Assembly: GCF_000196015.1 (NCBI RefSeq)
Contig: NC_007973.1
Location: 2,170,001 to 2,234,000, forward strand
DNA from: Cupriavidus metallidurans CH34
GTDB taxonomy: Bacteria; Pseudomonadota; Gammaproteobacteria; Burkholderiales; Burkholderiaceae
Reading direction: 5' to 3'
Length of the DNA stretch: 64,000 nt
The number at the start of each line of letters is the position of its first letter. Position 1 is the first letter of the stretch. Positions 1 through 64,000 of this stretch are shown piece by piece. The translations under genes were made by a program, and so were the position numbers. Below the pieces are notes generated by a model. It worked only from the letters and a program-made list of their open reading frames with translations. It had not been told where the DNA came from and made no database searches.

Positions 1-1062
1 CAAGGCCAGCGCCTCGGGACTGGGGCGCGAGACGTCGGCACAGGACAGGTAGCGCTGCAGAGGCGTCGCCTCGAGTTCGGCGTGTTCCTTGTGGTGGTAT
101 TCCTGCTCGACCCAGGCCTGCGTGGCGAGGTTCAATTGCTCCAGGGTGAGGTGCGACTCACCTTCGAGCATGGCCATCAGCCGGGACTCGAGCTGTCCCC
201 AGAAGCGTTCCTGCTTGGCATTCTGGTATGGGCTGTAGGGCAAGGTAGTCTGGTGCAGGATGCCCAGACTGGCCAGCCCCTCGACGAACTCGTCGGCCAT
301 CATGGCTGCGCCGTTATCGGTCATGATGGCCCGCGGCAGCCCTCGCTTCATGATCGCCTGCGAGACGCCGTGCACCAGCGAGGCAGTGGTCTCGTCGAGG
401 AACCACTGCAGGTGGCAGACCAGCCGCGAATGGTCGTCCATAATGCAGAGCAGCAGCGGCTTGTGCCACTGCCCATCGGGGGTGAGCACCTTGCGCGAAC
501 CATGGTGGAAGTCCAGGTGCCAGAGCGCGGCCACGTGGTCGACCTCGTAGCTACGCACCTCGCGTGCCTCGCGGCGAGCCGCAGCAGCGATGGCCCCATC
601 CGTGCTCGAGCGCGGGGTTGGCTTGCGCACCAGACCCTGCGCCTTCAGATACCGGCACACCGTGGTGTAGGACGGCAGCGTGTCCGGGCCATCCTTGGTC
701 GCGACGCGCAGGTTGTCGTAATGCAACTGCATGGTCCAGCCGGGGTGCTGACGGTACTGCTCGACCAGCGCTTCGATGATGGCTGGGCTCAGACTGACGA
801 AGTGGCCGCAATCGTCGCGCAGTCGGTTCTTGAGTTGATCGACCGGATCCTGGACGTGACGGGCCCGGTAATACCAGCGTTCGATGGAAGACGCGCCGAA
901 CTGAACGTCGGCGCCGGTGATGGGGTGCCGCCAGACCTTGGCGGCCAGTGCCTGGAACGCTTGCTGCAATTCTCCTTTGGCAGGCGGCGAAGCCAGCAAA
1001 GGGCCAATGACCGAGAAGCGCAAGCGCGCCCATCGGTTGCGATGATCAATCGATAGTGACAT
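1..1062 (-). CDS. DDE transposase, copy 1, partial at window edge
   Basis: N-terminal 354 codons of the same 479-residue transposase found complete at 5388-6827. The part present includes all three acidic catalytic positions (D184, D249 and E285 in the complete protein). The C-terminus runs off the left edge. The start ATG at 1062 lies downstream of the Cys-rich gene, as in copy 2. Nothing in the visible part suggests inactivation. Confidence 0.85.
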   Translation of the reverse strand, partial: MSLSIDHRNRWARLRFSVIGPLLASPPAKGELQQAFQALAAKVWRHPITGADVQFGASSIERWYYRARHVQDPVDQLKNRLRDDCGHFVSLSPAIIEALVEQYRQHPGWTMQLHYDNLRVATKDGPDTLPSYTTVCRYLKAQGLVRKPTPRSSTDGAIAAAARREAREVRSYEVDHVAALWHLDFHHGSRKVLTPDGQWHKPLLLCIMDDHSRLVCHLQWFLDETTASLVHGVSQAIMKRGLPRAIMTDNGAAMMADEFVEGLASLGILHQTTLPYSPYQNAKQERFWGQLESRLMAMLEGESHLTLEQLNLATQAWVEQEYHHKEHAELEATPLQRYLSCADVSRPSPEALAL

Positions 1063-1173
1063 GACTCTCCGTTGGGGGGATAACGGGAGCAGGCTACGGG
1101 CAGTGCGGGTGACCCGCCATCGACATGTTCTGCGGGAGATTCCCCTATCTGGCGCATCCCTCAGCCAGCGTGG

Positions 1174-1701
1174 TCAGGCCGGGCCCAGCAGCAGAAGCAA
1201 CACCGCGGCCAGACGCTCGTCTTCGCTGTCGTGCTCGACCGATTGCAGCAGGCAGTCGGGATAGATGAACGGCTCGGGCGTTGGCGGGATGAGGCCACGC
1301 AGCCACCGACCGACGGGGGTCTTGGGGAAGGTCTCGGTCCACCACTGACGCCAGCGCTTGAGCGTGGCCCAACTGATCGCCGGCAGGCCGTCCAGGCAGG
1401 CGCCAGTGGCACGGCTCGATCGCAGTACCAGGACAATGGCCAGCCAGACACGCCGGCCGAGAAAGCGCACCGAATCGGGCGTCATGCGTTTGCGGCATCC
1501 GGCACAGCACAGGCTCAGGCGCGTATTGCAGTCCGGGTGTGCTGCCGGTGGGCATCCGCGCGGCTTACGCGGATAGTTGGCACTGTGCAGCACAGAGCCG
1601 CAATGGCAGCAGCCCCTGTCTCGCGCCACCTTCATCAAGTCTTCGTCGATCCGGCGCAACAGGGCAAAAAACGCTGGCGTTTGTAGCAAGGCATGGCACA
1701 C
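1174..1701 (-). CDS. Cys-rich element-encoded protein (DUF6431-like), copy 1
   Basis: Identical translation to the gene at 4749-5276. It is the first gene of the insertion element, about 175 residues from a GTG start preceded by AAGGAG. Paired cysteines (GCCHCGS near the N-terminus and CCAGCRKR further on) suggest a small zinc-binding fold. The DUF6431 label is from memory of proteins accompanying this kind of transposase and ATPase. Its job in transposition is not known to me. Confidence 0.7.
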   Translation of the reverse strand: MCHALLQTPAFFALLRRIDEDLMKVARDRGCCHCGSVLHSANYPRKPRGCPPAAHPDCNTRLSLCCAGCRKRMTPDSVRFLGRRVWLAIVLVLRSSRATGACLDGLPAISWATLKRWRQWWTETFPKTPVGRWLRGLIPPTPEPFIYPDCLLQSVEHDSEDERLAAVLLLLLGPA

Positions 1702-1853
1702 TGCTGAGGTCTCCTTCATTGCTCGACACAATAAAGGCGACATCTTCCCTCAGGCGCGTGCATGCACGCTCCCTGAGGGAACCCCTCCAGCGTCCATCAC
1801 CGTTCTTGCTCAAATCCCCACGCTTTCGGCATCACGAAAGCTGCTTATGCACA

Positions 1854-2324
1854 CTGAATACCGGCCTGCGCCGGGGCGAATTGCTGGCGCTGGAATGGAC
1901 GGACATTGATTTAGAGCACGCGGTGCTGACCGTGCGCCGCGCGACCGCGAAGGGCGACAGGACCCGCCGCGTGCCGCTGAACGCTGAAGCGCTCGATGCG
2001 CTTACGCGCTGGAAGCCGCTTGCGCACAAGGTCTATGTTTTTGCGGGCGAGGATGGGCAACCGCTGAGCGAAATCAAAACGGCATGGTTGCAAGTTTTAC
2101 GCGACGCAAAAATCAGCAATTACCGCTGGCATGACCACCGGCATGATTTTGCGAGCCAGCTAGTAATGCGCGGGGTGGACCTCAATACATTGCGGGAACT
2201 GTTGGGGCACGCGGACCTGAAAATGGTTCTGCGTTACGCGCACTTGTCGCCCGAGCATACCGCCGCTGCCGTGGCGCTGCTGGATGCGCCGAAAATAACG
2301 TTGCCCCGGGCGCAAACATCATGA
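1854..2324 (+). pseudogene. Tyrosine integrase, C-terminal catalytic part, truncated by insertion element
   Basis: The frame entering at 1854 directly after the element end encodes about 156 residues with the tyrosine-recombinase catalytic signature: the box I arginine in NTGLRRGELLAL, WHDHRHDFAS carrying the H-x-x-R motif, and GHADLKMVLRYAHLS containing the catalytic tyrosine. The N-terminal core-binding domain is missing and should lie beyond the other end of element copy 1, outside the window. It would have excised and integrated the island. An apparent start upstream lies inside the inserted element and is not the native start. The gene overlaps the next one by ATGA. Confidence 0.88.
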
Positions 2325-2926
2325 TTTATCTGGACGATGCGACCGCCGCCGAGCTGCGTGCCGGGTACGAAATGGAATTACCCCTCACGCCGGTAGGTGA
2401 GGTGGATAAATTTCTGGCCGACTTCGTGGATGCAACAGAATTCATTGGGCTTACCGTCTTTGAACAGACGCAGGAAAAGCGCCGGGGGGCTTTCGATAAG
2501 GCAGCGACTGCCCTTATGAACTTGCTCGAAGCACTATCCGGTCTGAGCGATATCGATAATTCTCAACTGAGATTCTTGCTAACGGTCGAAATCGAGTCGC
2601 GCCTGCCGGAATCGCTGAGGCTCCAATGGCAGGAAATCGTTTCAAGCCTTACGAAAACCGACGCGTTGGCAGCCTTGGGGCAACTCGATTTGCACGCGCG
2701 GGGCATGGCACAAGTCGCGCAAGGCGGCGAGCGGCTGGAAGCGTTCGCCGGCAGGATGCTACTGAGAGTTTTTCGCAAGCATCACTTGCCGTGGGATTAT
2801 GCGGAAACCGGTTATGCAGCCACTTGCCTGCGAGTTATGCTGCGATTATCAGGTCGGGATGATATTACCGAGCAGAAACGGATTCGTCACTGGCTGGAAA
2901 AGGCAGAACAGCCCCGTAGCAGATAA
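2321..2926 (+). CDS. Island protein of unknown function, 201 aa
   Basis: Starts with ATG overlapping the integrase stop (ATGA), so it is translationally coupled to the integrase. It is predicted soluble, largely helical and acidic in its first half, with no cysteine motif, membrane segment or signal peptide I can recognise. The second half contains an L/R-rich helical stretch (GRMLLRVFRKHHLPWDY). Coupling to the integrase suggests a role in the element's own biology, but I do not assign one. An inverted repeat follows the stop. Confidence 0.7.
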   Translation: MIYLDDATAAELRAGYEMELPLTPVGEVDKFLADFVDATEFIGLTVFEQTQEKRRGAFDKAATALMNLLEALSGLSDIDNSQLRFLLTVEIESRLPESLRLQWQEIVSSLTKTDALAALGQLDLHARGMAQVAQGGERLEAFAGRMLLRVFRKHHLPWDYAETGYAATCLRVMLRLSGRDDITEQKRIRHWLEKAEQPRSR

Positions 2927-2937
2927 TCCAGAAATCT

Positions 2938-2977
2938 GCCGCAAAAACAGCCGGAATTTTATTGGCGTTTTTGCGGC
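2938..2977 (+). terminator. 11-bp inverted repeat after integrase operon
   Basis: GCCGCAAAAAC (2938-2948) and GTTTTTGCGGC (2967-2977) form a perfect 11-bp inverted repeat with an 18-nt loop just after the 201-residue gene. There is no clear U-tract on the plus strand, so it may end the integrase transcript weakly or be a protein-binding site upstream of the AlpA-like gene. Confidence 0.5.
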
Positions 2978-3002
2978 AAAACCCGGCAAACCCCCCTAGG
3001 GT

Positions 3003-3019
3003 GTGAATCATATATTCAC
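3003..3019. promoter_or_regulatory. Palindromic operator candidate before AlpA-like gene
   Basis: GTGAAT-CATAT-ATTCAC is a perfect 6-bp-armed palindrome 4 nt before the GGAGG ribosome site (3023-3027) of the HTH gene. Its place suits autoregulation or control by a helper-phage factor. AT-rich centre in GC-rich surroundings. Confidence 0.45.
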
Positions 3020-3033
3020 CCCGGAGGCCCGCC

Positions 3034-3426
3034 GTGCACCCCTCAAATATCGTCCCCGCCGCTGACCCTGACAGCATCCGCGCAGCCGCCTATGAGCCGG
3101 GCGCGATGACCTTGGCGCAATTCTGCCGCCGCTATAATCTCGACCGCTCCACCGTATTCAAGCTGCGCCGCGATGGGCTGGGGCCGGACGAAATCCAGAT
3201 TGGCCGGAAGATTCTCATTACCCACCGGGCCGCCGTGGAATGGGAACTGCAAATGACCCTCCGCAGTAATGAACTGCGGGGAGTGCAGCGCACCCATACC
3301 CCGGCCCCGCCGGCAGTCCACCGACCGCGCGAAGCCGCCGGCCTCCCGAAGAAAGCCGCCGAGCCAGCGAAACGCCCGGGCCGTCCGCCCAAGGTCAAGC
3401 CCGAAGCTGCCCTAGCCGCCGAGTGA
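3034..3426 (+). CDS. AlpA/excisionase-like HTH regulator, 130 aa
   Basis: GTG start with GGAGG six bases upstream. Residues about 22-75 form a MerR/AlpA-type helix-turn-helix: MTLAQFCRRYNLDRSTVFKLRRDG followed by a wing region ending in the hydrophobic IGRKILITHRAAVEWE. The C-terminal third is Pro/Ala/Lys-rich (PAKRPGRPPKVKP), an AT-hook-like tail. Proteins of this kind sit next to integrases and either assist excision or activate satellite genes. It begins a new transcription unit behind a palindrome, followed by the zinc-finger and winged-helix genes. Function is inferred from fold and context. Confidence 0.75.
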   Translation: MHPSNIVPAADPDSIRAAAYEPGAMTLAQFCRRYNLDRSTVFKLRRDGLGPDEIQIGRKILITHRAAVEWELQMTLRSNELRGVQRTHTPAPPAVHRPREAAGLPKKAAEPAKRPGRPPKVKPEAALAAE

Positions 3427-3433
3427 GGCCGCC

Positions 3434-3736
3434 ATGGTTGATGACCTGCTGGCCCGGCTCTACCGCGTGCGGGAGGCTGGCTACAGCCAATGGCTGGCCT
3501 GCTGTCCCGCCTGTCAGGAACCCGGCCGCACGCTGTTGATTCGCAGCAATAGCGACGGCTTCACCCTTATCCATTGCCGCAACGGCTGCCCGCCCGGCTT
3601 CGTGCTGCACGCCGCCGGAGTGCCATGGAGCGTGTTGTTTTCGGATGGGGCGCAGCGCCGCCACGCCTGGCCGCCCGAATGGTGGCGCGAGCCGCCACGC
3701 TACGAGCGCGAGCCGCGCCCGATGGTGGAGCAATGA
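3434..3736 (+). CDS. Primase-type zinc-finger protein without catalytic domain, 100 aa
   Basis: Contains the zinc-ribbon spacing seen at the N-terminus of phage and P4-type primases: CCPACQ near residue 17, a beta stretch (RTLLIRSNSDGFTLIHC), then CRNGCPP. Full primases continue with TOPRIM or archaeal-type primase domains, but this protein stops at residue 100 after a Trp/Arg-rich tail, so it is a stand-alone DNA-binding finger or a remnant. It overlaps the next gene by ATGA, which suggests they work together in replication. Confidence 0.7.
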   Translation: MVDDLLARLYRVREAGYSQWLACCPACQEPGRTLLIRSNSDGFTLIHCRNGCPPGFVLHAAGVPWSVLFSDGAQRRHAWPPEWWREPPRYEREPRPMVEQ

Positions 3737-4196
3737 CCATGAGCAAGAGCAAGCCCACCGAAAAGAGAGAGGTCTACCCCGGAAAATTTGCCGCCGTGCC
3801 GGAGGCCATCCTCTATTCGTCTGCCGTGGTGTCGCTGTCGGACGGCGCCTTTCGTCTTTTGGTGTGTCTGCTGTCCCGGCACAACGGCGCGAACAACGGC
3901 CATTTGAGCGCCACGCAATCCGCCCTCCGGCCCCATGGCTGGGCCTCCAAGTCCAAGCTGGAAAGGGCACTGACCGAGCTAGTGGAGCACCGCCTTCTCG
4001 TACGCGCGCGCGAGGGCGGCCCGCACTGCGCGGCACTGTATGCGCTGTCATGGCTGCCCATCCTCAACTACAACGGCCTGCACCTTACCCCCGACACGTA
4101 CCCGCGCGGAGCGTGGGCAGACTACCGCGCCACGGACAACGGCAAGGCAAGGCGGCGTGTCTCGCGCGCGAATGGGAAGCCACGCGACAGCGGAGG

Positions 4197-4416
4197 AATC
4201 GCCCCTGCTTACGGGGCAATGCGGGCGACTGACGGAACGCTACACGGCCAGCCAATCGCCCCAAAATCGGAAAAAATCGCCCCGTATCAAGGGGCACATT
4301 GCCCCGTATCGTGGGGCGAAATTGCCCCTCCGTACGGGGAGCAGGAAACAGAATCGCCCCTTGATACGGGGCAGTCAGAGGCAAATTCGCGTTTTAATCG
4401 CCCCTCCGTACGGGGA
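4197..4416. repeat. Palindromic iteron cluster, candidate replication origin
   Basis: Six copies of GCCCC-N7-GGGGM (M = C or A), each preceded by AATC or ATT, plus one half-site. GCCCC boxes begin at 4201, 4258 (half-site), 4279, 4301, 4324, 4356 and 4400; the spacer is always 7 nt. Four consecutive boxes are 21, 22 and 23 nt apart, about two helical turns. Because the spacing breaks the reading frame, the repeat is conserved as DNA, not as a protein motif. An AT-rich patch (4382-4399) lies before the last unit. Confidence 0.75.
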
Positions 4417-4591
4417 CAGTTGCATAGTTGCCAGTGTCAGGTGGGATATGACGGGGAGGTTTTAGACCTGCTGCCGTGTCCGCGCTGTGGTGGTGCCCCG
4501 ACCGTGCTGGAACTGGCAAGGGGCGACCTGCCCCCCCTCTGGCTGGTGTCCTGTCGTAATGCCCGCTGCGGCGTGCGCCCCGGCGACACTG

Positions 4592-4596
4592 CCGGC
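4592..4596. repeat. Target-site duplication, left copy (CCGGC)
   Basis: CCGGC immediately before the element end TGTGC at 4597 is repeated as CCGGC at 8114-8118 immediately after the other end. Removing the element with one copy restores an open frame. Confidence 0.92.
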
Positions 4597-4668
4597 TGTG
4601 CATAAGCAGCTTTCGTGATGCCGAAAGCGTGGGGATTTGAGCAAGAACGGTGATGGACGCTGGAGGGG

Positions 4669-4705
4669 TTCCCTCAGGGAGCGTGCATGCACGCGCCTGA
4701 GGGAA
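4669..4705. promoter_or_regulatory. Large nested palindrome in element leader
   Basis: TTCCCTCAGG (4669-4678) and CCTGAGGGAA (4696-4705) are perfect arms surrounding the 14-bp palindrome GCGTGCATGCACGC (4681-4694). It sits between the terminal repeat and the first gene. As RNA it would fold only when transcription enters from outside, which could shield the element genes from read-through expression. Confidence 0.6.
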
Positions 4706-4748
4706 GATGTCGCCTTTATTGTGTCGAGCAATGAAGGAGACCTCAGCA

Positions 4749-5276
4749 GTGTGCCATGCCTTGCTACAAACGCCAGCGTTTTTTGCCCTGTTGCGCCGGA
4801 TCGACGAAGACTTGATGAAGGTGGCGCGAGACAGGGGCTGCTGCCATTGCGGCTCTGTGCTGCACAGTGCCAACTATCCGCGTAAGCCGCGCGGATGCCC
4901 ACCGGCAGCACACCCGGACTGCAATACGCGCCTGAGCCTGTGCTGTGCCGGATGCCGCAAACGCATGACGCCCGATTCGGTGCGCTTTCTCGGCCGGCGT
5001 GTCTGGCTGGCCATTGTCCTGGTACTGCGATCGAGCCGTGCCACTGGCGCCTGCCTGGACGGCCTGCCGGCGATCAGTTGGGCCACGCTCAAGCGCTGGC
5101 GTCAGTGGTGGACCGAGACCTTCCCCAAGACCCCCGTCGGTCGGTGGCTGCGTGGCCTCATCCCGCCAACGCCCGAGCCGTTCATCTATCCCGACTGCCT
5201 GCTGCAATCGGTCGAGCACGACAGCGAAGACGAGCGTCTGGCCGCGGTGTTGCTTCTGCTGCTGGGCCCGGCCTGA
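4749..5276 (+). CDS. Cys-rich element-encoded protein (DUF6431-like)
   Basis: First gene of the insertion element. GTG at 4749 has AAGGAG (4734-4739) nine bases upstream; an in-frame ATG at 4731 is the alternative. The 175 residues carry CCHCGS and CCAGCRKR cysteine pairs, a predicted zinc-binding region, then a Trp-rich segment (TLKRWRQWWTETFP) typical of DNA-binding helices. I recall such proteins as DUF6431 partners of rve-type transposases. A role in end recognition or regulation is a guess. It is followed after about 110 nt by the transposase gene. Confidence 0.75.
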   Translation: MCHALLQTPAFFALLRRIDEDLMKVARDRGCCHCGSVLHSANYPRKPRGCPPAAHPDCNTRLSLCCAGCRKRMTPDSVRFLGRRVWLAIVLVLRSSRATGACLDGLPAISWATLKRWRQWWTETFPKTPVGRWLRGLIPPTPEPFIYPDCLLQSVEHDSEDERLAAVLLLLLGPA

Positions 5277-5387
5277 CCACGCTGGCTGAGGGATGCGCCA
5301 GATAGGGGAATCTCCCGCAGAACATGTCGATGGCGGGTCACCCGCACTGCCCGTAGCCTGCTCCCGTTATCCCCCCAACGGAGAGTC

Positions 5388-6827
5388 ATGTCACTATCGA
5401 TTGATCATCGCAACCGATGGGCGCGCTTGCGCTTCTCGGTCATTGGCCCTTTGCTGGCTTCGCCGCCTGCCAAAGGAGAATTGCAGCAAGCGTTCCAGGC
5501 ACTGGCCGCCAAGGTCTGGCGGCACCCCATCACCGGCGCCGACGTTCAGTTCGGCGCGTCTTCCATCGAACGCTGGTATTACCGGGCCCGTCACGTCCAG
5601 GATCCGGTCGATCAACTCAAGAACCGACTGCGCGACGATTGCGGCCACTTCGTCAGTCTGAGCCCAGCCATCATCGAAGCGCTGGTCGAGCAGTACCGTC
5701 AGCACCCCGGCTGGACCATGCAGTTGCATTACGACAACCTGCGCGTCGCGACCAAGGATGGCCCGGACACGCTGCCGTCCTACACCACGGTGTGCCGGTA
5801 TCTGAAGGCGCAGGGTCTGGTGCGCAAGCCAACCCCGCGCTCGAGCACGGATGGGGCCATCGCTGCTGCGGCTCGCCGCGAGGCACGCGAGGTGCGTAGC
5901 TACGAGGTCGACCACGTGGCCGCGCTCTGGCACCTGGACTTCCACCATGGTTCGCGCAAGGTGCTCACCCCCGATGGGCAGTGGCACAAGCCGCTGCTGC
6001 TCTGCATTATGGACGACCATTCGCGGCTGGTCTGCCACCTGCAGTGGTTCCTCGACGAGACCACTGCCTCGCTGGTGCACGGCGTCTCGCAGGCGATCAT
6101 GAAGCGAGGGCTGCCGCGGGCCATCATGACCGATAACGGCGCAGCCATGATGGCCGACGAGTTCGTCGAGGGGCTGGCCAGTCTGGGCATCCTGCACCAG
6201 ACTACCTTGCCCTACAGCCCATACCAGAATGCCAAGCAGGAACGCTTCTGGGGACAGCTCGAGTCCCGGCTGATGGCCATGCTCGAAGGTGAGTCGCACC
6301 TCACCCTGGAGCAATTGAACCTCGCCACGCAGGCCTGGGTCGAGCAGGAATACCACCACAAGGAACACGCCGAACTCGAGGCGACGCCTCTGCAGCGCTA
6401 CCTGTCCTGTGCCGACGTCTCGCGCCCCAGTCCCGAGGCGCTGGCCTTGCGCCGGGCCTTCCGTATCCGCCAGCATCGCCGCCAGCGCAGAACCGACGGC
6501 ACCTTCACGTTGGACGGCGTGCGCTTCGAGATCCCCGGCGCTTACCGCCACCTCGAGCAAGTCTGCCTGAGCTACGCGCGCTGGGATCTCTCCCAAGTCG
6601 ACCTGATCGATGCGCGCATCGGCGCGATCCTGGCCGCCGTGTTCCCGCTGGACAAGTCTGCCAATGCCGACGCACGGCGCGCGCATCTCACGGCCAAGGG
6701 TGCCTCGCCTGCTAACGAGGAACCCGCGCAGGCTGGCACTGCGCCGCTGCTGCGTCAGTTGCTCGCCGAACACGCCGCCACCGGCCTGCCGCCGGCCTAT
6801 CTCCCACCCGCACCCACCAAGCTATGA
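5388..6827 (+). CDS. DDE (rve-type) transposase, 479 aa
   Basis: Integrase-core transposase. The RNase-H-fold triad is visible: D184 in WHLDFHHG, D249 in IMTDNGAAM and E285 in KQERFWGQ, giving the D-x(35)-E spacing of rve transposases. The N-terminal part is basic and helical, likely for end binding; the C-terminal part (about residues 350-420) contains a basic region and a beta-rich segment resembling the Mu-type C-terminal barrel. It overlaps the ATPase gene by ATGA, so the two are made together. The family's ATPase normally chooses target DNA and activates the transposase. Confidence 0.92.
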   Translation: MSLSIDHRNRWARLRFSVIGPLLASPPAKGELQQAFQALAAKVWRHPITGADVQFGASSIERWYYRARHVQDPVDQLKNRLRDDCGHFVSLSPAIIEALVEQYRQHPGWTMQLHYDNLRVATKDGPDTLPSYTTVCRYLKAQGLVRKPTPRSSTDGAIAAAARREAREVRSYEVDHVAALWHLDFHHGSRKVLTPDGQWHKPLLLCIMDDHSRLVCHLQWFLDETTASLVHGVSQAIMKRGLPRAIMTDNGAAMMADEFVEGLASLGILHQTTLPYSPYQNAKQERFWGQLESRLMAMLEGESHLTLEQLNLATQAWVEQEYHHKEHAELEATPLQRYLSCADVSRPSPEALALRRAFRIRQHRRQRRTDGTFTLDGVRFEIPGAYRHLEQVCLSYARWDLSQVDLIDARIGAILAAVFPLDKSANADARRAHLTAKGASPANEEPAQAGTAPLLRQLLAEHAATGLPPAYLPPAPTKL

Positions 6828-7657
6828 ATCAACCCAACCTGCTGGCCTTGTACGGTCTGAAGTTCAACCCCTTCGCCCAGGACATCCCCGTCGAGGCCGT
6901 GTTCGTGCCACCCAAGCTCGATCACTTCTGCTGGCGCATTGAGAACGGTATGGCCCGCGAAGGCGGCTTCGCCATGGTGCATGGCGACCCCGGTTGCGGC
7001 AAGAGCGTCACGCTGCGCCTGCTCCATCAGCGCCTCATGCGCGTCCCCGATCTGATGGTCGGCTCGATCGCTCACCCACAGAGCAATCTGGCGGACTTCT
7101 ATCGCGAGCTCAGCGACATCTTTACCGTACCGCTCAAGCCCCACAATCGCTGGGGCGGCTTCAAGGCGCTGCGCGAGCGCTGGCTCACCCACATGGAGGC
7201 CAGCCGCCGCCGCTGCGTGCTGCTCATCGATGAAGCCCAGGAGATGGCGGTGCCAGCCCTCTCGGAACTGCGCCTGCTCGCACAGGCACGCTTCGACTCG
7301 CAATTGCTGCTGTGCGTGGTGCTTGCCGGCGACGCTCGCCTGCCGGAGAAGTTCAGCCGCGAGGACCTGATCCCGCTGGGCAGCCGCATCCGCTGCCGTC
7401 TGGCGCTGGAGAGTGCGAGCATCGACGAGCTGCAGGCCTGCCTGGACCACTTGCTGGCCGCCGCCGGCAACGCCACCCTGATGACCATGCCATTGCGCCA
7501 GACCCTGTGTGAGCACGCCGCCGGCAATTACCGCATCCTGATGAACCTGGCGGGCGAGCTTCTGGCCCAGGCCGCGCAGCGGGAGCTACCGCAGATCGAC
7601 GAGAAGCTCTATCTGGAAACCTACAGCGCAACCCTGAACCGCCGCGCCAGGCGGTGA
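6824..7657 (+). CDS. AAA ATPase transposition helper (TniB/ExeA-like), 277 aa
   Basis: Walker A GDPGCGKS at residues 54-61, Walker B VLLIDEAQE around residue 130, and a sensor region LLCVVLAGD. The N-terminus (YGLKFNPFAQD) matches the ExeA/TniB-type start. Such ATPases bind target DNA and recruit the transposase in Mu, Tn7 and Tn5053 systems, some giving target immunity. Translationally coupled to the transposase (ATGA at 6824). Two copies of this element lie only 2.7 kb apart, so strong local immunity is unlikely. Confidence 0.88.
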   Translation: MNQPNLLALYGLKFNPFAQDIPVEAVFVPPKLDHFCWRIENGMAREGGFAMVHGDPGCGKSVTLRLLHQRLMRVPDLMVGSIAHPQSNLADFYRELSDIFTVPLKPHNRWGGFKALRERWLTHMEASRRRCVLLIDEAQEMAVPALSELRLLAQARFDSQLLLCVVLAGDARLPEKFSREDLIPLGSRIRCRLALESASIDELQACLDHLLAAAGNATLMTMPLRQTLCEHAAGNYRILMNLAGELLAQAAQRELPQIDEKLYLETYSATLNRRARR

Positions 7658-7710
7658 GTGGCGCCGTTGGCCATCGCCGCCACGTCCATCAACACAACGA
7701 CGACATCACC

Positions 7711-7926
7711 ATGACCTTCCACCAGCCATCCGGCATCGCCCAGGGGCTGCCCCTGCTCATTGATGCCAACTGGACGCCCGCGCAGGCCTGGGCTGTGATC
7801 GAATTGCTCGACGATCTGCGCGACCGTCTGCATGCTCACTATCAATTGGCCTTGGCCCAGTGGCTGGCCGAAGATCGGCAGGAGCATCCTGATGGCCTTG
7901 GCGATCTCGCAGATAACGACTTCTGA
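7711..7926 (+). CDS. Small element-encoded protein, 71 aa
   Basis: Fourth frame of the element. ATG at 7711 opens MTFHQPSGIAQGLPLL; a GTG at 7654 overlapping the ATPase stop is an alternative longer start but would include a His-rich stretch that looks untranslated. The protein is mostly helical and acidic (TPAQAWAVIELLDDLRDRL). A perfect terminator hairpin follows five bases after the stop. Function unknown; position suggests a regulator or accessory factor of the element. Confidence 0.6.
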   Translation: MTFHQPSGIAQGLPLLIDANWTPAQAWAVIELLDDLRDRLHAHYQLALAQWLAEDRQEHPDGLGDLADNDF

Positions 7927-7930
7927 TCCA

Positions 7931-7961
7931 GTAACAAGGGGCCCGCCGGGCCCCTTGTTAC
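7931..7961 (+). terminator. Element terminator, 14-bp perfect stem
   Basis: GTAACAAGGGGCCC (7931-7944), loop GCC, GGGCCCCTTGTTAC (7948-7961). A perfect 14-bp stem with a 3-nt loop directly after the last element gene; no long U-tract, so it may also act as a protein site. Confidence 0.7.
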
Positions 7962-8113
7962 ATCAGTGCCGCTGCTCCGCATCCGGTCCACCGCGATAGA
8001 TCGCCACGTCCATCAGCGTTGCCCGACGGCACGCAACATTGGTGATGGACGGTGCCGCAGCCGACCATCAATTACCGTGCTCGCGCATCCATCGAATCTC
8101 GTGCTCACGCACA

Positions 8114-8202
8114 CCGGCTCGCCCTACCTTGCAAGCCGCCCTGAAGCCGTAGAGCGCTGGAACCGCTTTGCGGCTCGTCCGGCTGGCGGGAGCCTGCAAT
8201 GA
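8114..8202 (+). pseudogene. Displaced 3' end of the winged-helix/Lar-like gene
   Basis: 8114-8118 is the second CCGGC duplication. Reading on from 8119 in the frame of the gene cut at 4596 gives SPYLASRPEAVERWNRFAAR and a stop at 8202. The pattern -x-A-x-x-WNR after two CxxC knuckles (on the other side of the insertion) is the end of Lar-like restriction-alleviation zinc ribbons. The stop overlaps the next gene start (ATGA at 8199), showing the operon was continuous before the insertion. Confidence 0.82.
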
Positions 8203-8678
8203 CCGCGCGCCTGCCTCACGTCTTCCCCGGCACCCCCGCTATCACAACGCTGCTGCGGCAGGGTCATGCATGGATGGACCGCCTTGCCGCGCTTGAAGGC
8301 TGGTCCGCCGTCCTGCTGGCCGATTTGCATGACCGCCTGCGCCGGCAGCCCGCCGCGACCGTGGCCGACACCGTAGAGCATTTCCGCCATCGCCTGAACG
8401 ACGCGGAGGAACGCGAGCGGGAGCGCTTGCGCGCCGTGCGTCCGTCCGTGGGCTGGTGTCCTGGCTGCCACGGTGAATGCGTGGGCACGCACAGAAGCTG
8501 TATGCCGGGCTATGGCGTTGCGCCACCCAGTCCCATCCCGGAAGTGCCGCAGCGCGTGGAGCCCCAGCCCATTGCAAGCCCGACTCGCCCTCGCTATCAG
8601 CGCAAGCCGCGCGGACTGGCGCGGCACCTCGGCCATGTCACCGCACCGGGGTGCAAGGAAAACATAGAGGAGCCATGA
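8199..8678 (+). CDS. Unknown island protein with Cys cluster, 159 aa
   Basis: ATG overlaps the stop of the split upstream gene and has GGGAG upstream. The first half is helical (LADLHDRLRRQP, EHFRHRLNDAEERERERLR, likely a short coiled coil). Around residues 87-102 lies WCPGCHGECVGTHRSC, a possible zinc knuckle. The tail is basic and Pro-rich. It belongs to a tightly packed run of small genes between the initiator and capsid genes. No family recognised. Confidence 0.6.
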   Translation: MTARLPHVFPGTPAITTLLRQGHAWMDRLAALEGWSAVLLADLHDRLRRQPAATVADTVEHFRHRLNDAEERERERLRAVRPSVGWCPGCHGECVGTHRSCMPGYGVAPPSPIPEVPQRVEPQPIASPTRPRYQRKPRGLARHLGHVTAPGCKENIEEP

Positions 8679-8803
8679 CCATGAAAGTGCAAAACGCGGG
8701 AGGGCCACGACGCATGGCCGGGCTATCCCGCCTGAAGCCAAAACGCAGCGGCACGGCGCCGCGCAACACAACGGAGGTGCGGATATGGACGACGACACGT
8801 TAG
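8675..8803 (+). CDS. Very small basic protein, 42 aa, doubtful
   Basis: ATG at 8675 overlaps the previous stop (ATGA) and the frame runs 42 codons, overlapping the start of the next gene by 19 nt. The product is strongly basic (RRMAGLSRLKPKRSGTAPR). The overlap pattern matches its neighbours, but the short length means it could be a chance frame. Confidence 0.35.
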   Translation: MTMKVQNAGGPRRMAGLSRLKPKRSGTAPRNTTEVRIWTTTR

Positions 8804-9141
8804 GGGCGGGCCTGCATCTCGCGTGGCCCACAGCGGAGGGCTACCGGCATTTCATGGTGGCGGTGTTGGGCGCGGATGGAAAGGCCGCCGATTACGTGAT
8901 GGTGGGCGCGTCACGCCCGGACCTGCCGGCGCTAGCGCAACGGTATCTATCGGGTGCGCGGGAATTTGACGATGCGACGCGCCGGGATATGGAGCGCTGG
9001 CTAGGACAGTCCATTGAATCGGCCATTGCGGCGGCGCTCGAAACCTGCATTCGCAATCTGTCCACGCTGACCGTGGGTGACATTAGCGCCAAGGCCAGTC
9101 GGCCCCGGGGCGACTCAAAGGGAGGTATGGGAAATGTTTGA
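8785..9141 (+). CDS. Unknown island protein, 118 aa
   Basis: ATG at 8785 preceded by GGAGGTGCGGAT, a strong ribosome site. A compact alpha/beta N-terminus (GLHLAWPTAEGYRHFMVAVL) is followed by helices (DATRRDMERWLGQSIESAIAAALE). No cysteines of note, no membrane segment. It overlaps the following coiled-coil gene by 8 nt, so co-translation is likely. No family recognised. Confidence 0.6.
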   Translation: MDDDTLGAGLHLAWPTAEGYRHFMVAVLGADGKAADYVMVGASRPDLPALAQRYLSGAREFDDATRRDMERWLGQSIESAIAAALETCIRNLSTLTVGDISAKASRPRGDSKGGMGNV

Positions 9142-9424
9142 ACACATGAGCGCGGAGCAAACGGCGGAAGTAATTCACCAGTGCATTGACATGCGACTGA
9201 AGGGGCCATTTCAACAAGTGGCCGAGGCATTCAAGGCCCGGGACGCCAAGCGCACCGAGGATATGGCCGCGCTACGGCAGGAGCTAGCCGCACTGCGTGG
9301 CGAGGTGCGCGCACTGAAAGCCGAGCGGCGCCGGGCCGATGCGTTGGGCGCCGAGGCCGAGCGCTGCGAACTGGTCCGCCGCGAGGCGCAGGCCGCCGAG
9401 TCCCGGCTATCGCGCCGGCAATGA
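9134..9424 (+). CDS. Small coiled-coil protein, 96 aa
   Basis: ATG at 9134 lies eight bases after GGGAGG, so I prefer it over upstream in-frame starts. Residues about 30-95 are a continuous charged heptad-like helix (RTEDMAALRQELAALRGEVRAL), predicted to form a coiled coil. Overlaps the end of the previous gene. Scaffold-like or accessory roles are possible because the capsid gene is nearby, but that is speculation. Confidence 0.6.
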   Translation: MFEHMSAEQTAEVIHQCIDMRLKGPFQQVAEAFKARDAKRTEDMAALRQELAALRGEVRALKAERRRADALGAEAERCELVRREAQAAESRLSRRQ

Positions 9425-9440
9425 CGAGGGAGGGCACACC

Positions 9441-9737
9441 ATGGACATCAAATCCGACAGCGTAGCCCGCCGCATCGAGGCCGCCCGCGCGGCCCGGCTT
9501 GCGCAAACCGAAGTCAGTAGCCGTGCCCTGCTGGTGCGGTGCTGGGCCGGCGAGGCCTCGCCCCGGCAGGCCATCAAGGCATTCTGCGTCGCCTGTGTCG
9601 GCGGCACCCGCGCCGAGGTGACGCGCTGCACCTGCTATGCCTGCCCCCTCTACGAGTTCCGACCGTTCAAAACCGCGCGAGAGGACGGGATTTTGGAGCT
9701 AAAAGCGCCGGAAGCGGACCCGGGCATGGCTGAGTAG
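9441..9737 (+). CDS. Phage-type Cys-rich small protein, 98 aa
   Basis: ATG at 9441 after GAGGGAGGGC. Residues about 41-80 carry a cysteine arrangement common in small phage and mobile-element proteins: IKAFCVACVGG, then VTRCTCYACPLYEFRPF (C-x2-C ... C-x-C-x2-CPL-x2-FR). A zinc-binding role is likely; the exact function of this family is unknown to me. It is the last gene of the small-gene run before the non-coding stretch in front of the capsid gene. Confidence 0.65.
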   Translation: MDIKSDSVARRIEAARAARLAQTEVSSRALLVRCWAGEASPRQAIKAFCVACVGGTRAEVTRCTCYACPLYEFRPFKTAREDGILELKAPEADPGMAE

Positions 9738-10114
9738 CCCCGAGCCGTGGAAACGCAATCCAGCGCCGCCCCTCGGCGCCTCAAGCCAAGGGGCGATAGC
9801 TTCACAAGTGGGGGGGCGGGTCGAGAAATCGACACCTGTCGCCCACCGCGTACGCGATATCCGCGCGTGGGTAAATCACAAAAATTGGCCCGGGTAAATT
9901 TTGGGCCACAAAAAATCCGGCGGAGGGCGGGATAGCCGGGTTGAGGGTGGGTCAGGCGGGGATGCCGGCGGGATGGGCCGCCGGTTCGCCCGCCGATGCT
10001 GGGAGTGTCACCGGTATTGCTGCGGCATTCCTTATATATGGAATCGGCATCGGATAGAACTAGAAAAATGACTTGGTAAATGCCGATTTATTTCTAAATG
10101 AATTGGAGAAAATC
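9738..10114. other. Palindrome-rich non-coding stretch before capsid gene
   Basis: 377 nt without a convincing gene. It holds a hairpin GTCGA-GAAA-TCGAC (9820-9833) nested between GTGGG (9808-9812) and CCCAC (9842-9846), and two direct repeats GGGTAAAT (9869-9876 and 9892-9899) each followed by a CAAAAA-rich patch. A packaging site (cos or pac), a capsid promoter, or both would fit this position. Confidence 0.45.
10027..10044. promoter_or_regulatory. AT-centred palindrome upstream of capsid gene
   Basis: ATTCC-TTATATAT-GGAAT, 70 nt before the capsid start. The TATATA core could serve as a -10 element flanked by an operator. Style resembles the palindrome before the AlpA-like gene, though the sequences differ. 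Confidence 0.35.
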
Positions 10115-11455
10115 ATGTCTGCATCTACGGAAATTTCCGCCTTGGAAGCCCAGCGGGGCGCGAAACTGGAAATCATGGAAGGCTTGCACCAGCGCGCCGC
10201 CGACGAGGGCCGGCCCTTTACTGCCGAAGAGGACGCCCGCTTTGAGTCCGGTGCGCGCGAGGTGGAGAGCATCGACCTGAGGCTGGCCCCGCTGCGCCGG
10301 AGCCAGGAATTGGCGGCGTATCATGCGGTGCCGGTGGTTCCGGGCTTTTCGCAGCCGCACGCCCGCGAGCCGGTGGGCCTCGCCCAGCCCGAGCGGGAGG
10401 ACAAGCGCGGCTTGTCTTTTGCGCGCTATGCGATGGCGCTTGCCGCCGGCAAGGGCAATCTGTCCCAATCGTTGGAATTTGCCCGCCACGCCTACGGGCG
10501 AAGCAACCCGGAGCTAGTCTCCATCATCAAGGCGGCAGTCAGTGCCGGCACTACCACGGACCCGCAGTGGGCCGGCTCTTTGGTCTACTACCAGAACATG
10601 GCCGACGAATTTATCGACCTGCTACGGCCTGCCACCATCATTGGCAGGATGACCGGATTCCGCCGGGTGCCCTTTGCCGTCAGGATTCCGCGCCAAACGG
10701 CGGGGGCCTCTGTTGGGTGGGTGGGTGAAGGGGCGGCCAAGCCGGTTAGCAAACTGGCCTTTGACGCCATCAGCATACCGTTTAGCAAAATCGCGGGCAT
10801 CGTCGCAATCACCGAAGAGCTAGCAAGGTATTCCGCCCCGAGCGCCGAGGCCTTGGTGCGCGATGACCTCGTGGCGACCATTAGCCAGTTTATGGACGTG
10901 CAGTTTATCGACCCGTCCATCGCGGCAAATCCGGCGGCCGATAGCCCGGCCTCCATTACCCACGGCGCGCAAACCATCCCGAGTAGCGGCGCGACCGTTG
11001 ACAATGTGGCGGACGATTTGAGCACGATGCTGTCCGCCGTGGTCGTCAATGGGTTCCCGCTGCGCGGCCTCGCCTGGGTGATGAACAGCCGCACGAAAAT
11101 CAGCCTGTCAAATTTGCGCAATGCCATGGGCGTATATGCCTATCCCACGCTGGCGGCAAACGGGACATTGCTGGGCTATCCGGTGATTGACTCCGCCTCG
11201 GTGCCCATCACCGCCGGCACCCCGCCCACCACGTTTATTGCGCTGGTGGTGCCCGGGGAAATCCTGCTAGCCGACGATGGGGGCGTGACGCTGGATAGCT
11301 CGCGCGAGGCCGCGCTCGCCATGAGTGACGATGGCACCGGCGCCCTCGTCAGCCTGTGGCAAAACAACCTCGTTGGCATCCGGGCGGAGCGCTTCTGCCA
11401 TTGGCTGCGCCGCCGCGAAGGCTGCGTGGTGGTGCTGACAGGCGTGGAATATTAA
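10115..11455 (+). CDS. HK97-type phage major capsid protein, 446 aa
   Basis: ATG at 10115 with GGAGAA upstream. Residues about 1-65 are a helical delta-type region (ISALEAQRGAKLEIMEG, EVESIDLRLAPLRRSQEL), which in HK97-fold capsids acts as internal scaffold. The body has the family pattern: an N-arm/E-loop region (FRRVPFAVRIPRQTAG, VGWVGEGAAKPVS), a spine helix and a P-domain segment (LRGLAWVMNSRTKISL, LLGYPVIDSASVP), and the C-terminal VSLWQNNLVGIRAERF stretch. No protease, portal or terminase gene is adjacent. In a satellite it would make or resize capsids using helper-phage parts. Confidence 0.9.
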   Translation: MSASTEISALEAQRGAKLEIMEGLHQRAADEGRPFTAEEDARFESGAREVESIDLRLAPLRRSQELAAYHAVPVVPGFSQPHAREPVGLAQPEREDKRGLSFARYAMALAAGKGNLSQSLEFARHAYGRSNPELVSIIKAAVSAGTTTDPQWAGSLVYYQNMADEFIDLLRPATIIGRMTGFRRVPFAVRIPRQTAGASVGWVGEGAAKPVSKLAFDAISIPFSKIAGIVAITEELARYSAPSAEALVRDDLVATISQFMDVQFIDPSIAANPAADSPASITHGAQTIPSSGATVDNVADDLSTMLSAVVVNGFPLRGLAWVMNSRTKISLSNLRNAMGVYAYPTLAANGTLLGYPVIDSASVPITAGTPPTTFIALVVPGEILLADDGGVTLDSSREAALAMSDDGTGALVSLWQNNLVGIRAERFCHWLRRREGCVVVLTGVEY

Positions 11456-11574
11456 GGGGTGTACGGGTGCGCGGCCCTATCCGCGCGGCGGGCTAGCCGG
11501 TGACTCCCGCTCTCTTGAATAAGGCCGGCAGCCGTGGCCCCGTTCTCCGCTATCTCTTGCGGGGTGACACGGTA

Positions 11575-11603
11575 GCCCGGCCTCTCGCAATGAGGGGCTG
11601 GGC
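11575..11603 (+). terminator. Hairpin after capsid gene, first of a duplicated pair
   Basis: GCCCGGCCTC-TCGCAAT-GAGGGGCTGGGC. The same hairpin (core CCTCTCGCAATGAGGGG) recurs at 12326-12355. It is the only clear structure in the 256-nt gap between the capsid gene and the exported-protein gene. Confidence 0.6.
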
Positions 11604-11711
11604 GCCTGGCCCATTTTGCGCAAGCTGGCGGCGGCTAGGTCGTCTGTCTATGGTCACTTGCAAGTGCTACGATACGTCCCATCAGACGCGGTGTCGAACT
11701 CTTGCCCGGCC

Positions 11712-12293
11712 ATGACCAAGCTCCGATATTTTGCATGTGCAATCACTGTCCTACTTGCCGCTACTTCGTCCAATGCTCAACAAGCAAAGCCCCGAAGCGG
11801 TCAAGGTGCTGCACGATGGGCACAAGAGCCTTCGTCGTTCCTTGGAATCAAACTGGGCGAGCCAATGGCAATTAAGAGTTGCCGAGAGACCACGGACCTA
11901 TGTTTAGACGACGGGAGCACAAATCGGTATGCGGTATTCAGTAATCTGCCCGACTTGGGTTTTCGCTATACGCTAACTTCTTTGATTGAGGAAGGCAAGC
12001 CCATTAGCATTGAACTCAAGACCGACCACGCTAATTATTCTGCGCTGCTCAGTATGCTAAAACAGCGCTTCGGCTTGCCACAGAAGGCTAAAACTGAGGC
12101 AATTCAAACGCGAATGGGTATGAAGACGTCGTCAACGGATTCTATTTGGCACGGCCAGAAAGTATCCATGCTCTTAAACGAGCGGCATGAGACAATTGAC
12201 AACACTAGGGTTGTTGTAATGGACCGAAAGCTGGCAGATGAGCTTTCTTCTCGTCAAGAAACTGAAATGAAGTCCAAGGCCAATGCGTTTTGA
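11712..12293 (+). CDS. Exported cargo protein of unknown function, 193 aa
   Basis: The ATG at 11712 gives a clean Sec signal peptide (MTKLRYFACAITVLLAATSS, cleavage after SNAQ-A region). The mature part contains a paired cysteine segment (SCRETTDLCLDD) and a beta-rich body (YAVFSNLPDLGFRYTLTSLIEEGK, NTRVVVMDRKLADEL), compatible with a small periplasmic domain. Base composition is clearly more AT-rich than the capsid gene, a mark of acquired cargo. Matched hairpins lie on both sides. No family recognised. Confidence 0.65.
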   Translation: MTKLRYFACAITVLLAATSSNAQQAKPRSGQGAARWAQEPSSFLGIKLGEPMAIKSCRETTDLCLDDGSTNRYAVFSNLPDLGFRYTLTSLIEEGKPISIELKTDHANYSALLSMLKQRFGLPQKAKTEAIQTRMGMKTSSTDSIWHGQKVSMLLNERHETIDNTRVVVMDRKLADELSSRQETEMKSKANAF

Positions 12294-12325
12294 TGCCATT
12301 TTGACTGGGTCAAGTAACAGGCAAC

Positions 12326-12355
12326 GCCCCGACCTCTCGCAATGAGGGGGCGGGC
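12326..12355 (+). terminator. Hairpin terminator, second of the duplicated pair
   Basis: GCCCCGACCTC-TCGCAAT-GAGGGGGCGGGC followed by GTTTTA: a rho-independent terminator for the exported-protein gene. Shares loop and inner stem exactly with the hairpin at 11575-11603. Confidence 0.75.
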
Positions 12356-12358
12356 GTT

Positions 12359-13243
12359 TTACTGTCTGCGTCGGTTACGCACTCGCCCTTGCTCTATGTG
12401 GAAAGGTCGGATGGACAACGCGAACTTATGCTCATCGAGCACGGCCTCAAAAAAATCGACGTTCAACCCTTGCGCCCTGACAAAATCGACAATCCTTGTT
12501 CTCTCGTTCGGTGGCATGTTGCAGCCAAACGTTATAGAGGCTATGACAGATGGACTTAAAGTTGCCGGCCCATGTCCTGCCGGCCTTCCAATGAACCGCA
12601 TCAGGTCAGCATCATCCTCAATCCCGCGCATTAAAGACTTCGGGTCAATTCCGGTGTTAAGACTTAAAATCCGATACTCGTCCTCGTATTCCCAGAATTT
12701 AGCCTTCTTGTGATAAACATCGTAAAATTCTTTTGAATTCGTTGAGAGATGATTGTAGTGCGGTCTGATATCGGAATATTCTATTTTGTGCGCAATTCTA
12801 AATATACCGACACCTGTTTTAAAGCCAATTGATAATCCTGTATGTTTTTCCGCGTAGTGTGACCACATCAACGGGTGACTGTTGTTGGCGGAGACGCAAT
12901 AAACGCCGACTTCTCGAATTCTGCGGTGGGCGGAATTTTGATAATTTTCCCGCCATACGGAACTAGATTGACTTCTAACAATTCCAACCTGTTCCCGTCG
13001 CACCTTCCGGCTATGGCCTTGCCTCGCGCCGGCTCGAAACAATCTCTTATTTACCCTCTTATCCTGATTGCTTGGAATATCCAAGCGTGGCAAACAATCA
13101 AAAGGGTCATTGAAATCGAGTGGCGACGATAGATAGATTTGACCGAGTCGGATGAGGTTCTGAAACCAAGTCCAACGCTCACCATTGATGGACATGAACT
13201 TGTAAAGCACTGGCGGTGGCGTCGTGTCTTCGATATCGGGCAT
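12359..13243 (-). CDS. DUF2971 family protein, 294 aa
   Basis: Shows the DUF2971 hallmarks: LYKFMS near the start, LGQIYLSSPLDFNDPFDCLP about residue 35, YCVSANNSHPLMWSHYAEKHTGLSIGF in the middle and KFWEYEDEYRIL after it. Biochemical function is not established to my knowledge; the family is frequent on islands and near defence genes. AT-rich relative to the host. ATG at 13243 is my choice because upstream sequence overlaps a gene remnant; an in-frame ATG at 13306 would add 21 residues. It faces the exported-protein gene tail to tail. Confidence 0.7.
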   Translation of the reverse strand: MPDIEDTTPPPVLYKFMSINGERWTWFQNLIRLGQIYLSSPLDFNDPFDCLPRLDIPSNQDKRVNKRLFRAGARQGHSRKVRREQVGIVRSQSSSVWRENYQNSAHRRIREVGVYCVSANNSHPLMWSHYAEKHTGLSIGFKTGVGIFRIAHKIEYSDIRPHYNHLSTNSKEFYDVYHKKAKFWEYEDEYRILSLNTGIDPKSLMRGIEDDADLMRFIGRPAGHGPATLSPSVIASITFGCNMPPNERTRIVDFVRAQGLNVDFFEAVLDEHKFALSIRPFHIEQGRVRNRRRQ

Positions 13244-13298
13244 GTCGAATTGGCTAGGGGCGGGCGAGCAATTCTGCCACACGGCGCTTGCCATGTCC

Positions 13299-13502
13299 TG
13301 CGGCACCTACCGCCGCCACATGGCCACGGCGCAGAAGCGCGAGCACATCGCGGCCCAATTAAAAGAAATCCCGGAGAAATCGGACCGGCAAGTAGCCAAG
13401 GCGCTAGGGGTGTCGCATCACACGGTTTCCGAAGAGCGGGCGGCCTTGGGGGCTGGTGGGCAAATTGCCCACCAGCCCACGCGCACGGGCACCAAATCCC
13501 GG
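13299..13502 (+). pseudogene. Remnant of a ParB-like HTH protein gene
   Basis: About 68 codons resemble the middle of phage and plasmid ParB-type proteins: RRHMATAQKREHIAAQLKEI, EKSDRQVAKALGVSHHTVSEERAAL, GQIAHQPTRTG. Start and end of such a protein are absent; the frame runs into unrelated sequence that is antisense to the next gene. Read as debris of an earlier replication or partition gene, evidence of layered insertions in the cargo zone. Confidence 0.55.
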
Positions 13503-13811
13503 TTAGTAGGCGATATCGTCCGGGTCCTTGAATTGGTGCAAGTAATAAGTATGGGTTTTGGTCTTGCCGTCAGCTTGCGGCCAATTAATTTGTACAGTCT
13601 GGCCGATGATGCTGTAACAGCCCTCACGGGGAGGGGTGGAACCACCCCATTGCTTGGCTATCTTGTCACCCAAGCCGGATTTGCAGGGCAGCTTGTAAAG
13701 GTCGATGTGGCTACCACCCCATGTGGGTGCGGAGGCAAAATAATCGCCATCGGAGGCGTAGGCAGTCGCTACAGCCGTTGCCAACAACAAGGCGAGAAAG
13801 GAGTGTGTCAT
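13503..13811 (-). CDS. Small exported protein of unknown function, 102 aa
   Basis: Signal peptide MTHSFLALLLATAVATAYAS with a probable cleavage site after residue 19. The mature part of about 80 residues is Gly/Trp/Tyr-rich, with two cysteines (LPCKSGL, REGCYSI) that could form one disulfide, and a beta-like C-terminus (KTKTHTYYLHQFKDPDDIAY). A second secreted product in the cargo zone. No family recognised. Confidence 0.65.
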   Translation of the reverse strand: MTHSFLALLLATAVATAYASDGDYFASAPTWGGSHIDLYKLPCKSGLGDKIAKQWGGSTPPREGCYSIIGQTVQINWPQADGKTKTHTYYLHQFKDPDDIAY

Positions 13812-13866
13812 TCAAGCATTCTCCGCTAGGAATGTCGCCAATTTGTGCCCTGATACCACAGATAAA

Positions 13867-14271
13867 TTATGGATGGGTTGCCCTGACCGGTTCTGTCCGG
13901 TAGCGCCGACCATCCCAAAGGGCAAGGCGGCTAACGGTGGGCGGCTCTACATATTTCGTCGGTGCGTTTGGACTAGTTCGGTATCCGAAATAGACGTGCA
14001 CCGGTAGATTTTTGGCGCGTGCCTCGTCCAGGCCACCATAGAACATCGCCGCCTCTTTCCGTTTGTCCCATGCGCTCCACCGTGGGTCCAGCCTGTCGGC
14101 CTCCACAGCACCATTCTTGTTCAGTAGCTCGTCGGTTTGCACGAGCATCAATAGTACATTCTCGCCAGTGTCGGGCGCCTTGCCAATGGCACCGGCAAAC
14201 TGCCGTGCAAGGGCGTTGGAAATGTGGATGTCGTATAGGCGCAAGAGTTCTTGGCAACGAATGGAGGACAT
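13867..14271 (-). CDS. Cargo protein of unknown function, 134 aa
   Basis: Mixed alpha/beta soluble protein with helical first half (QELLRLYDIHISNALARQFAGAI, NVLLMLVQTDELLNK) and a Tyr/Pro-rich second half (VHVYFGYRTSPNAPTKYVEPP). No signal peptide or cysteine cluster. No strong ribosome site is visible before the start, so the exact start is uncertain. Same strand as the small exported protein 55 nt downstream, so they may share a transcript. Confidence 0.5.
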   Translation of the reverse strand: MSSIRCQELLRLYDIHISNALARQFAGAIGKAPDTGENVLLMLVQTDELLNKNGAVEADRLDPRWSAWDKRKEAAMFYGGLDEARAKNLPVHVYFGYRTSPNAPTKYVEPPTVSRLALWDGRRYRTEPVRATHP

Positions 14272-14411
14272 GGCCTGAGATGAAAAAACTAGGTGGTGGG
14301 AACGCTAGCACAGGCGCCGTGCGCTCCCGTCACATCGTCGGACCCGGCATTCTGTCTGTCGCCGGGCTGGCTATTCTTGACGGCATCCGCAGTCCACGCC
14401 GAGGGGGAGCC

Positions 14412-14756
14412 ATGCCCGACGCCGCCGCAGGAGCCTTTGCCCATGTCACCGCCGACCTGTCGGGCGAGGACATGAAGCTGTCGCGCCGCAAGCCGAAAAG
14501 CGACGCCCTGCCGGGCAAGGTGCTGGCGGTGCTTGCCCAGGCGCCGGCTCCGCTGTCCGCTGGGCGGGTGGCAAAGGCGCTGGCCGGTGTGAGCCGCCCC
14601 ACGGTCACGGAAACGCTCCGGGCAATGGCCGAGGCCGGCGCCGTGCTGACCGGACGTACCGAGGGCGGACAGACACGCTACGCCGCGCCAACATCCGACC
14701 CCGCGCAAGGCGATGACACACTGCGCGCGGGTGCCCTGCGGCCCGGTGGCTGGTAG
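14412..14756 (+). CDS. Small winged-helix DNA-binding protein, 114 aa
   Basis: ATG at 14412 after GAGGGGGAG. Residues about 34-85 form a winged helix: KVLAVLAQAPAPLSAGRVAK, then VSRPTVTETLRAMAEAGAVL as recognition helix and a wing (TGRTEGGQTRYAA). The fold resembles MarR/IclR-type N-terminal domains used by phage and island regulators. An in-frame ATG at 14280 would extend it by 44 residues. Last gene before the attachment side of the island. Confidence 0.6.
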   Translation: MPDAAAGAFAHVTADLSGEDMKLSRRKPKSDALPGKVLAVLAQAPAPLSAGRVAKALAGVSRPTVTETLRAMAEAGAVLTGRTEGGQTRYAAPTSDPAQGDDTLRAGALRPGGW

Positions 14757-14790
14757 GAAGGGGAGTTTGCGCGGGAGACGGGCAACAAAA

Positions 14791-14808
14791 AACCCGCCGT
14801 AGCGGGTT
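14791..14808 (-). terminator. Intrinsic terminator for leftward transcription
   Basis: On the minus strand AACCCGC-TACG-GCGGGTT is followed by TTTTG. It would stop transcripts coming leftward from the tRNA-fMet gene; on the plus strand it follows the winged-helix gene with only a weak T-tract. Confidence 0.75.
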
Positions 14809-14833
14809 GCTTGTCTGCCGGATTTCCGCCGAC

Positions 14834-14887
14834 TTTGCCCAAATAGTGCCCAAATTCGATAGCAACGATTTGCTAATTTTTGGGCAA
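14834..14887. repeat. Triple TTGCCCAAA motifs next to tRNA, attachment-site candidate
   Basis: TTTGCCCAAAT (14834-14844), GTGCCCAAAT (14846-14855) and the inverted copy ATTTTTGGGCAA (14876-14887) lie within 54 nt, 25 nt before the tRNA 3' end. Clustered short repeats beside the crossover are typical of integrase or excisionase arm sites. Confidence 0.45.
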
Positions 14888-14911
14888 TTGGCTGCAAAGC
14901 CTTGCTGGTAT

Positions 14912-14987
14912 TGGTTGCGGGGGCAGGACTTGAACCTGCGACCTTCGGGTTATGAGCCCGACGAGCTGCCAACTGCTCCACCCCGCG
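14912..14987 (-). tRNA. Initiator tRNA-fMet (CAT)
   Basis: 76 nt on the minus strand, CCA encoded. Anticodon stem-loop CGGGCTCATAACCCG carries three G-C pairs and CAT, and the first base C opposite A in the acceptor stem (CGCGGGG...CCCCGCAACCA) is the initiator hallmark, so this is formyl-Met tRNA and not elongator Met. T-arm GCAGGTTCAAGTCCTGC is intact. The island abuts its 3' end, leaving the gene whole on this side. Confidence 0.95.
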
Positions 14988-14993
14988 GGGCGA

Positions 14994-14999
14994 ACTATA
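14994..14999 (-). promoter_or_regulatory. -10 element of tRNA-fMet
   Basis: TATAGT on the minus strand, 6 nt before the tRNA 5' end, followed by a GC-rich discriminator (TCGCCC) as in stringently controlled stable-RNA promoters. The -35 is weak. Confidence 0.4.
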
Positions 15000-15036
15000 C
15001 GCGGATCTGCAGTGCATTGATACAGGAAAATGCAAA

Positions 15037-15068
15037 AAAGCCCGCGCGGCGTGAACCGTACGGGCTTT
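15037..15068 (-). terminator. Terminator upstream of tRNA-fMet
   Basis: AAAGCCCG / CGGGCTTT arms (15037-15044, 15061-15068) with a T-run on the minus strand after the stem. It insulates the tRNA gene from leftward transcripts. The rest of 14988-15254 shows no gene. Confidence 0.6.
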
Positions 15069-15205
15069 GGGCGTGACTCCGCAATCTGGGAAATTAGGAT
15101 CGCTGGCACCATCTGCCACGTCCGCGGAGGCTGCATGACACCCGAGCAGGCCTCTCCCCGACGACTCGATGGAGAGCCCACACATCAGCGCAGCTGCCAA
15201 CAAGA

Positions 15206-15225
15206 ACGGCGCCCAAAGGCGCCGT
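15206..15225 (-). terminator. Terminator of FMN reductase gene
   Basis: Perfect 8-bp stem ACGGCGCC-CAAA-GGCGCCGT, 30 nt after the reductase stop on the minus strand; followed there by TTCTTG. Confidence 0.7.
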
Positions 15226-15254
15226 CACGATACTCGGACTGCTATCCGCTGCAA

Positions 15255-15815
15255 TCAGCGCGGTGCGTTCCTTTCTACCCAGGCCGCGAAAGTCGTCAGG
15301 TACTTGTTCAGGAAGCCACGCGTGGATTCGTTGGCGATATTGCCATGATCGTCAAAGAGCTTGTCCACGCCACTGATATAGGCCTCGGGCTGCTGCAGCA
15401 CCGGGACATTCAGGAACACCAGCGACTGGCGTAGATGGTGGTTGGCGCCGAAACCGCCGATATTGCCCGGCGATGCGCTGATCACGCCGCCCGGCTTGCC
15501 ATCCCAGGCGCTCTGACCATAGGGGCGCGAGCCAACGTCGATCGCGTTCTTGAGCGCAGCTGGCACCGAGCGGTTGTACTCGGGTGTCACAAACAACACG
15601 GCGTCAGCACGACGGACACGGTCGCGGAACACCACCCATTCCGCCGGCGGATTGGCATCGTCGTCCTGGTTGTACAACGACAGCTGCCGGATCTCGACAA
15701 TCTCGAGCTTCAGCTGCGGCGGCGCGAGCGCCGCGAGGGCCTTGGCCAGTTTCAGGTTGAAGGAGTCCTTGCGCAGGCTTCCCACCAATACGGCAACATC
15801 GCGAGGATTGCTCAT
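15255..15815 (-). CDS. NADPH-dependent FMN reductase family protein, 186 aa
   Basis: Flavodoxin-fold reductase of the ChrR/azoreductase type. Evidence: VAVLVGSLRKDSFNLKLA at the N-terminus (phosphate-binding loop G-S-x-R-x-x-S), the LFVTPEYNRSVPAALKNAID segment that contacts FMN, and SASPGNIGG further on. Start ATG at 15815 is preceded by AAAGGA. Members reduce quinones, chromate or azo dyes with NAD(P)H and FMN; the actual substrate cannot be told here. First core-genome gene right of the island and tRNA. Confidence 0.88.
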   Translation of the reverse strand: MSNPRDVAVLVGSLRKDSFNLKLAKALAALAPPQLKLEIVEIRQLSLYNQDDDANPPAEWVVFRDRVRRADAVLFVTPEYNRSVPAALKNAIDVGSRPYGQSAWDGKPGGVISASPGNIGGFGANHHLRQSLVFLNVPVLQQPEAYISGVDKLFDDHGNIANESTRGFLNKYLTTFAAWVERNAPR

Positions 15816-15908
15816 AACGGTTCCTTTCACTGCTTGAACGAGTTCGAACGAAGAGAAGCCTGGTCCGCGACAACGCTGCGGGCCAGTCCAGCCGACACTC
15901 TACTCGAC

Positions 15909-16991
15909 TTACGCGCCCAGCGTAGCCAAGGGATGGTCATCCTTGCGCCATGGACTATCGAAGAACGCACGCACGCGTGCCCCACTCACCTCGTCCAGGC
16001 GTGGCGGATTCCACTTCGGCTGGTGGTCCTTGTCGATCACCAGCGCGCGAATTCCCTCGATGCCGTCGCCGTGACGGAACACGTCATGCATCATGTCGAG
16101 CTCCATCCGCAGCTCATCTTCGAGCGACATCGTGCGAGCACGGCGGATCTGTTCGAGCGTGACGCAGAGCATCAGCGGTGAGCGGCTACGCAGCGTGGCG
16201 GCGGTTTGCGCGGCCCAATCGCCTTCGGCGTCGCTGACAGCTGCCAGGATCGCCTGTGCGGAGGCGCCTGCGAACAAGGTATCGATCAGGGCAGCATTCG
16301 AAGCCAGCTGGCTGGTGGATGGTACGCAGGCGTCGGCGTGCTGGCGCGTGAACGACGCAATCTGCTCGAGTACCGCTTCGCCACTGGTGAACTGCCGCGC
16401 CTGCAGCGATGCAACCATCTCGGCGATCGCGTTCGTTGGCAGATAGGCATCGGCCAGCTTCGCGTAAATAGCATCGGCCGCGCCGATCACCGCGCCGGTA
16501 AGGCCCAGGTACTCGCCGATATGACCTTGCGTGCGTGCCAGGAACCATCCACCGCCAACATCGGGGAACAGACCGATATTGGTCTCCGGCATCGCCATTT
16601 TCGTCCGCTCGGTGACGATGCGCAGCCGCGCGCCCTGCGAGATCCCCATACCACCGCCCATGACCACGCCATCCATCAGCGCGATGTAAGGCTTGGCATA
16701 GCGATGAATCAGATGGTTGAGCGCGTATTCCTCAACGAAGAACTGATCCAGCAGCGGATCGTTCGCCTGGTGCGCCTGGTAGAACCAGCGGATATCGCCG
16801 CCGGCGCAGAATGCCTTGCCGCCCGCGCCAGCCACTACCATCGCGTGGACTGCGGGATCGTTCTCCCAGCTTTGCAGCGCACCGGTGATCGCGCGAATCA
16901 TCTCGAGCGACAGCGCGTTGAGGGCCTGCGGCCGGGTCAGTGTCAGATACGCCACGCCGCCCTGCACCTGGGTCGATACAAACTCCGTCAT
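15909..16991 (-). CDS. 3-hydroxyisobutyryl-CoA hydrolase (enoyl-CoA hydratase family), 360 aa
   Basis: Crotonase-fold protein: LTLTRPQALNALSLEMI at the N-terminus, the oxyanion-hole segment GKAFCAGGDIRWFYQ, then YIALMDGVVMGGGMGISQGA and MPETNIGLFPDVGGGWFLAR with the family's catalytic Glu and Asp. The long C-terminal region with DMMHDVFRHGDGIEGIRALVIDKD distinguishes hydrolases of the HIBCH group, which act in valine breakdown, from plain hydratases. ATG at 16991 has GGAG upstream; earlier in-frame starts lack one. Divergent from the sterol-desaturase-like gene. Confidence 0.85.
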   Translation of the reverse strand: MTEFVSTQVQGGVAYLTLTRPQALNALSLEMIRAITGALQSWENDPAVHAMVVAGAGGKAFCAGGDIRWFYQAHQANDPLLDQFFVEEYALNHLIHRYAKPYIALMDGVVMGGGMGISQGARLRIVTERTKMAMPETNIGLFPDVGGGWFLARTQGHIGEYLGLTGAVIGAADAIYAKLADAYLPTNAIAEMVASLQARQFTSGEAVLEQIASFTRQHADACVPSTSQLASNAALIDTLFAGASAQAILAAVSDAEGDWAAQTAATLRSRSPLMLCVTLEQIRRARTMSLEDELRMELDMMHDVFRHGDGIEGIRALVIDKDHQPKWNPPRLDEVSGARVRAFFDSPWRKDDHPLATLGA

Positions 16992-17136
16992 TTCTGTCTC
17001 CATCATTGCAGGCAGCGATTCTACGACAGACCCGCCAAAGCGCCTGCCACGGCACAACACGGGAAACCCCGATGCGCGTATGCGTATGGAGGAATCCCTC
17101 CATGCGAAACTGCGAAAAATATGCACACTGTCGCCC

Positions 17137-18048
17137 ATGACACCGCAAACCCCTGCCCCCGAGGCGTTCGATCCCGGCCTGATTCTCCTGGCCTTTGCGC
17201 CGGTCTTCGTGCTGACGATAGGTTGGGAAGCCTGGTACTGGTGGAAGCGCGATCGCTCGGTCTATAGCTGGCGCGACACGCTCTCGAATGCCACGCTCGC
17301 ACTGATGCATCAGGCATCCGATGCGCTGTTTCTCTGGCTGATGGTTCGCACGGTCTACACGTGGTGCTACGCCCACGGGCTTCGTGCGGTGCCGGAGACC
17401 TGGTGGTCGTTCGCGCTGCTATTGATCTTGCAGGACTTCCTCTACTACTGGTTCCATCGTGCCAGCCACCAGGTGCGCTGGATGTGGGCTTCGCACGTGG
17501 CGCATCACTCGTCGGAGGGCATGAACTTCTCGACGGCTTTCCGGCAGAGCCTGACCTACCCGATCTCCGGCATGTGGATTTTCTGGATCCCTCTGGCACT
17601 CGTCGGCTTCACGCCTGACTGGGTGATCCTTGCAGTGGGACTGAACCTGGCGTTTCAGTTTTTCGTGCACACGCGACTGGGGCGACGCTGGCCGCTGGTT
17701 GAGAGACTCGTCAACACGCCATCGGTCCATCGCGTCCACCATGCGAAGAATCCTCAATACATCGACCGCAACTACGCCGGGGTTCTGACGATCTGGGACC
17801 GGATGTTCGGCACCTTCGTGCCCGAAGAGGAAGCGCCGCAGTACGGCATTACGCGGCAGGTCTGCACCTACAACCCGCTGACGCTGACATTCCACGAATG
17901 GCGCGACATGTTTGCCGATGCCTGGCGCGAGCGTGACCCACGATACCTGTGGAAGCCGCCCGAGTGGCGCAGCCCTCGATCCGCATTGATGCCCAGCGCG
18001 GGCCAAACGCCCGCTGCCGAGCACGGACAGCGCTCCGACGCGATCTGA
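17137..18048 (+). CDS. Sterol desaturase / fatty acid hydroxylase family protein, 303 aa
   Basis: Integral membrane di-iron oxygenase family. Three His clusters are present in order: HRASH, HVAHH and HRVHH, matching the H-x3-H, H-x2-HH, H-x2-HH rule, among four to five hydrophobic segments (for example LILLAFAPVFVLTIGWEAWYW and FALLLILQDFLYYWFH). Bacterial members hydroxylate or desaturate lipids; the substrate is unknown. The start is uncertain: ATG 17137 has no good ribosome site, and upstream in-frame starts exist. A bidirectional terminator follows. Confidence 0.8.
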   Translation: MTPQTPAPEAFDPGLILLAFAPVFVLTIGWEAWYWWKRDRSVYSWRDTLSNATLALMHQASDALFLWLMVRTVYTWCYAHGLRAVPETWWSFALLLILQDFLYYWFHRASHQVRWMWASHVAHHSSEGMNFSTAFRQSLTYPISGMWIFWIPLALVGFTPDWVILAVGLNLAFQFFVHTRLGRRWPLVERLVNTPSVHRVHHAKNPQYIDRNYAGVLTIWDRMFGTFVPEEEAPQYGITRQVCTYNPLTLTFHEWRDMFADAWRERDPRYLWKPPEWRSPRSALMPSAGQTPAAEHGQRSDAI

Positions 18049-18084
18049 TACGAACCTGCGCACTTGGAGACGGCAAGCGCCCAT

Positions 18085-18117
18085 AAAAAAACCGCGCCAC
18101 ACCGGGCGCGGTTTTTT
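18085..18117. terminator. Bidirectional terminator between desaturase-like gene and typA
   Basis: AAAAAACCGCGCC and GGGCGCGGTTTTTT arms with a short loop. Serves both converging genes. Confidence 0.85.
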
Positions 18118-18134
18118 CTTCAAGCGGATGCCTG

Positions 18135-19958
18135 TCAGGCCACCGATTCGCGCGAGGCGCGCTTGCGCTCGTGCTCCTTCAGGTGGCGCTTGCGCAGACG
18201 GATGCTCTTCGGCGTGATCTCCACCAGTTCGTCGTCGGCGATGAATTCCACCGCGTACTCGAGCGACATCTGGATCGGCGGTACCAGTCGTACGGCTTCG
18301 TCGGTACCCGAAGCACGGACGTTGGTCAGCTGCTTGCCCTTGATCGGGTTCACGACGAGGTCGTTGTCACGGCTGTGGATGCCGATGATCATGCCTTCGT
18401 ACAGCGCATCGCCCGGCTTCACGAACATGCGGCCGCGATCCTGCAGCTTCCATAGTGCGTAGGCCACGGCGTCGCCATCGTCCTGCGAGATCAGCACGCC
18501 ATTGTGGCGTTCACCCAGGCCGCCTTCGCGCACCGGCGCGTAGTCGTCGAAGATGTGGCTGATCAGGCCGGTACCACGCGTCAGCGTCAGGAATTCACCC
18601 TGGAAGCCGATCAGGCCACGCGCCGGAATGCGGTATTCCAGGCGGGTGCGGCCCTTGCCGTCCGATGCCATATCGAGCAGTTCACCCTTGCGGCGGCCCA
18701 GCTCTTCCATCACCGAACCCTGGTGGCCGTCTTCCACGTCCACGGTCAGCAGTTCGTACGGCTCGTTCTTGACGCCGTCGATTTCCTTGAACACCACGCG
18801 CGGGCGCGACACGGCCAGCTCGTAGCCTTCACGGCGCATGTTTTCCAGCAGGATGGTCAGGTGCAGTTCGCCACGACCCGAGACTTCGAAGATCGTATCG
18901 TCGCCAGTTTCGGCCACGCGCAGCGCCACGTTCGACTTCAGCTCGCGGTCCAGACGCTCGCGCAGCTGGCGGCTGGTCACGAACTTGCCTTCGCGGCCGG
19001 CCAGCGGCGACGTGTTGACGCAGAAGTTCATCGTCAGCGTCGGCTCGTCCACCTTCAGCATCGGCAGCGCGTCCAGAGCCTCGGGGGCGCACACGGTGCA
19101 GCCAATGCCCAGTTCCTCGATACCGTTGATCAGCACGATGTCGCCGGCTTCCGCCTCGGCCACAATCTCGCGCTCCAGGCCGCTGAACTTCAGCACCTGG
19201 TTGATACGGCCCTTGATCGGGTTACCTTCCGGACCGAACTTGACCACCACGTCCTGCAGCGGCTTGGCGCGGCCACGCGAGATACGGCCGACGCCGATCT
19301 TGCCGACGTAGCTCGAGTAGTCCAGCGAGATGATTTGCATCTGCAGCGGACCATTCGGGTCATCGTTACGCACCGGCACCTTGTCCAGCACGGTTTCGAA
19401 CAGCGGCTTCATGTCGCCGTCGCGCACGTCTTCGGTCAGGCCGGCATAGCCGTTCAGGCCCGAGGCGTACACCACGGTGAAGTCCAGCTGCTCGTCGTTG
19501 GCGCCGAGCTTGTCGAACAGGTCGAAGGTCTGGTTGATCACCCAGTCAGGACGGGCGCCCGGACGGTCAACCTTGTTGATCACGACGATCGGCTTCAGGC
19601 CCAGGGCCAGTGCCTTGCGCGTCACGAAACGCGTCTGCGGCATCGGGCCTTCCACGGCATCCACCAGCAGCAGCACGCCGTCGACCATCGACAGCACGCG
19701 CTCCACTTCACCGCCGAAGTCGGCGTGGCCCGGGGTGTCCACGATATTGATGTGCGTGCCGTTGTACTCGACGGCACAGTTCTTCGCGAGGATGGTGATC
19801 CCGCGTTCCTTTTCCAGGTCGTTCGAGTCCATCACCCGTTCGGCGATTTGCTGGTTCTCGCGGAAGGTGCCTGCCTGGCGCAGGAGTTGGTCGACCAGGG
19901 TGGTCTTGCCATGATCAACGTGAGCGATGATGGCGATATTACGGATGGCGCGGGTCAT
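18135..19958 (-). CDS. typA: Ribosome-associated GTPase TypA/BipA, 607 aa
   Basis: Translation-factor GTPase that binds the ribosome and helps assembly and stress or cold adaptation. G1 AHVDHGKT at residues 12-19, DTPGH at 74-78 and NKVD at 128-131; elongation-factor-like domains II, III and V follow ([35 protein letters not shown]). Full family length. ATG at 19958 has AGGGGA upstream. Monocistronic, convergent with the desaturase-like gene, divergent from the MarR gene. Confidence 0.97.
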
Positions 19959-20095
19959 TGCGGCGTCCCCTGAAGGCGGAGCGATCGAAAAAATTAACCC
20001 AACATTCTAGCATGTTGCAGCGCGGAACGACGTGCTTTTGCTCAGAATAGATCAAGGGACACCATTGCGTTTCCTGCAATGGCAAATTTCTATTG

Positions 20096-20136
20096 TTGCC
20101 GTATCATCAGCACATGCTTATATTTGCCCAGGCAAA
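20096..20136 (+). promoter_or_regulatory. Promoter with overlapping MarR-type operator
   Basis: TTGCCG (20096-20101), 17 nt, TATATT (20119-20124) form a sigma-70 promoter. The perfect palindrome TTTGCC-CA-GGCAAA (20123-20136) overlaps the -10 edge and lies 17 nt before the MarR start. This suits autorepression by the MarR protein with control of the efflux operon behind it. Confidence 0.6.
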
Positions 20137-20153
20137 GATTGCAGCGACAAGAG

Positions 20154-20660
20154 ATGACGTCAAACACACCCGGCGACCTGTTCGATCCGGATCACTACGA
20201 AATCGGCAAAAGTGTCGGCTATCTGCTCGCCCGCGCCAAGAGCGCGCTCTCCCAGGGCGTTGAGCAGGAAGTCAGCAGCCTGGACATGACGCACGCCCAG
20301 GCCAGTTGCCTGATGATGCTGGCCAAGGGCGAGGCCACAACGGTGACCGACCTGGCCCGCAATCTCAATACAGATGCCGGCTCGGTGACCCGCCTCCTGA
20401 GCCGCATGGAAAAGCGCGGCCTGATCGAACGCACGCGGCGCGACGATGATCGCCGCGTGGTAGATCTGTCGCTGACAGCCGAAGGCGAAGCCATGGTCGA
20501 AAAACTGCCCGTGGTGTTTTGCAATGTGATGCGCCGACACTTCGTGGGGTTCAGCCAGGAAGAAATCGAGACCCTGCGCGACATGTTGCTAAGGCTGATC
20601 GCCAACAACGGTGGCATTGGGTCGGCGGCCAGTTGTCCGCTCGACAGGAACACAGGATAG
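20154..20660 (+). CDS. MarR family regulator of efflux operon, 168 aa
   Basis: Winged-helix repressor: MTHAQASCLMMLAKGEATTV, then TVTDLARNLNTDAGSVTRLLSRMEKRGLIER as HTH and wing start, and the hallmark RRDDDRRVVDLSLTAEG beta hairpin. Helical ends provide the dimer interface. ATG at 20154 follows AAGAG. It precedes an outer-membrane channel, a membrane fusion protein and an MFS pump on the same strand, as in EmrR-type systems where drugs release the repressor. Ligand unknown. Confidence 0.9.
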   Translation: MTSNTPGDLFDPDHYEIGKSVGYLLARAKSALSQGVEQEVSSLDMTHAQASCLMMLAKGEATTVTDLARNLNTDAGSVTRLLSRMEKRGLIERTRRDDDRRVVDLSLTAEGEAMVEKLPVVFCNVMRRHFVGFSQEEIETLRDMLLRLIANNGGIGSAASCPLDRNTG

Positions 20661-20730
20661 CGCTGAACAAGTATTCGAATAGAGGATGAGCGCCCTTCCC
20701 GTTGAAGCAAGATCTGGTCACAGTCACACA

Positions 20731-22245
20731 ATGAATCTCTCCCCTTCCTCCACCCTCGGCCGCAATGGCGTTGCGGCCCGCACCGGCAGCCTGGCCTTGA
20801 CGGTCCTGGCTGCCGCTGTCATTTCCGGCTGTGCCGCGTTGGGCAATTCGCACAGCACGCAGACGTTGGCCGAACCCGGCACGATGGCCTCGCCGCAGAC
20901 GTTCACCGCTGATCACGGCCAATGGCCGTCACAGGACTGGGTCGACCAGTTCCATGATCCGCAACTGCGCGCACTGGCCGACGAAGCCGTCAAGGACAAC
21001 CCGAACCTGCAGGTCGCGCTGGCACGCCTGGAGGCCTCGCGCGCAATGGCCGATGCCACGCGCGCGGCGCTGTACCCGAGCGTCGATTTCGAAGGCAGCA
21101 TCATTCGCCAGCGCTTCTCGGCCACCGACCTCTTCACCGGCACGCCCCTCGCCGGCTCCTGGCAGAACCAGTCCCGCCTGCAGTTCGGGCTGTCTTGGGA
21201 TCTCGACTTCTGGGGCAAGAATCGCGACGCGCTCGAAGCCGCCCTGTCGGATGACCGCTCAATGGAGGCTGAGAGCCAGGCCGCACGCCTGATGCTCACC
21301 ACGTCGATCGCACGCAGCTACAACCGACTGGCCGCGCTCTTCGCGCAGCGAGACGTTGCCGAACGTGCCATCGCCCAGCGCCGGGACCTTACCGATCTGT
21401 CCCGTCAGCGGCTGGCCGCCGGCCTCGACACCCAAGTGGAAACCACACAGGCCCGCGCCACAGTTGCATCGGCGCAAACGGAACTGCAGGCCATCGACGA
21501 GGAAATCGCCCTGGCGCGCAACCAGATCGCCGCGCTGCTCGGCAAGGGCCCGGACCGCGGCCTGCAGATCACGCGCCCGACGCTGCTGGCCAACCCGACG
21601 CCACAATTGCCGGACGACCTGACGATCGGCCTGATCGGCCGCCGCCCCGACCTTGTTGCCGCCCGCTGGCGCGTGGAGGCCACGTCCAAGGACATCAGCG
21701 TCGCCAAGAAGGAATTCCTGCCTGACGTGACACTGACGGCGTTCGCCGGCCTGGCGTCGCTGGACCCCGCCAACCTGTTGATGAGTGTCAGCCGCACGTT
21801 CGGCTTCGGCCCGACGCTGCGCCTGCCGATCTTCGAAGGTGGCCGCCTGCGCGCCAACCTCAAGGGCAAGTACGCGCAGTACGACATCGCCGTGGCCAGC
21901 TATAACCAGACGCTGGTCGACGCGTTGCGCGAGGCCGCCGATACGGTGATCAGCATCCGCAGCGTTGATCAGCAGATCAAGACGCAGCGCGAAGCACTCG
22001 AACTGGCCGAGCACGCGTACTCGCTGGCCACCACGCGCTACAAGGCCGGCCTCGGCACGCAGTTGACCGTGTTGAACGCGGAGAGCACCGTGCTGCAGCA
22101 ACGCCGTCAGGCGACAGATCTGCAGGCGCGCCGCCTGGATCTGCAGATGGGCCTGATCAAGGCTCTCGGCGGCGGCTATCACGAGGAAGCCGACGAAAAA
22201 GCCGGCGCCGTAGAACAGAACACGGAAAAGGGCACCCGGGGCTGA
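20731..22245 (+). CDS. Outer-membrane efflux lipoprotein (NodT/OprM type), 504 aa
   Basis: TolC-like channel that lets a tripartite pump expel substrate across the outer membrane. The lipobox VISGCA at about residues 30-35 gives a lipid-anchored N-terminus. Two repeats of the outer-membrane efflux domain follow: DEAVKDNPNLQVALARLEAS and QTLVDALREAADTVISIRSV regions with long coiled helices, plus GRRPDLVAARWRVEA, typical of the NodT family. ATG at 20731 is chosen; ATG 20686 is possible. Second gene of the marR-efflux operon. Confidence 0.9.
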   Translation: MNLSPSSTLGRNGVAARTGSLALTVLAAAVISGCAALGNSHSTQTLAEPGTMASPQTFTADHGQWPSQDWVDQFHDPQLRALADEAVKDNPNLQVALARLEASRAMADATRAALYPSVDFEGSIIRQRFSATDLFTGTPLAGSWQNQSRLQFGLSWDLDFWGKNRDALEAALSDDRSMEAESQAARLMLTTSIARSYNRLAALFAQRDVAERAIAQRRDLTDLSRQRLAAGLDTQVETTQARATVASAQTELQAIDEEIALARNQIAALLGKGPDRGLQITRPTLLANPTPQLPDDLTIGLIGRRPDLVAARWRVEATSKDISVAKKEFLPDVTLTAFAGLASLDPANLLMSVSRTFGFGPTLRLPIFEGGRLRANLKGKYAQYDIAVASYNQTLVDALREAADTVISIRSVDQQIKTQREALELAEHAYSLATTRYKAGLGTQLTVLNAESTVLQQRRQATDLQARRLDLQMGLIKALGGGYHEEADEKAGAVEQNTEKGTRG

Positions 22246-22291
22246 TACGCCGGGCAATGCAAGACACGACGAAAATACGTACGAGATCGAT

Positions 22292-23533
22292 ATGAGCAAC
22301 AACCAGCAATCGGCCAGCCAGAAACCCGCTCCAACCGGTGACAGCAAGCGCAAGCGCCTGCTCACGACGCTCACTGCCGCGATCGTGGTGGCCGGCGTCG
22401 GCTATGGCCTGTACTGGGGCCTCTACGCCCGGCACTTCGAAAGCACCGATGATGCCTATGTGGCCGGCAACGTGGTCCAGGTGACCCCGCTGGTGGGCGG
22501 CACTGTGGTGTCGATCGCCGCCGACGACACGCAACTCGTCACCGCTGGCCAGCCGCTGATCCAGCTCGACCGCGCCGACACCCAGGTAGCCATGGAACAG
22601 GCCGAAGCCCAACTCGCGCAAGCCGTGCGTGAAGTGCGCACGCTCTATGTGAACAACGCTTCGCTGGCTGCGAACGTGGCATTGCGCGATGCCGATGTGG
22701 CCAAGGCACGCGATGACCTGCGCCGCCGCCAGGCGATTGCCGGCTCGGGCGCGGTCTCGAGCGAGGAAATCTCGCACGCCCAGACCGCACTGAAAGCAGC
22801 CGAGTCGGCGCTGCTTGCCTCGAAGGAGCAACTCGCGTCGAATCAGGTATTGACCGACCAGACCACCGTGGAAAAGCACCCGAACGTGCAGCGCGCCGCC
22901 GCCAATCTGCGTTCGGCCTACCTGTCGTTCGCCCGCTCCACACTGCCGGCGCCGGTCACCGGCTACGTGGCCAAGCGCTCGGTACAGGTTGGCCAGCGCG
23001 TGGCCGCCGGCACACCGCTGATGGCCGTGGTACCGCTCGATCAGGTCTGGGTTGATGCCAACTTCAAGGAAGTGCAGATCACCCATATGCGCATCGGCCA
23101 GCCGGTGGAACTGGAAGCTGACGTCTATGGCTCGAAGGTGAAGTACCAGGGCCATGTCGAGGGCTTCTCGGCCGGTACCGGGGCGGCGTTCTCGCTCCTG
23201 CCCGCGCAGAACGCCACCGGCAACTGGATCAAGGTGGTGCAGCGCCTGCCGGTGCGTATCGCGCTGGACGCCCAACAACTCAAGGAGCATCCGCTGCGTG
23301 TCGGCCTGTCGATGAACGTTACCGTTGACGTGCGCAAGGAAGAAGGCGCCGCGATGGTCACCGCCACCAACGCCCGGCCTCTGCAGACGGACGTCTATGA
23401 CAAGGTGGCGCAGGACGCCGACGAACTGATCGCCCGCATCATCTCCGTCAATAACGGCGGCCGCACGCCGGCACCGGCGGCGCCGGGCGGCGCCAGCGCG
23501 GCGCGCGCAGCCGCCAAGCCTGCCAACACCTGA
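22292..23533 (+). CDS. emrA: EmrA-like periplasmic membrane fusion protein, 413 aa
   Basis: HlyD/EmrA family adaptor joining the inner-membrane pump to the outer-membrane channel. One N-terminal membrane anchor (LLTTLTAAIVVAGVGYGLYW), then YVAGNVVQVTPLVGGTVVSI as lipoyl-like half, a helical hairpin (residues about 95-215) and the second half (STLPAPVTGYVAKRSVQVGQ), then a beta barrel. The C-terminus is Ala/Pro-rich, longer than in E. coli. Symbol given by family and operon context only. Confidence 0.87.
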   Translation: MSNNQQSASQKPAPTGDSKRKRLLTTLTAAIVVAGVGYGLYWGLYARHFESTDDAYVAGNVVQVTPLVGGTVVSIAADDTQLVTAGQPLIQLDRADTQVAMEQAEAQLAQAVREVRTLYVNNASLAANVALRDADVAKARDDLRRRQAIAGSGAVSSEEISHAQTALKAAESALLASKEQLASNQVLTDQTTVEKHPNVQRAAANLRSAYLSFARSTLPAPVTGYVAKRSVQVGQRVAAGTPLMAVVPLDQVWVDANFKEVQITHMRIGQPVELEADVYGSKVKYQGHVEGFSAGTGAAFSLLPAQNATGNWIKVVQRLPVRIALDAQQLKEHPLRVGLSMNVTVDVRKEEGAAMVTATNARPLQTDVYDKVAQDADELIARIISVNNGGRTPAPAAPGGASAARAAAKPANT

Positions 23534-23552
23534 TTCGCGGCCTGAGAAGTCC

Positions 23553-25166
23553 ATGGCAGATTCCATCACCACAGTGCCGGATTCCGGCGCGGCTCCGGCC
23601 CCAAAGCCGAAGCCAGCGCCAGCCCGGCATGCCGCGCCCCCTCCGCTGACGGGCGGCAAGCTCGTCATTGGCACCATCGCCCTGTCGCTGGCTACGTTCA
23701 TGAACGTGCTCGACTCGTCGATCGCCAACGTGTCGATCCCGGCCATCTCGGGCGACCTCGGCGTGTCGCCGAACCAGGGCACCTGGGTCATCACGTCGTT
23801 CGCCGTCGCCAACGCTATTTCAGTGCCGCTGACGGGCTGGCTGACCACGCGTTTCGGTGCCGTGCGATTGTTCGTGCTGTCGATCTTGCTGTTCGTGCTC
23901 TCGTCCTGGCTGTGCGGCGTGGCGCCGAACCTGGAGACGCTGCTGGCCGCGCGCGTGCTGCAAGGCGCCGTAGCCGGGCCGATGATCCCACTGTCGCAGT
24001 CGCTGCTGCTGGCCAGCTATCCGGTTGCCAAGAGTTCGATGGCGCTGGCGCTATGGGGCATGACCACACTCGTAGCGCCGATCATGGGCCCCCTGCTTGG
24101 CGGCTGGATCTCCGACAACATGACATGGCCGTGGATCTTCTATATCAACGTGCCGATCGGCATCATGACCGCGTATGCCACATGGGCAATCTATCGTGAT
24201 CGCGAAACACCCACGAAGATCCTGCCAATCGACCGCATCGGCCTGGCTCTCCTCGTGATCTGGGTGGGGTCGATGCAGCTCATGCTCGACAAGGGCAAGG
24301 AACTCGACTGGTTCCATTCCTCGATCATCGTGACGCTGACGGTGGTGGCGGTAGTCGGATTCCTGTTCTTCCTGATCTGGGAGAACTATGAGAAGCACCC
24401 GATCGTCGACATTCACCTGTTCAAGGGACGCAACTTCGCCGCAGGCGTGGTGGCAATCTCCGTGGCGTACGGGCTGTTCTTCGGCAACCTGGTGATTCTG
24501 CCGCTGTGGCTGCAGACCATCATCGGCTACACCGCGACGGACGCCGGTCTGGTGATGGCGCCAGTGGGGATCTTCGCGATCATCCTGTCGCCAATCATCG
24601 GTCGCATCCTGCCGAAGGTCGACTCTCGCTGGGTGGCAACCGCTGCGTTTATTACGTTTGGCGTGGTCAGTTTCATGCGTGCTGGCTTTACCACAACCGT
24701 TGATACGCGCGCGCTGATCATCCCTACGCTGATACAGGGCGCCGCAATGGCAATGTTCTTCATCCCGCTGACGTCAATCATCCTGTCCGGCCAGCCGGCC
24801 GAGAAGATCCCGGCGGCTTCCGGTTTGTCGAACTTTGTACGGATCACGTTCGGCGCGATCGGCGCTTCGATCTCGACGACGATCTGGGAGAACCGCTCGG
24901 CGCTGCACCATGCCCAGTTGGTCGAACAGATCAATCCGTATAACCCGACGTACCAGGCACAGCTCGACCACCTGATGTCGATGGGGATGAACCGGATGCA
25001 GGCGATCGGCCTGATGGAGCGAAATATCTCGCAGCAGGCATCTATGCTCGGCGCCAACGACATCTTCTGGATTTCCGGCGTGCTGTTCTTCGTGCTGATC
25101 GGCTTCGTCTGGCTGACCAAGCGCGCCAAGGGCGGCGGCGGCGCGGAAGCAGCCGGAGCGCACTGA
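23553..25166 (+). CDS. emrB: EmrB-like MFS multidrug transporter (DHA2, 14 TM), 537 aa
   Basis: Proton-driven drug exporter. Motif C-like and DHA2 features are visible: LATFMNVLDSSIANVSIPAI in TM1, GWLTTRFGAVRLFV in the first loop (motif A), RVLQGAVAGPMIPLSQSLLL and LWGMTTLVAPIMGPLLGGWI in TM5. About 14 hydrophobic segments. The N-terminus is extended by an Ala/Pro-rich cytosolic stretch. Follows emrA by 20 nt; a strong terminator closes the operon. Substrates cannot be inferred. Confidence 0.9.
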   Translation: MADSITTVPDSGAAPAPKPKPAPARHAAPPPLTGGKLVIGTIALSLATFMNVLDSSIANVSIPAISGDLGVSPNQGTWVITSFAVANAISVPLTGWLTTRFGAVRLFVLSILLFVLSSWLCGVAPNLETLLAARVLQGAVAGPMIPLSQSLLLASYPVAKSSMALALWGMTTLVAPIMGPLLGGWISDNMTWPWIFYINVPIGIMTAYATWAIYRDRETPTKILPIDRIGLALLVIWVGSMQLMLDKGKELDWFHSSIIVTLTVVAVVGFLFFLIWENYEKHPIVDIHLFKGRNFAAGVVAISVAYGLFFGNLVILPLWLQTIIGYTATDAGLVMAPVGIFAIILSPIIGRILPKVDSRWVATAAFITFGVVSFMRAGFTTTVDTRALIIPTLIQGAAMAMFFIPLTSIILSGQPAEKIPAASGLSNFVRITFGAIGASISTTIWENRSALHHAQLVEQINPYNPTYQAQLDHLMSMGMNRMQAIGLMERNISQQASMLGANDIFWISGVLFFVLIGFVWLTKRAKGGGGAEAAGAH

Positions 25167-25181
25167 CGTCGAACATCGAAC

Positions 25182-25215
25182 AAAAAAGGCATCGGGTTTA
25201 TCCGATGCCTTTTTT
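25182..25215. terminator. Bidirectional terminator between emrB and truB
   Basis: AAAAAAGGCATCGG and CCGATGCCTTTTTT arms around a short loop, between two converging genes. Confidence 0.9.
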
Positions 25216-25240
25216 ACTTGGGCGTTGCTTGTGCCGCGTC

Positions 25241-26185
25241 CTAGAGTTTGACTAGCCGCTCGGGCCGCAAGGCCCCTTCCTTCATCCGCGCGACGCCTAG
25301 CAGACGCCCTTCGTCGCCATAGACACGTGCCAGCGTGCCCTCATCCGGCGGCACCTGCCCTTCCGGCAGATCGCGGCGTGCGATGCGCTGGCCTTGCAGA
25401 AAGCGCCCCATCGCGGCGGCATCGAGATGCACCGGCGGGCACCGTTGCAGCAGCGCGTCAACAGGCGCGAGCATTCCCGGCCGTGCTTCGTCAGCCTGTG
25501 CGTCAATCTGCTCGAGCGTGACCGCGCCTTCCAGCGTCAGGTCACCGACGGCGGTTCGGCGCAGCCCAATCAGGTGCGCGCCGCAACCCAGCGCCTCGCC
25601 GACATCTTCGGCCAGCGTGCGAATGTACGTGCCCTTGCTGCATGTGACACGCATCGTGAACATCGCCGCAGGCAAATCAACGTCCAGCAGCGTGATGGCG
25701 TGAATCGTTACCTGCCGCGCCGCGCGCTCGACGGTCTGCCCGGCCCGGGCATACTCGTAAAGCGGCTTGCCGTCCTTCTTGAGTGCCGAGTACATCGGCG
25801 GTACCTGTTCGATCTCTCCGGTAAAGCGCGCAACCGCAGCATCAAGCGCGTCGTGATCGCATGTCACCAGTCGCTCGACGACGATCTCGCCCTCGGCATC
25901 GCCTGTGGTCGTCGTCGCGCCAAGCCGGACTTTCGCCTCGTAGGTCTTGTCCGCGTCAAGCAGATCCTGAGAGAACTTGGTGGCCTCGCCAAAACACAGC
26001 GGCAGCAGTCCAGTCGCCAGCGGATCCAGCGTGCCCGTGTGGCCGGCCTTGTTCGCGCGCAGCAGTCGCTTGGCGCGTACCAGCGCGTCGTTGGACGACA
26101 GACCCAGAGGCTTGTCGAGCAGCAGCACACCGTGCACGTCGCGGCGTGGCAGCCGGGGCGGTCGGGTCGCGGAGGAATCGGTCAT
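25241..26185 (-). CDS. truB: tRNA pseudouridine(55) synthase TruB, 314 aa
   Basis: Makes the T-loop pseudouridine 55 of tRNAs. GVLLLDKPLGLSSNDAL near the N-terminus and the catalytic Asp in GHTGTLDPLATGLLP (D54 from the chosen start) are diagnostic; CSKGTYIRTLAEDVGEALG and a C-terminal PUA-like region complete it. Start at ATG 26185 is preferred because longer in-frame starts fall inside the hairpin at 26203-26228. Last gene of the rimP-nusA-infB-rbfA-truB operon. Confidence 0.95.
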   Translation of the reverse strand: MTDSSATRPPRLPRRDVHGVLLLDKPLGLSSNDALVRAKRLLRANKAGHTGTLDPLATGLLPLCFGEATKFSQDLLDADKTYEAKVRLGATTTTGDAEGEIVVERLVTCDHDALDAAVARFTGEIEQVPPMYSALKKDGKPLYEYARAGQTVERAARQVTIHAITLLDVDLPAAMFTMRVTCSKGTYIRTLAEDVGEALGCGAHLIGLRRTAVGDLTLEGAVTLEQIDAQADEARPGMLAPVDALLQRCPPVHLDAAAMGRFLQGQRIARRDLPEGQVPPDEGTLARVYGDEGRLLGVARMKEGALRPERLVKL

Positions 26186-26202
26186 TGCAGGAGAGGAAAA
26201 AC

Positions 26203-26228
26203 GTGGTGCCGGCATCCACCGGCACCAC
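26203..26228 (-). terminator. Hairpin between rbfA and truB
   Basis: GTGGTGCCGG / CCGGCACCAC, a perfect 10-bp stem with loop CATCCA, 17 nt after the rbfA stop. There is no T-run, so partial termination or mRNA processing is possible. Confidence 0.5.
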
Positions 26229-26244
26229 TTGGGCACCCGTGGAC

Positions 26245-26616
26245 TTACTCGTCGTCCTTGGCGCGCGTAGCGTTCGCTTCGTTGATCAGCTTCGACATCT
26301 CGATCGCGTGCTCCACCGACGTATCGTGATGGAAATGCAGCGTCGGCACGGTATGGATATGCAGTCGCTTGAACAGCAACGAATGGAGGTAGCCGGCCTT
26401 TTCCTTGAGGATGGCGGCAGCCGTCTCGGGTTCGGCGCCGAGCACCGTGAAGTAGACCTTGGCATGCGCATAGTCGGGCGTCAGCGACACCGACTGCAGC
26501 GTTACCAGGCCCAGGCGCGGATCGCGGATCTCGCGCTGGATCATCTCCGCCAGCTCCTTCTGGATCTGATCGGAGAGGCGCAGGTTACGGGAGGTGATAT
26601 TGCCTTTCTTGGCCAT
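26245..26616 (-). CDS. rbfA: 30S ribosome-binding factor A, 123 aa
   Basis: Cold-shock-linked 16S maturation factor. [47 protein letters not shown] sequence with the KH-like fold is seen in residues about 10-100, including the family marker [12 protein letters not shown] near the C-terminus (HDxS...). Lies between infB and truB as in most proteobacteria. Confidence 0.95.
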
Positions 26617-26644
26617 TCAAAACTGAGCGTGAGCAGAAGTGAAA

Positions 26645-26666
26645 ACGGCAGGCCGGAGCCTGCCGT
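26645..26666 (-). terminator. Hairpin between infB and rbfA
   Basis: Perfect 9-bp stem ACGGCAGGC / GCCTGCCGT, on the minus strand followed by TTTTC. A partial terminator inside the operon that could lower rbfA-truB levels relative to infB. Confidence 0.6.
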
Positions 26667-26680
26667 CTTTGCGTATCGCC

Positions 26681-29620
26681 TTACAGCGTACGCGCCACCT
26701 CTGTGATTTCGTACACCTCGAGCTGGTCGCCTTCCTGAACGTCGTTGAAGTTCTTGATCGACAAACCGCACTCGAAGCCTTGCTTGACTTCCTTGACGTC
26801 GTCCTTGAAACGCTTGAGCGAGTCGAGTTCGCCATCGTGGATAACCACGTTGTTGCGCAGCACGCGCACCATCGAGTTCCGCTTGATGAGACCGTCGGTG
26901 ACCATACAGCCAGCCACCGCGCCCACCTTCGGCACGCGGAAGACCTGACGGACTTCCACCTGACCGATCGTGGTCTCGCGCTTCTCCGGTGCCAACATGC
27001 CCGACATGGCCGCCTTGATCTCGTCTACCGCATCGTAAATGATGTTGTAGTAGCGGATGTCGATGCCGTTGTGCTCGGCCAGCTTGCGCGCGCCTGCGTC
27101 GGCACGCACGTTGAAGCCGATGATGACCGCCTTCGATGCCGTCGCCAGGTTGACGTCCGACTCCGAGATGCCACCCACGCCACCGTGCACGATCTGCACG
27201 CGCACTTCGCTCGTCGACAGCTTCTGCAGCGACTGCACCAGCGCTTCCTGCGAACCCTGCACGTCGGCCTTCACGATCAACGGCAGCGTCTGCACTTCGC
27301 CTTCGGCCATCTGCTCGAGCATCGTTTCCAGCTTGGCGGCCTGCTGCTTCGCAAGCTTCACGTCGCGGAACTTGCCCTGACGGAACAGCGCGATTTCGCG
27401 CGCCTTGCGTTCGTCCGGCAGCACCAGCACTTCCTCACCGGCGGCGGGCACTTCCGACAGACCCTGGATTTCCACCGGGATCGACGGGCCAGCTTCCTTG
27501 GAGGGCTTGCCGTTTTCGTCCAGCATCGCACGCACACGGCCGTAGGCGCTACCAGCCAGCACCACATCGCCACGCTTGAGCGTGCCGCTGCTGACCAGGA
27601 TCGTCGCGATCGGGCCCTTGCCCTTGTCGAGCTGGGCTTCCACCACCAGGCCCTTGGCCGGGGCGTCCACCGGTGCGCGCAGCTCCAGCACTTCGGCCTG
27701 CAGCAGCACGTTTTCGAGCAGATCGTCGATGCCCTGGCCGGTCTTGGCCGAAACAGGCACGAACGGCGATTCGCCACCGTACTCTTCGGGCACGACCTGC
27801 TCGGCCACCAGTTCCTGCTTGACGCGGTCCGGGTTGGCTTCGGGCTTGTCGACCTTGGTGATCGCCACCACGATCGGCACACCGGCAGCCTTGGCGTGCG
27901 CAATCGCTTCCTTGGTCTGCGGCATCACGCCGTCATCGGCGGCCACTACCAGAATCACGATGTCGGTAGCCTTGGCACCGCGGGCACGCATGGCCGTAAA
28001 GGCCTCGTGACCCGGAGTATCCAGGAACGTGATCACGCCGCGATCGGTTTCCACATGGTAGGCACCGATGTGCTGCGTAATACCGCCCGCTTCGCCCGCT
28101 GCAACCTTCGTGCGACGGATGTAGTCGAGCAGCGAGGTCTTGCCGTGGTCGACGTGGCCCATCACCGTCACCACCGGCGGACGCGGCAGCATCTCGGCAT
28201 CGCCGTGATCCTCGCCATCCACCACCAGCAACGCTTCAGGATCGTCCAGCTTGGCGGCGAACGCCTTGTGGCCCATTTCTTCCACCACGATCATGGCGGT
28301 TTCCTGGTCCAGCACCTGGTTGATCGTCACCATCTGGCCGAGCTTCATCATCTGCTTGATGACCTCGGATGCCTTCACGGCCATCTTGTGCGCCAGATCG
28401 GCCACCGAGACGGTTTCCGGCACGTGCACTTCACGCACCACCGGCTCGGTCGGCGCCTGGAAGTTGCTGCGTGCGTCGTCGGCATTGTGCTTGCCGCCAC
28501 GGCCACGCGGGCCGCTGCGCCAGCCACCGACACCGCCGGACGAATCGCCGCGCGTCTTCAGGCCACCGCCCTTCTTGCCGCGGCTGCCTTCATCCTGCCA
28601 GGTTCCGGTCTTGCCACCCTTGGCGCCCTTCTTGTCGCCAGCGGCAGCCGTGGTAGTCGTGGCAGCCGGTGCGGCCTTCTTGTCGTCCTTCTTCGCTTCG
28701 GTCGTGGCGCCAGCCGGCTTCACCGGCTTGTGCAGCGTGCCCGTCTGCTCGGCCTTCTTTTCCTCGGCCTTGCGCTCCGACGGCGCCTTCAGCACACGTG
28801 GCGGCGCATTCAGCATCTGCTGAATCGCGCGCGCTTCCGCTTCGGCGGCTTCGCGACGGCGACGGGCGGCAGCATCCTGCTCCGCACGCGCCTTGTCGGC
28901 TGCAGCCTTCGCGCTGTCCTGCTCGGCGCGCGCCTTGTCGACGGCAGCCTTGGCGTCGTCGGCATTTTTCTGCGCTTGCGCGCGTTCCGTGGCCAGACGT
29001 GCCTTGTCTTCTTCTGCCTTCTCGCGCGCGGTTTCCTCGGCGGCGTCGGCTGCGGCCTGTGCGGCGGCAGCTTCTTCAGCAGCCTTCTGGGCCAGCAGTT
29101 CGGCCTGGCGGCGCTGTTCGGCCTCCAGGGCTTCCTGCTTGGCGCGGCGTTCGGCTTCCTCGCGCTCGGCGGCCTCGCGGGCTGCCTGAGCCTCGGCTTC
29201 CTGACGTGCCAGGGCCTCGGCCTGCTCGCGGCGCTGTTCCTCATCGCGACGCACTTCCTCGGCAGCGGCCTCGGCCGATTCCTGGGAGTCGGCGCCGTCG
29301 CCGTGAGATTCCACGTCGTCACGCTTGATCAGGACGCGCTTCTTGCGCACCTCCACCTGCACCGTGCGGGTCTTGCCGGTGGAGTCGGATTGGCGGATCT
29401 CGGAAGTCTCACGCTTGGTCAGCGTGATCTTCTTGCGCGCGCTGTCGTCGGACTGACCATGCGACCGCTTCAGGTAATCCAGCAGCCTGGTCTTGTCCGA
29501 TTCGGTGATGACGTCGTCTGGCGTTGCTTTGCCCACCCCAGCTGCCTGCAATTGTTCCAGCAGTGCAGCAGGGCTGCGGCTCAGTTCTGCGGCCAGTTGG
29601 GCAACTGTTGTGCTTGCCAT
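26681..29620 (-). CDS. infB: Translation initiation factor IF-2, 979 aa
   Basis: GTPase that brings fMet-tRNA to the ribosome. Structure in order: N-terminal IF2N fold (residues 1-55), a very long Ala/Glu/Lys-rich charged coil (about 110-330), a second IF2N fold (about 395-450), then the G domain with GHVDHGKT near 490, DTPGHEAF near 533 and TKVD near 590, and domains II-IV. The length, longer than E. coli IF2 (890), is usual for Burkholderiales. ATG at 29620 follows AAGGG. The initiator tRNA it binds is encoded at 14912. Confidence 0.97.
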
Positions 29621-29703
29621 TCAAACCCTTTCAATGCTCGGTTTCTACGTCGGGACAATTCGTGTGCGGAAAGCGCGTCCAGGCTTCACCCCGGACGTGT
29701 CCC

Positions 29704-31179
29704 TCAGTTAAACCAATGTTCCCGTGCTTTCATGATCAGCGCCTTGGCTTCTTCCTCGCCCACGCCGGCCAGTTCGACCAGTTCGTCCACGGCCAGCTCG
29801 GCCAGGTCGTCGCGTGTGTGGATGTTGCCTTCGGCCAGTTTGCCGATCAGCTCGGGCGTCAGGCCGTCGAGCGAGCGCAGATCCTGCGACACCTCTTCCA
29901 CCTTTTCTTCCCGGGCCAGTTCCATCGTCAGCAGCGCATCGCGGGCGCGATTGCGCAGCTCGTTGACGGTGTCCTCGTCGAATGCCTCGATTTCCATCAT
30001 TTCACTGATGGGCACGTAGGCCACTTCTTCCAGCGAGGAGAAGCCTTCCTCGATCAGGATATCCGCCACTTCCTCGTCCACGTCCAGCTTGGCCATGAAC
30101 AGCTTGCGCACCACTTCGCTTTCCTCGGCCTGCTTCTGCGCCGATTCTTCCTGCGTCATGATGTTGATCTGCCAGCCGGTCAGCTCCGACGCCAGGCGTA
30201 CGTTCTGACCACTGCGGCCGATGGAGACGGCGAGGTTTTCCTCGTCGACCACCACGTCCATGCTGTGCTTCTCTTCGTCGACCACGATCGACTGCACTTG
30301 TGCCGGTGCCAGCGCGCCGATGACGAACTGCGCCGGATCCTCCGACCACAGCACGATGTCCACGGCCTCGCCGCCGATCTCGTTACGCACGGCCGTCACG
30401 CGCGTGCCTCGCACGCCCACACAGGTACCGATCGGATCGATACGCTTGTCATGCGCCACGACGGCGATCTTCGCGCGCACACCCGGATCGCGGGCGGCAG
30501 CCTTGATCTCCAGCAAGCCCTGTTCCATTTCAGGCACTTCGTTCTCGAAGAGCTTGATCAGGAACTCAGGCGCGGTACGCGACAGTTCGATCTGCGGGCC
30601 ACGCGCGGCGCGGTCCACATTGAGGATATACGCGCGCACACGGTCGCCGGTGCGCAGGTTTTCCTTCGGGATGATCTGGTCACGTGCCAGCAGCGCTTCC
30701 ACGCGGCCCGACTCGACGATCAAGCCCTTCTTGTCGGCGCGCTTGACCGTGCCGGTCATGATCTTTTCGCCACGATCCAGATAATCGTTCAGGATCTGCT
30801 CGCGCTCGGCGTCACGAATACGCTGCAGGATAACCTGTTTGGCCGCCTGCGCGCCGATACGACCGAACTCGACCGACTCGATCTGCTCTTCGATGTAGTC
30901 GTCGAGCTGGATATCGGCATTCTGCTCGCGTGCCTCGAACAGCAGGATCTGCTTGTCCGGCTCCTGCAGACCCTGTTCATCAGGAACGACGAGCCAGCGG
31001 CGGAACGTCTCGTGCTCACCGGATTCGCGGTCGATATGAACGCGAATATCCACGTCCTCCTCGAAACGTTTCTTGGTGGCCGAGGCGAGAGCCGCCTCCA
31101 GCGCACCGAAAACCACATCCTTGTCGACGTTCTTTTCGCGCGCTAGCGCATCGACGAGCAACAGAACTTCGCGGCTCAT
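29704..31179 (-). CDS. nusA: Transcription termination/antitermination factor NusA, 491 aa
   Basis: N-terminal RNA-polymerase-binding domain (residues 1-125, [20 protein letters not shown]), S1 domain (about 135-200), two KH domains ([19 protein letters not shown] and [18 protein letters not shown]), and two C-terminal acidic repeats (residues about 365-490) that in E. coli bind alpha-CTD and lambda N. Start overlaps the rimP stop by 4 nt. NusA commonly controls its own operon through leader terminators, relevant to the hairpins upstream of rimP. Confidence 0.97.
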
Positions 31180-31664
31180 TGCTTGTTCCCTTTTCTTTGA
31201 TTTCCCTTGAAGTCGATCACCGGCACCAAACGTGCGCGATCGACATCGGATATGGCGAATTCCAGCAGTGCCGGACCGTCCTTGCCTTCGAACTCCAGGC
31301 CGATCTTCTCGGCCCCGGCATCTCCTGCGGGTTCACACAGGATGCCCACGAAATTCTTCTGGCCATTGACCGGCAGGCGCAGCGTAACCCTGACCTCAGC
31401 ACCGGCAAAGCGAACGAAATCGGCCAACTTCTTCAGCGGCCGGTCCAGGCCTGGCGACGACACTTCGAGGCGCTCGTAATCAACGTTCTCCACAGTGAGC
31501 ACGTGAGTGAGCTGGCGACTGACCTTCTCGCAATCCTCAATGACGATGCCAGTTTCAGGCTGATCGATATAGACACGCAGAAGTCCGGCCGGGGCACGCT
31601 CAAGCTCAACCAACTCGTAGCCCATGCCGATAAGGGTGGTTTCGATCAAATCTGCCAGATGCAC
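31176..31664 (-). CDS. rimP: Ribosome maturation factor RimP, 162 aa
   Basis: Early 30S assembly factor. [20 protein letters not shown] and [24 protein letters not shown] are family signatures, followed by [13 protein letters not shown]; the C-terminal SH3-like domain follows. First gene of the operon; overlaps nusA by ATGA. The 328-nt region before it carries the operon leader. Confidence 0.96.
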
Positions 31665-31825
31665 TGTAATCCCGAGTAGTGGCCTTCAATACCGTGGCAG
31701 ACACCGGACAACGCAATACGCTCGGAATTGATGCTCGACGCGACCTGCAAACCGTCCTGCCTGCCCAATCATCCTGCCGGCCCGCCATGTGACGAAAACC
31801 AGCCGCAAGTGCAAACGGGCGAACC

Positions 31826-31901
31826 AAAAAAAAATGGGCGCAATGCCCATCATTCGCCCATCCTCGCCGAGGATGATACTTTTGAATAGACTTTGATTAT
31901 A
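31826..31901 (-). promoter_or_regulatory. Leader of rimP-nusA-infB operon: -10 box and attenuator-like hairpins
   Basis: On the minus strand: TATAAT (31896-31901), then hairpin ATCCTCG/CGAGGAT (31860-31874), then the terminator stem ATGGGC-ATTGC-GCCCAT (31834-31850) with nine T (31826-31834). A second GATGGGC just upstream of the stem can pair with the same GCCCAT arm, an alternative fold. The rest of the 31665-31992 gap shows no gene. The terminator could instead simply end rluB transcripts. Confidence 0.6.
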
Positions 31902-31992
31902 CGCGGATTATGTCCAAAAGGCAAAAGCCTCCGAGGTTCCGCTCCGGATCGGGGCGATTGCCGACCATTACCGGCACCGCCCGATCCGTCAA

Positions 31993-33897
31993 TCAACGCT
32001 GACCTCGGCCGCGCGGTCGGCGACTACCGCCTCCCGCACCCTTGGCAGCCTTTGGCATTACATTTCCATTGACCTCGCCACCGCCGCGACGCTGGCGATT
32101 GCCACCTGCGTTGCCCGCATTGCCAGCGTTTCCGGCCTTGCCGCCCCGCCCGCCGCCGCGACCACCACCGGCGCCAGGGCCCCGCAGGCCGCCGCCCATC
32201 CCGCCGCCAAACTTGGTCGTATGCGACGTCAGCGGCGCAGGGCCGGACGGAATGTATCCCATCGAGGTCTGCATCGGATCAGGCTGACCACGGCCCGCGC
32301 CCCCAGCATTACCACCCCGGCCACCGCTCTTCTCGTAGCGCGGCAGACCATCCATGCCGGTGTGCATCGGCATGCCCGCCAGCGCCGCTTCTTCGCGCTG
32401 CTTGCGGCCGCCGACCTTCGTCACACCCTTGCCGCCACTCTGTGCTTCCTTGGACGGCGCCTTCAGTCCAATGTTGGCCATCAGGCCGCGCACATCCGTC
32501 GGGTCCAATTCCTGCCAGCGACCGCGCTTCAAGCCGCGCGGCAGCAGGAACTGACCATAACGCGTGCGGATCAGGCGCGACACGGTCAGACCGACGGCCT
32601 CGAACATGCGACGCACTTCGCGGTTACGGCCTTCGGTCAGCGCCACGTGATACCACTGGTTCACGCCCTCGCCACCGCCATCGGCGATCCGCAGGAAGTT
32701 TGCCTCGCCATCATCGAGCTGAATGCCATGCAGCAGCCGCTGACGATCGGCTTCGGCCAGTTCGCCCAGCGTGCGCACTGCGTACTCGCGCTCCACGCCA
32801 TAGCGCGGGTGCATGAAACGGTTCGCGATATCACCCGACGTGGTGAAAATCAGCAGCCCTTCGGTATTGAAGTCGAGGCGACCAACCGCGACCCACTTGC
32901 CGTTCTTGATGCGCGGGAGACTGTCGAAAACGGTCGGACGGCCTTCCGGATCCGACTGGCTGACGATCTCGCCGGAGGGCTTGTGATAGAGCAGCACCCG
33001 TGGAGGCTTGGTCGTCACCTTGCGGTGAATCAGCTTGCCGTTCACGCGGACCTGGTCGGTCGGCAGAATACGCTGGCCGATATGGGCAGGCAGGCCATTG
33101 ACCGACACACGCCCCTGCAGGATCAGTTCTTCCATCTCGCGGCGTGAACCAAGTCCACCCTCCGCCAGCACCTTGTGCAGTTTGGGCGCGTCGTCGTCTG
33201 CGGACAGTTCGCGCACCGGCTTGGCCTTGGTGCGCGGCACAATCGTGTCTTCCTGATCGAACTGCTCGGAAATCACGAAACGGAACAGATCCTCGCCACC
33301 GGCAGCGGTCTTCGCGCCGCCCTTGCCGGCTTGCCGACCGGGCTTGTCGCCCTGGCGCTGCTCGACACGCTGGTCACCCCTGTCAGCACCCGGCTTGCCG
33401 CCAGGCTGTTGACCCTTGCGCTGACCACCCTTGTTGCGGCGGCCCGGCTGTTGTGAGGTTGGCTTGTTGTCACCATCAACCAGCGCTGCCTTGCGTTGCG
33501 GCTGCTGACGGCGCTTGCGAGCCCCCTGCGCTGGCTGATCCGATCGCGGCTGGCCAGCTTGCGCGTCGCCACCCATCTCCTCGGCACCAGCAACTGCCTG
33601 CGTGTCGGCGGCCGGCGCCGGCTTGCGACGCCCACGGCCACGCGCGGGGGCGGCGGCCGGCGAAGCATCGCCGCTTTCGCCAGTCGACGAGGGTTCGACA
33701 TCGTCGCGCCCCGTTTCCCGGCCATCGCGGTCCTGCCCCGCCTGGCGACGGGAAGCCACTAGATTGCGCAGGCCGCGGCGCAGCCCCTTGCGGCGGGGCG
33801 CGCCTTCGGCGCCGTTACCCTCGGGGGCTGCGCCGGTATCGCCCGGCACGTCCGGCTGGCGGACGTCTTGCTCAGCGGAATCAGACAAAGTATTCAC
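31993..33897 (-). CDS. rluB: 23S rRNA pseudouridine(2605) synthase RluB, 634 aa
   Basis: Core (residues about 235-480) holds an S4 RNA-binding domain ([21 protein letters not shown]) and the RsuA/RluB catalytic domain with the active Asp about 342 in [11 protein letters not shown] and [15 protein letters not shown]. Tails are unusual: about 230 residues of Lys/Arg/Gln/Gly-rich sequence ahead of it and about 150 of Gly/Arg/Asn-rich sequence after it ([20 protein letters not shown]). E. coli RluB has 291 residues. Such tails are common in this order and probably bind RNA. Follows scpB by 19 nt. Confidence 0.93.
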
Positions 33898-33916
33898 TAT
33901 CGATGTTGCATGTTGT

Positions 33917-34825
33917 TCAGTTGGACACGCGCTCGTCGTCGTCCTCGGTCGTCAGCGGCATATCACCGTCGCGAGCCGGAACTGCGGCGTCCTCCTGCGA
34001 GGAAGACTCTGTGTCCACATGGAATCCGTTGGCCTGGGCCACCGGCGCGTCATCGTCATGCCCATCACCCTCGGGCAACTGCGCGACGCTGTCGTTCTGT
34101 TCGTTTTCATTGCCGGCGGCATCGCTCGCGCCACCGGACAGATCTTCGGATTGCGGCTCGACCGACAACGACTCAACTGCCGGCTCGCCCGTCTCAGCCA
34201 CCCCAACGGTAGCCTCCGAAAAGGCTTCCTCGTCACCAGCAGGCGGATTCGCCGTCGCGACCGCCTCGAAATCGATGGCCTGCTGATCCAGCAGTGCCGC
34301 CTGGGCCTGGGCCTGGGCATCCTCGAGCGGCGGTAACTCATCCAGCGAGCGCAGACCGAGGTCATCCAGGAATGCCTTGGTCGTTGCGTACAACGCGGGG
34401 CGGCCAGGCACGTCCCGGTGACCGATGACTTCGATCCAGTCCCGATCCTCAAGCTTCTTGACCACTTCCGTGCTGACCGTCACGCCCCGGATCTCTTCGA
34501 TGTCACCGCGCGTCACCGGCTGGCGATACGCGATGATCGCTAGCGTTTCCATCACGGCACGCGAGTACTTCGGCGGCTTTTCCGGATTGAGTCGGTCAAG
34601 AAACTCGCGCATCTCGGGACGGCTCTGGAACCGCCAACCGCTGGCCAGGGCCACGAGCTCCACCCCGCGCTGCTGCCAGTCGTTGCGCAGCTCTTCGAGT
34701 AGAACCCGGATGGTGTCGGCACCGACGTCGTCGGCGAACAACCGTCGCAGATCACCAACGCGCAACGGCTCCTGCGCACAGATCAGCGCGGTCTCGAGGA
34801 CGATCTTCGCCTCTTGGGTATTCAT
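33917..34825 (-). CDS. scpB: Segregation and condensation protein ScpB, 302 aa
   Basis: Kleisin-partner subunit of the SMC condensin. Two winged helices: [22 protein letters not shown] and the segment with [21 protein letters not shown], then [24 protein letters not shown] and [27 protein letters not shown], which is diagnostic. The last 110 residues are acidic low-complexity sequence beyond the family core. ATG at 34825 begins the canonical [14 protein letters not shown]. Upstream of rluB on the same strand. Confidence 0.93.
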
Positions 34826-35375
34826 GTGATTGTGTGCAGCCTGTCTTTGCACCTGCTTCTGGACGAATCCTGAAGCACTGGAGATTGCAGATACAGCGAG
34901 GCCTAAGCCACCGCCATCTCATCGCGCAGCTAACTCGCAGCTTTTCGCAGCGCAGCCGTGCACCTCATTTTCTTTGCATCGAATTGCCGGGTCGTTCCGG
35001 CAGGAGATCGTCCGGGGCTGACAGACTGCGCCAGTCAACGGACCTCTTGCGTCGCACCCTCTCCCTTTTGGGGTGGACATTCACCTGGACAATCAGATCG
35101 CCAAGGCGGCAAGAAACAATCGATATCGGCCCAGGCAACTTCGCCTGGCACCGGCGCCACCTCTCCACACAGCCCCATCGGACTTTGGAACCAGATCTTG
35201 TGAACCGGATGAACTGTGGGGACGATCCTGGCAAGCCAGACCTGCCCAGACCCCCTGGGCACACACCCCAGATCGGGAATGCAGCCCCGGCGACGCCACG
35301 AGCGCATCGGAGCGCGATACCGTGGTTTCGCGATTGTATGGCATTCCAGCCCCGCCCTGCAACCAGCAAAAAAGT
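34826..35375. other. 550-nt intergenic region with a leftward promoter candidate
   Basis: No convincing coding frame on either strand. On the minus strand TTGCAG (35357-35362), 18 nt, TACAAT (35333-35338) resembles a sigma-70 promoter pointing toward scpB, which would leave a leader of about 500 nt. A 6-bp stem CCAGGC-AACTTC-GCCTGG lies at 35131-35148. A long leader or a small RNA is possible; no known RNA family is recognised. Confidence 0.4.
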
Positions 35376-36143
35376 CTAGAACACGACGCAGAAGCCGTGA
35401 TTGGCCAGCGTATCGGGCAGCCAGACGGCGCGTGCGACACCCAGCGCCCCAAAACCGATCACAATAAGCGCGGCGCCCACTCGCACGCTGGGGCGGCGCG
35501 ACAGTTGCCGCAGGTAGCCCGACAAACCCGAGATCACCAGCAGGTTCGGCAGCGTCCCGATGCCAAAGGCCGCCATGACAAGTGCCCCAGAAGGCGCATT
35601 ACCAGCCAACAAGGCGAGCGCAAGTGCGCCGTACACCATACCGCAAGGCACCAGCCCCCAGGCCAACCCCATCCCATAGCGCCGCATGATGGGCGCGTGC
35701 CGACGCAAGCGAAGCGGCATCTGCATACCCAGCGACGCGATGCCCTGAACGACATACGAGGCCGCCCGCGCCGCCAGCCGTTCGAGCCACGCTGCCCGCA
35801 TGACGCGGCCCCGCAACAACCACACCCCGGTCAGAACAAGCAACAGGCTGCCTGCACCGTAGAGCCAGCGCTGCACTGGCAGGTAATCCTGCTTCCAGAC
35901 TGTCGCGCCCACCGCCCCCATCAGTGCCCCAAGCAGCACATAGGTCGTGAGACGCCCGGCGTGCATAACCAGTAGTTCCAGCCACCAGTGCAACCGCGAA
36001 CGATGCACGACGTTAACGACCGCGACAGCCGCCCCGGACTGCCGTTGCTCGACGGCAATGGCAATTCCTCCACACATGGCTGCGCAATGCACGCCGCCAA
36101 GCAATGCAAGTGTAAAGACACTGAAAAGCACACCAAATGGCAA
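35376..36143 (-). CDS. TauE/SafE-like (UreH-type) membrane protein near cbb3 cluster, 255 aa
   Basis: Six hydrophobic segments. The motif GGVHCAAMCGGI at residues 16-27 and a second half with WGLVPCGMVYGALALAL match the two-repeat family annotated as sulfite exporter TauE/SafE or UreH-like, a gene regularly found in cbb3 oxidase clusters and suspected in copper or cofactor delivery. The conserved Cys and His suggest metal contact. Divergent from fnr, 85 nt apart, sharing its regulatory region. Confidence 0.8.
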   Translation of the reverse strand: MPFGVLFSVFTLALLGGVHCAAMCGGIAIAVEQRQSGAAVAVVNVVHRSRLHWWLELLVMHAGRLTTYVLLGALMGAVGATVWKQDYLPVQRWLYGAGSLLLVLTGVWLLRGRVMRAAWLERLAARAASYVVQGIASLGMQMPLRLRRHAPIMRRYGMGLAWGLVPCGMVYGALALALLAGNAPSGALVMAAFGIGTLPNLLVISGLSGYLRQLSRRPSVRVGAALIVIGFGALGVARAVWLPDTLANHGFCVVF

Positions 36144-36228
36144 CTGTTCCTCGCTTCTGCGTCACATCAAGCTGTAAAATGCCTGCATCGCGCCTCCATC
36201 GCAAGCGCATTCATGCGAGCACCATCAA

Positions 36229-36954
36229 TTGCTTACCTCCATTCCCGTCACCGAGATGTCTCCACGTTGCTCCACTTGCGCCATGGGCCAGCTTTGCCTT
36301 CCCGTGGGCATGTCGCAACAGGACCTCGCAAAGATGGACACGCTCGTACAGGAACGCGTTCGTGTTCACAAGGGCGAAACGCTCTATCGCATGGGCGAGC
36401 CACTTACCGCAGTCTATGCGATCCGCTTTGGCACATTGAAGACCCACGTGACCATGGAGGACGGACGCACGCAAATCACCGGCTTCCATTTACCCGGTGA
36501 AGTCGTCGGACTCGACGGCCTCGGCGAGATGCAGCATGCATCCGATGCCACTGCACTCGAGGACACCGAGGTCTGCGTCGTACGATTCGATGACCTGCAA
36601 TCGCTGTCCGGCACCTTGCCGTCGCTCCAGCAACAGTTCCTGCGACTGATGAGCAAGGAAATCTCGCAGGACCAGATCATGCTGATCACTCTTGGCTCGA
36701 TGCGTGCCGAAGAGCGCCTGGCAGCATTTCTCGTCAACATGTCGGAGCGCCTGTCGATGCGCGGCTACTCGTCGAGCGAGTTCGTGCTGCGGATGAGCCG
36801 CGAAGAAATCGGCAGCTACCTTGGCCTCAAGCTCGAAACCGTGAGTCGGCTCTTCTCTCGATTCGCCGAAGCCGGCCTGATTCAGATTCGCCAACGACAC
36901 GTGAAACTCGTGGACATGGAAGGCATCAGGCAGGTCTATAGCCGAAACTGCTAA
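36229..36954 (+). CDS. fnr: FNR-type oxygen-sensing transcription regulator, 241 aa
   Basis: Crp/Fnr family. The N-terminal cysteine cluster C14-x2-C17-x5-C23 plus C116 matches the four ligands of the oxygen-labile [4Fe-4S] cluster of FNR. The HTH EEIGSYLGLKLETVSRLFSRF carries the E-x2-SR residues that read TTGAT half-sites. The start at TTG 36229 lacks a clear ribosome site; ATG 36256 is an alternative that still keeps the cysteines. It very likely activates the cco genes next door, where FNR boxes are seen. A strong terminator follows. Confidence 0.94.
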   Translation: MLTSIPVTEMSPRCSTCAMGQLCLPVGMSQQDLAKMDTLVQERVRVHKGETLYRMGEPLTAVYAIRFGTLKTHVTMEDGRTQITGFHLPGEVVGLDGLGEMQHASDATALEDTEVCVVRFDDLQSLSGTLPSLQQQFLRLMSKEISQDQIMLITLGSMRAEERLAAFLVNMSERLSMRGYSSSEFVLRMSREEIGSYLGLKLETVSRLFSRFAEAGLIQIRQRHVKLVDMEGIRQVYSRNC

Positions 36955-36974
36955 CGAACGTCCTAGCCAGGAAA

Positions 36975-37011
36975 ACGGCCGCACCTGGAATTCAGTTCCC
37001 GGTGCGGCCGT
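36975..37011. terminator. Terminator between fnr and the cco-associated small gene
   Basis: ACGGCCGCACC / GGTGCGGCCGT, perfect 11-bp stem with a 15-nt loop, between converging genes. Confidence 0.85.
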
Positions 37012-37037
37012 TCTGCTTTCTACCAGCACTCGATCCA

Positions 37038-37283
37038 TTACTCGAGTTCGTCGGTCTCCTCGAGCTTGGTTGGCATGGTGTATAGCGTCAGCCCGCTGGA
37101 CAACGCGCAAAACAACCACGCCACCAGGAAGCCAATCGTGTAGACCGCCTCACGAGACGCTTCCACCTGGTGCCCGAAGAACGTGAGATCGCCCGGATCA
37201 ACGACCGAAAATACGGTGGCGGTGGCCGCTCCGCCCATCAGAAACGCCGGCCAAAGTACCCACATCAGCCAGCGGAGTCTCAT
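37038..37283 (-). CDS. Small two-helix membrane protein at end of cco operon, 81 aa
   Basis: Overlaps the FixH/CcoH gene by ATGA, so it is the last member of the cco operon. Two hydrophobic segments (WLMWVLWPAFLMGGAATATV and YTIGFLVAWLFCALSSGLTL) are separated by a short charged loop; the tail is acidic (LEETDELE). No family name recognised, though gene position suggests a role in cbb3 oxidase assembly or stability. Confidence 0.7.
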   Translation of the reverse strand: MRLRWLMWVLWPAFLMGGAATATVFSVVDPGDLTFFGHQVEASREAVYTIGFLVAWLFCALSSGLTLYTMPTKLEETDELE

Positions 37284-37492
37284 GGGCGCCTCGCAGCCGG
37301 CGACGTTACATGCTCCGCCCCCGTTTTCTCTACGACCAGACCATGACGCTCCACGCCGGAAACCGGCAAATCCGGATGCGTGTTGGCGAGCCAGATGGTC
37401 ACGCCGCAGCCAATAATTGCAAGCAACGGACCGCTCATCAAAAGCCACGGCCACGGTTCCCTGTACCAGGGCTTGGACTGTTGGGATGTCAT
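37280..37492 (-). CDS. ccoH: FixH/CcoH-like cbb3 oxidase assembly protein, 70 aa
   Basis: ATG at 37492 after AAGGAG. One membrane helix (WPWLLMSGPLLAIIGCGVTIWL) behind the characteristic WYREPWPW start of beta-proteobacterial CcoH proteins, followed by a short periplasmic tail. Classical FixH proteins are about 150 residues, so this is the short type. It stabilises the cbb3 oxidase and links CcoI to the complex. Located between ccoG and the two-helix protein. Confidence 0.82.
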   Translation of the reverse strand: MTSQQSKPWYREPWPWLLMSGPLLAIIGCGVTIWLANTHPDLPVSGVERHGLVVEKTGAEHVTSPAARRP

Positions 37493-37529
37493 TGCGCTCT
37501 CCTTGTTTGCTGCCATTTCGCCCTCAGCA

Positions 37530-39059
37530 TCACAGATTGCGGGGAACAATGAAACTCGTGGATTGCCTGATATGCGCGTCTCGGCCGTCCTCGCCCTCCG
37601 CCGTCACCGTTACGTTGATCTTGTGCGTGCCTTCCTTGGCATCGTCGATCGGCACGCGGATGCGAATCGGCAACAACCGGTTGGACGTTGGCTGCATGGC
37701 CTCGGCGGACTTGTCATACTCGACCGTCAGTCCAGTCAGGTCGTCGCCCTCAGCCTCCACGCGAATCCGCATCGGCGCTTCCGTGGTGTTGATCACCTGG
37801 AGCCGATAGACGTTCTCGATCCAGCGCCCCTCCACTTCCCGGCCCAGCGCGCCGCGATCCCGAATGATGTCGACCTTGATCGGCGACCGCACTGCCAGCG
37901 ACGCGACGAAGCCCGCCGCCAGAACCAACCAGATCAGCGTATAGATGATCGTGCGTGGTCGCAGCAGCCGCTTGCGCGCGTCGGATGTCGACAGGGACTT
38001 GCGCATCGCATTTTCCGACGTGTATCGGATCAGTCCGCGCGGGTACTCCATCTTGTCCATGACCAGATTGCACGCGTCGATACAGGCACCGCAACCGATG
38101 CACTCGTACTGGAGGCCATCGCGAATATCGATACCGGTCGGACACACCTGCACGCAGATACTGCAATTCACGCAATCGCCAATGCCAGCGGCATGGCGAT
38201 CGGTCTTGCGGGAACGGCTACCACGCGGCTCCCCACGACCCACGTCATAGGTCACGACATAGGTATCGCGGTCGACCATCACGCTCTGGAAGCGCGCATA
38301 GGGGCACATGTACTTGCACACCTGCTCGCGCATGAATCCGGCGTTGCCCCAGGTCGCAAACGCGTAGAACAGCATCCAGAAACTCTGCCAGGGTCCGAGC
38401 GTAAAATGCAGGACCTCGCTACCAAGCTCCCGAATCGGCGCGAAATATCCAATAAACGTGAAGCCCGTCCACAGTGCGATCAGCACCCAGAGCACATGCT
38501 TGGTCGCCTTGATTCGCAGCTTGCGCAGGCTCCAGGGATCGCCGTCAAGTCGGATCCGCGCGATGCGATCCCCTTCGACATGTCGCTCGATCCACATGAA
38601 TATCTCTGTGTAGACCGTTTGGGGACAGGCGTAGCCGCAGAACAGGCGTCCGGCGATGGCTGTGAACAGGAATAGCGATAGCGCAGAAATGACCAGCAGC
38701 ACGGCAAGATAGATCACATCCTGCGGCCACAGCACGAGACCGAAGATGTAGAACTTGCGCGCGCCGAGATCGAACAGCACGGCCTGGCGATCATTCCACT
38801 TTAGCCAGGGGGTTCCGTAGTAAATCAACTGCGTCAGGATGACCAGCCACACGCGCCAGCTCGAAAACGCGCCAGAGGTCGAGCGCGGATAGATCTTGCG
38901 GCGGACCTCGTACAGCGCTTCCTCGGTGGTCTCTGCCCCCTTGGGGGGCGGCGCGGGACGCCAAGTGTTGCCGTTACGATCGCTCGACGACTGGCTTGCA
39001 GACGGATCGTTCGAGGCGTGATCGTCCGAGTGATCGGGGGCGTTAAGGGGCGCGCTCAT
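37530..39059 (-). CDS. ccoG: Cytochrome c oxidase accessory protein CcoG (FixG/RdxA), 509 aa
   Basis: Membrane-bound iron-sulfur protein that reduces copper for cbb3 oxidase biogenesis. Hydrophobic helices in the first 250 residues include FSSWRVWLVILTQLIYYGTP and the CGYACPQTVYTEIF signature; two ferredoxin clusters follow, CVNCSICVQVCP near residue 296 and CIGCGACIDACN near 318. The C-terminal third is an Ig-like periplasmic domain (RIRVEAEGDDLTGLTVEYDK). Start 39059. Downstream of ccoP on the same strand. Confidence 0.95.
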   Translation of the reverse strand: MSAPLNAPDHSDDHASNDPSASQSSSDRNGNTWRPAPPPKGAETTEEALYEVRRKIYPRSTSGAFSSWRVWLVILTQLIYYGTPWLKWNDRQAVLFDLGARKFYIFGLVLWPQDVIYLAVLLVISALSLFLFTAIAGRLFCGYACPQTVYTEIFMWIERHVEGDRIARIRLDGDPWSLRKLRIKATKHVLWVLIALWTGFTFIGYFAPIRELGSEVLHFTLGPWQSFWMLFYAFATWGNAGFMREQVCKYMCPYARFQSVMVDRDTYVVTYDVGRGEPRGSRSRKTDRHAAGIGDCVNCSICVQVCPTGIDIRDGLQYECIGCGACIDACNLVMDKMEYPRGLIRYTSENAMRKSLSTSDARKRLLRPRTIIYTLIWLVLAAGFVASLAVRSPIKVDIIRDRGALGREVEGRWIENVYRLQVINTTEAPMRIRVEAEGDDLTGLTVEYDKSAEAMQPTSNRLLPIRIRVPIDDAKEGTHKINVTVTAEGEDGRDAHIRQSTSFIVPRNL

Positions 39060-39114
39060 CGTGTTGCCCTCACGCCCCGGTGGGCGGCACTCCGCCCGGC
39101 CCCGGGGCAGTTAG

Positions 39115-40029
39115 TCATTTTGCAGCGCCTCCCGTATTCGAGAGTCCCCACACATATGCGGTCAGCATGCGGATGCGCTCGGGCGTCAGAATCTCCTCAT
39201 GCGCCGGCATATGACCGTTATGTCCCTTCAGGATCGCGTCGACGATCGTCGCTTCCGAGCTGCCGTACAACCACGTGTTGTCGGTCAGGTTCGGCGCGCC
39301 GAGTGCCTGGTTGCCCTTGCCGTTGGCGCCGTGGCAGGCCGCGCAGGTCGACTTGAAGGTGCTTTCGCCACGCGATGCACGAATCGGATCCGAGGACAGA
39401 CCAGACAGCGAACGCACGTACTGCGCGGTATCGCCCGCCTGCTTCGCATCGATCGTGCTCGCAAACGACGGCATCACGCCATTGCGGCCCTTGGTGATCG
39501 TCTGTTGGATCGTCTCCGGCTCGCCACCGTAGAGCCAATCGTTGTCGGTCAGGTTGGGGAAGCCTCGGCTGCCACGCGCATCCGAACCATGGCACTGCGC
39601 GCAGTAGTTCAGGAACAACCGCTGGCCGATCTCGCGTGCATCAGGATCCGCCGCCACCTGCTTGATATCCATGTTCAGATACTTGGCGTAGATCTGGTGC
39701 TGCGTTTTCTCGGCCGCTTCGCGGTGAGCGGCAAGCTCGCCCTGCGTCGAGAACTTGAGCATACCGGCGTACGATCCCAGACCCGGATACAGCGCCAAGT
39801 AACCAAGACCGAAGATGCAGGCCAGCAGGAACATCCACATCCACCAACGTGGCAGCGGATTGTTCAATTCGCGCAGGTCACCATCCCAGACATGACCGGT
39901 GTCATCAGTGGTGCTGACACCTTTCGGCATCTTGCGTTGGGAGAACAGCAGCCAGACACACCAGACGATCCCGATGAGCGCGATGGCCGCGATGTAATAA
40001 CTCCAGAAATCGGAAATGAAATCGCTCAT
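39115..40029 (-). CDS. ccoP: cbb3 oxidase diheme cytochrome c subunit CcoP, 304 aa
   Basis: Brings electrons to CcoN. Two N-terminal membrane helices (SYYIAAIALIGIVWCVWLLF and WWMWMFLLACIFGLGYLAL), then two cytochrome c domains with heme motifs CAQCH at 143-147 and CAACH at 229-233, each followed by NLTDN and a Met ligand segment (MPSF, MPAH). GHVWDGDLRELNNPLPRWW is diagnostic for CcoP. Overlaps ccoQ by 4 nt. Confidence 0.96.
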   Translation of the reverse strand: MSDFISDFWSYYIAAIALIGIVWCVWLLFSQRKMPKGVSTTDDTGHVWDGDLRELNNPLPRWWMWMFLLACIFGLGYLALYPGLGSYAGMLKFSTQGELAAHREAAEKTQHQIYAKYLNMDIKQVAADPDAREIGQRLFLNYCAQCHGSDARGSRGFPNLTDNDWLYGGEPETIQQTITKGRNGVMPSFASTIDAKQAGDTAQYVRSLSGLSSDPIRASRGESTFKSTCAACHGANGKGNQALGAPNLTDNTWLYGSSEATIVDAILKGHNGHMPAHEEILTPERIRMLTAYVWGLSNTGGAAK

Positions 40030-40193
40030 GGCTGTGGGTTCCGGCTTGTAGTTGTGTTTTCGTCAGGCAGGGCAAACGGCAACATCGCCGATTCCTGATT
40101 GGCGGCCTGGCGGCCGCCCGACCATGCCCACCAGCAGATGCCAATGAACGTCAGCATCGACACGACGGTTGCAATTGCGGTCACGATCGCCAT
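40026..40193 (-). CDS. ccoQ: cbb3 oxidase small subunit CcoQ, 55 aa
   Basis: Single-helix stabilising subunit. One hydrophobic stretch (IATVVSMLTFIGICWWAW) and the AWSGGRQ segment fit the FixQ/CcoQ family. ATG at 40193; lies between ccoO and ccoP with a 4-nt overlap to ccoP, the standard ccoNOQP order. Confidence 0.88.
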   Translation of the reverse strand: MAIVTAIATVVSMLTFIGICWWAWSGGRQAANQESAMLPFALPDENTTTSRNPQP

Positions 40194-40197
40194 GGCA

Positions 40198-40863
40198 TCA
40201 CTCCTTCGCCGGCGCCGGAGCCGCCGCCGAGTCAACGCGCACATTGCGGCGATTCAGGCCAAGTCCCTGCAGATACGCCACCAGCGCATCTTCTTCCGTC
40301 TTGCCCGCCAACTCTTCAGGCGCACGGGCAATCTCTTCGTCCTTGTACGGCACACCCAGACGCTTCAGCGCGTGCATGCGTGCCTGGATGTCGTTGGTGG
40401 GCAACTGCGTCTTCTCCAGCCACGGGTACGAAGGCATCACCGACTCGGGAACCACATCGCGCGGATTGCGCAGGTGGATCCGCTGCCAGTCGTCCGAGTA
40501 ACGGCCGCCAACGCGCGCGAGATCCGGACCGGTACGCTTCGAGCCCCACAGGAACGGGTGGTCATACACCGACTCGCCCGCCGTGGAGAAATGGCCATAA
40601 CGCTCAGTCTCCGCCTGCAGGGTACGCACCTGCTGCGAGTGGCAACCAACGCAACCCTCACGGATGTAGATGTCGCGCCCCATCAGGCGCAGCGGCGAGT
40701 ACGGCGTGATGCCCGGATCGGGCTCAGTCGTCGAGTGCTGGAAGAACAGCGGCACGATCTGCACCAGGCCAGCGATACTGACCACGATGATGGTTGCGAT
40801 GATCAGCCAGCCGACGTTCTTCTCCAGCGTTTCGTGGGAAAAGAATCCTTGTTTTTGAGACAT
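40198..40863 (-). CDS. ccoO: cbb3 oxidase monoheme cytochrome c subunit CcoO, 221 aa
   Basis: One N-terminal anchor ([20 protein letters not shown]) and one heme motif CVGCH at residues 71-75 with the preceding IYIREG typical of CcoO, and the distal Met in VMPSYPWL. Passes electrons between CcoP and CcoN. Seventeen nt after ccoN. Confidence 0.96.
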
Positions 40864-40880
40864 CGTTCGGTCCTCGGCGA

Positions 40881-42329
40881 TCAGTGGGCGGAAGCCGGCA
40901 GGTTGGCCGGAATCGGAGCGTCAACCGCAGGCTTGCCAATGATGGTACGTGCCACGTTGTAAGCCATGAGGATCATGCCGCTCAGGAAGCACAGGCCACC
41001 CAGCAGACGGATCAGATAGAACGGATACTTTGCCTTGACCGCTTCGACGAACGCATAGGTCAGCGTGCCGTCAGGCTGCGTGGCGCGCCACATCAGACCT
41101 TCCATCACACCGGCGATCCACATCGAGGCGATGTAGAGCACGACGCCGATCGTCGCAATCCAGAAGTGCCACTCGATCAGGCGCGTGCTGTACATCTCCT
41201 TCTCCCCGAACAGGCGCGGAATCAGGTAGTAAAGCGAGCCAATCGAGATCATCGCGACCCAGCCCAGGGCACCCGAGTGCACGTGGCCGATCGTCCAGTC
41301 CGTGTAGTGCGACAGCGCGTTCACCGTCTTGATCGACATCATCGAGCCCTCGAACGTGGCCATGCCGTAGAACGACAGCGCCACCACCAGGAACTTGAGA
41401 ATCGGATCGGTACGCAGCTTGTGCCAGGCACCGGACAGCGTCATGATCCCGTTGATCATGCCGCCCCACGACGGAGCCAGCAGGATCAGCGAGAACACCA
41501 TGCCCAGCGACTGCGCCCAGTCAGGCAGCGAGGTGTACTGCAGGTGGTGCGGACCCGCCCACATGTACGTGAAGTTGAGCGCCCAGAAGTGGACGATCGA
41601 CAGGCGATACGAGTAGATCGGACGCTCTGCCTGCTTCGGGATGAAGTAGTACATCATCCCCAGGAAGCTCGTGGTCAGGAAGAAGCCCACCGCGTTGTGG
41701 CCGTACCACCACTGGATCATCGCGTCCTGCACGCCTGCATAGGCGGAGTACGACTTCCACATCGACACCGGCATTTCGATGTTGTTGACGATATGGAGGA
41801 TGGCGATCGTCAGGATGTAAGCGCCGAAGAACCAGTTCGCCACGTAGATATGGCGGGTCTTGCGCTTGATGATCGTGCCGAAGAACACCACCGCGTAGGC
41901 AACCCAGACCAGCGTGATCAGGATATCGATCGGCCATTCGAGCTCGGCATACTCCTTGGAAGAAGTAATGCCCATCGGCAGCGTGATCACCGCCGCGATG
42001 ATGATGGCTTGCCAGCCCCAGAATGTGAACGACGCCAGCGGGCCGCAGAACAGCCGGGCCTGGCAGGTGCGTTGCACGACGTAGTACGACGTGGCGAACA
42101 GCGCGCTACCGCCAAATGCAAAGATCACCGCATTGGTGTGAAGCGGTCGCAAGCGACCGAACGATAACCACGGTGTATTGAAATTCAGATCCGGCCAGAT
42201 CAATTGCGCCGCAAGCAGAACGCCTACGGCCATGCCAACGATCCCCCAAACCACGGTCATGACGGCAAACTGCCGCACGACTCCATAGTTGAAGGTGTCG
42301 GCGCGTGAGGACGCGGTGGTGACAGCCAT
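40881..42329 (-). CDS. ccoN: cbb3 cytochrome c oxidase catalytic subunit CcoN, 482 aa
   Basis: Heme-copper oxidase of the C family that reduces oxygen at low tension. Twelve or so hydrophobic helices; His ligands include H64 ([11 protein letters not shown], heme b), the CuB His in [25 protein letters not shown], and the pair in [10 protein letters not shown] near the end. Full family length. It heads the ccoNOQP-ccoG-ccoH operon. An FNR box lies 75 nt upstream of its start. Confidence 0.97.
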
Positions 42330-42403
42330 TCAGACCCCCAATGCAAAAAGTAAAAATAAACCTACTGACGGTGTGACTTTAGAAAATCGGCTTACAAGTC
42401 GCG

Positions 42404-42417
42404 TTGACTTTCATCAA
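42404..42417. promoter_or_regulatory. FNR box upstream of ccoN
   Basis: TTGAC-TTTC-ATCAA, one mismatch to TTGAT-N4-ATCAA, 75 nt before the ccoN start and within reach of an activator site. The remaining bases of the ccoN-ccoS gap show nothing else clear. Confidence 0.7.
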
Positions 42418-42500
42418 GCCACCAGCATCCCTTGCGAACTGCTTGCATTAATTCCTGTCAATGAGCGTTCGCCGCAACGGTCACCTATACGCCTTGACAT

Positions 42501-42647
42501 TCAAGGCTTGTCGTTGTCGAGCAAAATTGCTTCCGCCGGGCGATCGAGGTCGTCGTACTGCCCCGCGTGCAACGCCCACCACAGCGCCCCGGCAATCACG
42601 GCCACCAGCACCAGGCTCATCGGCACCAATAGATAGAGTGTTTCCAT
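42501..42647 (-). CDS. ccoS: cbb3 oxidase assembly protein CcoS, 48 aa
   Basis: Small membrane protein needed for cofactor insertion. METLYLLVPMSLVLVAVIAGALWW is the family's start and single helix, followed by the GQYDDLDRPAEAIL tail with the conserved DDL. AGGGAG precedes the ATG at 42647. Two nt after the ccoI stop. Confidence 0.9.
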   Translation of the reverse strand: METLYLLVPMSLVLVAVIAGALWWALHAGQYDDLDRPAEAILLDNDKP

Positions 42648-42649
42648 AT

Positions 42650-45235
42650 TCAGGACTCCCTGGCCGGCGCCGCCGCGGCGCGCAACAGGCGCCATGCATT
42701 GCCGACAACCAGTAACGACGACACGGACATTCCGATGCCTGCCATCCATGCCGTAACGAGTCCGGTAGCTGCCAGGGGGATCGCCACGACGTTGTAGAAA
42801 AAGGCCCAACCCAGGTTCTGGCGTACCACACGGCGCGTCTTGCGGGCCACGGCAATGGCATTGGCGATTTCGCCCACGCCACCGTGTGTCAGCACGGCAT
42901 CGGCACCGGCCTGCGCCAATGGCGCACCGCTGCCGATCGCTATCGAAACCTGGGCCTGGGCCAGCACCGGCGCATCGTTGATGCCGTCGCCCACCGCCAG
43001 AACGACGGCGCCCTGCTGTTGAAGATTGGCTACATAGTCGCGCTTGCCTTCAGGCGTGACCGCTCCAACGGCGGTCTCGATGCCGAAGCGGTCCGCCCAC
43101 CAGCGCACCGCTGCCGGCTGATCGCCCGAAACCAGATGACAGCGCACACCGAGTCGGGTCAGCGAAGCCAGAAGCTCGGCTGTCTGGGGCCGTTCGACAT
43201 CGGCCAACTGAAAACACGCCAGCGGACCGTTTGCGTCACCAAGCCAGACCTCGGTAGCGCCCGGAAAACGGTCACCACTGCGGCGGATGTCGGCTGCTGC
43301 CGGTGCCAATTCCGCGACGAACTCTCTACGCCCCAGCCGCATCAACCGGCCGTCGACATTTGCCTGCAATCCTTGCCCGGGAGTGTTGTGCAGTTCAGCC
43401 ACCAGCCGTTCGGCATGGTCCGCCGCGGCCTCAACCAAGGCCCTCGCAATCGGATGTTCCCCACCACGCTCCATGGCGGCGGCGAGACTCTGGCAAGTCG
43501 GCGCATCCAGATTGCCCGCGATCTCCGTCGACACGAGCGCAAAACGCCCCTCGGTCAACGTGCCCGTCTTGTCGAGCATGATGTCCGTGACACCCGAAAG
43601 CGCTTCGAGCGTGTGCGCGCGGGTCAGCAGCACGCCGCGCCGCGACAACGCCGCGCCAGCGGCGGCCAGCGCCGCCGGAGTAGCCAGCGACAACGCGCAA
43701 GGACAGCTCACAACGAGCACCGCGACTGTCACCAATAGCGCGCGTGATGGATCGATCCAGATCGCCCAGACCAGCCCGGTGATTGCGGCCAGGATCAAGA
43801 GGGTGGCGACAAACCAGCCGGCCACACGATCTGCCAACTGGGCCAGGCGGGGCTTATCCGCCAGCGCGCGATCCAGCACGGCTACGATCTCGGCGAGACG
43901 GGTCTGCGCGCCGATCCGGCGCACGCTCACCTCGAGCGGACTGGCAGCATTGAAACAACCCGCCAGCACGGTGTCGCCAATGGCGCGCTTCACCGGCCGC
44001 GCTTCCCCTGTCAGCATCGATTCGTCGATTTCGCTGACGCCAGCCACCACGACACCGTCGGCCGGCATGATCTCGCCCGCCTTCACGCGAATCCGGTCAC
44101 CGGCATTCAGTCGCGCAACCGGGATCCGCTCGCCGACGCCGCTCGTCTCCACCAGCCGCTCGCAGGTCGCGGGCAGCTGGCGCGCCAGCATCTCGGCGCC
44201 ACTGCGCGAGGCTTGCCGGACACGCAACTCCAGATAGCGGGCCAACAGAAGGAACGCGACGAACATCGTCACGGAATCGAAGTAGACCTCCCCGACGCCC
44301 CGCACGGTCGCCACAGCGCTCGCGAAGAAGCCAGCCAGCACGCCGATCGCAACAGGCACGTCCATGCCCATATGTCGTTGCCGCAATGAACGCCATGCGC
44401 CAGCGAAAATCGGCGAGGCAGAGTAAAGAACCACCGGGATCGTCAGCGCAAAGCTCGCCCAGCGCATCAACTGAAGCTGGCCGGGGTCGATCGTGGCTTC
44501 GTGCGTATAGAGCGGCCACGCATACATCATCACCTGCATCATGCCGAGCATCGCCACGGCCATGCGCATCAGCAAGCCGCGCCGCTCGCGGCGATCGTGC
44601 TGGTCGCCACGCGACACCTCGAACGGCCATGCCTGATAGCCGATGTCGGCCAGCGTGGACAGCAGCCCCGCCACGCCCTGCTTGTTCTCTTGCCAGCGCA
44701 CCACTACGCGGCGCGTGGCCACGTTCGCCACGGCCGACTCGACCCCATCCAGTTGCCCGAGGTGCTGCTCGATCAGCCAGGCACAGGCCGCGCAGCGGAT
44801 GTTTTCCGGCGCCAGCGTGATCTCCGCCCGGCCGTCGCCCAGTTCGCGAACGAACTGGTTGCGCAGCTCGGGGGTATCGTAGGCGGCCCACACAGGCTCT
44901 GCCTCGCGTCGCGCCTGGGCATCTATCGGCCGCGCGAACCGCGTGACATCGCTATATAGATGCCCGAAGCCGGCTGAATAGAGTGTCTGCGCCAGCGCCT
45001 GGCAGCCGCCACAGCAGAATGTGCGGCGCTGCCCGCCGATATCAGCGACGAGCGGCGTGACATCGCGCCCGAGAGGCTGGCCGCAATGAAAACAATGAGT
45101 AGTGGATGTAGATAGAGACGCCGACCCAAGCCGCGTGCCCGAGGCAAGGGCTGCGGCGGAACCAAGTTGTGCGCTCGGATTGGACGGAACGGACGTTCCA
45201 TCGGGCGCGAGGGGGCTAGCGTGCAGGGACGGCAT
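42650..45235 (-). CDS. ccoI: Copper-translocating P-type ATPase CcoI (FixI), 861 aa
   Basis: Exports copper for cbb3 oxidase assembly. An N-terminal zinc-ribbon-like module has CFHC at 48-51 and CCGGC at 74-78; a heavy-metal domain has CAAC at 148-151. Eight membrane helices surround the transport motif CPC near residue 510 (SCPCALSLATPAALA); DKTGTLTEG near 553 holds the phosphorylated Asp, and GDGINDAPVLAQA is near the C-terminus. The first 45 residues are an extra Ser/Ala-rich leader. Perfect FNR box upstream; ccoS follows. Confidence 0.95.
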   Translation of the reverse strand: MPSLHASPLAPDGTSVPSNPSAQLGSAAALASGTRLGSASLSTSTTHCFHCGQPLGRDVTPLVADIGGQRRTFCCGGCQALAQTLYSAGFGHLYSDVTRFARPIDAQARREAEPVWAAYDTPELRNQFVRELGDGRAEITLAPENIRCAACAWLIEQHLGQLDGVESAVANVATRRVVVRWQENKQGVAGLLSTLADIGYQAWPFEVSRGDQHDRRERRGLLMRMAVAMLGMMQVMMYAWPLYTHEATIDPGQLQLMRWASFALTIPVVLYSASPIFAGAWRSLRQRHMGMDVPVAIGVLAGFFASAVATVRGVGEVYFDSVTMFVAFLLLARYLELRVRQASRSGAEMLARQLPATCERLVETSGVGERIPVARLNAGDRIRVKAGEIMPADGVVVAGVSEIDESMLTGEARPVKRAIGDTVLAGCFNAASPLEVSVRRIGAQTRLAEIVAVLDRALADKPRLAQLADRVAGWFVATLLILAAITGLVWAIWIDPSRALLVTVAVLVVSCPCALSLATPAALAAAGAALSRRGVLLTRAHTLEALSGVTDIMLDKTGTLTEGRFALVSTEIAGNLDAPTCQSLAAAMERGGEHPIARALVEAAADHAERLVAELHNTPGQGLQANVDGRLMRLGRREFVAELAPAAADIRRSGDRFPGATEVWLGDANGPLACFQLADVERPQTAELLASLTRLGVRCHLVSGDQPAAVRWWADRFGIETAVGAVTPEGKRDYVANLQQQGAVVLAVGDGINDAPVLAQAQVSIAIGSGAPLAQAGADAVLTHGGVGEIANAIAVARKTRRVVRQNLGWAFFYNVVAIPLAATGLVTAWMAGIGMSVSSLLVVGNAWRLLRAAAAPARES

Positions 45236-45286
45236 AGTGCGCTTTTAGTACCCAGCGAATACTAGGTAACCAGCGCGCCATATGCC

Positions 45287-45300
45287 TTGATAAAGATCAA
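45287..45300. promoter_or_regulatory. Perfect FNR box upstream of ccoI
   Basis: TTGAT-AAAG-ATCAA, exact consensus, 52 nt before the ccoI start. Confidence 0.8.
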
Positions 45301-45381
45301 ACTTCCAAAAATGGAGTCAGGGTCTGGCCGTGCAAACAGGGGAGCGGGTTCGAACGGCCTTCAGACTCCCCTGCCAACCTG

Positions 45382-46479
45382 TCAGGTCAACGAGGTGTCG
45401 ACCGTACGACGTTCGGACTCGAGGTACTCCCGCGACTGCATCTCGATGATCCGCGAGACCGTCCGATGAAACTCGTTCGCCATCTGGCCTTCGGTATAGA
45501 GTTCGTCGGCCGGCACCTCGGCGGACATCAGCAGCTTGACCTTGTGATCGTAGAAAACATCGATCAGCCAGGTGAAGCGGCGCGCCTCCGATGACATCCG
45601 CGGCGTCATCTTCGGCACATCCGACAGGATCACCGTATGAAACTGTGACGCAATCTCCAGATAGTCGTTCTGGGAGCGCGGGCCGCCGCACAAGGTCGCG
45701 AAATCGAACCAGACCACGCCATTGGCCTTGCGCAACGCCTTGATCTCGCGATGTTCGATATGCAGGATCGGAGACTCGTCCGCCGTACCCGCGATGGACA
45801 CGAACGCATCGCGCAGCGCGGCGCTGGCTTCCCGGTTCAGCGGCGTATGGTAGGCCTGTACCTGTTCCAGCGCCCGCTTGCGGTAGTCGATGCCGGCATC
45901 GACATTGAGTACATCGAGCTTTTGCTGCAGCAGCGCAATAGCCGGCAGCACCCGATCACGGTGAAGGCCGTCCGGGTAAAGCAGATCCGGGCGATAGTTC
46001 GACGTCATCACGAACTGCACACCGTTCTCGAACAACTGCTGCAGCAGACGATGCAGGATCATCGCATCCGCCACATCATTGACGTGGAACTCGTCGAAGC
46101 AGATCAACCGGAAGCGGCGCGCAATGCGTTTCGCCAGTTCGTCCAGCGGGTCTGCCCGACCGCGCAGTTCCTCGAGTTCCCGATGCACCTCGCGCATGAA
46201 CTCGTGGAAGTGGAGCCGCGTCTTGCGCACCACCGGCACGCAGGAATAGAAACTGTCCATCAGGAACGACTTGCCGCGCCCCACCCCACCCCACATGTAG
46301 ACGCCCTTCGGCACCTCGGGGTGTACCAGCAACTTCTTCAGCGTGCTGTTTCGACGGCCCTTGTAGGCCACCCACTCGTCATAGCATTGCTGGAGCCGCT
46401 CCACGGCGCGACGCTGCGCCTCATCTGACTGATAGCCGCGCTGCTTGAGTTCGTGTTCGTAAAACTCGGTGACGTTCAT
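45382..46479 (-). CDS. zapE: Cell division ATPase ZapE (AFG1 family), 365 aa
   Basis: AAA-type ATPase of the AFG1/LACE1 family that acts at the division ring under stress. Walker A GGVGRGKS at 64-71, the following FLMDSFYSCVPVVRKTRLHFHEFM, Walker B LICFDEFHVNDVADAM and the sensor MTSNYRPDLLYPDGLHRDR are diagnostic. Full length. Upstream of odhA-odhB-lpdA genes in order but transcribed as the next gene after lpdA, with a terminator in between. Confidence 0.94.
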   Translation of the reverse strand: MNVTEFYEHELKQRGYQSDEAQRRAVERLQQCYDEWVAYKGRRNSTLKKLLVHPEVPKGVYMWGGVGRGKSFLMDSFYSCVPVVRKTRLHFHEFMREVHRELEELRGRADPLDELAKRIARRFRLICFDEFHVNDVADAMILHRLLQQLFENGVQFVMTSNYRPDLLYPDGLHRDRVLPAIALLQQKLDVLNVDAGIDYRKRALEQVQAYHTPLNREASAALRDAFVSIAGTADESPILHIEHREIKALRKANGVVWFDFATLCGGPRSQNDYLEIASQFHTVILSDVPKMTPRMSSEARRFTWLIDVFYDHKVKLLMSAEVPADELYTEGQMANEFHRTVSRIIEMQSREYLESERRTVDTSLT

Positions 46480-46511
46480 GTGGGTTCAACCGGGGGGCTG
46501 CAAGTGAAAAC

Positions 46512-46536
46512 GGCGCGCCGCGAATGGCGGCGCGCC
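46512..46536 (-). terminator. Terminator after lpdA
   Basis: Perfect 10-bp stem GGCGCGCCGC / GCGGCGCGCC with loop GAATG, 28 nt after the lpdA stop, followed on the minus strand by TTTTC. Confidence 0.8.
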
Positions 46537-46564
46537 GATGCTCACACTTTGCGAGGCAAATGCC

Positions 46565-47989
46565 TTACATGTTGAGCTGACGCTTGTCGACGGCCAGCGC
46601 GGCTTCGCGCATGACTTCCGACATCGACGGGTGCGGGTGGCAGACGCGACCGATATCTTCGCTCGCAGCCTTGAACTCCATCGCCACCACGGCTTCGGCG
46701 ATCAGGTCCGATGCATTCGCGGCCACGATGTGCACGCCCAGGATCTCGTCGGTCCTGGCATCGGCCAGCATCTTCACGAAACCGTCCGAAGCACCCATGC
46801 CCAGCGCACGGCCATTGGCCATGAACGGGAATTGGCCCGACTTGTACTCGCGGCCTTCGGCCTTGAGTTGCTGCTCGGTCTTGCCGACCCACGCGATTTC
46901 CGGGAACGTGTAGATAACCCAGGGAACCGTGTTGAAGTCGATATGCGGCTTCTGGCCAACGATACGTTCGGCCACGGCCACGCCTTCGTCTTCTGCCTTG
47001 TGGGCCAGCATCGGGCCACGCACCACGTCGCCGATTGCCCAGATGCCCGGCACCTTGGTCTGGCAGTGGTCGTCCACCTCGATGAAGCCACGCTGGTCCA
47101 CGCCCAGGCCCACGGCGTCCAGGCCGAGGTTGTCGGTGTTCGGCACGCGGCCCACCGACACGATCAGGCGATCGACTTCCAGCGTCTGCGCCTTGCCGTC
47201 CTTGTCGGTGTAGTTGACCGTGACGTTGTCCTTGCCGGTCTTCACTTCGTCGACCTTGACGCTCAGGTGGAACTGCAGCCCCTGCTTGGTCAGCAGCTTC
47301 TGCGCTTCCTTGGCCACGCCTTCGTCGGCGGCGCCCAGGAATGCGGGCAGCGCTTCCAGCACGGTCACTTCGGCACCCAGACGGCGCCACACCGAGCCCA
47401 GCTCCAGGCCGATCACGCCGGCGCCGATCACGCCCAGCTTCTTCGGCACGGTACCGAACTTCAGCGCGCCTTCGTTATCGCTGATCAGGTTGTTGTCGAC
47501 AGCGACGCCTGGCAGATGGCGAGCCTTCGAGCCCGTGGCGATGATGACCTGCTTGGCGGTCAGCGTCTCGCCATTCACTTCCACCTGGAAGCCTTCTGCA
47601 GCCTTGCCGGTGAACTTGCCGTAGCCCTTGAACAGGGTCACCTTGTTCTTGCGGAACAGGAACTCGATGCCCTTCGTCATCTTGCTGACGATGTCGTCCT
47701 TGCGCTTGAGCATCTTGGCCACGTCGACCTTGACGTCGCCCACGGTGATGCCATGGTCGGCCAGGTGATGCGAGGCGTTCTCGAACTCTTCCGAGGAAGC
47801 CAGCAGTGCCTTGGACGGAATGCAGCCCACGTTCAGGCAGGTACCGCCCAGGCGTGCTTCGCCCTTCGGATCGTCATAGGCGTTGCCTTCCAGGCAAGCC
47901 ACGTTCAGGCCCAACTGGGCAGCGCGGATGGCGGCGATATAGCCGCCGGGGCCGGCGCCGATCACCAGCACGTCGAATTGTTTGCTCAT
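46565..47989 (-). CDS. lpdA: Dihydrolipoyl dehydrogenase (E3) of 2-oxoglutarate dehydrogenase, 474 aa
   Basis: FAD disulfide oxidoreductase reoxidising lipoyl-dihydrolipoate with NAD. FAD loop [19 protein letters not shown] at the N-terminus, redox pair C51 and C56 in [16 protein letters not shown] site [13 protein letters not shown], and C-terminal [15 protein letters not shown] with the catalytic His. Directly after odhB, so it is the E3 for this complex. Often called odhL in this group. Confidence 0.96.
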
Positions 47990-48114
47990 GGGAAATTTCT
48001 CTCTGGTGTGTCATGCCCGCGCAAGGGCGGGCGTCCGGCGGCGAGGTAGCGGCCGGGTCCCCGCGCGCGAAGCGCGGGGACGACGACAAACGATAGACGG
48101 AGGTCTGGCCTGAA

Positions 48115-49374
48115 TTACAGGTCCAGCAGCAGACGAGCCGGATCTTCCAGCGCTTCCTTCATGGCCACCAGACCCAGAACGGCTTCGCGGCCGTCGATGA
48201 TACGGTGGTCGTAGGACATCGCCAGGTAGTTCATCGGACGGATCACGATCTGGCCGTCTTCCACCACGGCACGGTCCTTGGTGGCGTGCACGCCCAGGAT
48301 GGCCGACTGCGGCGGGTTGATGATCGGGGTCGACAGCATCGAGCCGAACGTACCGCCGTTCGAGATCGAGAACGTACCGCCGGTCAGTTCTTCCAGCGAC
48401 AGCTTGCCGTCACGCGCCTTGGTGCCGAACTCGGCGATCTTCTTCTCGATGTCGGCCAGGCTCATCTGGTCGGCGTTGCGCAGGATCGGCACCACCAGAC
48501 CACGCGGCGAGCCCACGGCGATACCGATGTCGAAGTAGCCGTGGTAGACGATGTCGTTGCCGTCCACCGAGGCGTTGATGACCGGGTACTTCTTCAGCGC
48601 GTGCACGGCGGCCTTCACGAAGAACGACATGAAGCCCAGCTTCACACCATGTTCCTTCTCGAAGCGATCCTTGTACTTGGCGCGCAGATCCATCACCGGC
48701 TTCATGTTCACTTCGTTGAAGGTGGTGAGAATGGCGTTGGTCGATTGCGACTGGATCAGACGCTCGGCGATACGCGCGCGCAGGCGGCTCATCGGCACGC
48801 GCTCTTCCGGGCGATCGCCCAGCGCGGCGAAGTCAACCTGGGCCGACACTTGCGGCAGGGCCGGCTTGGCGGCGGCCGGAGCCGGAGCAGCCTTGGCGGC
48901 CGGAGCGGGAGCCGAGCCGGCGGCCAGCACGTCACCCTTGGTGATGCGGCCGTCCTTGCCGGTGCCAGCCACTTGCGAAGCCGACAGGCCACCTTCGGCC
49001 ATCAGCTTGGCAGCCGACGGCATGGCGATGGCGCCAGCGCTGGCAGCGGCTGCGGGGGCAGCAGCTGCCGGGGCCGGTGCTGCTGCGGCGGGAGCCGGAG
49101 CGGCGGCGGCCGGTGCCACAGCGCCTGCGGTGGCTGCCGTGTCAATCTTGGCGATCACTTCATCGGCCACGACGGTATCGCCGTCGTTCTTGATGATCTG
49201 CGACAGAACGCCAGCCGACGGTGCCGGCACTTCCAGCACAACCTTGTCGGTTTCGATTTCGATCAGGATCTCGTCCTGAGCAACAGCTTCGCCCGGCTTC
49301 TTCTTCCAGTTCAGCATGGTCGCTTCGGCGACCGATTCCGACAATTGGGGAACCTTGACGTCAACAATAGCCAT
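48115..49374 (-). CDS. odhB: Dihydrolipoyl succinyltransferase (E2), 419 aa
   Basis: E2 core of the 2-oxoglutarate dehydrogenase complex. Lipoyl domain residues 1-76 with the modified K44 in [11 protein letters not shown]; two Ala/Pro linkers; peripheral-subunit-binding domain about 118-155 ([31 protein letters not shown]); catalytic domain ending in [13 protein letters not shown] with the active His near 390. Succinyl type is shown by the operon with odhA. Between odhA and lpdA. Confidence 0.97.
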
Positions 49375-49467
49375 GGTTTGAAAATTCCTCGATGTATGCG
49401 TGTGTTTCGTTGCGGGTAGGCTGACCCGCGGCGCGCATCCTGGTGCGCGGCCGCGGGTGCCGACGAA

Positions 49468-52320
49468 TTACTTGGTCAGAACAAAGCCCTTGAGCTTGGA
49501 GAACGCAGCGTCCAGCAGCGCCTTCTGTTGCTCGTTGTGCTTTGCGTAGTAGCCCACCGCCGGCGAAGCCGAGGCGGGACGACCGGCATAACCGAGCTTC
49601 TGGCCTTCCGTCATGTTTTCCATGATGTAGTGCTGCACGAAGAACCAGGCACCCTGGTTCTGCGGCTCGTCCTGGCACCACAGGATTTCGGTCGCGCCCG
49701 GATACTTCTTGAGTTCCGCGGCAACGGCCTTGTGCGGGAACGGATACAGCTGTTCCATGCGGATGATCGCCGTGTCGGTGGCACCACGCTCACGGCGGGT
49801 GTTGACCAGGTCGTAGTAGACCTTGCCCGAGCACATGATCACGCGCTTGACCTTGCTGGCGTTCAGTTCCTCGTGATCGGGGATCACGGTCTCGAAATGA
49901 CCCTTGGCCAGATCGGACAGCGGCGACACGGCATCCTTGCTACGCAGCAGCGACTTCGGCGTCATGATCACCAACGGCTTGCGGAACAGACGGATCATCT
50001 GGCGACGCAGCAGGTGGAAGATCTGGGCCGGCGTGGTCGGCTGGACAACCTGGATGTTGTGATCGGCGCAGAGCTGCAGGAAACGCTCGATACGGGCCGA
50101 GCTGTGTTCCGGACCCTGGCCTTCGTAGCCGTGCGGCAGCATCATCGTCAAGCCCGATGCGCGACCCCACTTCACTTCACCCGACGAGATGAACTGGTCG
50201 ATCACAACCTGAGCGCCGTTGACGAAGTCGCCGAACTGGGCTTCCCAGATCACCAGCGCATTCGGTTCGGCGGTCGAGTAGCCGTATTCGAAGCCGAGCA
50301 CGGCCTCTTCAGACAGCACCGAGTCGATCACCGTGAACGGTGCCTGGTTTTCCGACACGTTCTGCAGCGGCACGTACGAGCCGGCATCCCAGCGCTCGCG
50401 AGCCTGGTCATGCAGCACGGCATGGCGGTGCGTGAAGGTACCGCGGCCGGCGTCCTGGCCGGTGATACGCACCGGGTAGCCCGATGCAACCAGCGAAGCG
50501 AAGGCCAGGTGTTCACCCATGCCCCAGTCCAGCATCTGCTCGCCGCGGCCCATGTTGGAGCGGTCCTTGACGACCTTCTCCACCAGCGGATGCAGCTTGA
50601 AGTGCTCAGGAATCGTGGTGATGCGCTCGGCCAGACGCTTCAGTTCCGTCATCGGCACGGCGGTGTCGGCAGCGTCCGTCCACTTGCGGTTCAGGAACGG
50701 CATCCAGTCCACAGCGAACTTGTTCTTGAAGTTCGACAGGACCGGATCCACCGTGTGCTTGCCAGCGTCCATGGCGGCACGGTAGTCCTTGACCAGCTCG
50801 TCGCCGAACTCGGCCGGGGTCAGGCTCTGCGCCACCAGCTTGTCAGCGTACAGCTTGCGCGTACCCGGATGCTGGCCGATCTTCTTGTACATCAGCGGCT
50901 GCGTCATAGCCGGCGTGTCTTGCTCGTTGTGGCCCAGCTTGCGGAAGCAGATGATGTCGACCACGACGTCCTTGTTGAATTCCATGCGGAAATCAACGGC
51001 CAGCTGCATGGCGTACACCACGGCTTCGGGATCGTCGCCGTTCACGTGCAGCACCGGCGCCTCGATCATCTTGACCACGTCCGTGCAATACAGCGTCGAA
51101 CGGGCGTCGCGCGGGTCCGACGTGGTGAAACCGATCTGGTTGTTGATAACCAGATGCATCGTGCCACCCGTGCCGTAGCCGCGGGTCTGCGCGAGGTTCA
51201 GCGTTTCCATCACCACGCCCTGGCCGGCAAAGGCCGCGTCGCCGTGCACCTGCACCGGCAGCACTTCCTTGTGGCCGACGTCGCCGCGGCGTTCCTGGCG
51301 AGCCTTGGACGAGCCTTCGACCACCGGGTTGACGATTTCCAGGTGCGACGGGTTGAACGCGAGCGACAGGTGAACCGGGCCGCCTTCCGTCGAGACATCG
51401 CTCGAGAAGCCCTTGTGGTACTTCACGTCACCGGCCGGCAGGTCGTCGACGTGCTTGCCTTCGAATTCAGCGAACAGGTCGGCCGGCATCTTGCCCAGCG
51501 TATTGACCAGCACGTTCAGACGGCCACGGTGAGCCATGCCGATCACGATTTCCTGCACGCCCTTGGTGCCGGCGTGCTGGATCAGTTCGTCCATCGCGGC
51601 GATGAAGCTCTCGCCACCTTCGAGCGAGAAGCGCTTCTGGCCGACGTACTTGGTGTGGAGGAATCGCTCCAGGCCTTCGGCCGCGGTCAGGCGGTCGAGG
51701 ATGTGCTTCTTTTTCTCCAGCGTGAACACGGGCTTGGAACGCGTGGTTTCCAGACGCTCCTGCCACCAGCGCTTCTGCGCCTGGTCGCTCACGTACATGA
51801 ACTCGGCGCCGATGGTGCCGCAGTACGTTTCTCGCAGGTTGTTGAGCAGCTCGCGCAGGCTCATCGACTCCTTGCCGAAGTACGTGTTGCTGGCATTGAA
51901 GACGATATCGAGGTCAGCCTCGGAGAAGCCGTAGAACGCCGGATCCAGGTCAGGCAGGGGCGGACGCTCCTGGCGCTTGAGCGGATCGAGGTCAGCCCAG
52001 TGCGAGCCGATGTTGCGGTAAGCGGCGATCAGCTGCGTGGCAGCGACGCGCTTGCGACCCATATCGGAATCGGCCGAGGCAACAATGGTCTTGATGGGGC
52101 CCTGCTTGGCGCGCTCGGCGAACGAGGCGACGATCGGTGCGTGGGGGATATCGCGGGCGTTGGAACCATCCGCAGCCGGGACATTCTGCATCGCGTCGAA
52201 ATACGCGCGCCAGTTGTCGGGAACCGAGCTGGGATTCTGGAGGTAGGCCTCGTACAGCTCTTCCACATAGGGGGCGTTGCCGCCGAAGAGGTACGAATTG
52301 CTTTGATACTGCTGCATCAT
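49468..52320 (-). CDS. odhA: 2-oxoglutarate dehydrogenase E1 component, 950 aa
   Basis: Thiamine-diphosphate E1 that decarboxylates 2-oxoglutarate in the TCA cycle. The N-terminus (SYLFGGNAPYVEELYEAYLQ) is the E2-binding arm; IGMAHRGRLNVLVNTLGK and GDAAFAGQGVVMETLNLA lie in the TDP region, and GYEGQGPEHSSARIERFLQL in the C-terminal half. Full length. First gene of the operon; the upstream 280 nt to ugpQ hold no gene, only the operon promoter region. Confidence 0.97.
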   Translation of the reverse strand: MMQQYQSNSYLFGGNAPYVEELYEAYLQNPSSVPDNWRAYFDAMQNVPAADGSNARDIPHAPIVASFAERAKQGPIKTIVASADSDMGRKRVAATQLIAAYRNIGSHWADLDPLKRQERPPLPDLDPAFYGFSEADLDIVFNASNTYFGKESMSLRELLNNLRETYCGTIGAEFMYVSDQAQKRWWQERLETTRSKPVFTLEKKKHILDRLTAAEGLERFLHTKYVGQKRFSLEGGESFIAAMDELIQHAGTKGVQEIVIGMAHRGRLNVLVNTLGKMPADLFAEFEGKHVDDLPAGDVKYHKGFSSDVSTEGGPVHLSLAFNPSHLEIVNPVVEGSSKARQERRGDVGHKEVLPVQVHGDAAFAGQGVVMETLNLAQTRGYGTGGTMHLVINNQIGFTTSDPRDARSTLYCTDVVKMIEAPVLHVNGDDPEAVVYAMQLAVDFRMEFNKDVVVDIICFRKLGHNEQDTPAMTQPLMYKKIGQHPGTRKLYADKLVAQSLTPAEFGDELVKDYRAAMDAGKHTVDPVLSNFKNKFAVDWMPFLNRKWTDAADTAVPMTELKRLAERITTIPEHFKLHPLVEKVVKDRSNMGRGEQMLDWGMGEHLAFASLVASGYPVRITGQDAGRGTFTHRHAVLHDQARERWDAGSYVPLQNVSENQAPFTVIDSVLSEEAVLGFEYGYSTAEPNALVIWEAQFGDFVNGAQVVIDQFISSGEVKWGRASGLTMMLPHGYEGQGPEHSSARIERFLQLCADHNIQVVQPTTPAQIFHLLRRQMIRLFRKPLVIMTPKSLLRSKDAVSPLSDLAKGHFETVIPDHEELNASKVKRVIMCSGKVYYDLVNTRRERGATDTAIIRMEQLYPFPHKAVAAELKKYPGATEILWCQDEPQNQGAWFFVQHYIMENMTEGQKLGYAGRPASASPAVGYYAKHNEQQKALLDAAFSKLKGFVLTK

Positions 52321-52600
52321 GGGGCGCTCACTATTCTCCGGGAATGCCGGAGTTAAGCGGGTTCATCAACCTTCCGCGACACGGCTCGACCGGTTAGCGG
52401 ATTGCAAACAACTCTTGGGGGCCCAACGGTTACCACCTTGAACGAACGGCACCGTGTCAGGTGCCGCTAGTTTTCGGTCTCGCCGCCAGACCCGAAAGGG
52501 CAAGTTGTGCGGGGAAGGACCTAAGTCTTCACTCGCGAAGCATAGCACGTTTGCCCTGGACTCGTAGGGACTTTTCGTGATGCAAAACAAGACGGACTGT

Positions 52601-53338
52601 TCAGGACTGTGGCGCGATCTGATCGACCGCATCGGTGATCAAGCCGTCCAGCCCCCATGACAGCAGGTTCGCTGCCCTCGCCCGGTCGTTGACCGTGTAG
52701 CAGAGGACCTTGAACCCAGCCGAATGCGCGGCGCCGATGACAGCAGCATCGAGTTCACGGTGGTTGGCGTCGAGCGCCACGCATTCCAGCTGGCGCAGCC
52801 GCTCGAGCCAATCGGCAGGCAGTGTATCCAGCAGCAAGGCACGCGGGAGGTCTGGCGCCACCTGATGCGCGGCCTCCAACGCCACTTCCGAGAACGAGGA
52901 CAGCAACGGCGGCGTGCCAGCACCCCTCCACAGTGAAAGTGCGTCAAGCGCCACGGCTGCACCAGTCCGATACTCGGTCCCTGGCACCGGCTTGATCTCA
53001 ATATTGACCATGAAGCCATTGGCCTGCGTATAGCGAGCAATGGCCGCCAGCGTCGGCACCGGCTCGCCCGCGTACGCGGGACTGTGCCAGCCGCCAGCAT
53101 CCAGCGCCGCCAGTTCGCCCAGCGTCAGCGCATCGACACGCCCTTTGCCGGTCGTAGTGCGATCCAGCGTCGCATCGTGCATCAGGATCGGCTTGCCGTC
53201 GGCAGACAGCTTCACGTCGAACTCGAACATCCGGTAGCCGAACGACGCACCGTGCCGAAACGCGGCCAGCGTGTTTTCGGGAGCCAGCTTGCCCGCGCCG
53301 CGATGGGCAATAAAGCGGGGATAGGGCCAATTCGTCAT
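52601..53338 (-). CDS. ugpQ: Glycerophosphodiester phosphodiesterase UgpQ, 245 aa
   Basis: Cytosolic enzyme splitting imported glycerophosphodiesters into glycerol-3-phosphate and alcohol. [21 protein letters not shown] with the catalytic HR and [27 protein letters not shown] with the metal ligands and second catalytic His, and IEIKP further on define the GDPD family. Overlaps ugpC by ATGA, so it is part of the ugp operon. Confidence 0.93.
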
Positions 53339-54438
53339 GCCTGAGCCTCGATACGCTTGCCCGACTGCACGTCGAAGAAATGCAGATGCTCGGCCGACGC
53401 CGTAATCGGCAGCTTGTCACCGGCACGCACCTGCGTCTGGCTGTCGAGCCTGACCACGATGGGCTGGCCGCCGAGCGATCCGTACGCGAACGAATCCGCG
53501 CCGAGCGCCTCCACCACCCTCACATCCAGTTCGGCGATGGCCTCGTGCACGGCGCAAGGCTCGATGTGTTCGGGACGCAATCCCATCAGCGCCTGCTCGG
53601 GCAGATGCAGCCCCATCGGCAGATGTCCCAGCGTCGCCGCTGCCTGCCCGTCCTTCGGTTGGACCCGCATTTGCGCGACGCCCTGCCCGCTTCCGTTCCG
53701 CGCCACCGGCACCAGATTCATCGGCGGCGAGCCAATGAAGCCGGCGACGAACGTGCTGGCCGGTCGCGCATAGACTTCCAGCGGCGTGCCGATCTGCTCC
53801 ACCCGGCCACCATTGAGCACCATCATGCGGTCCGCCAGCGTCATGGCCTCCACCTGGTCGTGCGTCACATAGAGGCTGGTCGTCTTGAGCCGGCGGTGCA
53901 GATCCTTGAGCTCCAGCCGCATCTGCACGCGCAGCTTGGCATCGAGGTTCGACAGCGGCTCGTCGAACAGGAACACCGATGGCTCACGCACGATTGCACG
54001 GCCCATCGCCACACGCTGCCGCTGTCCGCCGGACAATGCGCGCGGCTTGCGATCGAGCAGCGACGCAAGTTCCAGGATGCCGGCCGCATGCTTGACGCGC
54101 TGCTCGATCTCGCCCTTCGACATCCCGCGGATCTTCAGCCCGTACGCCATGTTGTCGTACACGCTCATGTGCGGATAGAGCGCGTAGTTCTGGAACACCA
54201 TCGCGATATCACGCGCGGCCGGCTCCAGATCGTTGACGACCTTGTCGCCAATATGGATCTCACCACCGGTGATCGTCTCGAGGCCGGCCACCATGCGCAG
54301 CAGCGTGGATTTGCCGCAGCCGGACGGCCCGACTATCACGATGAACTCGCCGTCGGCGATTTCCATGTCGATGCCGTGCACGACCTGCGTGCCCCCGGCG
54401 TAGGTTTTCTGAACGTTGCGAAGAGACAGCTTTGCCAT
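53335..54438 (-). CDS. ugpC: sn-glycerol-3-phosphate importer ATPase UgpC, 367 aa
   Basis: ABC ATPase. Walker [10 protein letters not shown] at 37-45, signature [15 protein letters not shown] about 134-148, Walker [14 protein letters not shown] and the switch His in [12 protein letters not shown]; the C-terminal 120 residues form the TOBE/MOI regulatory region of sugar importers ([13 protein letters not shown]). Start at 54438, 9 nt after ugpE stop. Confidence 0.94.
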
Positions 54439-54447
54439 GGAATGACC

Positions 54448-55296
54448 TTATTTTTCCGTTTCCACGAGGCCCTTGACGAACCAGCGTTGCATCAGCACCA
54501 CCACCACTGCCGGCGGGATCATCGCCAGCATCACGGTGGCCATCACGAGGTTCCAGTCGGTAGCGGCATCGCCCGAGCGGGAAATCATCTGCGTCACGCC
54601 CACCACCACGGGCGTCATCGACTTCTGCGTGGTGATCAGCAATGGCCAGAGGTACTGGTTCCAGCCATAGATGAACTGGATCACGAACAGCGCGGCGATG
54701 CTGGTGCGCGACAGCGGCAGCACCACATCCCAGAAGAATCGCAGCGGTCCGGCCCCGTCGATGCGGGCGGCTTCGGCCAGTTCATCCGGGATCGTCAGAA
54801 AGAATTGCCGAAACAGGAACGTGGCGGTGGCCGACGCGATGATGGGAATCGTCAGGCCGAAGTAGCTATCCAGCATGCCGAGGTCAGATACCACCTTGTA
54901 GGTCGGCAGGATACGCACTTCCACCGGCAGCATCAGCGTGATGAAGATCATCCAGAAGAACGTCTTGCGCAGCGGAAAGCGGAAATAGACGATCGCGAAG
55001 GCGGAAATGATCGAAATCGCGATCTTCCCCAGCGCAATGCCCAACGCCATGATCAGGCTGTTCTTCATCATGGTCGAGACCGGCGAAGCGGCCTCGCCCA
55101 CGCCTTGAAACAGCACGGTGCGATAGTTTTCGATCAGATGGCTGCCCGGGATCAGCGTCATCGGTGCATCGAGTACCTGCTCGGCCGTCAGCGTCGACGC
55201 GACGAAGGTCAGGTACACCGGAAATGCCACGATCGCGATACCGACGATCAGCACGAGGTGAGTAATAAAGTCGAGTACGGGACGTCGTTCTACCAT
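54448..55296 (-). CDS. ugpE: sn-glycerol-3-phosphate importer permease UgpE, 282 aa
   Basis: Six-helix ABC permease. The EAA loop is visible as [26 protein letters not shown], the contact point with UgpC. N-terminal [21 protein letters not shown] is TM1. Family assignment to Ugp comes from order ugpB-A-E-C-Q. Confidence 0.92.
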
Positions 55297-55306
55297 GGCT
55301 GGCTCC

Positions 55307-56188
55307 TCAATACTGGACCTTGCGTTCCACGAATCGGAACTGCACCACTGTCAGCGCGATCACGATCACCATCAGCACCACCGACTGTGCGGCCGAGCCA
55401 CCAATATCCATGCCACGGAAGCCATCATGGAACACTTTGTAGACGAGCGTGTTCGTCGAGTTGAACGGGCCGCCGTGGGTCACCGCATCGATGATCGCAA
55501 AGGTATCGAAGAAGGCGTAGACCATGTTGATCACGAGCAGGAAGAAGGTGGTGGGCGACAGCAGCGGGAACACGATCGACCAGAAGCGCTTCCACGGGCC
55601 CGCGCCGTCGATGGCAGCGGCCTCGATCAGCGATTTCGGAATGCTCTGTAGCCCGGCCAGGAAGAACAGGAAGTTGTAGCTGACCTGCTTCCATGCGGCC
55701 GCCAGCACCACCAGCAGCAGTGCCTGGTTGCCATTGAGCAGGAAGTTCCAGTCCACGCCTGCTTTGCGCAGCGCGTAGGACACCACGCCCAGGGTTGGGT
55801 TGAACATGAACATCCAGAGCACGCCGGCCACGGCAGGCGCCACCGCGTACGGCCAGATCAGCAGGGTCTTGTAGCCAGTGGCGGCGCGTATGACGCGATC
55901 GGCGAAGTACGCCAGCAGCAACGCCACGGACAGGCCCACCACCGTCACGCCAATGGCGAAGATCGCAGTGGTCTGGAAGGACTCGATGTACTGCGGGTCC
56001 TTCCACAGCGTAACGAAGTTATCGAGCCCGACGAACTCGAGATTGATGCCGAAGGCATCTTGCTGCAGCATCGACTGCCACAGCGCTTGCCCGGCGGGCA
56101 AAAAGAAGAAGATCAGCGTGATGGCGATCTGCGGCAGCACCAGCAGATACGGCAACCACGGAGAGCGAAAGACGACGCGCTTTTCCAT
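55307..56188 (-). CDS. ugpA: sn-glycerol-3-phosphate importer permease UgpA, 293 aa
   Basis: Six-helix ABC permease. The EAA loop is [20 protein letters not shown], and the early segment [21 protein letters not shown] is TM1. ATG at 56188 starts [10 protein letters not shown]; a TTG fifteen bases upstream is possible. Pairs with UgpE; lies between ugpB and ugpE. Confidence 0.92.
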
Positions 56189-56264
56189 CGAGGGGGTTCC
56201 CAAAACAAACGCAAACGGGCGACGATTGTGCCGCCGCCCGCTTCAGCTCCATCACCGCAGGGGC

Positions 56265-57575
56265 TTATTCCCTGGCGGTCTTCTGGAAACGCTCCAGCAG
56301 TTCGTTGCCACGTGCCACGGCGTTGTCGAGCGCGGCCTTCGGCTCCTTCTTGCCAGCCCACACCGCTTCGAGTTCCTCGTCGATCACGGTACGGATCTGC
56401 ACGAGGTTGCCGAGACGCACGCCGCGCGACTTGTCGGTGGTCTTCACGACCATCTGCTCGACCGAGACATCGGCACCCGGGTTCTTGTCGTAGTAACCCG
56501 ACTTCCTCGTCATCTCATACGCAGCCATCGTCACCGGCAGGTAGCCAGTGGCCTGGTGCCAGTCCGACTGGATCTCCGGTCGCGACAGGAACGTGAAGAA
56601 CTTGGCCACGCCCTTGTACTCGTCGGCCTTCTTGCCGCCCATCACCCACAGCGATGCACCGCCGATGATCGTGTTCTGCGGCGCGCCCGGCACGTCCGGG
56701 TAGTACGGCAGTTGCGACACACCAAACTGGAATTTGGCATTCTTGCGGATATTGGCCAGCGATGCGGACGAGCCCGTGAACATCGCGCACTCGCCGTTGT
56801 AGAACTTGGCCTGCGACTCCGCCTTGCGGCCGCCGTAGCTGAAGTAGCCCTTCTTCACCATCTCCTGCAGATTCGTGATGTGCTTCACATGCAGCGGGCT
56901 ATTGAAGACCAGTCGCGCGTCGGTGCCGCCAAAACCGTTGTTCTTCGTGGCGAAGAGCGTGTTGTGCCAGGCGGAGAAGCTCTCCAGGTGCACCCAGCTC
57001 TGCCAGTCGGTGGTATAGGCGCAGTTCTGGCCCGACGCCTTGAGCTTGGCCGAGTACTGCATCACCTCGGGCCAGGTCTTGGGTGGAGCGGAAATGCCCG
57101 CCTTCTTGAAGGCATCCTTGTTGTAATAGAAGACAGTCGTCGAGCTATTGAAGGGGAACGACAGCATCTCGCCCTTCGACGACGTGTAGTAACCCGCCAC
57201 TGCCGGGATGTACGCCTTTTGATCGAACTTCTCGCCAGCGTCCTTCATCACCTGCGACACCGGCTTGATGGCGCCCTTGGCGCTCATCATCGTCGCGGTA
57301 CCCACCTCGAATACCTGCAGGATGGCCGGCGCGCCGCCCGCGCGGAATGCCGCAATGCCGGCTGCCATGGTCTCGTCGTAATTGCCCTTGTTGACCGGCA
57401 CGATCTTGTAGTCGGACTGGCTGGCGTTGAACTTGTCGGCAATCTCGTTGACCTTGTCGTTCAGCGCGCCCTGCATGGCGTGCCACCACTGGATCTCAAC
57501 TGCGGCATGGGCCGTACCGGCCAAGGCCAGGCTTGCAACGGCGGCGAACTTCAACGCGGTGCGTGGAAAAGACAT
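56265..57575 (-). CDS. ugpB: Glycerol-3-phosphate-binding protein UgpB, 436 aa
   Basis: Periplasmic binding protein with Sec signal peptide ([19 protein letters not shown]). The mature start [20 protein letters not shown] is characteristic of Ugp[13 protein letters not shown] and [21 protein letters not shown] follow. ATG at 57575 has AGGAG eight bases upstream; ATG 57581 is too close to it. First gene of the ugp operon. In many bacteria this operon answers to phosphate starvation; I do not see a convincing Pho box. Confidence 0.94.
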
Positions 57576-57780
57576 TGGCATTTCTCCTGAGGCTGTGTTC
57601 GGTCCGACCAATTTTTTTGAAAAAGCGACCGACTGTATGCATTTTTTGTGACAGGCATGTTACGCCGCTCTTATGTCACGGCAAACAGGGCAAACCCGCC
57701 TTGCCGAAGAGATTGTTGCGGCATATTGACACTGCGCAATCATCGCCCTTGCAACAAGGACGCAGATACAATTCGCCGCC

Positions 57781-58587
57781 ATGACCTCGCCCCAACCTTT
57801 CTCCGCCCTGCCCGACGCCGCCCTGCGCCGCGTGCGCGGCATCCTGACCGACATTGACGGCACGCTGACCACCGATGGCCGCCTGCCCGCAGCCACGTAT
57901 CTGGCATTGGATCGTCTCACCCGCGCCGGGCTGCATGTGATTCCGGTAACCGGGCGATGCATCGCGTGGGCGGAGATTCTGACTCGTCTGTGGCCGGTTG
58001 ACGCAATCATCGGCGAAAACGGCGCCTTTTACTCGCATCTGCGTGATGGCAAGCTGGTTACCCGTTTTCTGGACGATGCGGAAACGCGCGATGCCAACCT
58101 GTTTCGCATCCACGCGCTCGGTCAGGAAATCCTGCGCGAGGCCCCCGGCTGCGCGCTGGCATCGGACCAAGCCTGGCATGCTGCCGATCTCGCGATCGAC
58201 CATGCCGAGGACGTCCCGCCGCTGCCGCAACCGGCCGTTGACCGGATCGCCGAGATAATGCGCGAGGCTGGCATGACGGCAACGATCAGTTCGATCCATG
58301 TGAATGGATGGTTCGGGCACCATGACAAACTATCGATGAGCCGGCTGTGTGTAGAGGAACTCCTCGGTGACGACGTCGACGCCCATCGCGACGAATGGCT
58401 GTTCATCGGCGACTCGGCCAACGACGTCGCGATGTTCGGCCACTTCCCGCTGTCGGTCGGCGTTGCCAACGTGGGTGACATCCTCCACCTGCTGCCGCAC
58501 AAACCGGCCTACGTCACCAATGCATCCGGTGGCGAAGGTTTCGCCGAAATGGCGGAAAGGTTGTTGGGACTGAGGCAGTTGGCCTGA
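57781..58587 (+). CDS. HAD-superfamily (Cof/sucrose-phosphatase type) phosphatase, 268 aa
   Basis: Haloacid-dehalogenase hydrolase, IIB cap type. Motif I is D24-I-D26-G-T28, with D24 the nucleophile; GLHVIPVTGRCIAWAEIL is motif II; DEWLFIGDSANDVAMFGHF is motif IV, with the metal-binding GDSAND; a central cap of about 100 residues lies between. The substrate is unknown; phosphorylated sugars or glycerol derivatives are typical. Divergent from ugpB across a roughly 205-nt gap with promoters only. Confidence 0.82.
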   Translation: MTSPQPFSALPDAALRRVRGILTDIDGTLTTDGRLPAATYLALDRLTRAGLHVIPVTGRCIAWAEILTRLWPVDAIIGENGAFYSHLRDGKLVTRFLDDAETRDANLFRIHALGQEILREAPGCALASDQAWHAADLAIDHAEDVPPLPQPAVDRIAEIMREAGMTATISSIHVNGWFGHHDKLSMSRLCVEELLGDDVDAHRDEWLFIGDSANDVAMFGHFPLSVGVANVGDILHLLPHKPAYVTNASGGEGFAEMAERLLGLRQLA

Positions 58588-58705
58588 CAGTCATCAAGCA
58601 AGGCTGAAGTTCTCCTGGAGCGGGTAGCTATCTCACGATTCTCGCCCGTATAAGCATTGCTGCGCCGCAACGGCGTGGAATGCCAATACTCCAGGAGAAC
58701 AATCA

Positions 58706-60391
58706 ATGACGAACAAATCCCGCACATCGCCGCGAGCGAGGTACGCTGCTGTGGCGCTGCTTGCGGCCACTGCCCTGAGCGCTTGCGGAGGCGGAGGCGG
58801 TGGCGACGGATATCAATCCTCCCAGCCCGTGACCACGTCCGGTGCGCCCTCGACTCCAGAACCCTCTCCGCCCAAGCCAACCAACGTCATGACACCGGCC
58901 TGCAGTAACTGCGGAGCCGTCGATGCAGACACCTACGCGGGGACCGGGGTGGGCGTCTGGAAAGGCATCAACGCCACTGCAGACACCGTGGACATGCCAA
59001 TTCGCATTTCGGGATTGAAGGGCCAGGACGTGACGCTAGTCTTCACCAACCACACCGGCATTGCGCGGACCATGCCGAACATCTCGCTGACGACTTCGCA
59101 AATGCCGAGCATTGTCGCAAGCGCGCTGCGGTGGGACAACGACACACAGGAAACCAAGCGCCGCATTTCCGACTTCAACCGTGAAGGCTGGGTCGCGCTC
59201 GCCGGCAAGCGTGGCAGCACGCCCTACCATTCCGCTACGAGCGAGCCGACTCCCGCGGCGGTGCATGATGTGAGGACCTGGTACCACTCCGACAATTCCG
59301 AGCGGTCGGCCATGCTTGTGCGTCAACTGAAGGCCTCCGATGGCACCACGATCAACTTCTGGGTTGAAGGGTCGGAGAACGATGCATCCAAGGTAAGTCC
59401 GGACATCGTTGCCCGCCTCGCAGACAGCTTCGCCTCGGAAGGAAAAATCTACGACATGCTGAAGTCGGTGGGCGGCCCGTTCTGGGGGCCACACGCCTAC
59501 TTCGACGTGATCCCCGCCACCGGACAGCCGATCGATATCGTCATCCTGAACTTCGACCACAATGACCAGCCGTTTGGTGGGATCGGCTACTTCTATGGAC
59601 GAAACGCCATCAAGAAGGCGGCGAAAACCAATCCATTCAGCAACGAATCCGTATCCCTGTATCTGGATGCCGAGACGCTCTATCTGGGTGGTGAAGATGG
59701 CATGAGGACAATGCTGCTGACCATGGCGCACGAGGCCGTGCACGCGCAGAACTTCTACCGTCGCGGGATGCTCATGGGGCCGAAGTACAGCTTCGACGAG
59801 TGGCTGGAAGAGGCTTCGGCCATGATGATGGAGGACCTCGCAAGCCTCTCGATCGACGCAAACTACAACGCAATCCGCGACGTTCGCTTCCGGGACTACA
59901 TTGGCTACAAGGCCGGCTCTTACAACTGCAGCCTGACAACGTGGACACCGTTCGCCGCGTCATGCGACAGCTACTCGGTCTCCGGCTCGCTCGGCGGATT
60001 CCTGAACCGACAACTCGGACTCGATTTCTACAAGAACTTGCTGACGGATACCAGCAGCAACTCCGTGGCCGTACTCGACTCCGCCATTCGCTCGGTGCAG
60101 CCGGAATCGAGCCTCGGAGAACAACTACGTCGGTTCGGCGCGACTTCGGGCGCACTAATGAAGTCCCCCAGCCCTGCCGGTTTTGGGTTCCCGGAACGAC
60201 AGGACGGCCCGTTCACGCTTCCGCTGATCGATCCGCAAGCGCTCCTGCCCGTCCGGACACTGACGCAATCGATACCTGCCACTCTCGAGGCATACGCCAA
60301 CCTGCCGGTGGTCCGTTCCGCCGTGAGCGGCACATACAGCGAGACCGTGAAGGTTCCTGCCGGCTCCACGCTGTCTGTCGTGATTCAATAG
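58706..60391 (+). CDS. M30-like metalloprotease lipoprotein, 561 aa
   Basis: Lipobox LSACGGG at about residues 23-29 followed by a Gly/Ser/Pro-rich tether. The zinc motif HEAVH (residues 342-346) and, about 25 residues later, WLEEASAMMMED with a likely third Glu ligand resemble peptidase family M30 (hyicolysin). The N-terminal part (about 60-200) is a beta-rich domain with a CSNC pair. Predicted surface or periplasmic protease. The C-terminal 90 residues look like a small beta domain. Substrate unknown. Confidence 0.75.
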   Translation: MTNKSRTSPRARYAAVALLAATALSACGGGGGGDGYQSSQPVTTSGAPSTPEPSPPKPTNVMTPACSNCGAVDADTYAGTGVGVWKGINATADTVDMPIRISGLKGQDVTLVFTNHTGIARTMPNISLTTSQMPSIVASALRWDNDTQETKRRISDFNREGWVALAGKRGSTPYHSATSEPTPAAVHDVRTWYHSDNSERSAMLVRQLKASDGTTINFWVEGSENDASKVSPDIVARLADSFASEGKIYDMLKSVGGPFWGPHAYFDVIPATGQPIDIVILNFDHNDQPFGGIGYFYGRNAIKKAAKTNPFSNESVSLYLDAETLYLGGEDGMRTMLLTMAHEAVHAQNFYRRGMLMGPKYSFDEWLEEASAMMMEDLASLSIDANYNAIRDVRFRDYIGYKAGSYNCSLTTWTPFAASCDSYSVSGSLGGFLNRQLGLDFYKNLLTDTSSNSVAVLDSAIRSVQPESSLGEQLRRFGATSGALMKSPSPAGFGFPERQDGPFTLPLIDPQALLPVRTLTQSIPATLEAYANLPVVRSAVSGTYSETVKVPAGSTLSVVIQ

Positions 60392-60437
60392 TGAATGCAG
60401 GGGCTGCGCAGCGGCCCCGCATTTCCGGAGACACCGC

Positions 60438-60746
60438 ATGAGAGCAAGCCTCGGCGCGCTACTTGCCGCAATCAGCATCGCGGCATGTGCGACAAACTCG
60501 CCGGCAGACGCCCGTCAGACATTGGTGGGTGAAATCTACGTCAAGGGGAACGACCCCTTTCCGACCGTCATGCTCGAAACCAGTGACATGACTTTCTGGG
60601 AGCTGAGCGGCGTTGCCATCGCGGACGCTCGCGCGCTGACGGGCAAACGCGTAACGGCGCGGGGGAGAATCGAGCGGCCGCCGGGTCCCGATGTCTGGCT
60701 CCCATCGCTGCGCGTCGACAGCGTGCCAGAGCCGGTTAGTCCCTGA
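60438..60746 (+). CDS. Small lipoprotein, 102 aa
   Basis: Signal and lipobox IAACATN (cysteine at about residue 17). The mature part (VGEIYVKGNDPFPTVMLET, RVTARGRIERPPGPDVWLPS) looks like a small beta-barrel or OB-fold. Forty-six nt after the metalloprotease on the same strand, ended by a terminator, so the two may be co-expressed and co-located. Function unknown. Confidence 0.65.
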   Translation: MRASLGALLAAISIAACATNSPADARQTLVGEIYVKGNDPFPTVMLETSDMTFWELSGVAIADARALTGKRVTARGRIERPPGPDVWLPSLRVDSVPEPVSP

Positions 60747-60764
60747 GTGGAAACCATCAAATAA

Positions 60765-60792
60765 GAGAGGCCCCGCGAGCGCGAGGCCTCTC
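60765..60792. terminator. Terminator between small lipoprotein and ntrC
   Basis: GAGAGGCC / GGCCTCTC stem, between converging genes. Confidence 0.75.
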
Positions 60793-60823
60793 GATCCAGG
60801 TCCACAAACCTACGAGTCTGCGA

Positions 60824-62383
60824 TCAGTCGAACCCAAGCTCCTGCAGCTTGCGAGTAATGGTGTTCCGACCGATGCCGAGCCGCGTCGCGGCCTCCACGC
60901 GACGTCCGCGCGTGACACCGAGCGCGGCTTCCAGCACCGCTTTCTCGAATCGCCGCGTCAGCGCATCCATGACTTCGGGCTGCCCCGATTCGAGCATCGA
61001 CTTTGCCTCGCCAGCCAGCAGCGTTTCCCAGCTTGCCGAAACGGCGCTCGCCGCAAATGCCGACGCCGACGACGTAGCCGAAGAGGCCATGGGTGGTCTT
61101 GTGGCGACCATCGTGTCGCCCTCGCCCGTGGCATGCGTGCCGTAGTCAGAAACTTCCGCAGCCTCGTACTCTCCCGACGACCTCGACTCGCCCGGCGAAC
61201 GCATCGGCGACACACTGCTTTCGCCGTACCCCACCTCGATCATTTCGCGCGGGAAATCCTTTACTTCGATGGTCTGCGCCGGCGCCATGACGGTCAGCCA
61301 GTTGCAGAGGTTCTCGAGCTGGCGCACATTGCCGGGGAACGGCAGCGTGCTGACGTAGGCCAGTGCGTCATCGGACATGCGCTTGGTTTCGACGCCAAGC
61401 TCCTTCGCGCTCTTCTGCAGGAAATGGCGGGCCAGCAGCGTGATGTCCTCCGGACGCTCGCGCAGCGGCGGCAGGCGCAGGCGAATCACGTTGAGACGGT
61501 GGAACAAATCCTCGCGGAACAGCCCTTCCTTGACGCGCGTCTCGAGGTTCTGGTGCGTGGCGGCGATGACGCGCACGTTCGCGCGCAACGGATTATGCCC
61601 CCCCACCCGATAGAAATTTCCATCCGAAAGTACACGCAGCAGGCGCGTCTGCAAATCAAATGGCATATCGCCGATTTCGTCGAGGAACAGCGTGCCACCT
61701 TCGGCCTGTTCGAAGCGACCGCGACGCATGGTCTGCGCGCCGGTGAACGCGCCACGCTCATGGCCGAACAGTTCCGATTCGAGCAGATCCTTGGGAATTG
61801 CCGCCGTATTCAGCGCAATGAACGGACCATTTGCGCGCGGGCTGTGCTTGTGCAACGCACGCGCCACCAGTTCCTTGCCGGTACCGGACTCGCCGGTGAT
61901 CATTACGGTGACGTTCGATTGCGAGAGGCGACCGATCGCGCGGAACACGTCCTGCATCGCCGGAGCCTGGCCGAGGATTTCCGGCGCATCGACCAGGCGA
62001 TCGTCCATTTCCTCCTCGCGCAGGCTTTCCTCGAGCGCCCGGCGAATCAACTCGACCGCCTTGTCGACATCGAACGGCTTGGCCAGGTACTCGAACGCGC
62101 CCCCCTGGAACGCGGCCACGGCGCTATCCAGGTCCGAGTAGGCCGTCATCACGATAACGGGCAGGCCCGGATGCCGCGCCTTGATGGCCTGCAGCAAATC
62201 CAGGCCGGAACCGCCGGGCATTCGGATATCCGAAATCAGGACCTGCGGCTCGTCCTCTTCCAGCGCCGCGAGCACGTCGCGCACGTTGGTAAAACTGCGG
62301 GAGAGCAGGCTTTCACGGGCAAGGGCCTTTTCCAGGACCCAGCGGATTGATTGATCGTCGTCGACTATCCAGATCGGCTTCAT
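60824..62383 (-). CDS. ntrC: Nitrogen regulator NtrC (NR-I), sigma-54 activator, 519 aa
   Basis: Response regulator. Receiver domain 1-120 with D10 and phosphorylated D52 in LISDIRMPG; AAA core with GESGTGKELVARALH and GAFTGA, which touches sigma-54; Fis-type HTH at the C-terminus (RRVEAATRLGIGRNTITRKLQE). The linker before it is longer and Ala/Ser-rich. MKPIWIVDDDQSIRW is the family start at 62383; a GGAG-preceded ATG at 62410 would add nine residues. Transcribed after ntrB, about 95 nt apart. Confidence 0.95.
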   Translation of the reverse strand: MKPIWIVDDDQSIRWVLEKALARESLLSRSFTNVRDVLAALEEDEPQVLISDIRMPGGSGLDLLQAIKARHPGLPVIVMTAYSDLDSAVAAFQGGAFEYLAKPFDVDKAVELIRRALEESLREEEMDDRLVDAPEILGQAPAMQDVFRAIGRLSQSNVTVMITGESGTGKELVARALHKHSPRANGPFIALNTAAIPKDLLESELFGHERGAFTGAQTMRRGRFEQAEGGTLFLDEIGDMPFDLQTRLLRVLSDGNFYRVGGHNPLRANVRVIAATHQNLETRVKEGLFREDLFHRLNVIRLRLPPLRERPEDITLLARHFLQKSAKELGVETKRMSDDALAYVSTLPFPGNVRQLENLCNWLTVMAPAQTIEVKDFPREMIEVGYGESSVSPMRSPGESRSSGEYEAAEVSDYGTHATGEGDTMVATRPPMASSATSSASAFAASAVSASWETLLAGEAKSMLESGQPEVMDALTRRFEKAVLEAALGVTRGRRVEAATRLGIGRNTITRKLQELGFD

Positions 62384-62478
62384 GTGCGTCGCTTGTCTGC
62401 TCGGTGTCATGTGGTCTCCCGTATTCCCTGCTGATGGCAGGGCCCCGCGCCGCTCGCACCGTCTCGCCGATCGGGCGG

Positions 62479-63642
62479 TTAGTGCAATGGCAACAGGATA
62501 CGGAAGTCGGTACAGCCCGGCTTGCTCTCGCATTCGATCAAGCCCTCGTGTTGCTGCACGAAGGTTTGAGCGAGTGTGAGACCGAGCCCGCTACCGCCAT
62601 CCCTGCCCGAAACCAACGGATAGAAGATGCGCTCGCGAATGTCCTCGGGGATTCCCGGGCCGTTGTCAATCACATGCAAATCCAATGCCAGCTTGAAGAG
62701 CCGCTTGGCGATCGTGACCTGCCGGGCCACCCGGGTCCGCAGGATGATCTGCGCATCGCCGCGCGCAACACGCTCGTGCAGCGCCTGGGCGGCGTTATGG
62801 ACGATGTTCAGCACGGCCTGGATCAGTTGCTCCATATCGCCGCGCAATTCTGGCAAGCTGGCATCGTAGTCGCGCACGATTTCCAGCCCGTTGGGAAACT
62901 CGGCCAGCACCACCGAGCGCACACGCTCCAGCACCTCGTGGATATTGAGGTCCGAGACGATGTGCGGATGGCGATGCGGCTCCAGCAGGCGGTCCACCAG
63001 CGTTTGCAGGCGGTCCGACTCCTTGATGATGACCTGCGTGTACTCCCGGAGTGCACGCTCGGGCAGCTCGAATTCGAGCAACTGGGCCGCGCCGCGAATC
63101 CCGCCCAGCGGGTTCTTGATCTCGTGAGCCAGATTGCGGATCAGTTCCTTGTTCGCCGAGGTCAGGTCAAGAATGCGCTCCTCGCGGTCACTGCGCACCT
63201 TCTGCTCGTTGAGCAGCACCTCGACCACCGCTGTGTTCGCGTAGCCTTCCACGCCACCGATTACCACGTGCGCGTGCATCGGTTCCTGCAATGGCGGCCG
63301 CAGGACCAGATCCTGCCTGCGCACGTCCACCTGCCGGGCCATCACCGTCTCGAACATGCTGTCGAGTTCTTCCGACGCCCCGAACAGGTCCGGCAGGGAC
63401 AGTTCCACCATGGCCTTGCGCGACACGGCAAAGCTGGCCTCCGCCGCCGGATTCGCGTAAATCACCCGCAGGCCCGGCTGGCGCACCAGCAGCACAGGGT
63501 TGGCCACTACATCCAGGCCCGGATGCAGGGCCGCGCCGCCCAGCGGCAGGATGTCCGCATCACGATCGGCCGGCTCGCCGGCGTCCGGCTTGCGGTCCGT
63601 TCCTGCTACCTTGCGGGACACTTCACGAATCAGGCGGCGCAT
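62479..63642 (-). CDS. ntrB: Nitrogen sensor kinase/phosphatase NtrB (NR-II), 387 aa
   Basis: PAS-type sensor domain (residues about 40-140), the phosphorylated H173 in NLAHEIKNPLGGIRG, then the ATPase with LIQAVLNIVHNAAQAL (N box), VIDNGPGIPEDIRERIFYPLV (G1) and GGSGLGLTLAQTFVQQHEG (G2). Phosphorylates NtrC when nitrogen is scarce, under PII control. Upstream of ntrC; a small coiled-coil gene precedes it by 5 nt. Confidence 0.95.
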   Translation of the reverse strand: MRRLIREVSRKVAGTDRKPDAGEPADRDADILPLGGAALHPGLDVVANPVLLVRQPGLRVIYANPAAEASFAVSRKAMVELSLPDLFGASEELDSMFETVMARQVDVRRQDLVLRPPLQEPMHAHVVIGGVEGYANTAVVEVLLNEQKVRSDREERILDLTSANKELIRNLAHEIKNPLGGIRGAAQLLEFELPERALREYTQVIIKESDRLQTLVDRLLEPHRHPHIVSDLNIHEVLERVRSVVLAEFPNGLEIVRDYDASLPELRGDMEQLIQAVLNIVHNAAQALHERVARGDAQIILRTRVARQVTIAKRLFKLALDLHVIDNGPGIPEDIRERIFYPLVSGRDGGSGLGLTLAQTFVQQHEGLIECESKPGCTDFRILLPLH

Positions 63643-63647
63643 TCAAC

Positions 63648-64000
63648 TCAATCCTTCAAGCCGGAAAGCTCCCGGCGCAACGATGCCACATTGGCTTCGC
63701 TGCGGGTGATGTCGTCACGAAGCCGCGCGACGCGATCCAGGTACTTCTGATAATTGCGCTCGCCGCCCTGGCGCTCCGGCTCGCCGTTGTTGTACTCGGC
63801 GCGCAGGCCGGCCAACCTGGCCTCCTCGGTCTGCAGCTCGGTTTCCAGCACTGTGCGACGCTCGCTATCACGGCTCTTTTGCGTAGCGCTATCCACGCGC
63901 GGGAAGCTGGTCGGCGACGTAGCTGCCGCCGACTTGCCACCCGAAGGCGCGCCACCAGCGCGCGAGCCGGGTACGGTGACCACATCCGGCAGGTTCAGCC
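63648..64000 (-). CDS. Coiled-coil protein (DUF4124-type C-terminus), partial at window edge
   Basis: Reading frame open to the right edge, so only the C-terminal 117 or so residues are seen. They are charged and helical (SERRTVLETELQTEEARLAG, LDRVARLRDDITRSEANVASL). In Cupriavidus and Ralstonia a DUF4124 protein with such a tail sits between glnA and ntrB, which is my basis for the name; the N-terminal domain is outside the window. Confidence 0.6.
   Translation of the reverse strand, partial: LNLPDVVTVPGSRAGGAPSGGKSAAATSPTSFPRVDSATQKSRDSERRTVLETELQTEEARLAGLRAEYNNGEPERQGGERNYQKYLDRVARLRDDITRSEANVASLRRELSGLKD

What the first reader, a model, noticed from the sequence alone, without database searches (positions are those of the whole stretch)
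4197..4416. Lambda-O-style origin: palindromic iterons inside a winged-helix initiator gene
Six GCCCC-N7-GGGG units and a half-site, four of them in 21-23-bp phasing, lie in the linker-coding part of a gene whose N-terminus is a winged helix. The repeats fall in all three reading frames (box starts 4201, 4258, 4279, 4324 share one frame; 4301 and 4400 another; 4356 the third), so selection acts on DNA. Lambda keeps its iterons inside gene O in the same manner. This would be the replication origin of the island, and the sequence of the iteron is not one I know.
Basis: partly seen in the sequence, partly recalled or inferred. Interest (0 to 1): 0.78.

Follow-up and report, generated by a model that had tools for sequence, protein, structure and literature searches.

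The report
Replication-origin repeat array in mobile island
A chromosomal mobile island carries, inside the gene for a DNA-binding replication starter, a row of mirror-image DNA boxes that this protein very probably reads as its replication start site; distant relatives carry the same layout written in different letters, and one amino acid of the protein predicts one letter of the box.

Summary
In detail: six GCCCC-N7-GGGG boxes plus a half-site at 4201-4416, in all three frames, far above chance. No fetched relative carries a GCCCC array. Instead, homologous winged-helix genes carry arrays of other palindromic boxes at the same place: above all 20 shuffles in 46 of 49, 49 of 55 (held out) and 21 of 25 loci, against 1/49, 0/55 and 0/25 upstream. 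Gaps cluster at 22, 32-33 and 43-45 bp; the window has 22, 23, 32, 44. Recognition-helix residue 74 predicts a box base: acidic gives G in 48 of 49, otherwise 6 of 52; of 13 edge-disjoint pairs 9-12 support, none contradicts. So the protein very likely binds the boxes. Origin function is inferred. Lying wholly inside the gene is the minority layout (13 of 112). The island sits in a tRNA-Met gene; two identical insertion sequences interrupt its integrase and the initiator's 3' end, so this copy is probably inactive.

The parts
4201..4217 (+). box 1 (GCCCCTGCTTACGGGGC)
4258..4262 (+). half-site GCCCC, followed by an A-rich stretch (0.60 AT at 4261-4280)
4279..4295 (-). box 2, exact reverse complement of box 5
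4301..4317 (-). box 3, inverted orientation, 22 bp after box 2
4324..4340 (+). box 4, 23 bp after box 3
4356..4372 (+). box 5, 32 bp after box 4
4400..4416 (+). box 6, 44 bp after box 5; between them an AT-rich stretch (0.60 AT at 4381-4400)
3733..4605 (+). initiator-type gene, 290 codons before the stop; its last codons and stop lie in the insertion sequence
3739..4137 (+). winged-helix domain (profile match); presumed recognition-helix residues S72-K73-S74-K75, presumed wing near G95
4465..4575 (+). C-terminal Lar-like zinc-ribbon stretch (Pfam PF14354 E 7e-4, below its curated cut-off)
3434..3736 (+). small protein resembling the N-terminus of a phage DNA primase profile (phrog_6088 E 2e-6)
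3034..3426 (+). AlpA/excisionase-type HTH regulator (weak: phrog_66 E 0.0024; 31% identity over 49 aa to the gene at the same place in a same-genus island)
1854..2324 (+). C-terminal part of the tyrosine integrase; an N-terminal part lies left of the window beyond the insertion sequence
1..1853 (-). insertion sequence copy 1 (continues left of the window to G000:C3:2168337, 3517 bp in all), interrupts the integrase; 6-bp flanking repeat
4597..8113 (+). insertion sequence copy 2 (3517 bp, identical, inverted; rve transposase plus AAA ATPase), interrupts the 3' end of the initiator gene; 5-bp flanking repeat
10073..11455 (+). HK97-type major head protein (phrog_617 E 8e-77)
14911..14957 (.). right attachment site: 47 bp, all but the first base in the tRNA-Met gene, repeated exactly at G000:C3:2167319 (left end of the island)

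Best explanation
The boxes are the binding sites of the winged-helix protein encoded just before and around them, and together they are the replication origin (iteron array) of an integrated, satellite-type mobile island. After excision, dimers of the protein bind the palindromic boxes, which sit at about 2, 3 and 4 helical turns so that they face one side of the DNA; the complex opens nearby AT-rich DNA and brings in a helicase from host or helper. Shown here by comparison: array, place, spacing, dyad geometry, and residue-base covariation. Inferred: binding itself, opening, helicase recruitment, induction by a helper. In this window the array lies wholly inside the reading frame, which goes on into a Lar-like zinc ribbon, as lambda keeps its iterons in gene O; in most relatives it straddles or follows the stop codon. 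This copy is interrupted by two insertion sequences and is probably inactive.
For: Array significance in the window; the same statistic finds lambda's known origin (z 7.5, gaps 20, 24, 23) and nothing in two other lambda stretches. Arrays directly after the domain beat all 20 shuffles in 46 of 49 discovery loci, 49 of 55 held-out loci and 21 of 25 family-level loci; upstream controls 1/49, 0/55, 0/25; far controls 6/48, 4/54, 1/24. In the held-out set, bands 20-24/31-34/41-46 (set by eye) hold 102 of 132 gaps up to 60 bp although they cover 15 of 45 possible values. Same-genus relative L136 has gaps 22, 24, 32, 44 with another box sequence and an ORF that also runs through the array. The dyad is odd-centred in 100 of 112 arrays; in the 101 used, position 4 is C in 95. 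A column scan that used no structure put residues 95, 74, 72 and 73 on top. Residue 74 acidic -> G at half-site position 3 in 48 of 49, else 6 of 52; in 23 later-fetched loci 6 of 6 against 2 of 17; 13 edge-disjoint pairs, 9-12 support, 0 contradict. AT excess +0.128 in the 20 bp that start 10 bp after the start of the last box, n=48. Integrase upstream on the same strand in 33 of 44 loci with at least 4.5 kb upstream; attachment repeats bound the window's island.
Against: No direct test of binding or replication. In the window the DNA after the last box is only modestly AT-rich (0.50, 0.40, 0.45 in three 20-bp bins from 4421; local mean 0.343). DnaA boxes are rare near the arrays (5 of 111 loci; controls 3 of 110 and 1 of 110). 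Residue 74 of the window is Ser, and position 3 of its half-sites is mixed (counted as no call), so the window itself does not test the clearest rule. 3 of 49, 6 of 55 and 4 of 25 loci gave no significant array; 19 of 131 loci gave none by the rule. Three of the six later-fetched acidic loci (L210-L212) are 88-99% identical to L085, used before, so only three are truly new. An operator array for autoregulation, or a partition site, bound by the same protein would show the same covariation.
Confidence: 0.82

Rival explanations
1. The boxes are operators: the winged-helix protein is a repressor or activator of its own operon or of the downstream genes, not a replication initiator.
For: Winged-helix proteins are often regulators; a few of 50 members hit regulator families weakly (one or two members each). 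The covariation shows recognition, not replication.
Against: The array lies 3' of the gene or in its 3' part, not at its promoter; several boxes at 22/33/44 bp followed by AT-rich DNA is an origin layout; PHROG matches of members are mostly to DnaD-like helicase-loader and replication-initiation families (17, 11 and 7 of 50 for the top three); PICI and SGI1 origins sit at just this place (PMC6092414, section 6 and passages read; PMC7433901, passages read).
Confidence: 0.1
2. The boxes are partition or copy-control sites bound by the initiator or another protein (centromere-like iterons, incompatibility).
For: Iteron arrays in known replicons also control copy number (recalled general knowledge).
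Against: The elements integrate, so partition is needed little (inference). No partition gene turned up in the 8 recurrent neighbour clusters that were scanned, but partition genes were not searched for as such.
Confidence: 0.04
3. The boxes work as RNA hairpins (attenuation, mRNA stability) or are a protein-level repeat.
For: The + strand of 4190-4430 folds better than 200 shuffles (z -3.95), as an array of palindromes would.
Against: Boxes fall in more than one frame relative to the gene in 100 of 112 arrays, coding or not, and in three frames in the window, so not a protein repeat; helical spacing and a residue-base rule have no obvious meaning for RNA hairpins; no Rfam match up to E 0.1.
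Confidence: 0.02

Closest known systems
Phage lambda gene O / ori-lambda
   Same: Initiator with iterons (inverted repeats) inside its gene, then an AT-rich tract (PMC7466680, passages read; record NC_001416 features).
   Different: No detectable sequence homology of the domain; box letters differ; lambda gaps are 20, 24, 23 against 22/32-33/43-45 here; arrays here mostly straddle or follow the gene end; the C-terminal part here is a Lar-like ribbon in the window and another stretch in L145.
Gram-negative PICI replicon (int, alpA, pri-rep, ori)
   Same: Integrase, AlpA-type regulator, initiator with iterons and an AT-rich region immediately 3' of the initiator gene (PMC6092414, section 6 and passages read).
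   Different: The initiator here is a small winged-helix protein with no primase domain found; PICI iterons are described there as two sets flanking an AT-rich region.
Capsid-forming PICI
   Same: A family member, L085 (Nitrosospira multiformis Nl7), has integrase, initiator, array, head protein, protease, portal and small terminase. What defines the class is partly recalled, partly from PMC10803314 passages.
   Different: In the window's island only the major head protein was found among the ORFs scanned.
SGI1 rep/oriV
   Same: Integrative island with its own initiator and four GC-rich 17-bp iterons just downstream of rep (PMC7433901, passages read).
   Different: RepA_C initiator, direct repeats, conjugative-plasmid helper.
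PLE RepA_N initiator of Vibrio cholerae satellites
   Same: Satellite-encoded initiator of DnaD-like fold binding semi-palindromic iterons (PMC7145576, passages read); RepA chains are among the best PDB sequence hits of our profile.
   Different: PLE iterons lie in a non-coding region; no clear sequence relation shown (best E 0.005).
Putative oriV of PFGI-1 / pKLC102-type islands of Pseudomonas
   Same: Four copies of a palindrome with a GTTCGGAATCCGAAC core (PMC2647930, passages read), of the same style as boxes of L077, L080 and L082 here.
   Different: Described as a putative plasmid-type origin upstream of another gene; whether its initiator belongs to this family was not tested.

Membership tests
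Lambda O / ori-lambda | Iterons inside the initiator gene | tested here: met
   All boxes lie in ORF 3733-4605
Lambda O / ori-lambda | N-terminal domain homologous to lambda O | tested here: not met
   hhalign probability 2.3%; TIGR01610 in 1 of 50 members at 0.0025; O-like PHROG matches in 11 and 7 of 50 members, none for the window (0.2 for the full window protein)
Lambda O / ori-lambda | AT-rich tract beside the last iteron | tested here: inconclusive
   Family-wide AT excess; modest in the window
Lambda O / ori-lambda | Protein binds iterons and starts replication | not testable with these tools
   Covariation supports binding
Gram-negative PICI | Integrase plus attachment repeats | tested here: met
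   Integrase parts and 47-bp tRNA-Met repeat
Gram-negative PICI | AlpA regulator | tested here: inconclusive
   Gene 3034 matches weakly; a relative's gene at this place is PF05930 AlpA, its cluster being in 13 loci
Gram-negative PICI | Primase-initiator (pri-rep) | tested here: not met
   Small separate primase-like protein at 3434 and an initiator with no primase match
Gram-negative PICI | Origin immediately 3' of the initiator gene | tested here: inconclusive
   Straddling or after the stop in 99 of 112 arrays; inside the gene in the window
Gram-negative PICI | Induction and packaging by a helper phage | not testable with these tools
   No induction or packaging data were available
Capsid-forming PICI | Own head, protease, portal and terminase genes | tested here: not met
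   Only the head protein among window ORFs scanned; head, protease, portal and small terminase in relative L085
RepA_N initiators | RepA_N N-terminal winged helix | tested here: inconclusive
   PDB profile search: 4pta E 0.005, RepA chains 0.033-0.035; no RepA_N match in Pfam among 50 members

The most novel reading that the evidence does not exclude
This is an unnamed, widespread family of island initiators whose origins keep one architecture (dyad boxes at about 2, 3 and 4 helical turns) while protein and boxes change specificity together under a simple code led by recognition-helix residue 74. Such re-coding would let several islands share a cell without cross-firing or titrating each other, and it would let the origin of any family member be read from its protein alone.
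Probability: 0.45. Interest if true: 0.78.

Novelty: new variant of a known kind. Interest (0 to 1): 0.63.

Why it matters
No Pfam or NCBIfam family covers it as tested on 50 members (a third match PHROG replication families). A profile finds 883 clustered proteins at E 1e-5 (best 120 listed) and matches in 26 of 398 sampled genomes of the phylum, the window's own included and 13 of them weak hits from other classes. It offers a way to find origins of integrated islands from sequence, and a natural set of initiator-origin pairs in which the evolution of DNA recognition can be tested directly: the prediction for each pair is one amino acid against one base.

Tried and rejected
Full-length and domain-only searches of the protein database with the window protein found only itself or nothing, and a viral-contig scan with it found nothing: the protein is divergent. 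The family link rests on single-sequence searches of genomes, phages and plasmids (best other genome hit E 7e-19), then on profiles that include the window.

Exact 8-mer counting was too blunt (19 of 49 arrays at 1 in 100 or better; controls 0 of 49 and 3 of 48). An 18-mer statistic with mismatches replaced it and was then applied to later-fetched loci (in one search the domain end was extrapolated to profile position 133). Far-downstream controls were not empty (6 of 48, 4 of 54, 1 of 24). Searching fetched loci for the window's own 17-bp box found four copies only in the window's own records and one or two scattered copies in 6 other loci. DnaA boxes: rare. RNA families: none. A first pairing of tree tips (49 pairs) was not path-independent and is not used; the edge-disjoint count replaces it. 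In both an uncalled base counts as not G (7 of 52 non-acidic loci, the window among them).

Dropped rows: L001, L034, L121 (the window itself), L025, L041 (duplicates), L021 (no winged-helix ORF), L059, L063, L079, L087, L116 (duplicates); L081 and L105 too short. The covariation used 78 of 112 arrays (odd dyad, symmetry at least 3.0) and 23 of 46 new arrays, from 57 new loci. The 17 IMG/VR loci L213-L229 (all Ala74; 16 even, one weak dyad) fell out by that rule. L083 and L119 are probably the same element and both counted; L036/L037, L085/L088, L100/L103, L106/L107, L133/L134 and L210-L212 are close pairs or groups; the edge-disjoint test is the guard.

Full report
OBSERVATION. Boxes are imperfect palindromes; box 2 is the exact reverse complement of box 5. 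Gaps of the last five boxes are 22, 23, 32 and 44.

THE ELEMENT. The window is G000:C3:2170001-2234000. A 47-bp piece of the tRNA-Met gene at window 14911-14957 is repeated exactly at G000:C3:2167319, so the island is about 17.6 kb (2167319-2184957). It holds, left to right, a tyrosine integrase, an AlpA/excisionase-type HTH gene (weak match), a small primase-like protein, the initiator-type gene with the boxes, small ORFs, an HK97-type head protein and a DUF2971 gene that matches candidate defence family PDC-S31. Two identical 3517-bp insertion sequences in inverted orientation, with 6- and 5-bp flanking repeats, interrupt the integrase and the 3' end of the initiator gene. This copy is therefore probably inactive.

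RELATIVES. A single-sequence search found relatives in 19 of 369 genomes of the class, in one phage-labelled record (16 kb, annotated 'replication protein O') and in one plasmid-borne island. Profiles found matches in 35 of 399 genomes (order), 23 of 299 (family) and 26 of 398 (phylum); each count includes the window's own genome, and 13 of the last 26 are weaker hits in other classes. 883 clustered proteins match at E 1e-5. The plasmid and phage collections gave one record each for the queries tried, while IMG/VR gave 29 contigs and genome contigs 58 loci, so this looks like a family of integrated, provirus-like islands rather than of free plasmids or ordinary phages. Members match replication PHROGs (17, 11 and 7 of 50 for the top three), no Pfam or NCBIfam family consistently. 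The best solved-structure hit by sequence is a replication initiator chain (4pta, E 0.005), then RepA chains (0.033-0.035).

ARRAYS. I scored the best family of 18-mers (up to 5 mismatches, either strand) in the 350 bp around and after the domain, and in two control stretches, against 20 dinucleotide shuffles each. Discovery loci: 46 of 49 beat all shuffles, upstream 1 of 49, far 6 of 48. Loci fetched afterwards from other collections: 49 of 55, 0 of 55, 4 of 54. Family-level loci: 21 of 25, 0 of 25, 1 of 24. The known lambda origin scores z 7.5 by the same measure. In the held-out set gaps pile up at 22, 32-33 and 43-45 bp; 102 of 132 gaps up to 60 bp fall in bands, set by eye, that cover a third of the possible values, and the resultant length is 0.65 near a 10.8-bp period, a broad maximum. 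The 20-bp bin that starts 10 bp after the start of the last box (so it takes in the end of that box) is 12.8 points richer in AT than its surroundings, n=48. Of 112 arrays (from 131 loci) 72 straddle the stop codon, 27 lie after it and 13 lie wholly inside the ORF, the window among them. A same-genus island with a 62%-identical integrase part (L145, array in L136) has gaps 22, 24, 32, 44, another box sequence, and an ORF that also runs on through the array into a different C-terminal stretch.

RECOGNITION CODE. Half-sites were extracted without any protein information; the dyad is odd-centred in 100 of 112 arrays. In the 101 arrays used, position 4 is C in 95. I then asked which protein columns predict box similarity beyond overall identity, in pairs below 50% identity of 78 loci: the top four columns are residues 95, 74, 72 and 73 in window numbering (partial r 0.296, 0.291, 0.172, 0.164); the largest value over all columns in 40 label permutations was 0.218, so only 95 and 74 pass on their own, and 95 and 72 are nearly invariant columns. 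Residues 72-75 begin the presumed recognition helix and 95 lies in the presumed wing (inference from the winged-helix pattern; no model could be made). Residue 74 acidic goes with G at half-site position 3 in 42 of 43, otherwise in 4 of 35. In 23 later-fetched loci: 6 of 6 and 2 of 17; three of those six (L210-L212) are 88-99% identical to L085, used before. All 101: 48 of 49 against 6 of 52. On a tree built without columns 71-77 the acidic state changes 13 times by parsimony; 13 edge-disjoint contrasting pairs give 9-12 supporting, none contradicting, the rest ties, median sign-test p 0.001. Residue 73 also sorts with the core (Glu with CTAC in 7 of 10, Lys with GTAC in 23 of 37 and CCCC in 4 of 37; descriptive only). 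The window has Lys73 and CCCC.

MECHANISM. Shown: a phased array of dyad boxes in a fixed place, and covariation of box with the DNA-reading part of the neighbouring protein. Inferred: dimers bind each box, the complex opens AT-rich DNA next to the array, and a helicase is loaded. Precedents for such an array 3' of an island's initiator are the Gram-negative PICI origin (PMC6092414, section 6 and passages read) and SGI1 oriV (PMC7433901, passages); for an array inside the gene, lambdoid O (PMC7466680, passages); for a satellite initiator of DnaD/RepA_N type, PLE (PMC7145576, passages). PICMI satellites replicate with a primase and their text has no 'iteron' (PMC10803314, passages); the jumbo-phage-transduced I55 islands have an integrase, AlpA and an HTH protein of unstated role (PMC12595487, passages), which was not compared with this family. 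The putative oriV of PFGI-1-type islands has palindromes of similar style (PMC2647930, passages).

AGAINST. No experiment; only modest AT-richness in the window itself; rare DnaA boxes; a minority of loci without arrays; far-downstream controls that are not empty; an operator reading that covariation alone cannot exclude; a window whose own residue 74 (Ser) does not test the clearest rule.

IN PRINT? Searches of the held library for satellite, PICI, origin and iteron terms, lambda O terms and recognition-helix/iteron covariation (no paper) showed no description of this family in the listings or the passages read; most subscription papers are not in that library.

Noticed in passing
window 1-1853 and 4597-8113 (copy 1 continues to G000:C3:2168337): Two identical inverted copies of a 3517-bp insertion sequence (TGTG...CACA ends; rve transposase and AAA ATPase) with 2.7 kb between them in one small island, each with its own short flanking repeat.
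   Followed up: partly
window 12362-13306, minus strand: DUF2971 protein matching PADLOC candidate defence family PDC-S31 (E 6e-44); possible defence cargo of the island.
   Followed up: no
window 4465-4575: Lar-like (restriction alleviation) zinc ribbon in frame behind the origin-coded linker of the initiator gene; same-genus relative L145 has a different C-terminal stretch there.
   Followed up: partly
L085 (Nitrosospira multiformis Nl7) 4613-14530: Same initiator and array followed by head protein, protease, portal, small terminase and a tail-fibre-like gene: a capsid-forming satellite-like element in a nitrifier.
   Followed up: partly
L213-L229 (IMG/VR contigs): A related group with Ala74 and arrays of a different layout (box starts near 0, 21, 50, 73) and an even or weak dyad; perhaps a distinct sub-architecture.
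   Followed up: no
L040, far-downstream control stretch: A strong repeat array (z 11.2) 700-1050 bp downstream of the domain instead of directly after it; the origin may be displaced there.
   Followed up: no
PFGI-1 oriV (PMC2647930, passage) and L077, L080, L082: The published putative oriV palindromes of a large Pseudomonas island share a CGGAATCCG centre with boxes of three loci here; the initiators were not compared.
   Followed up: no
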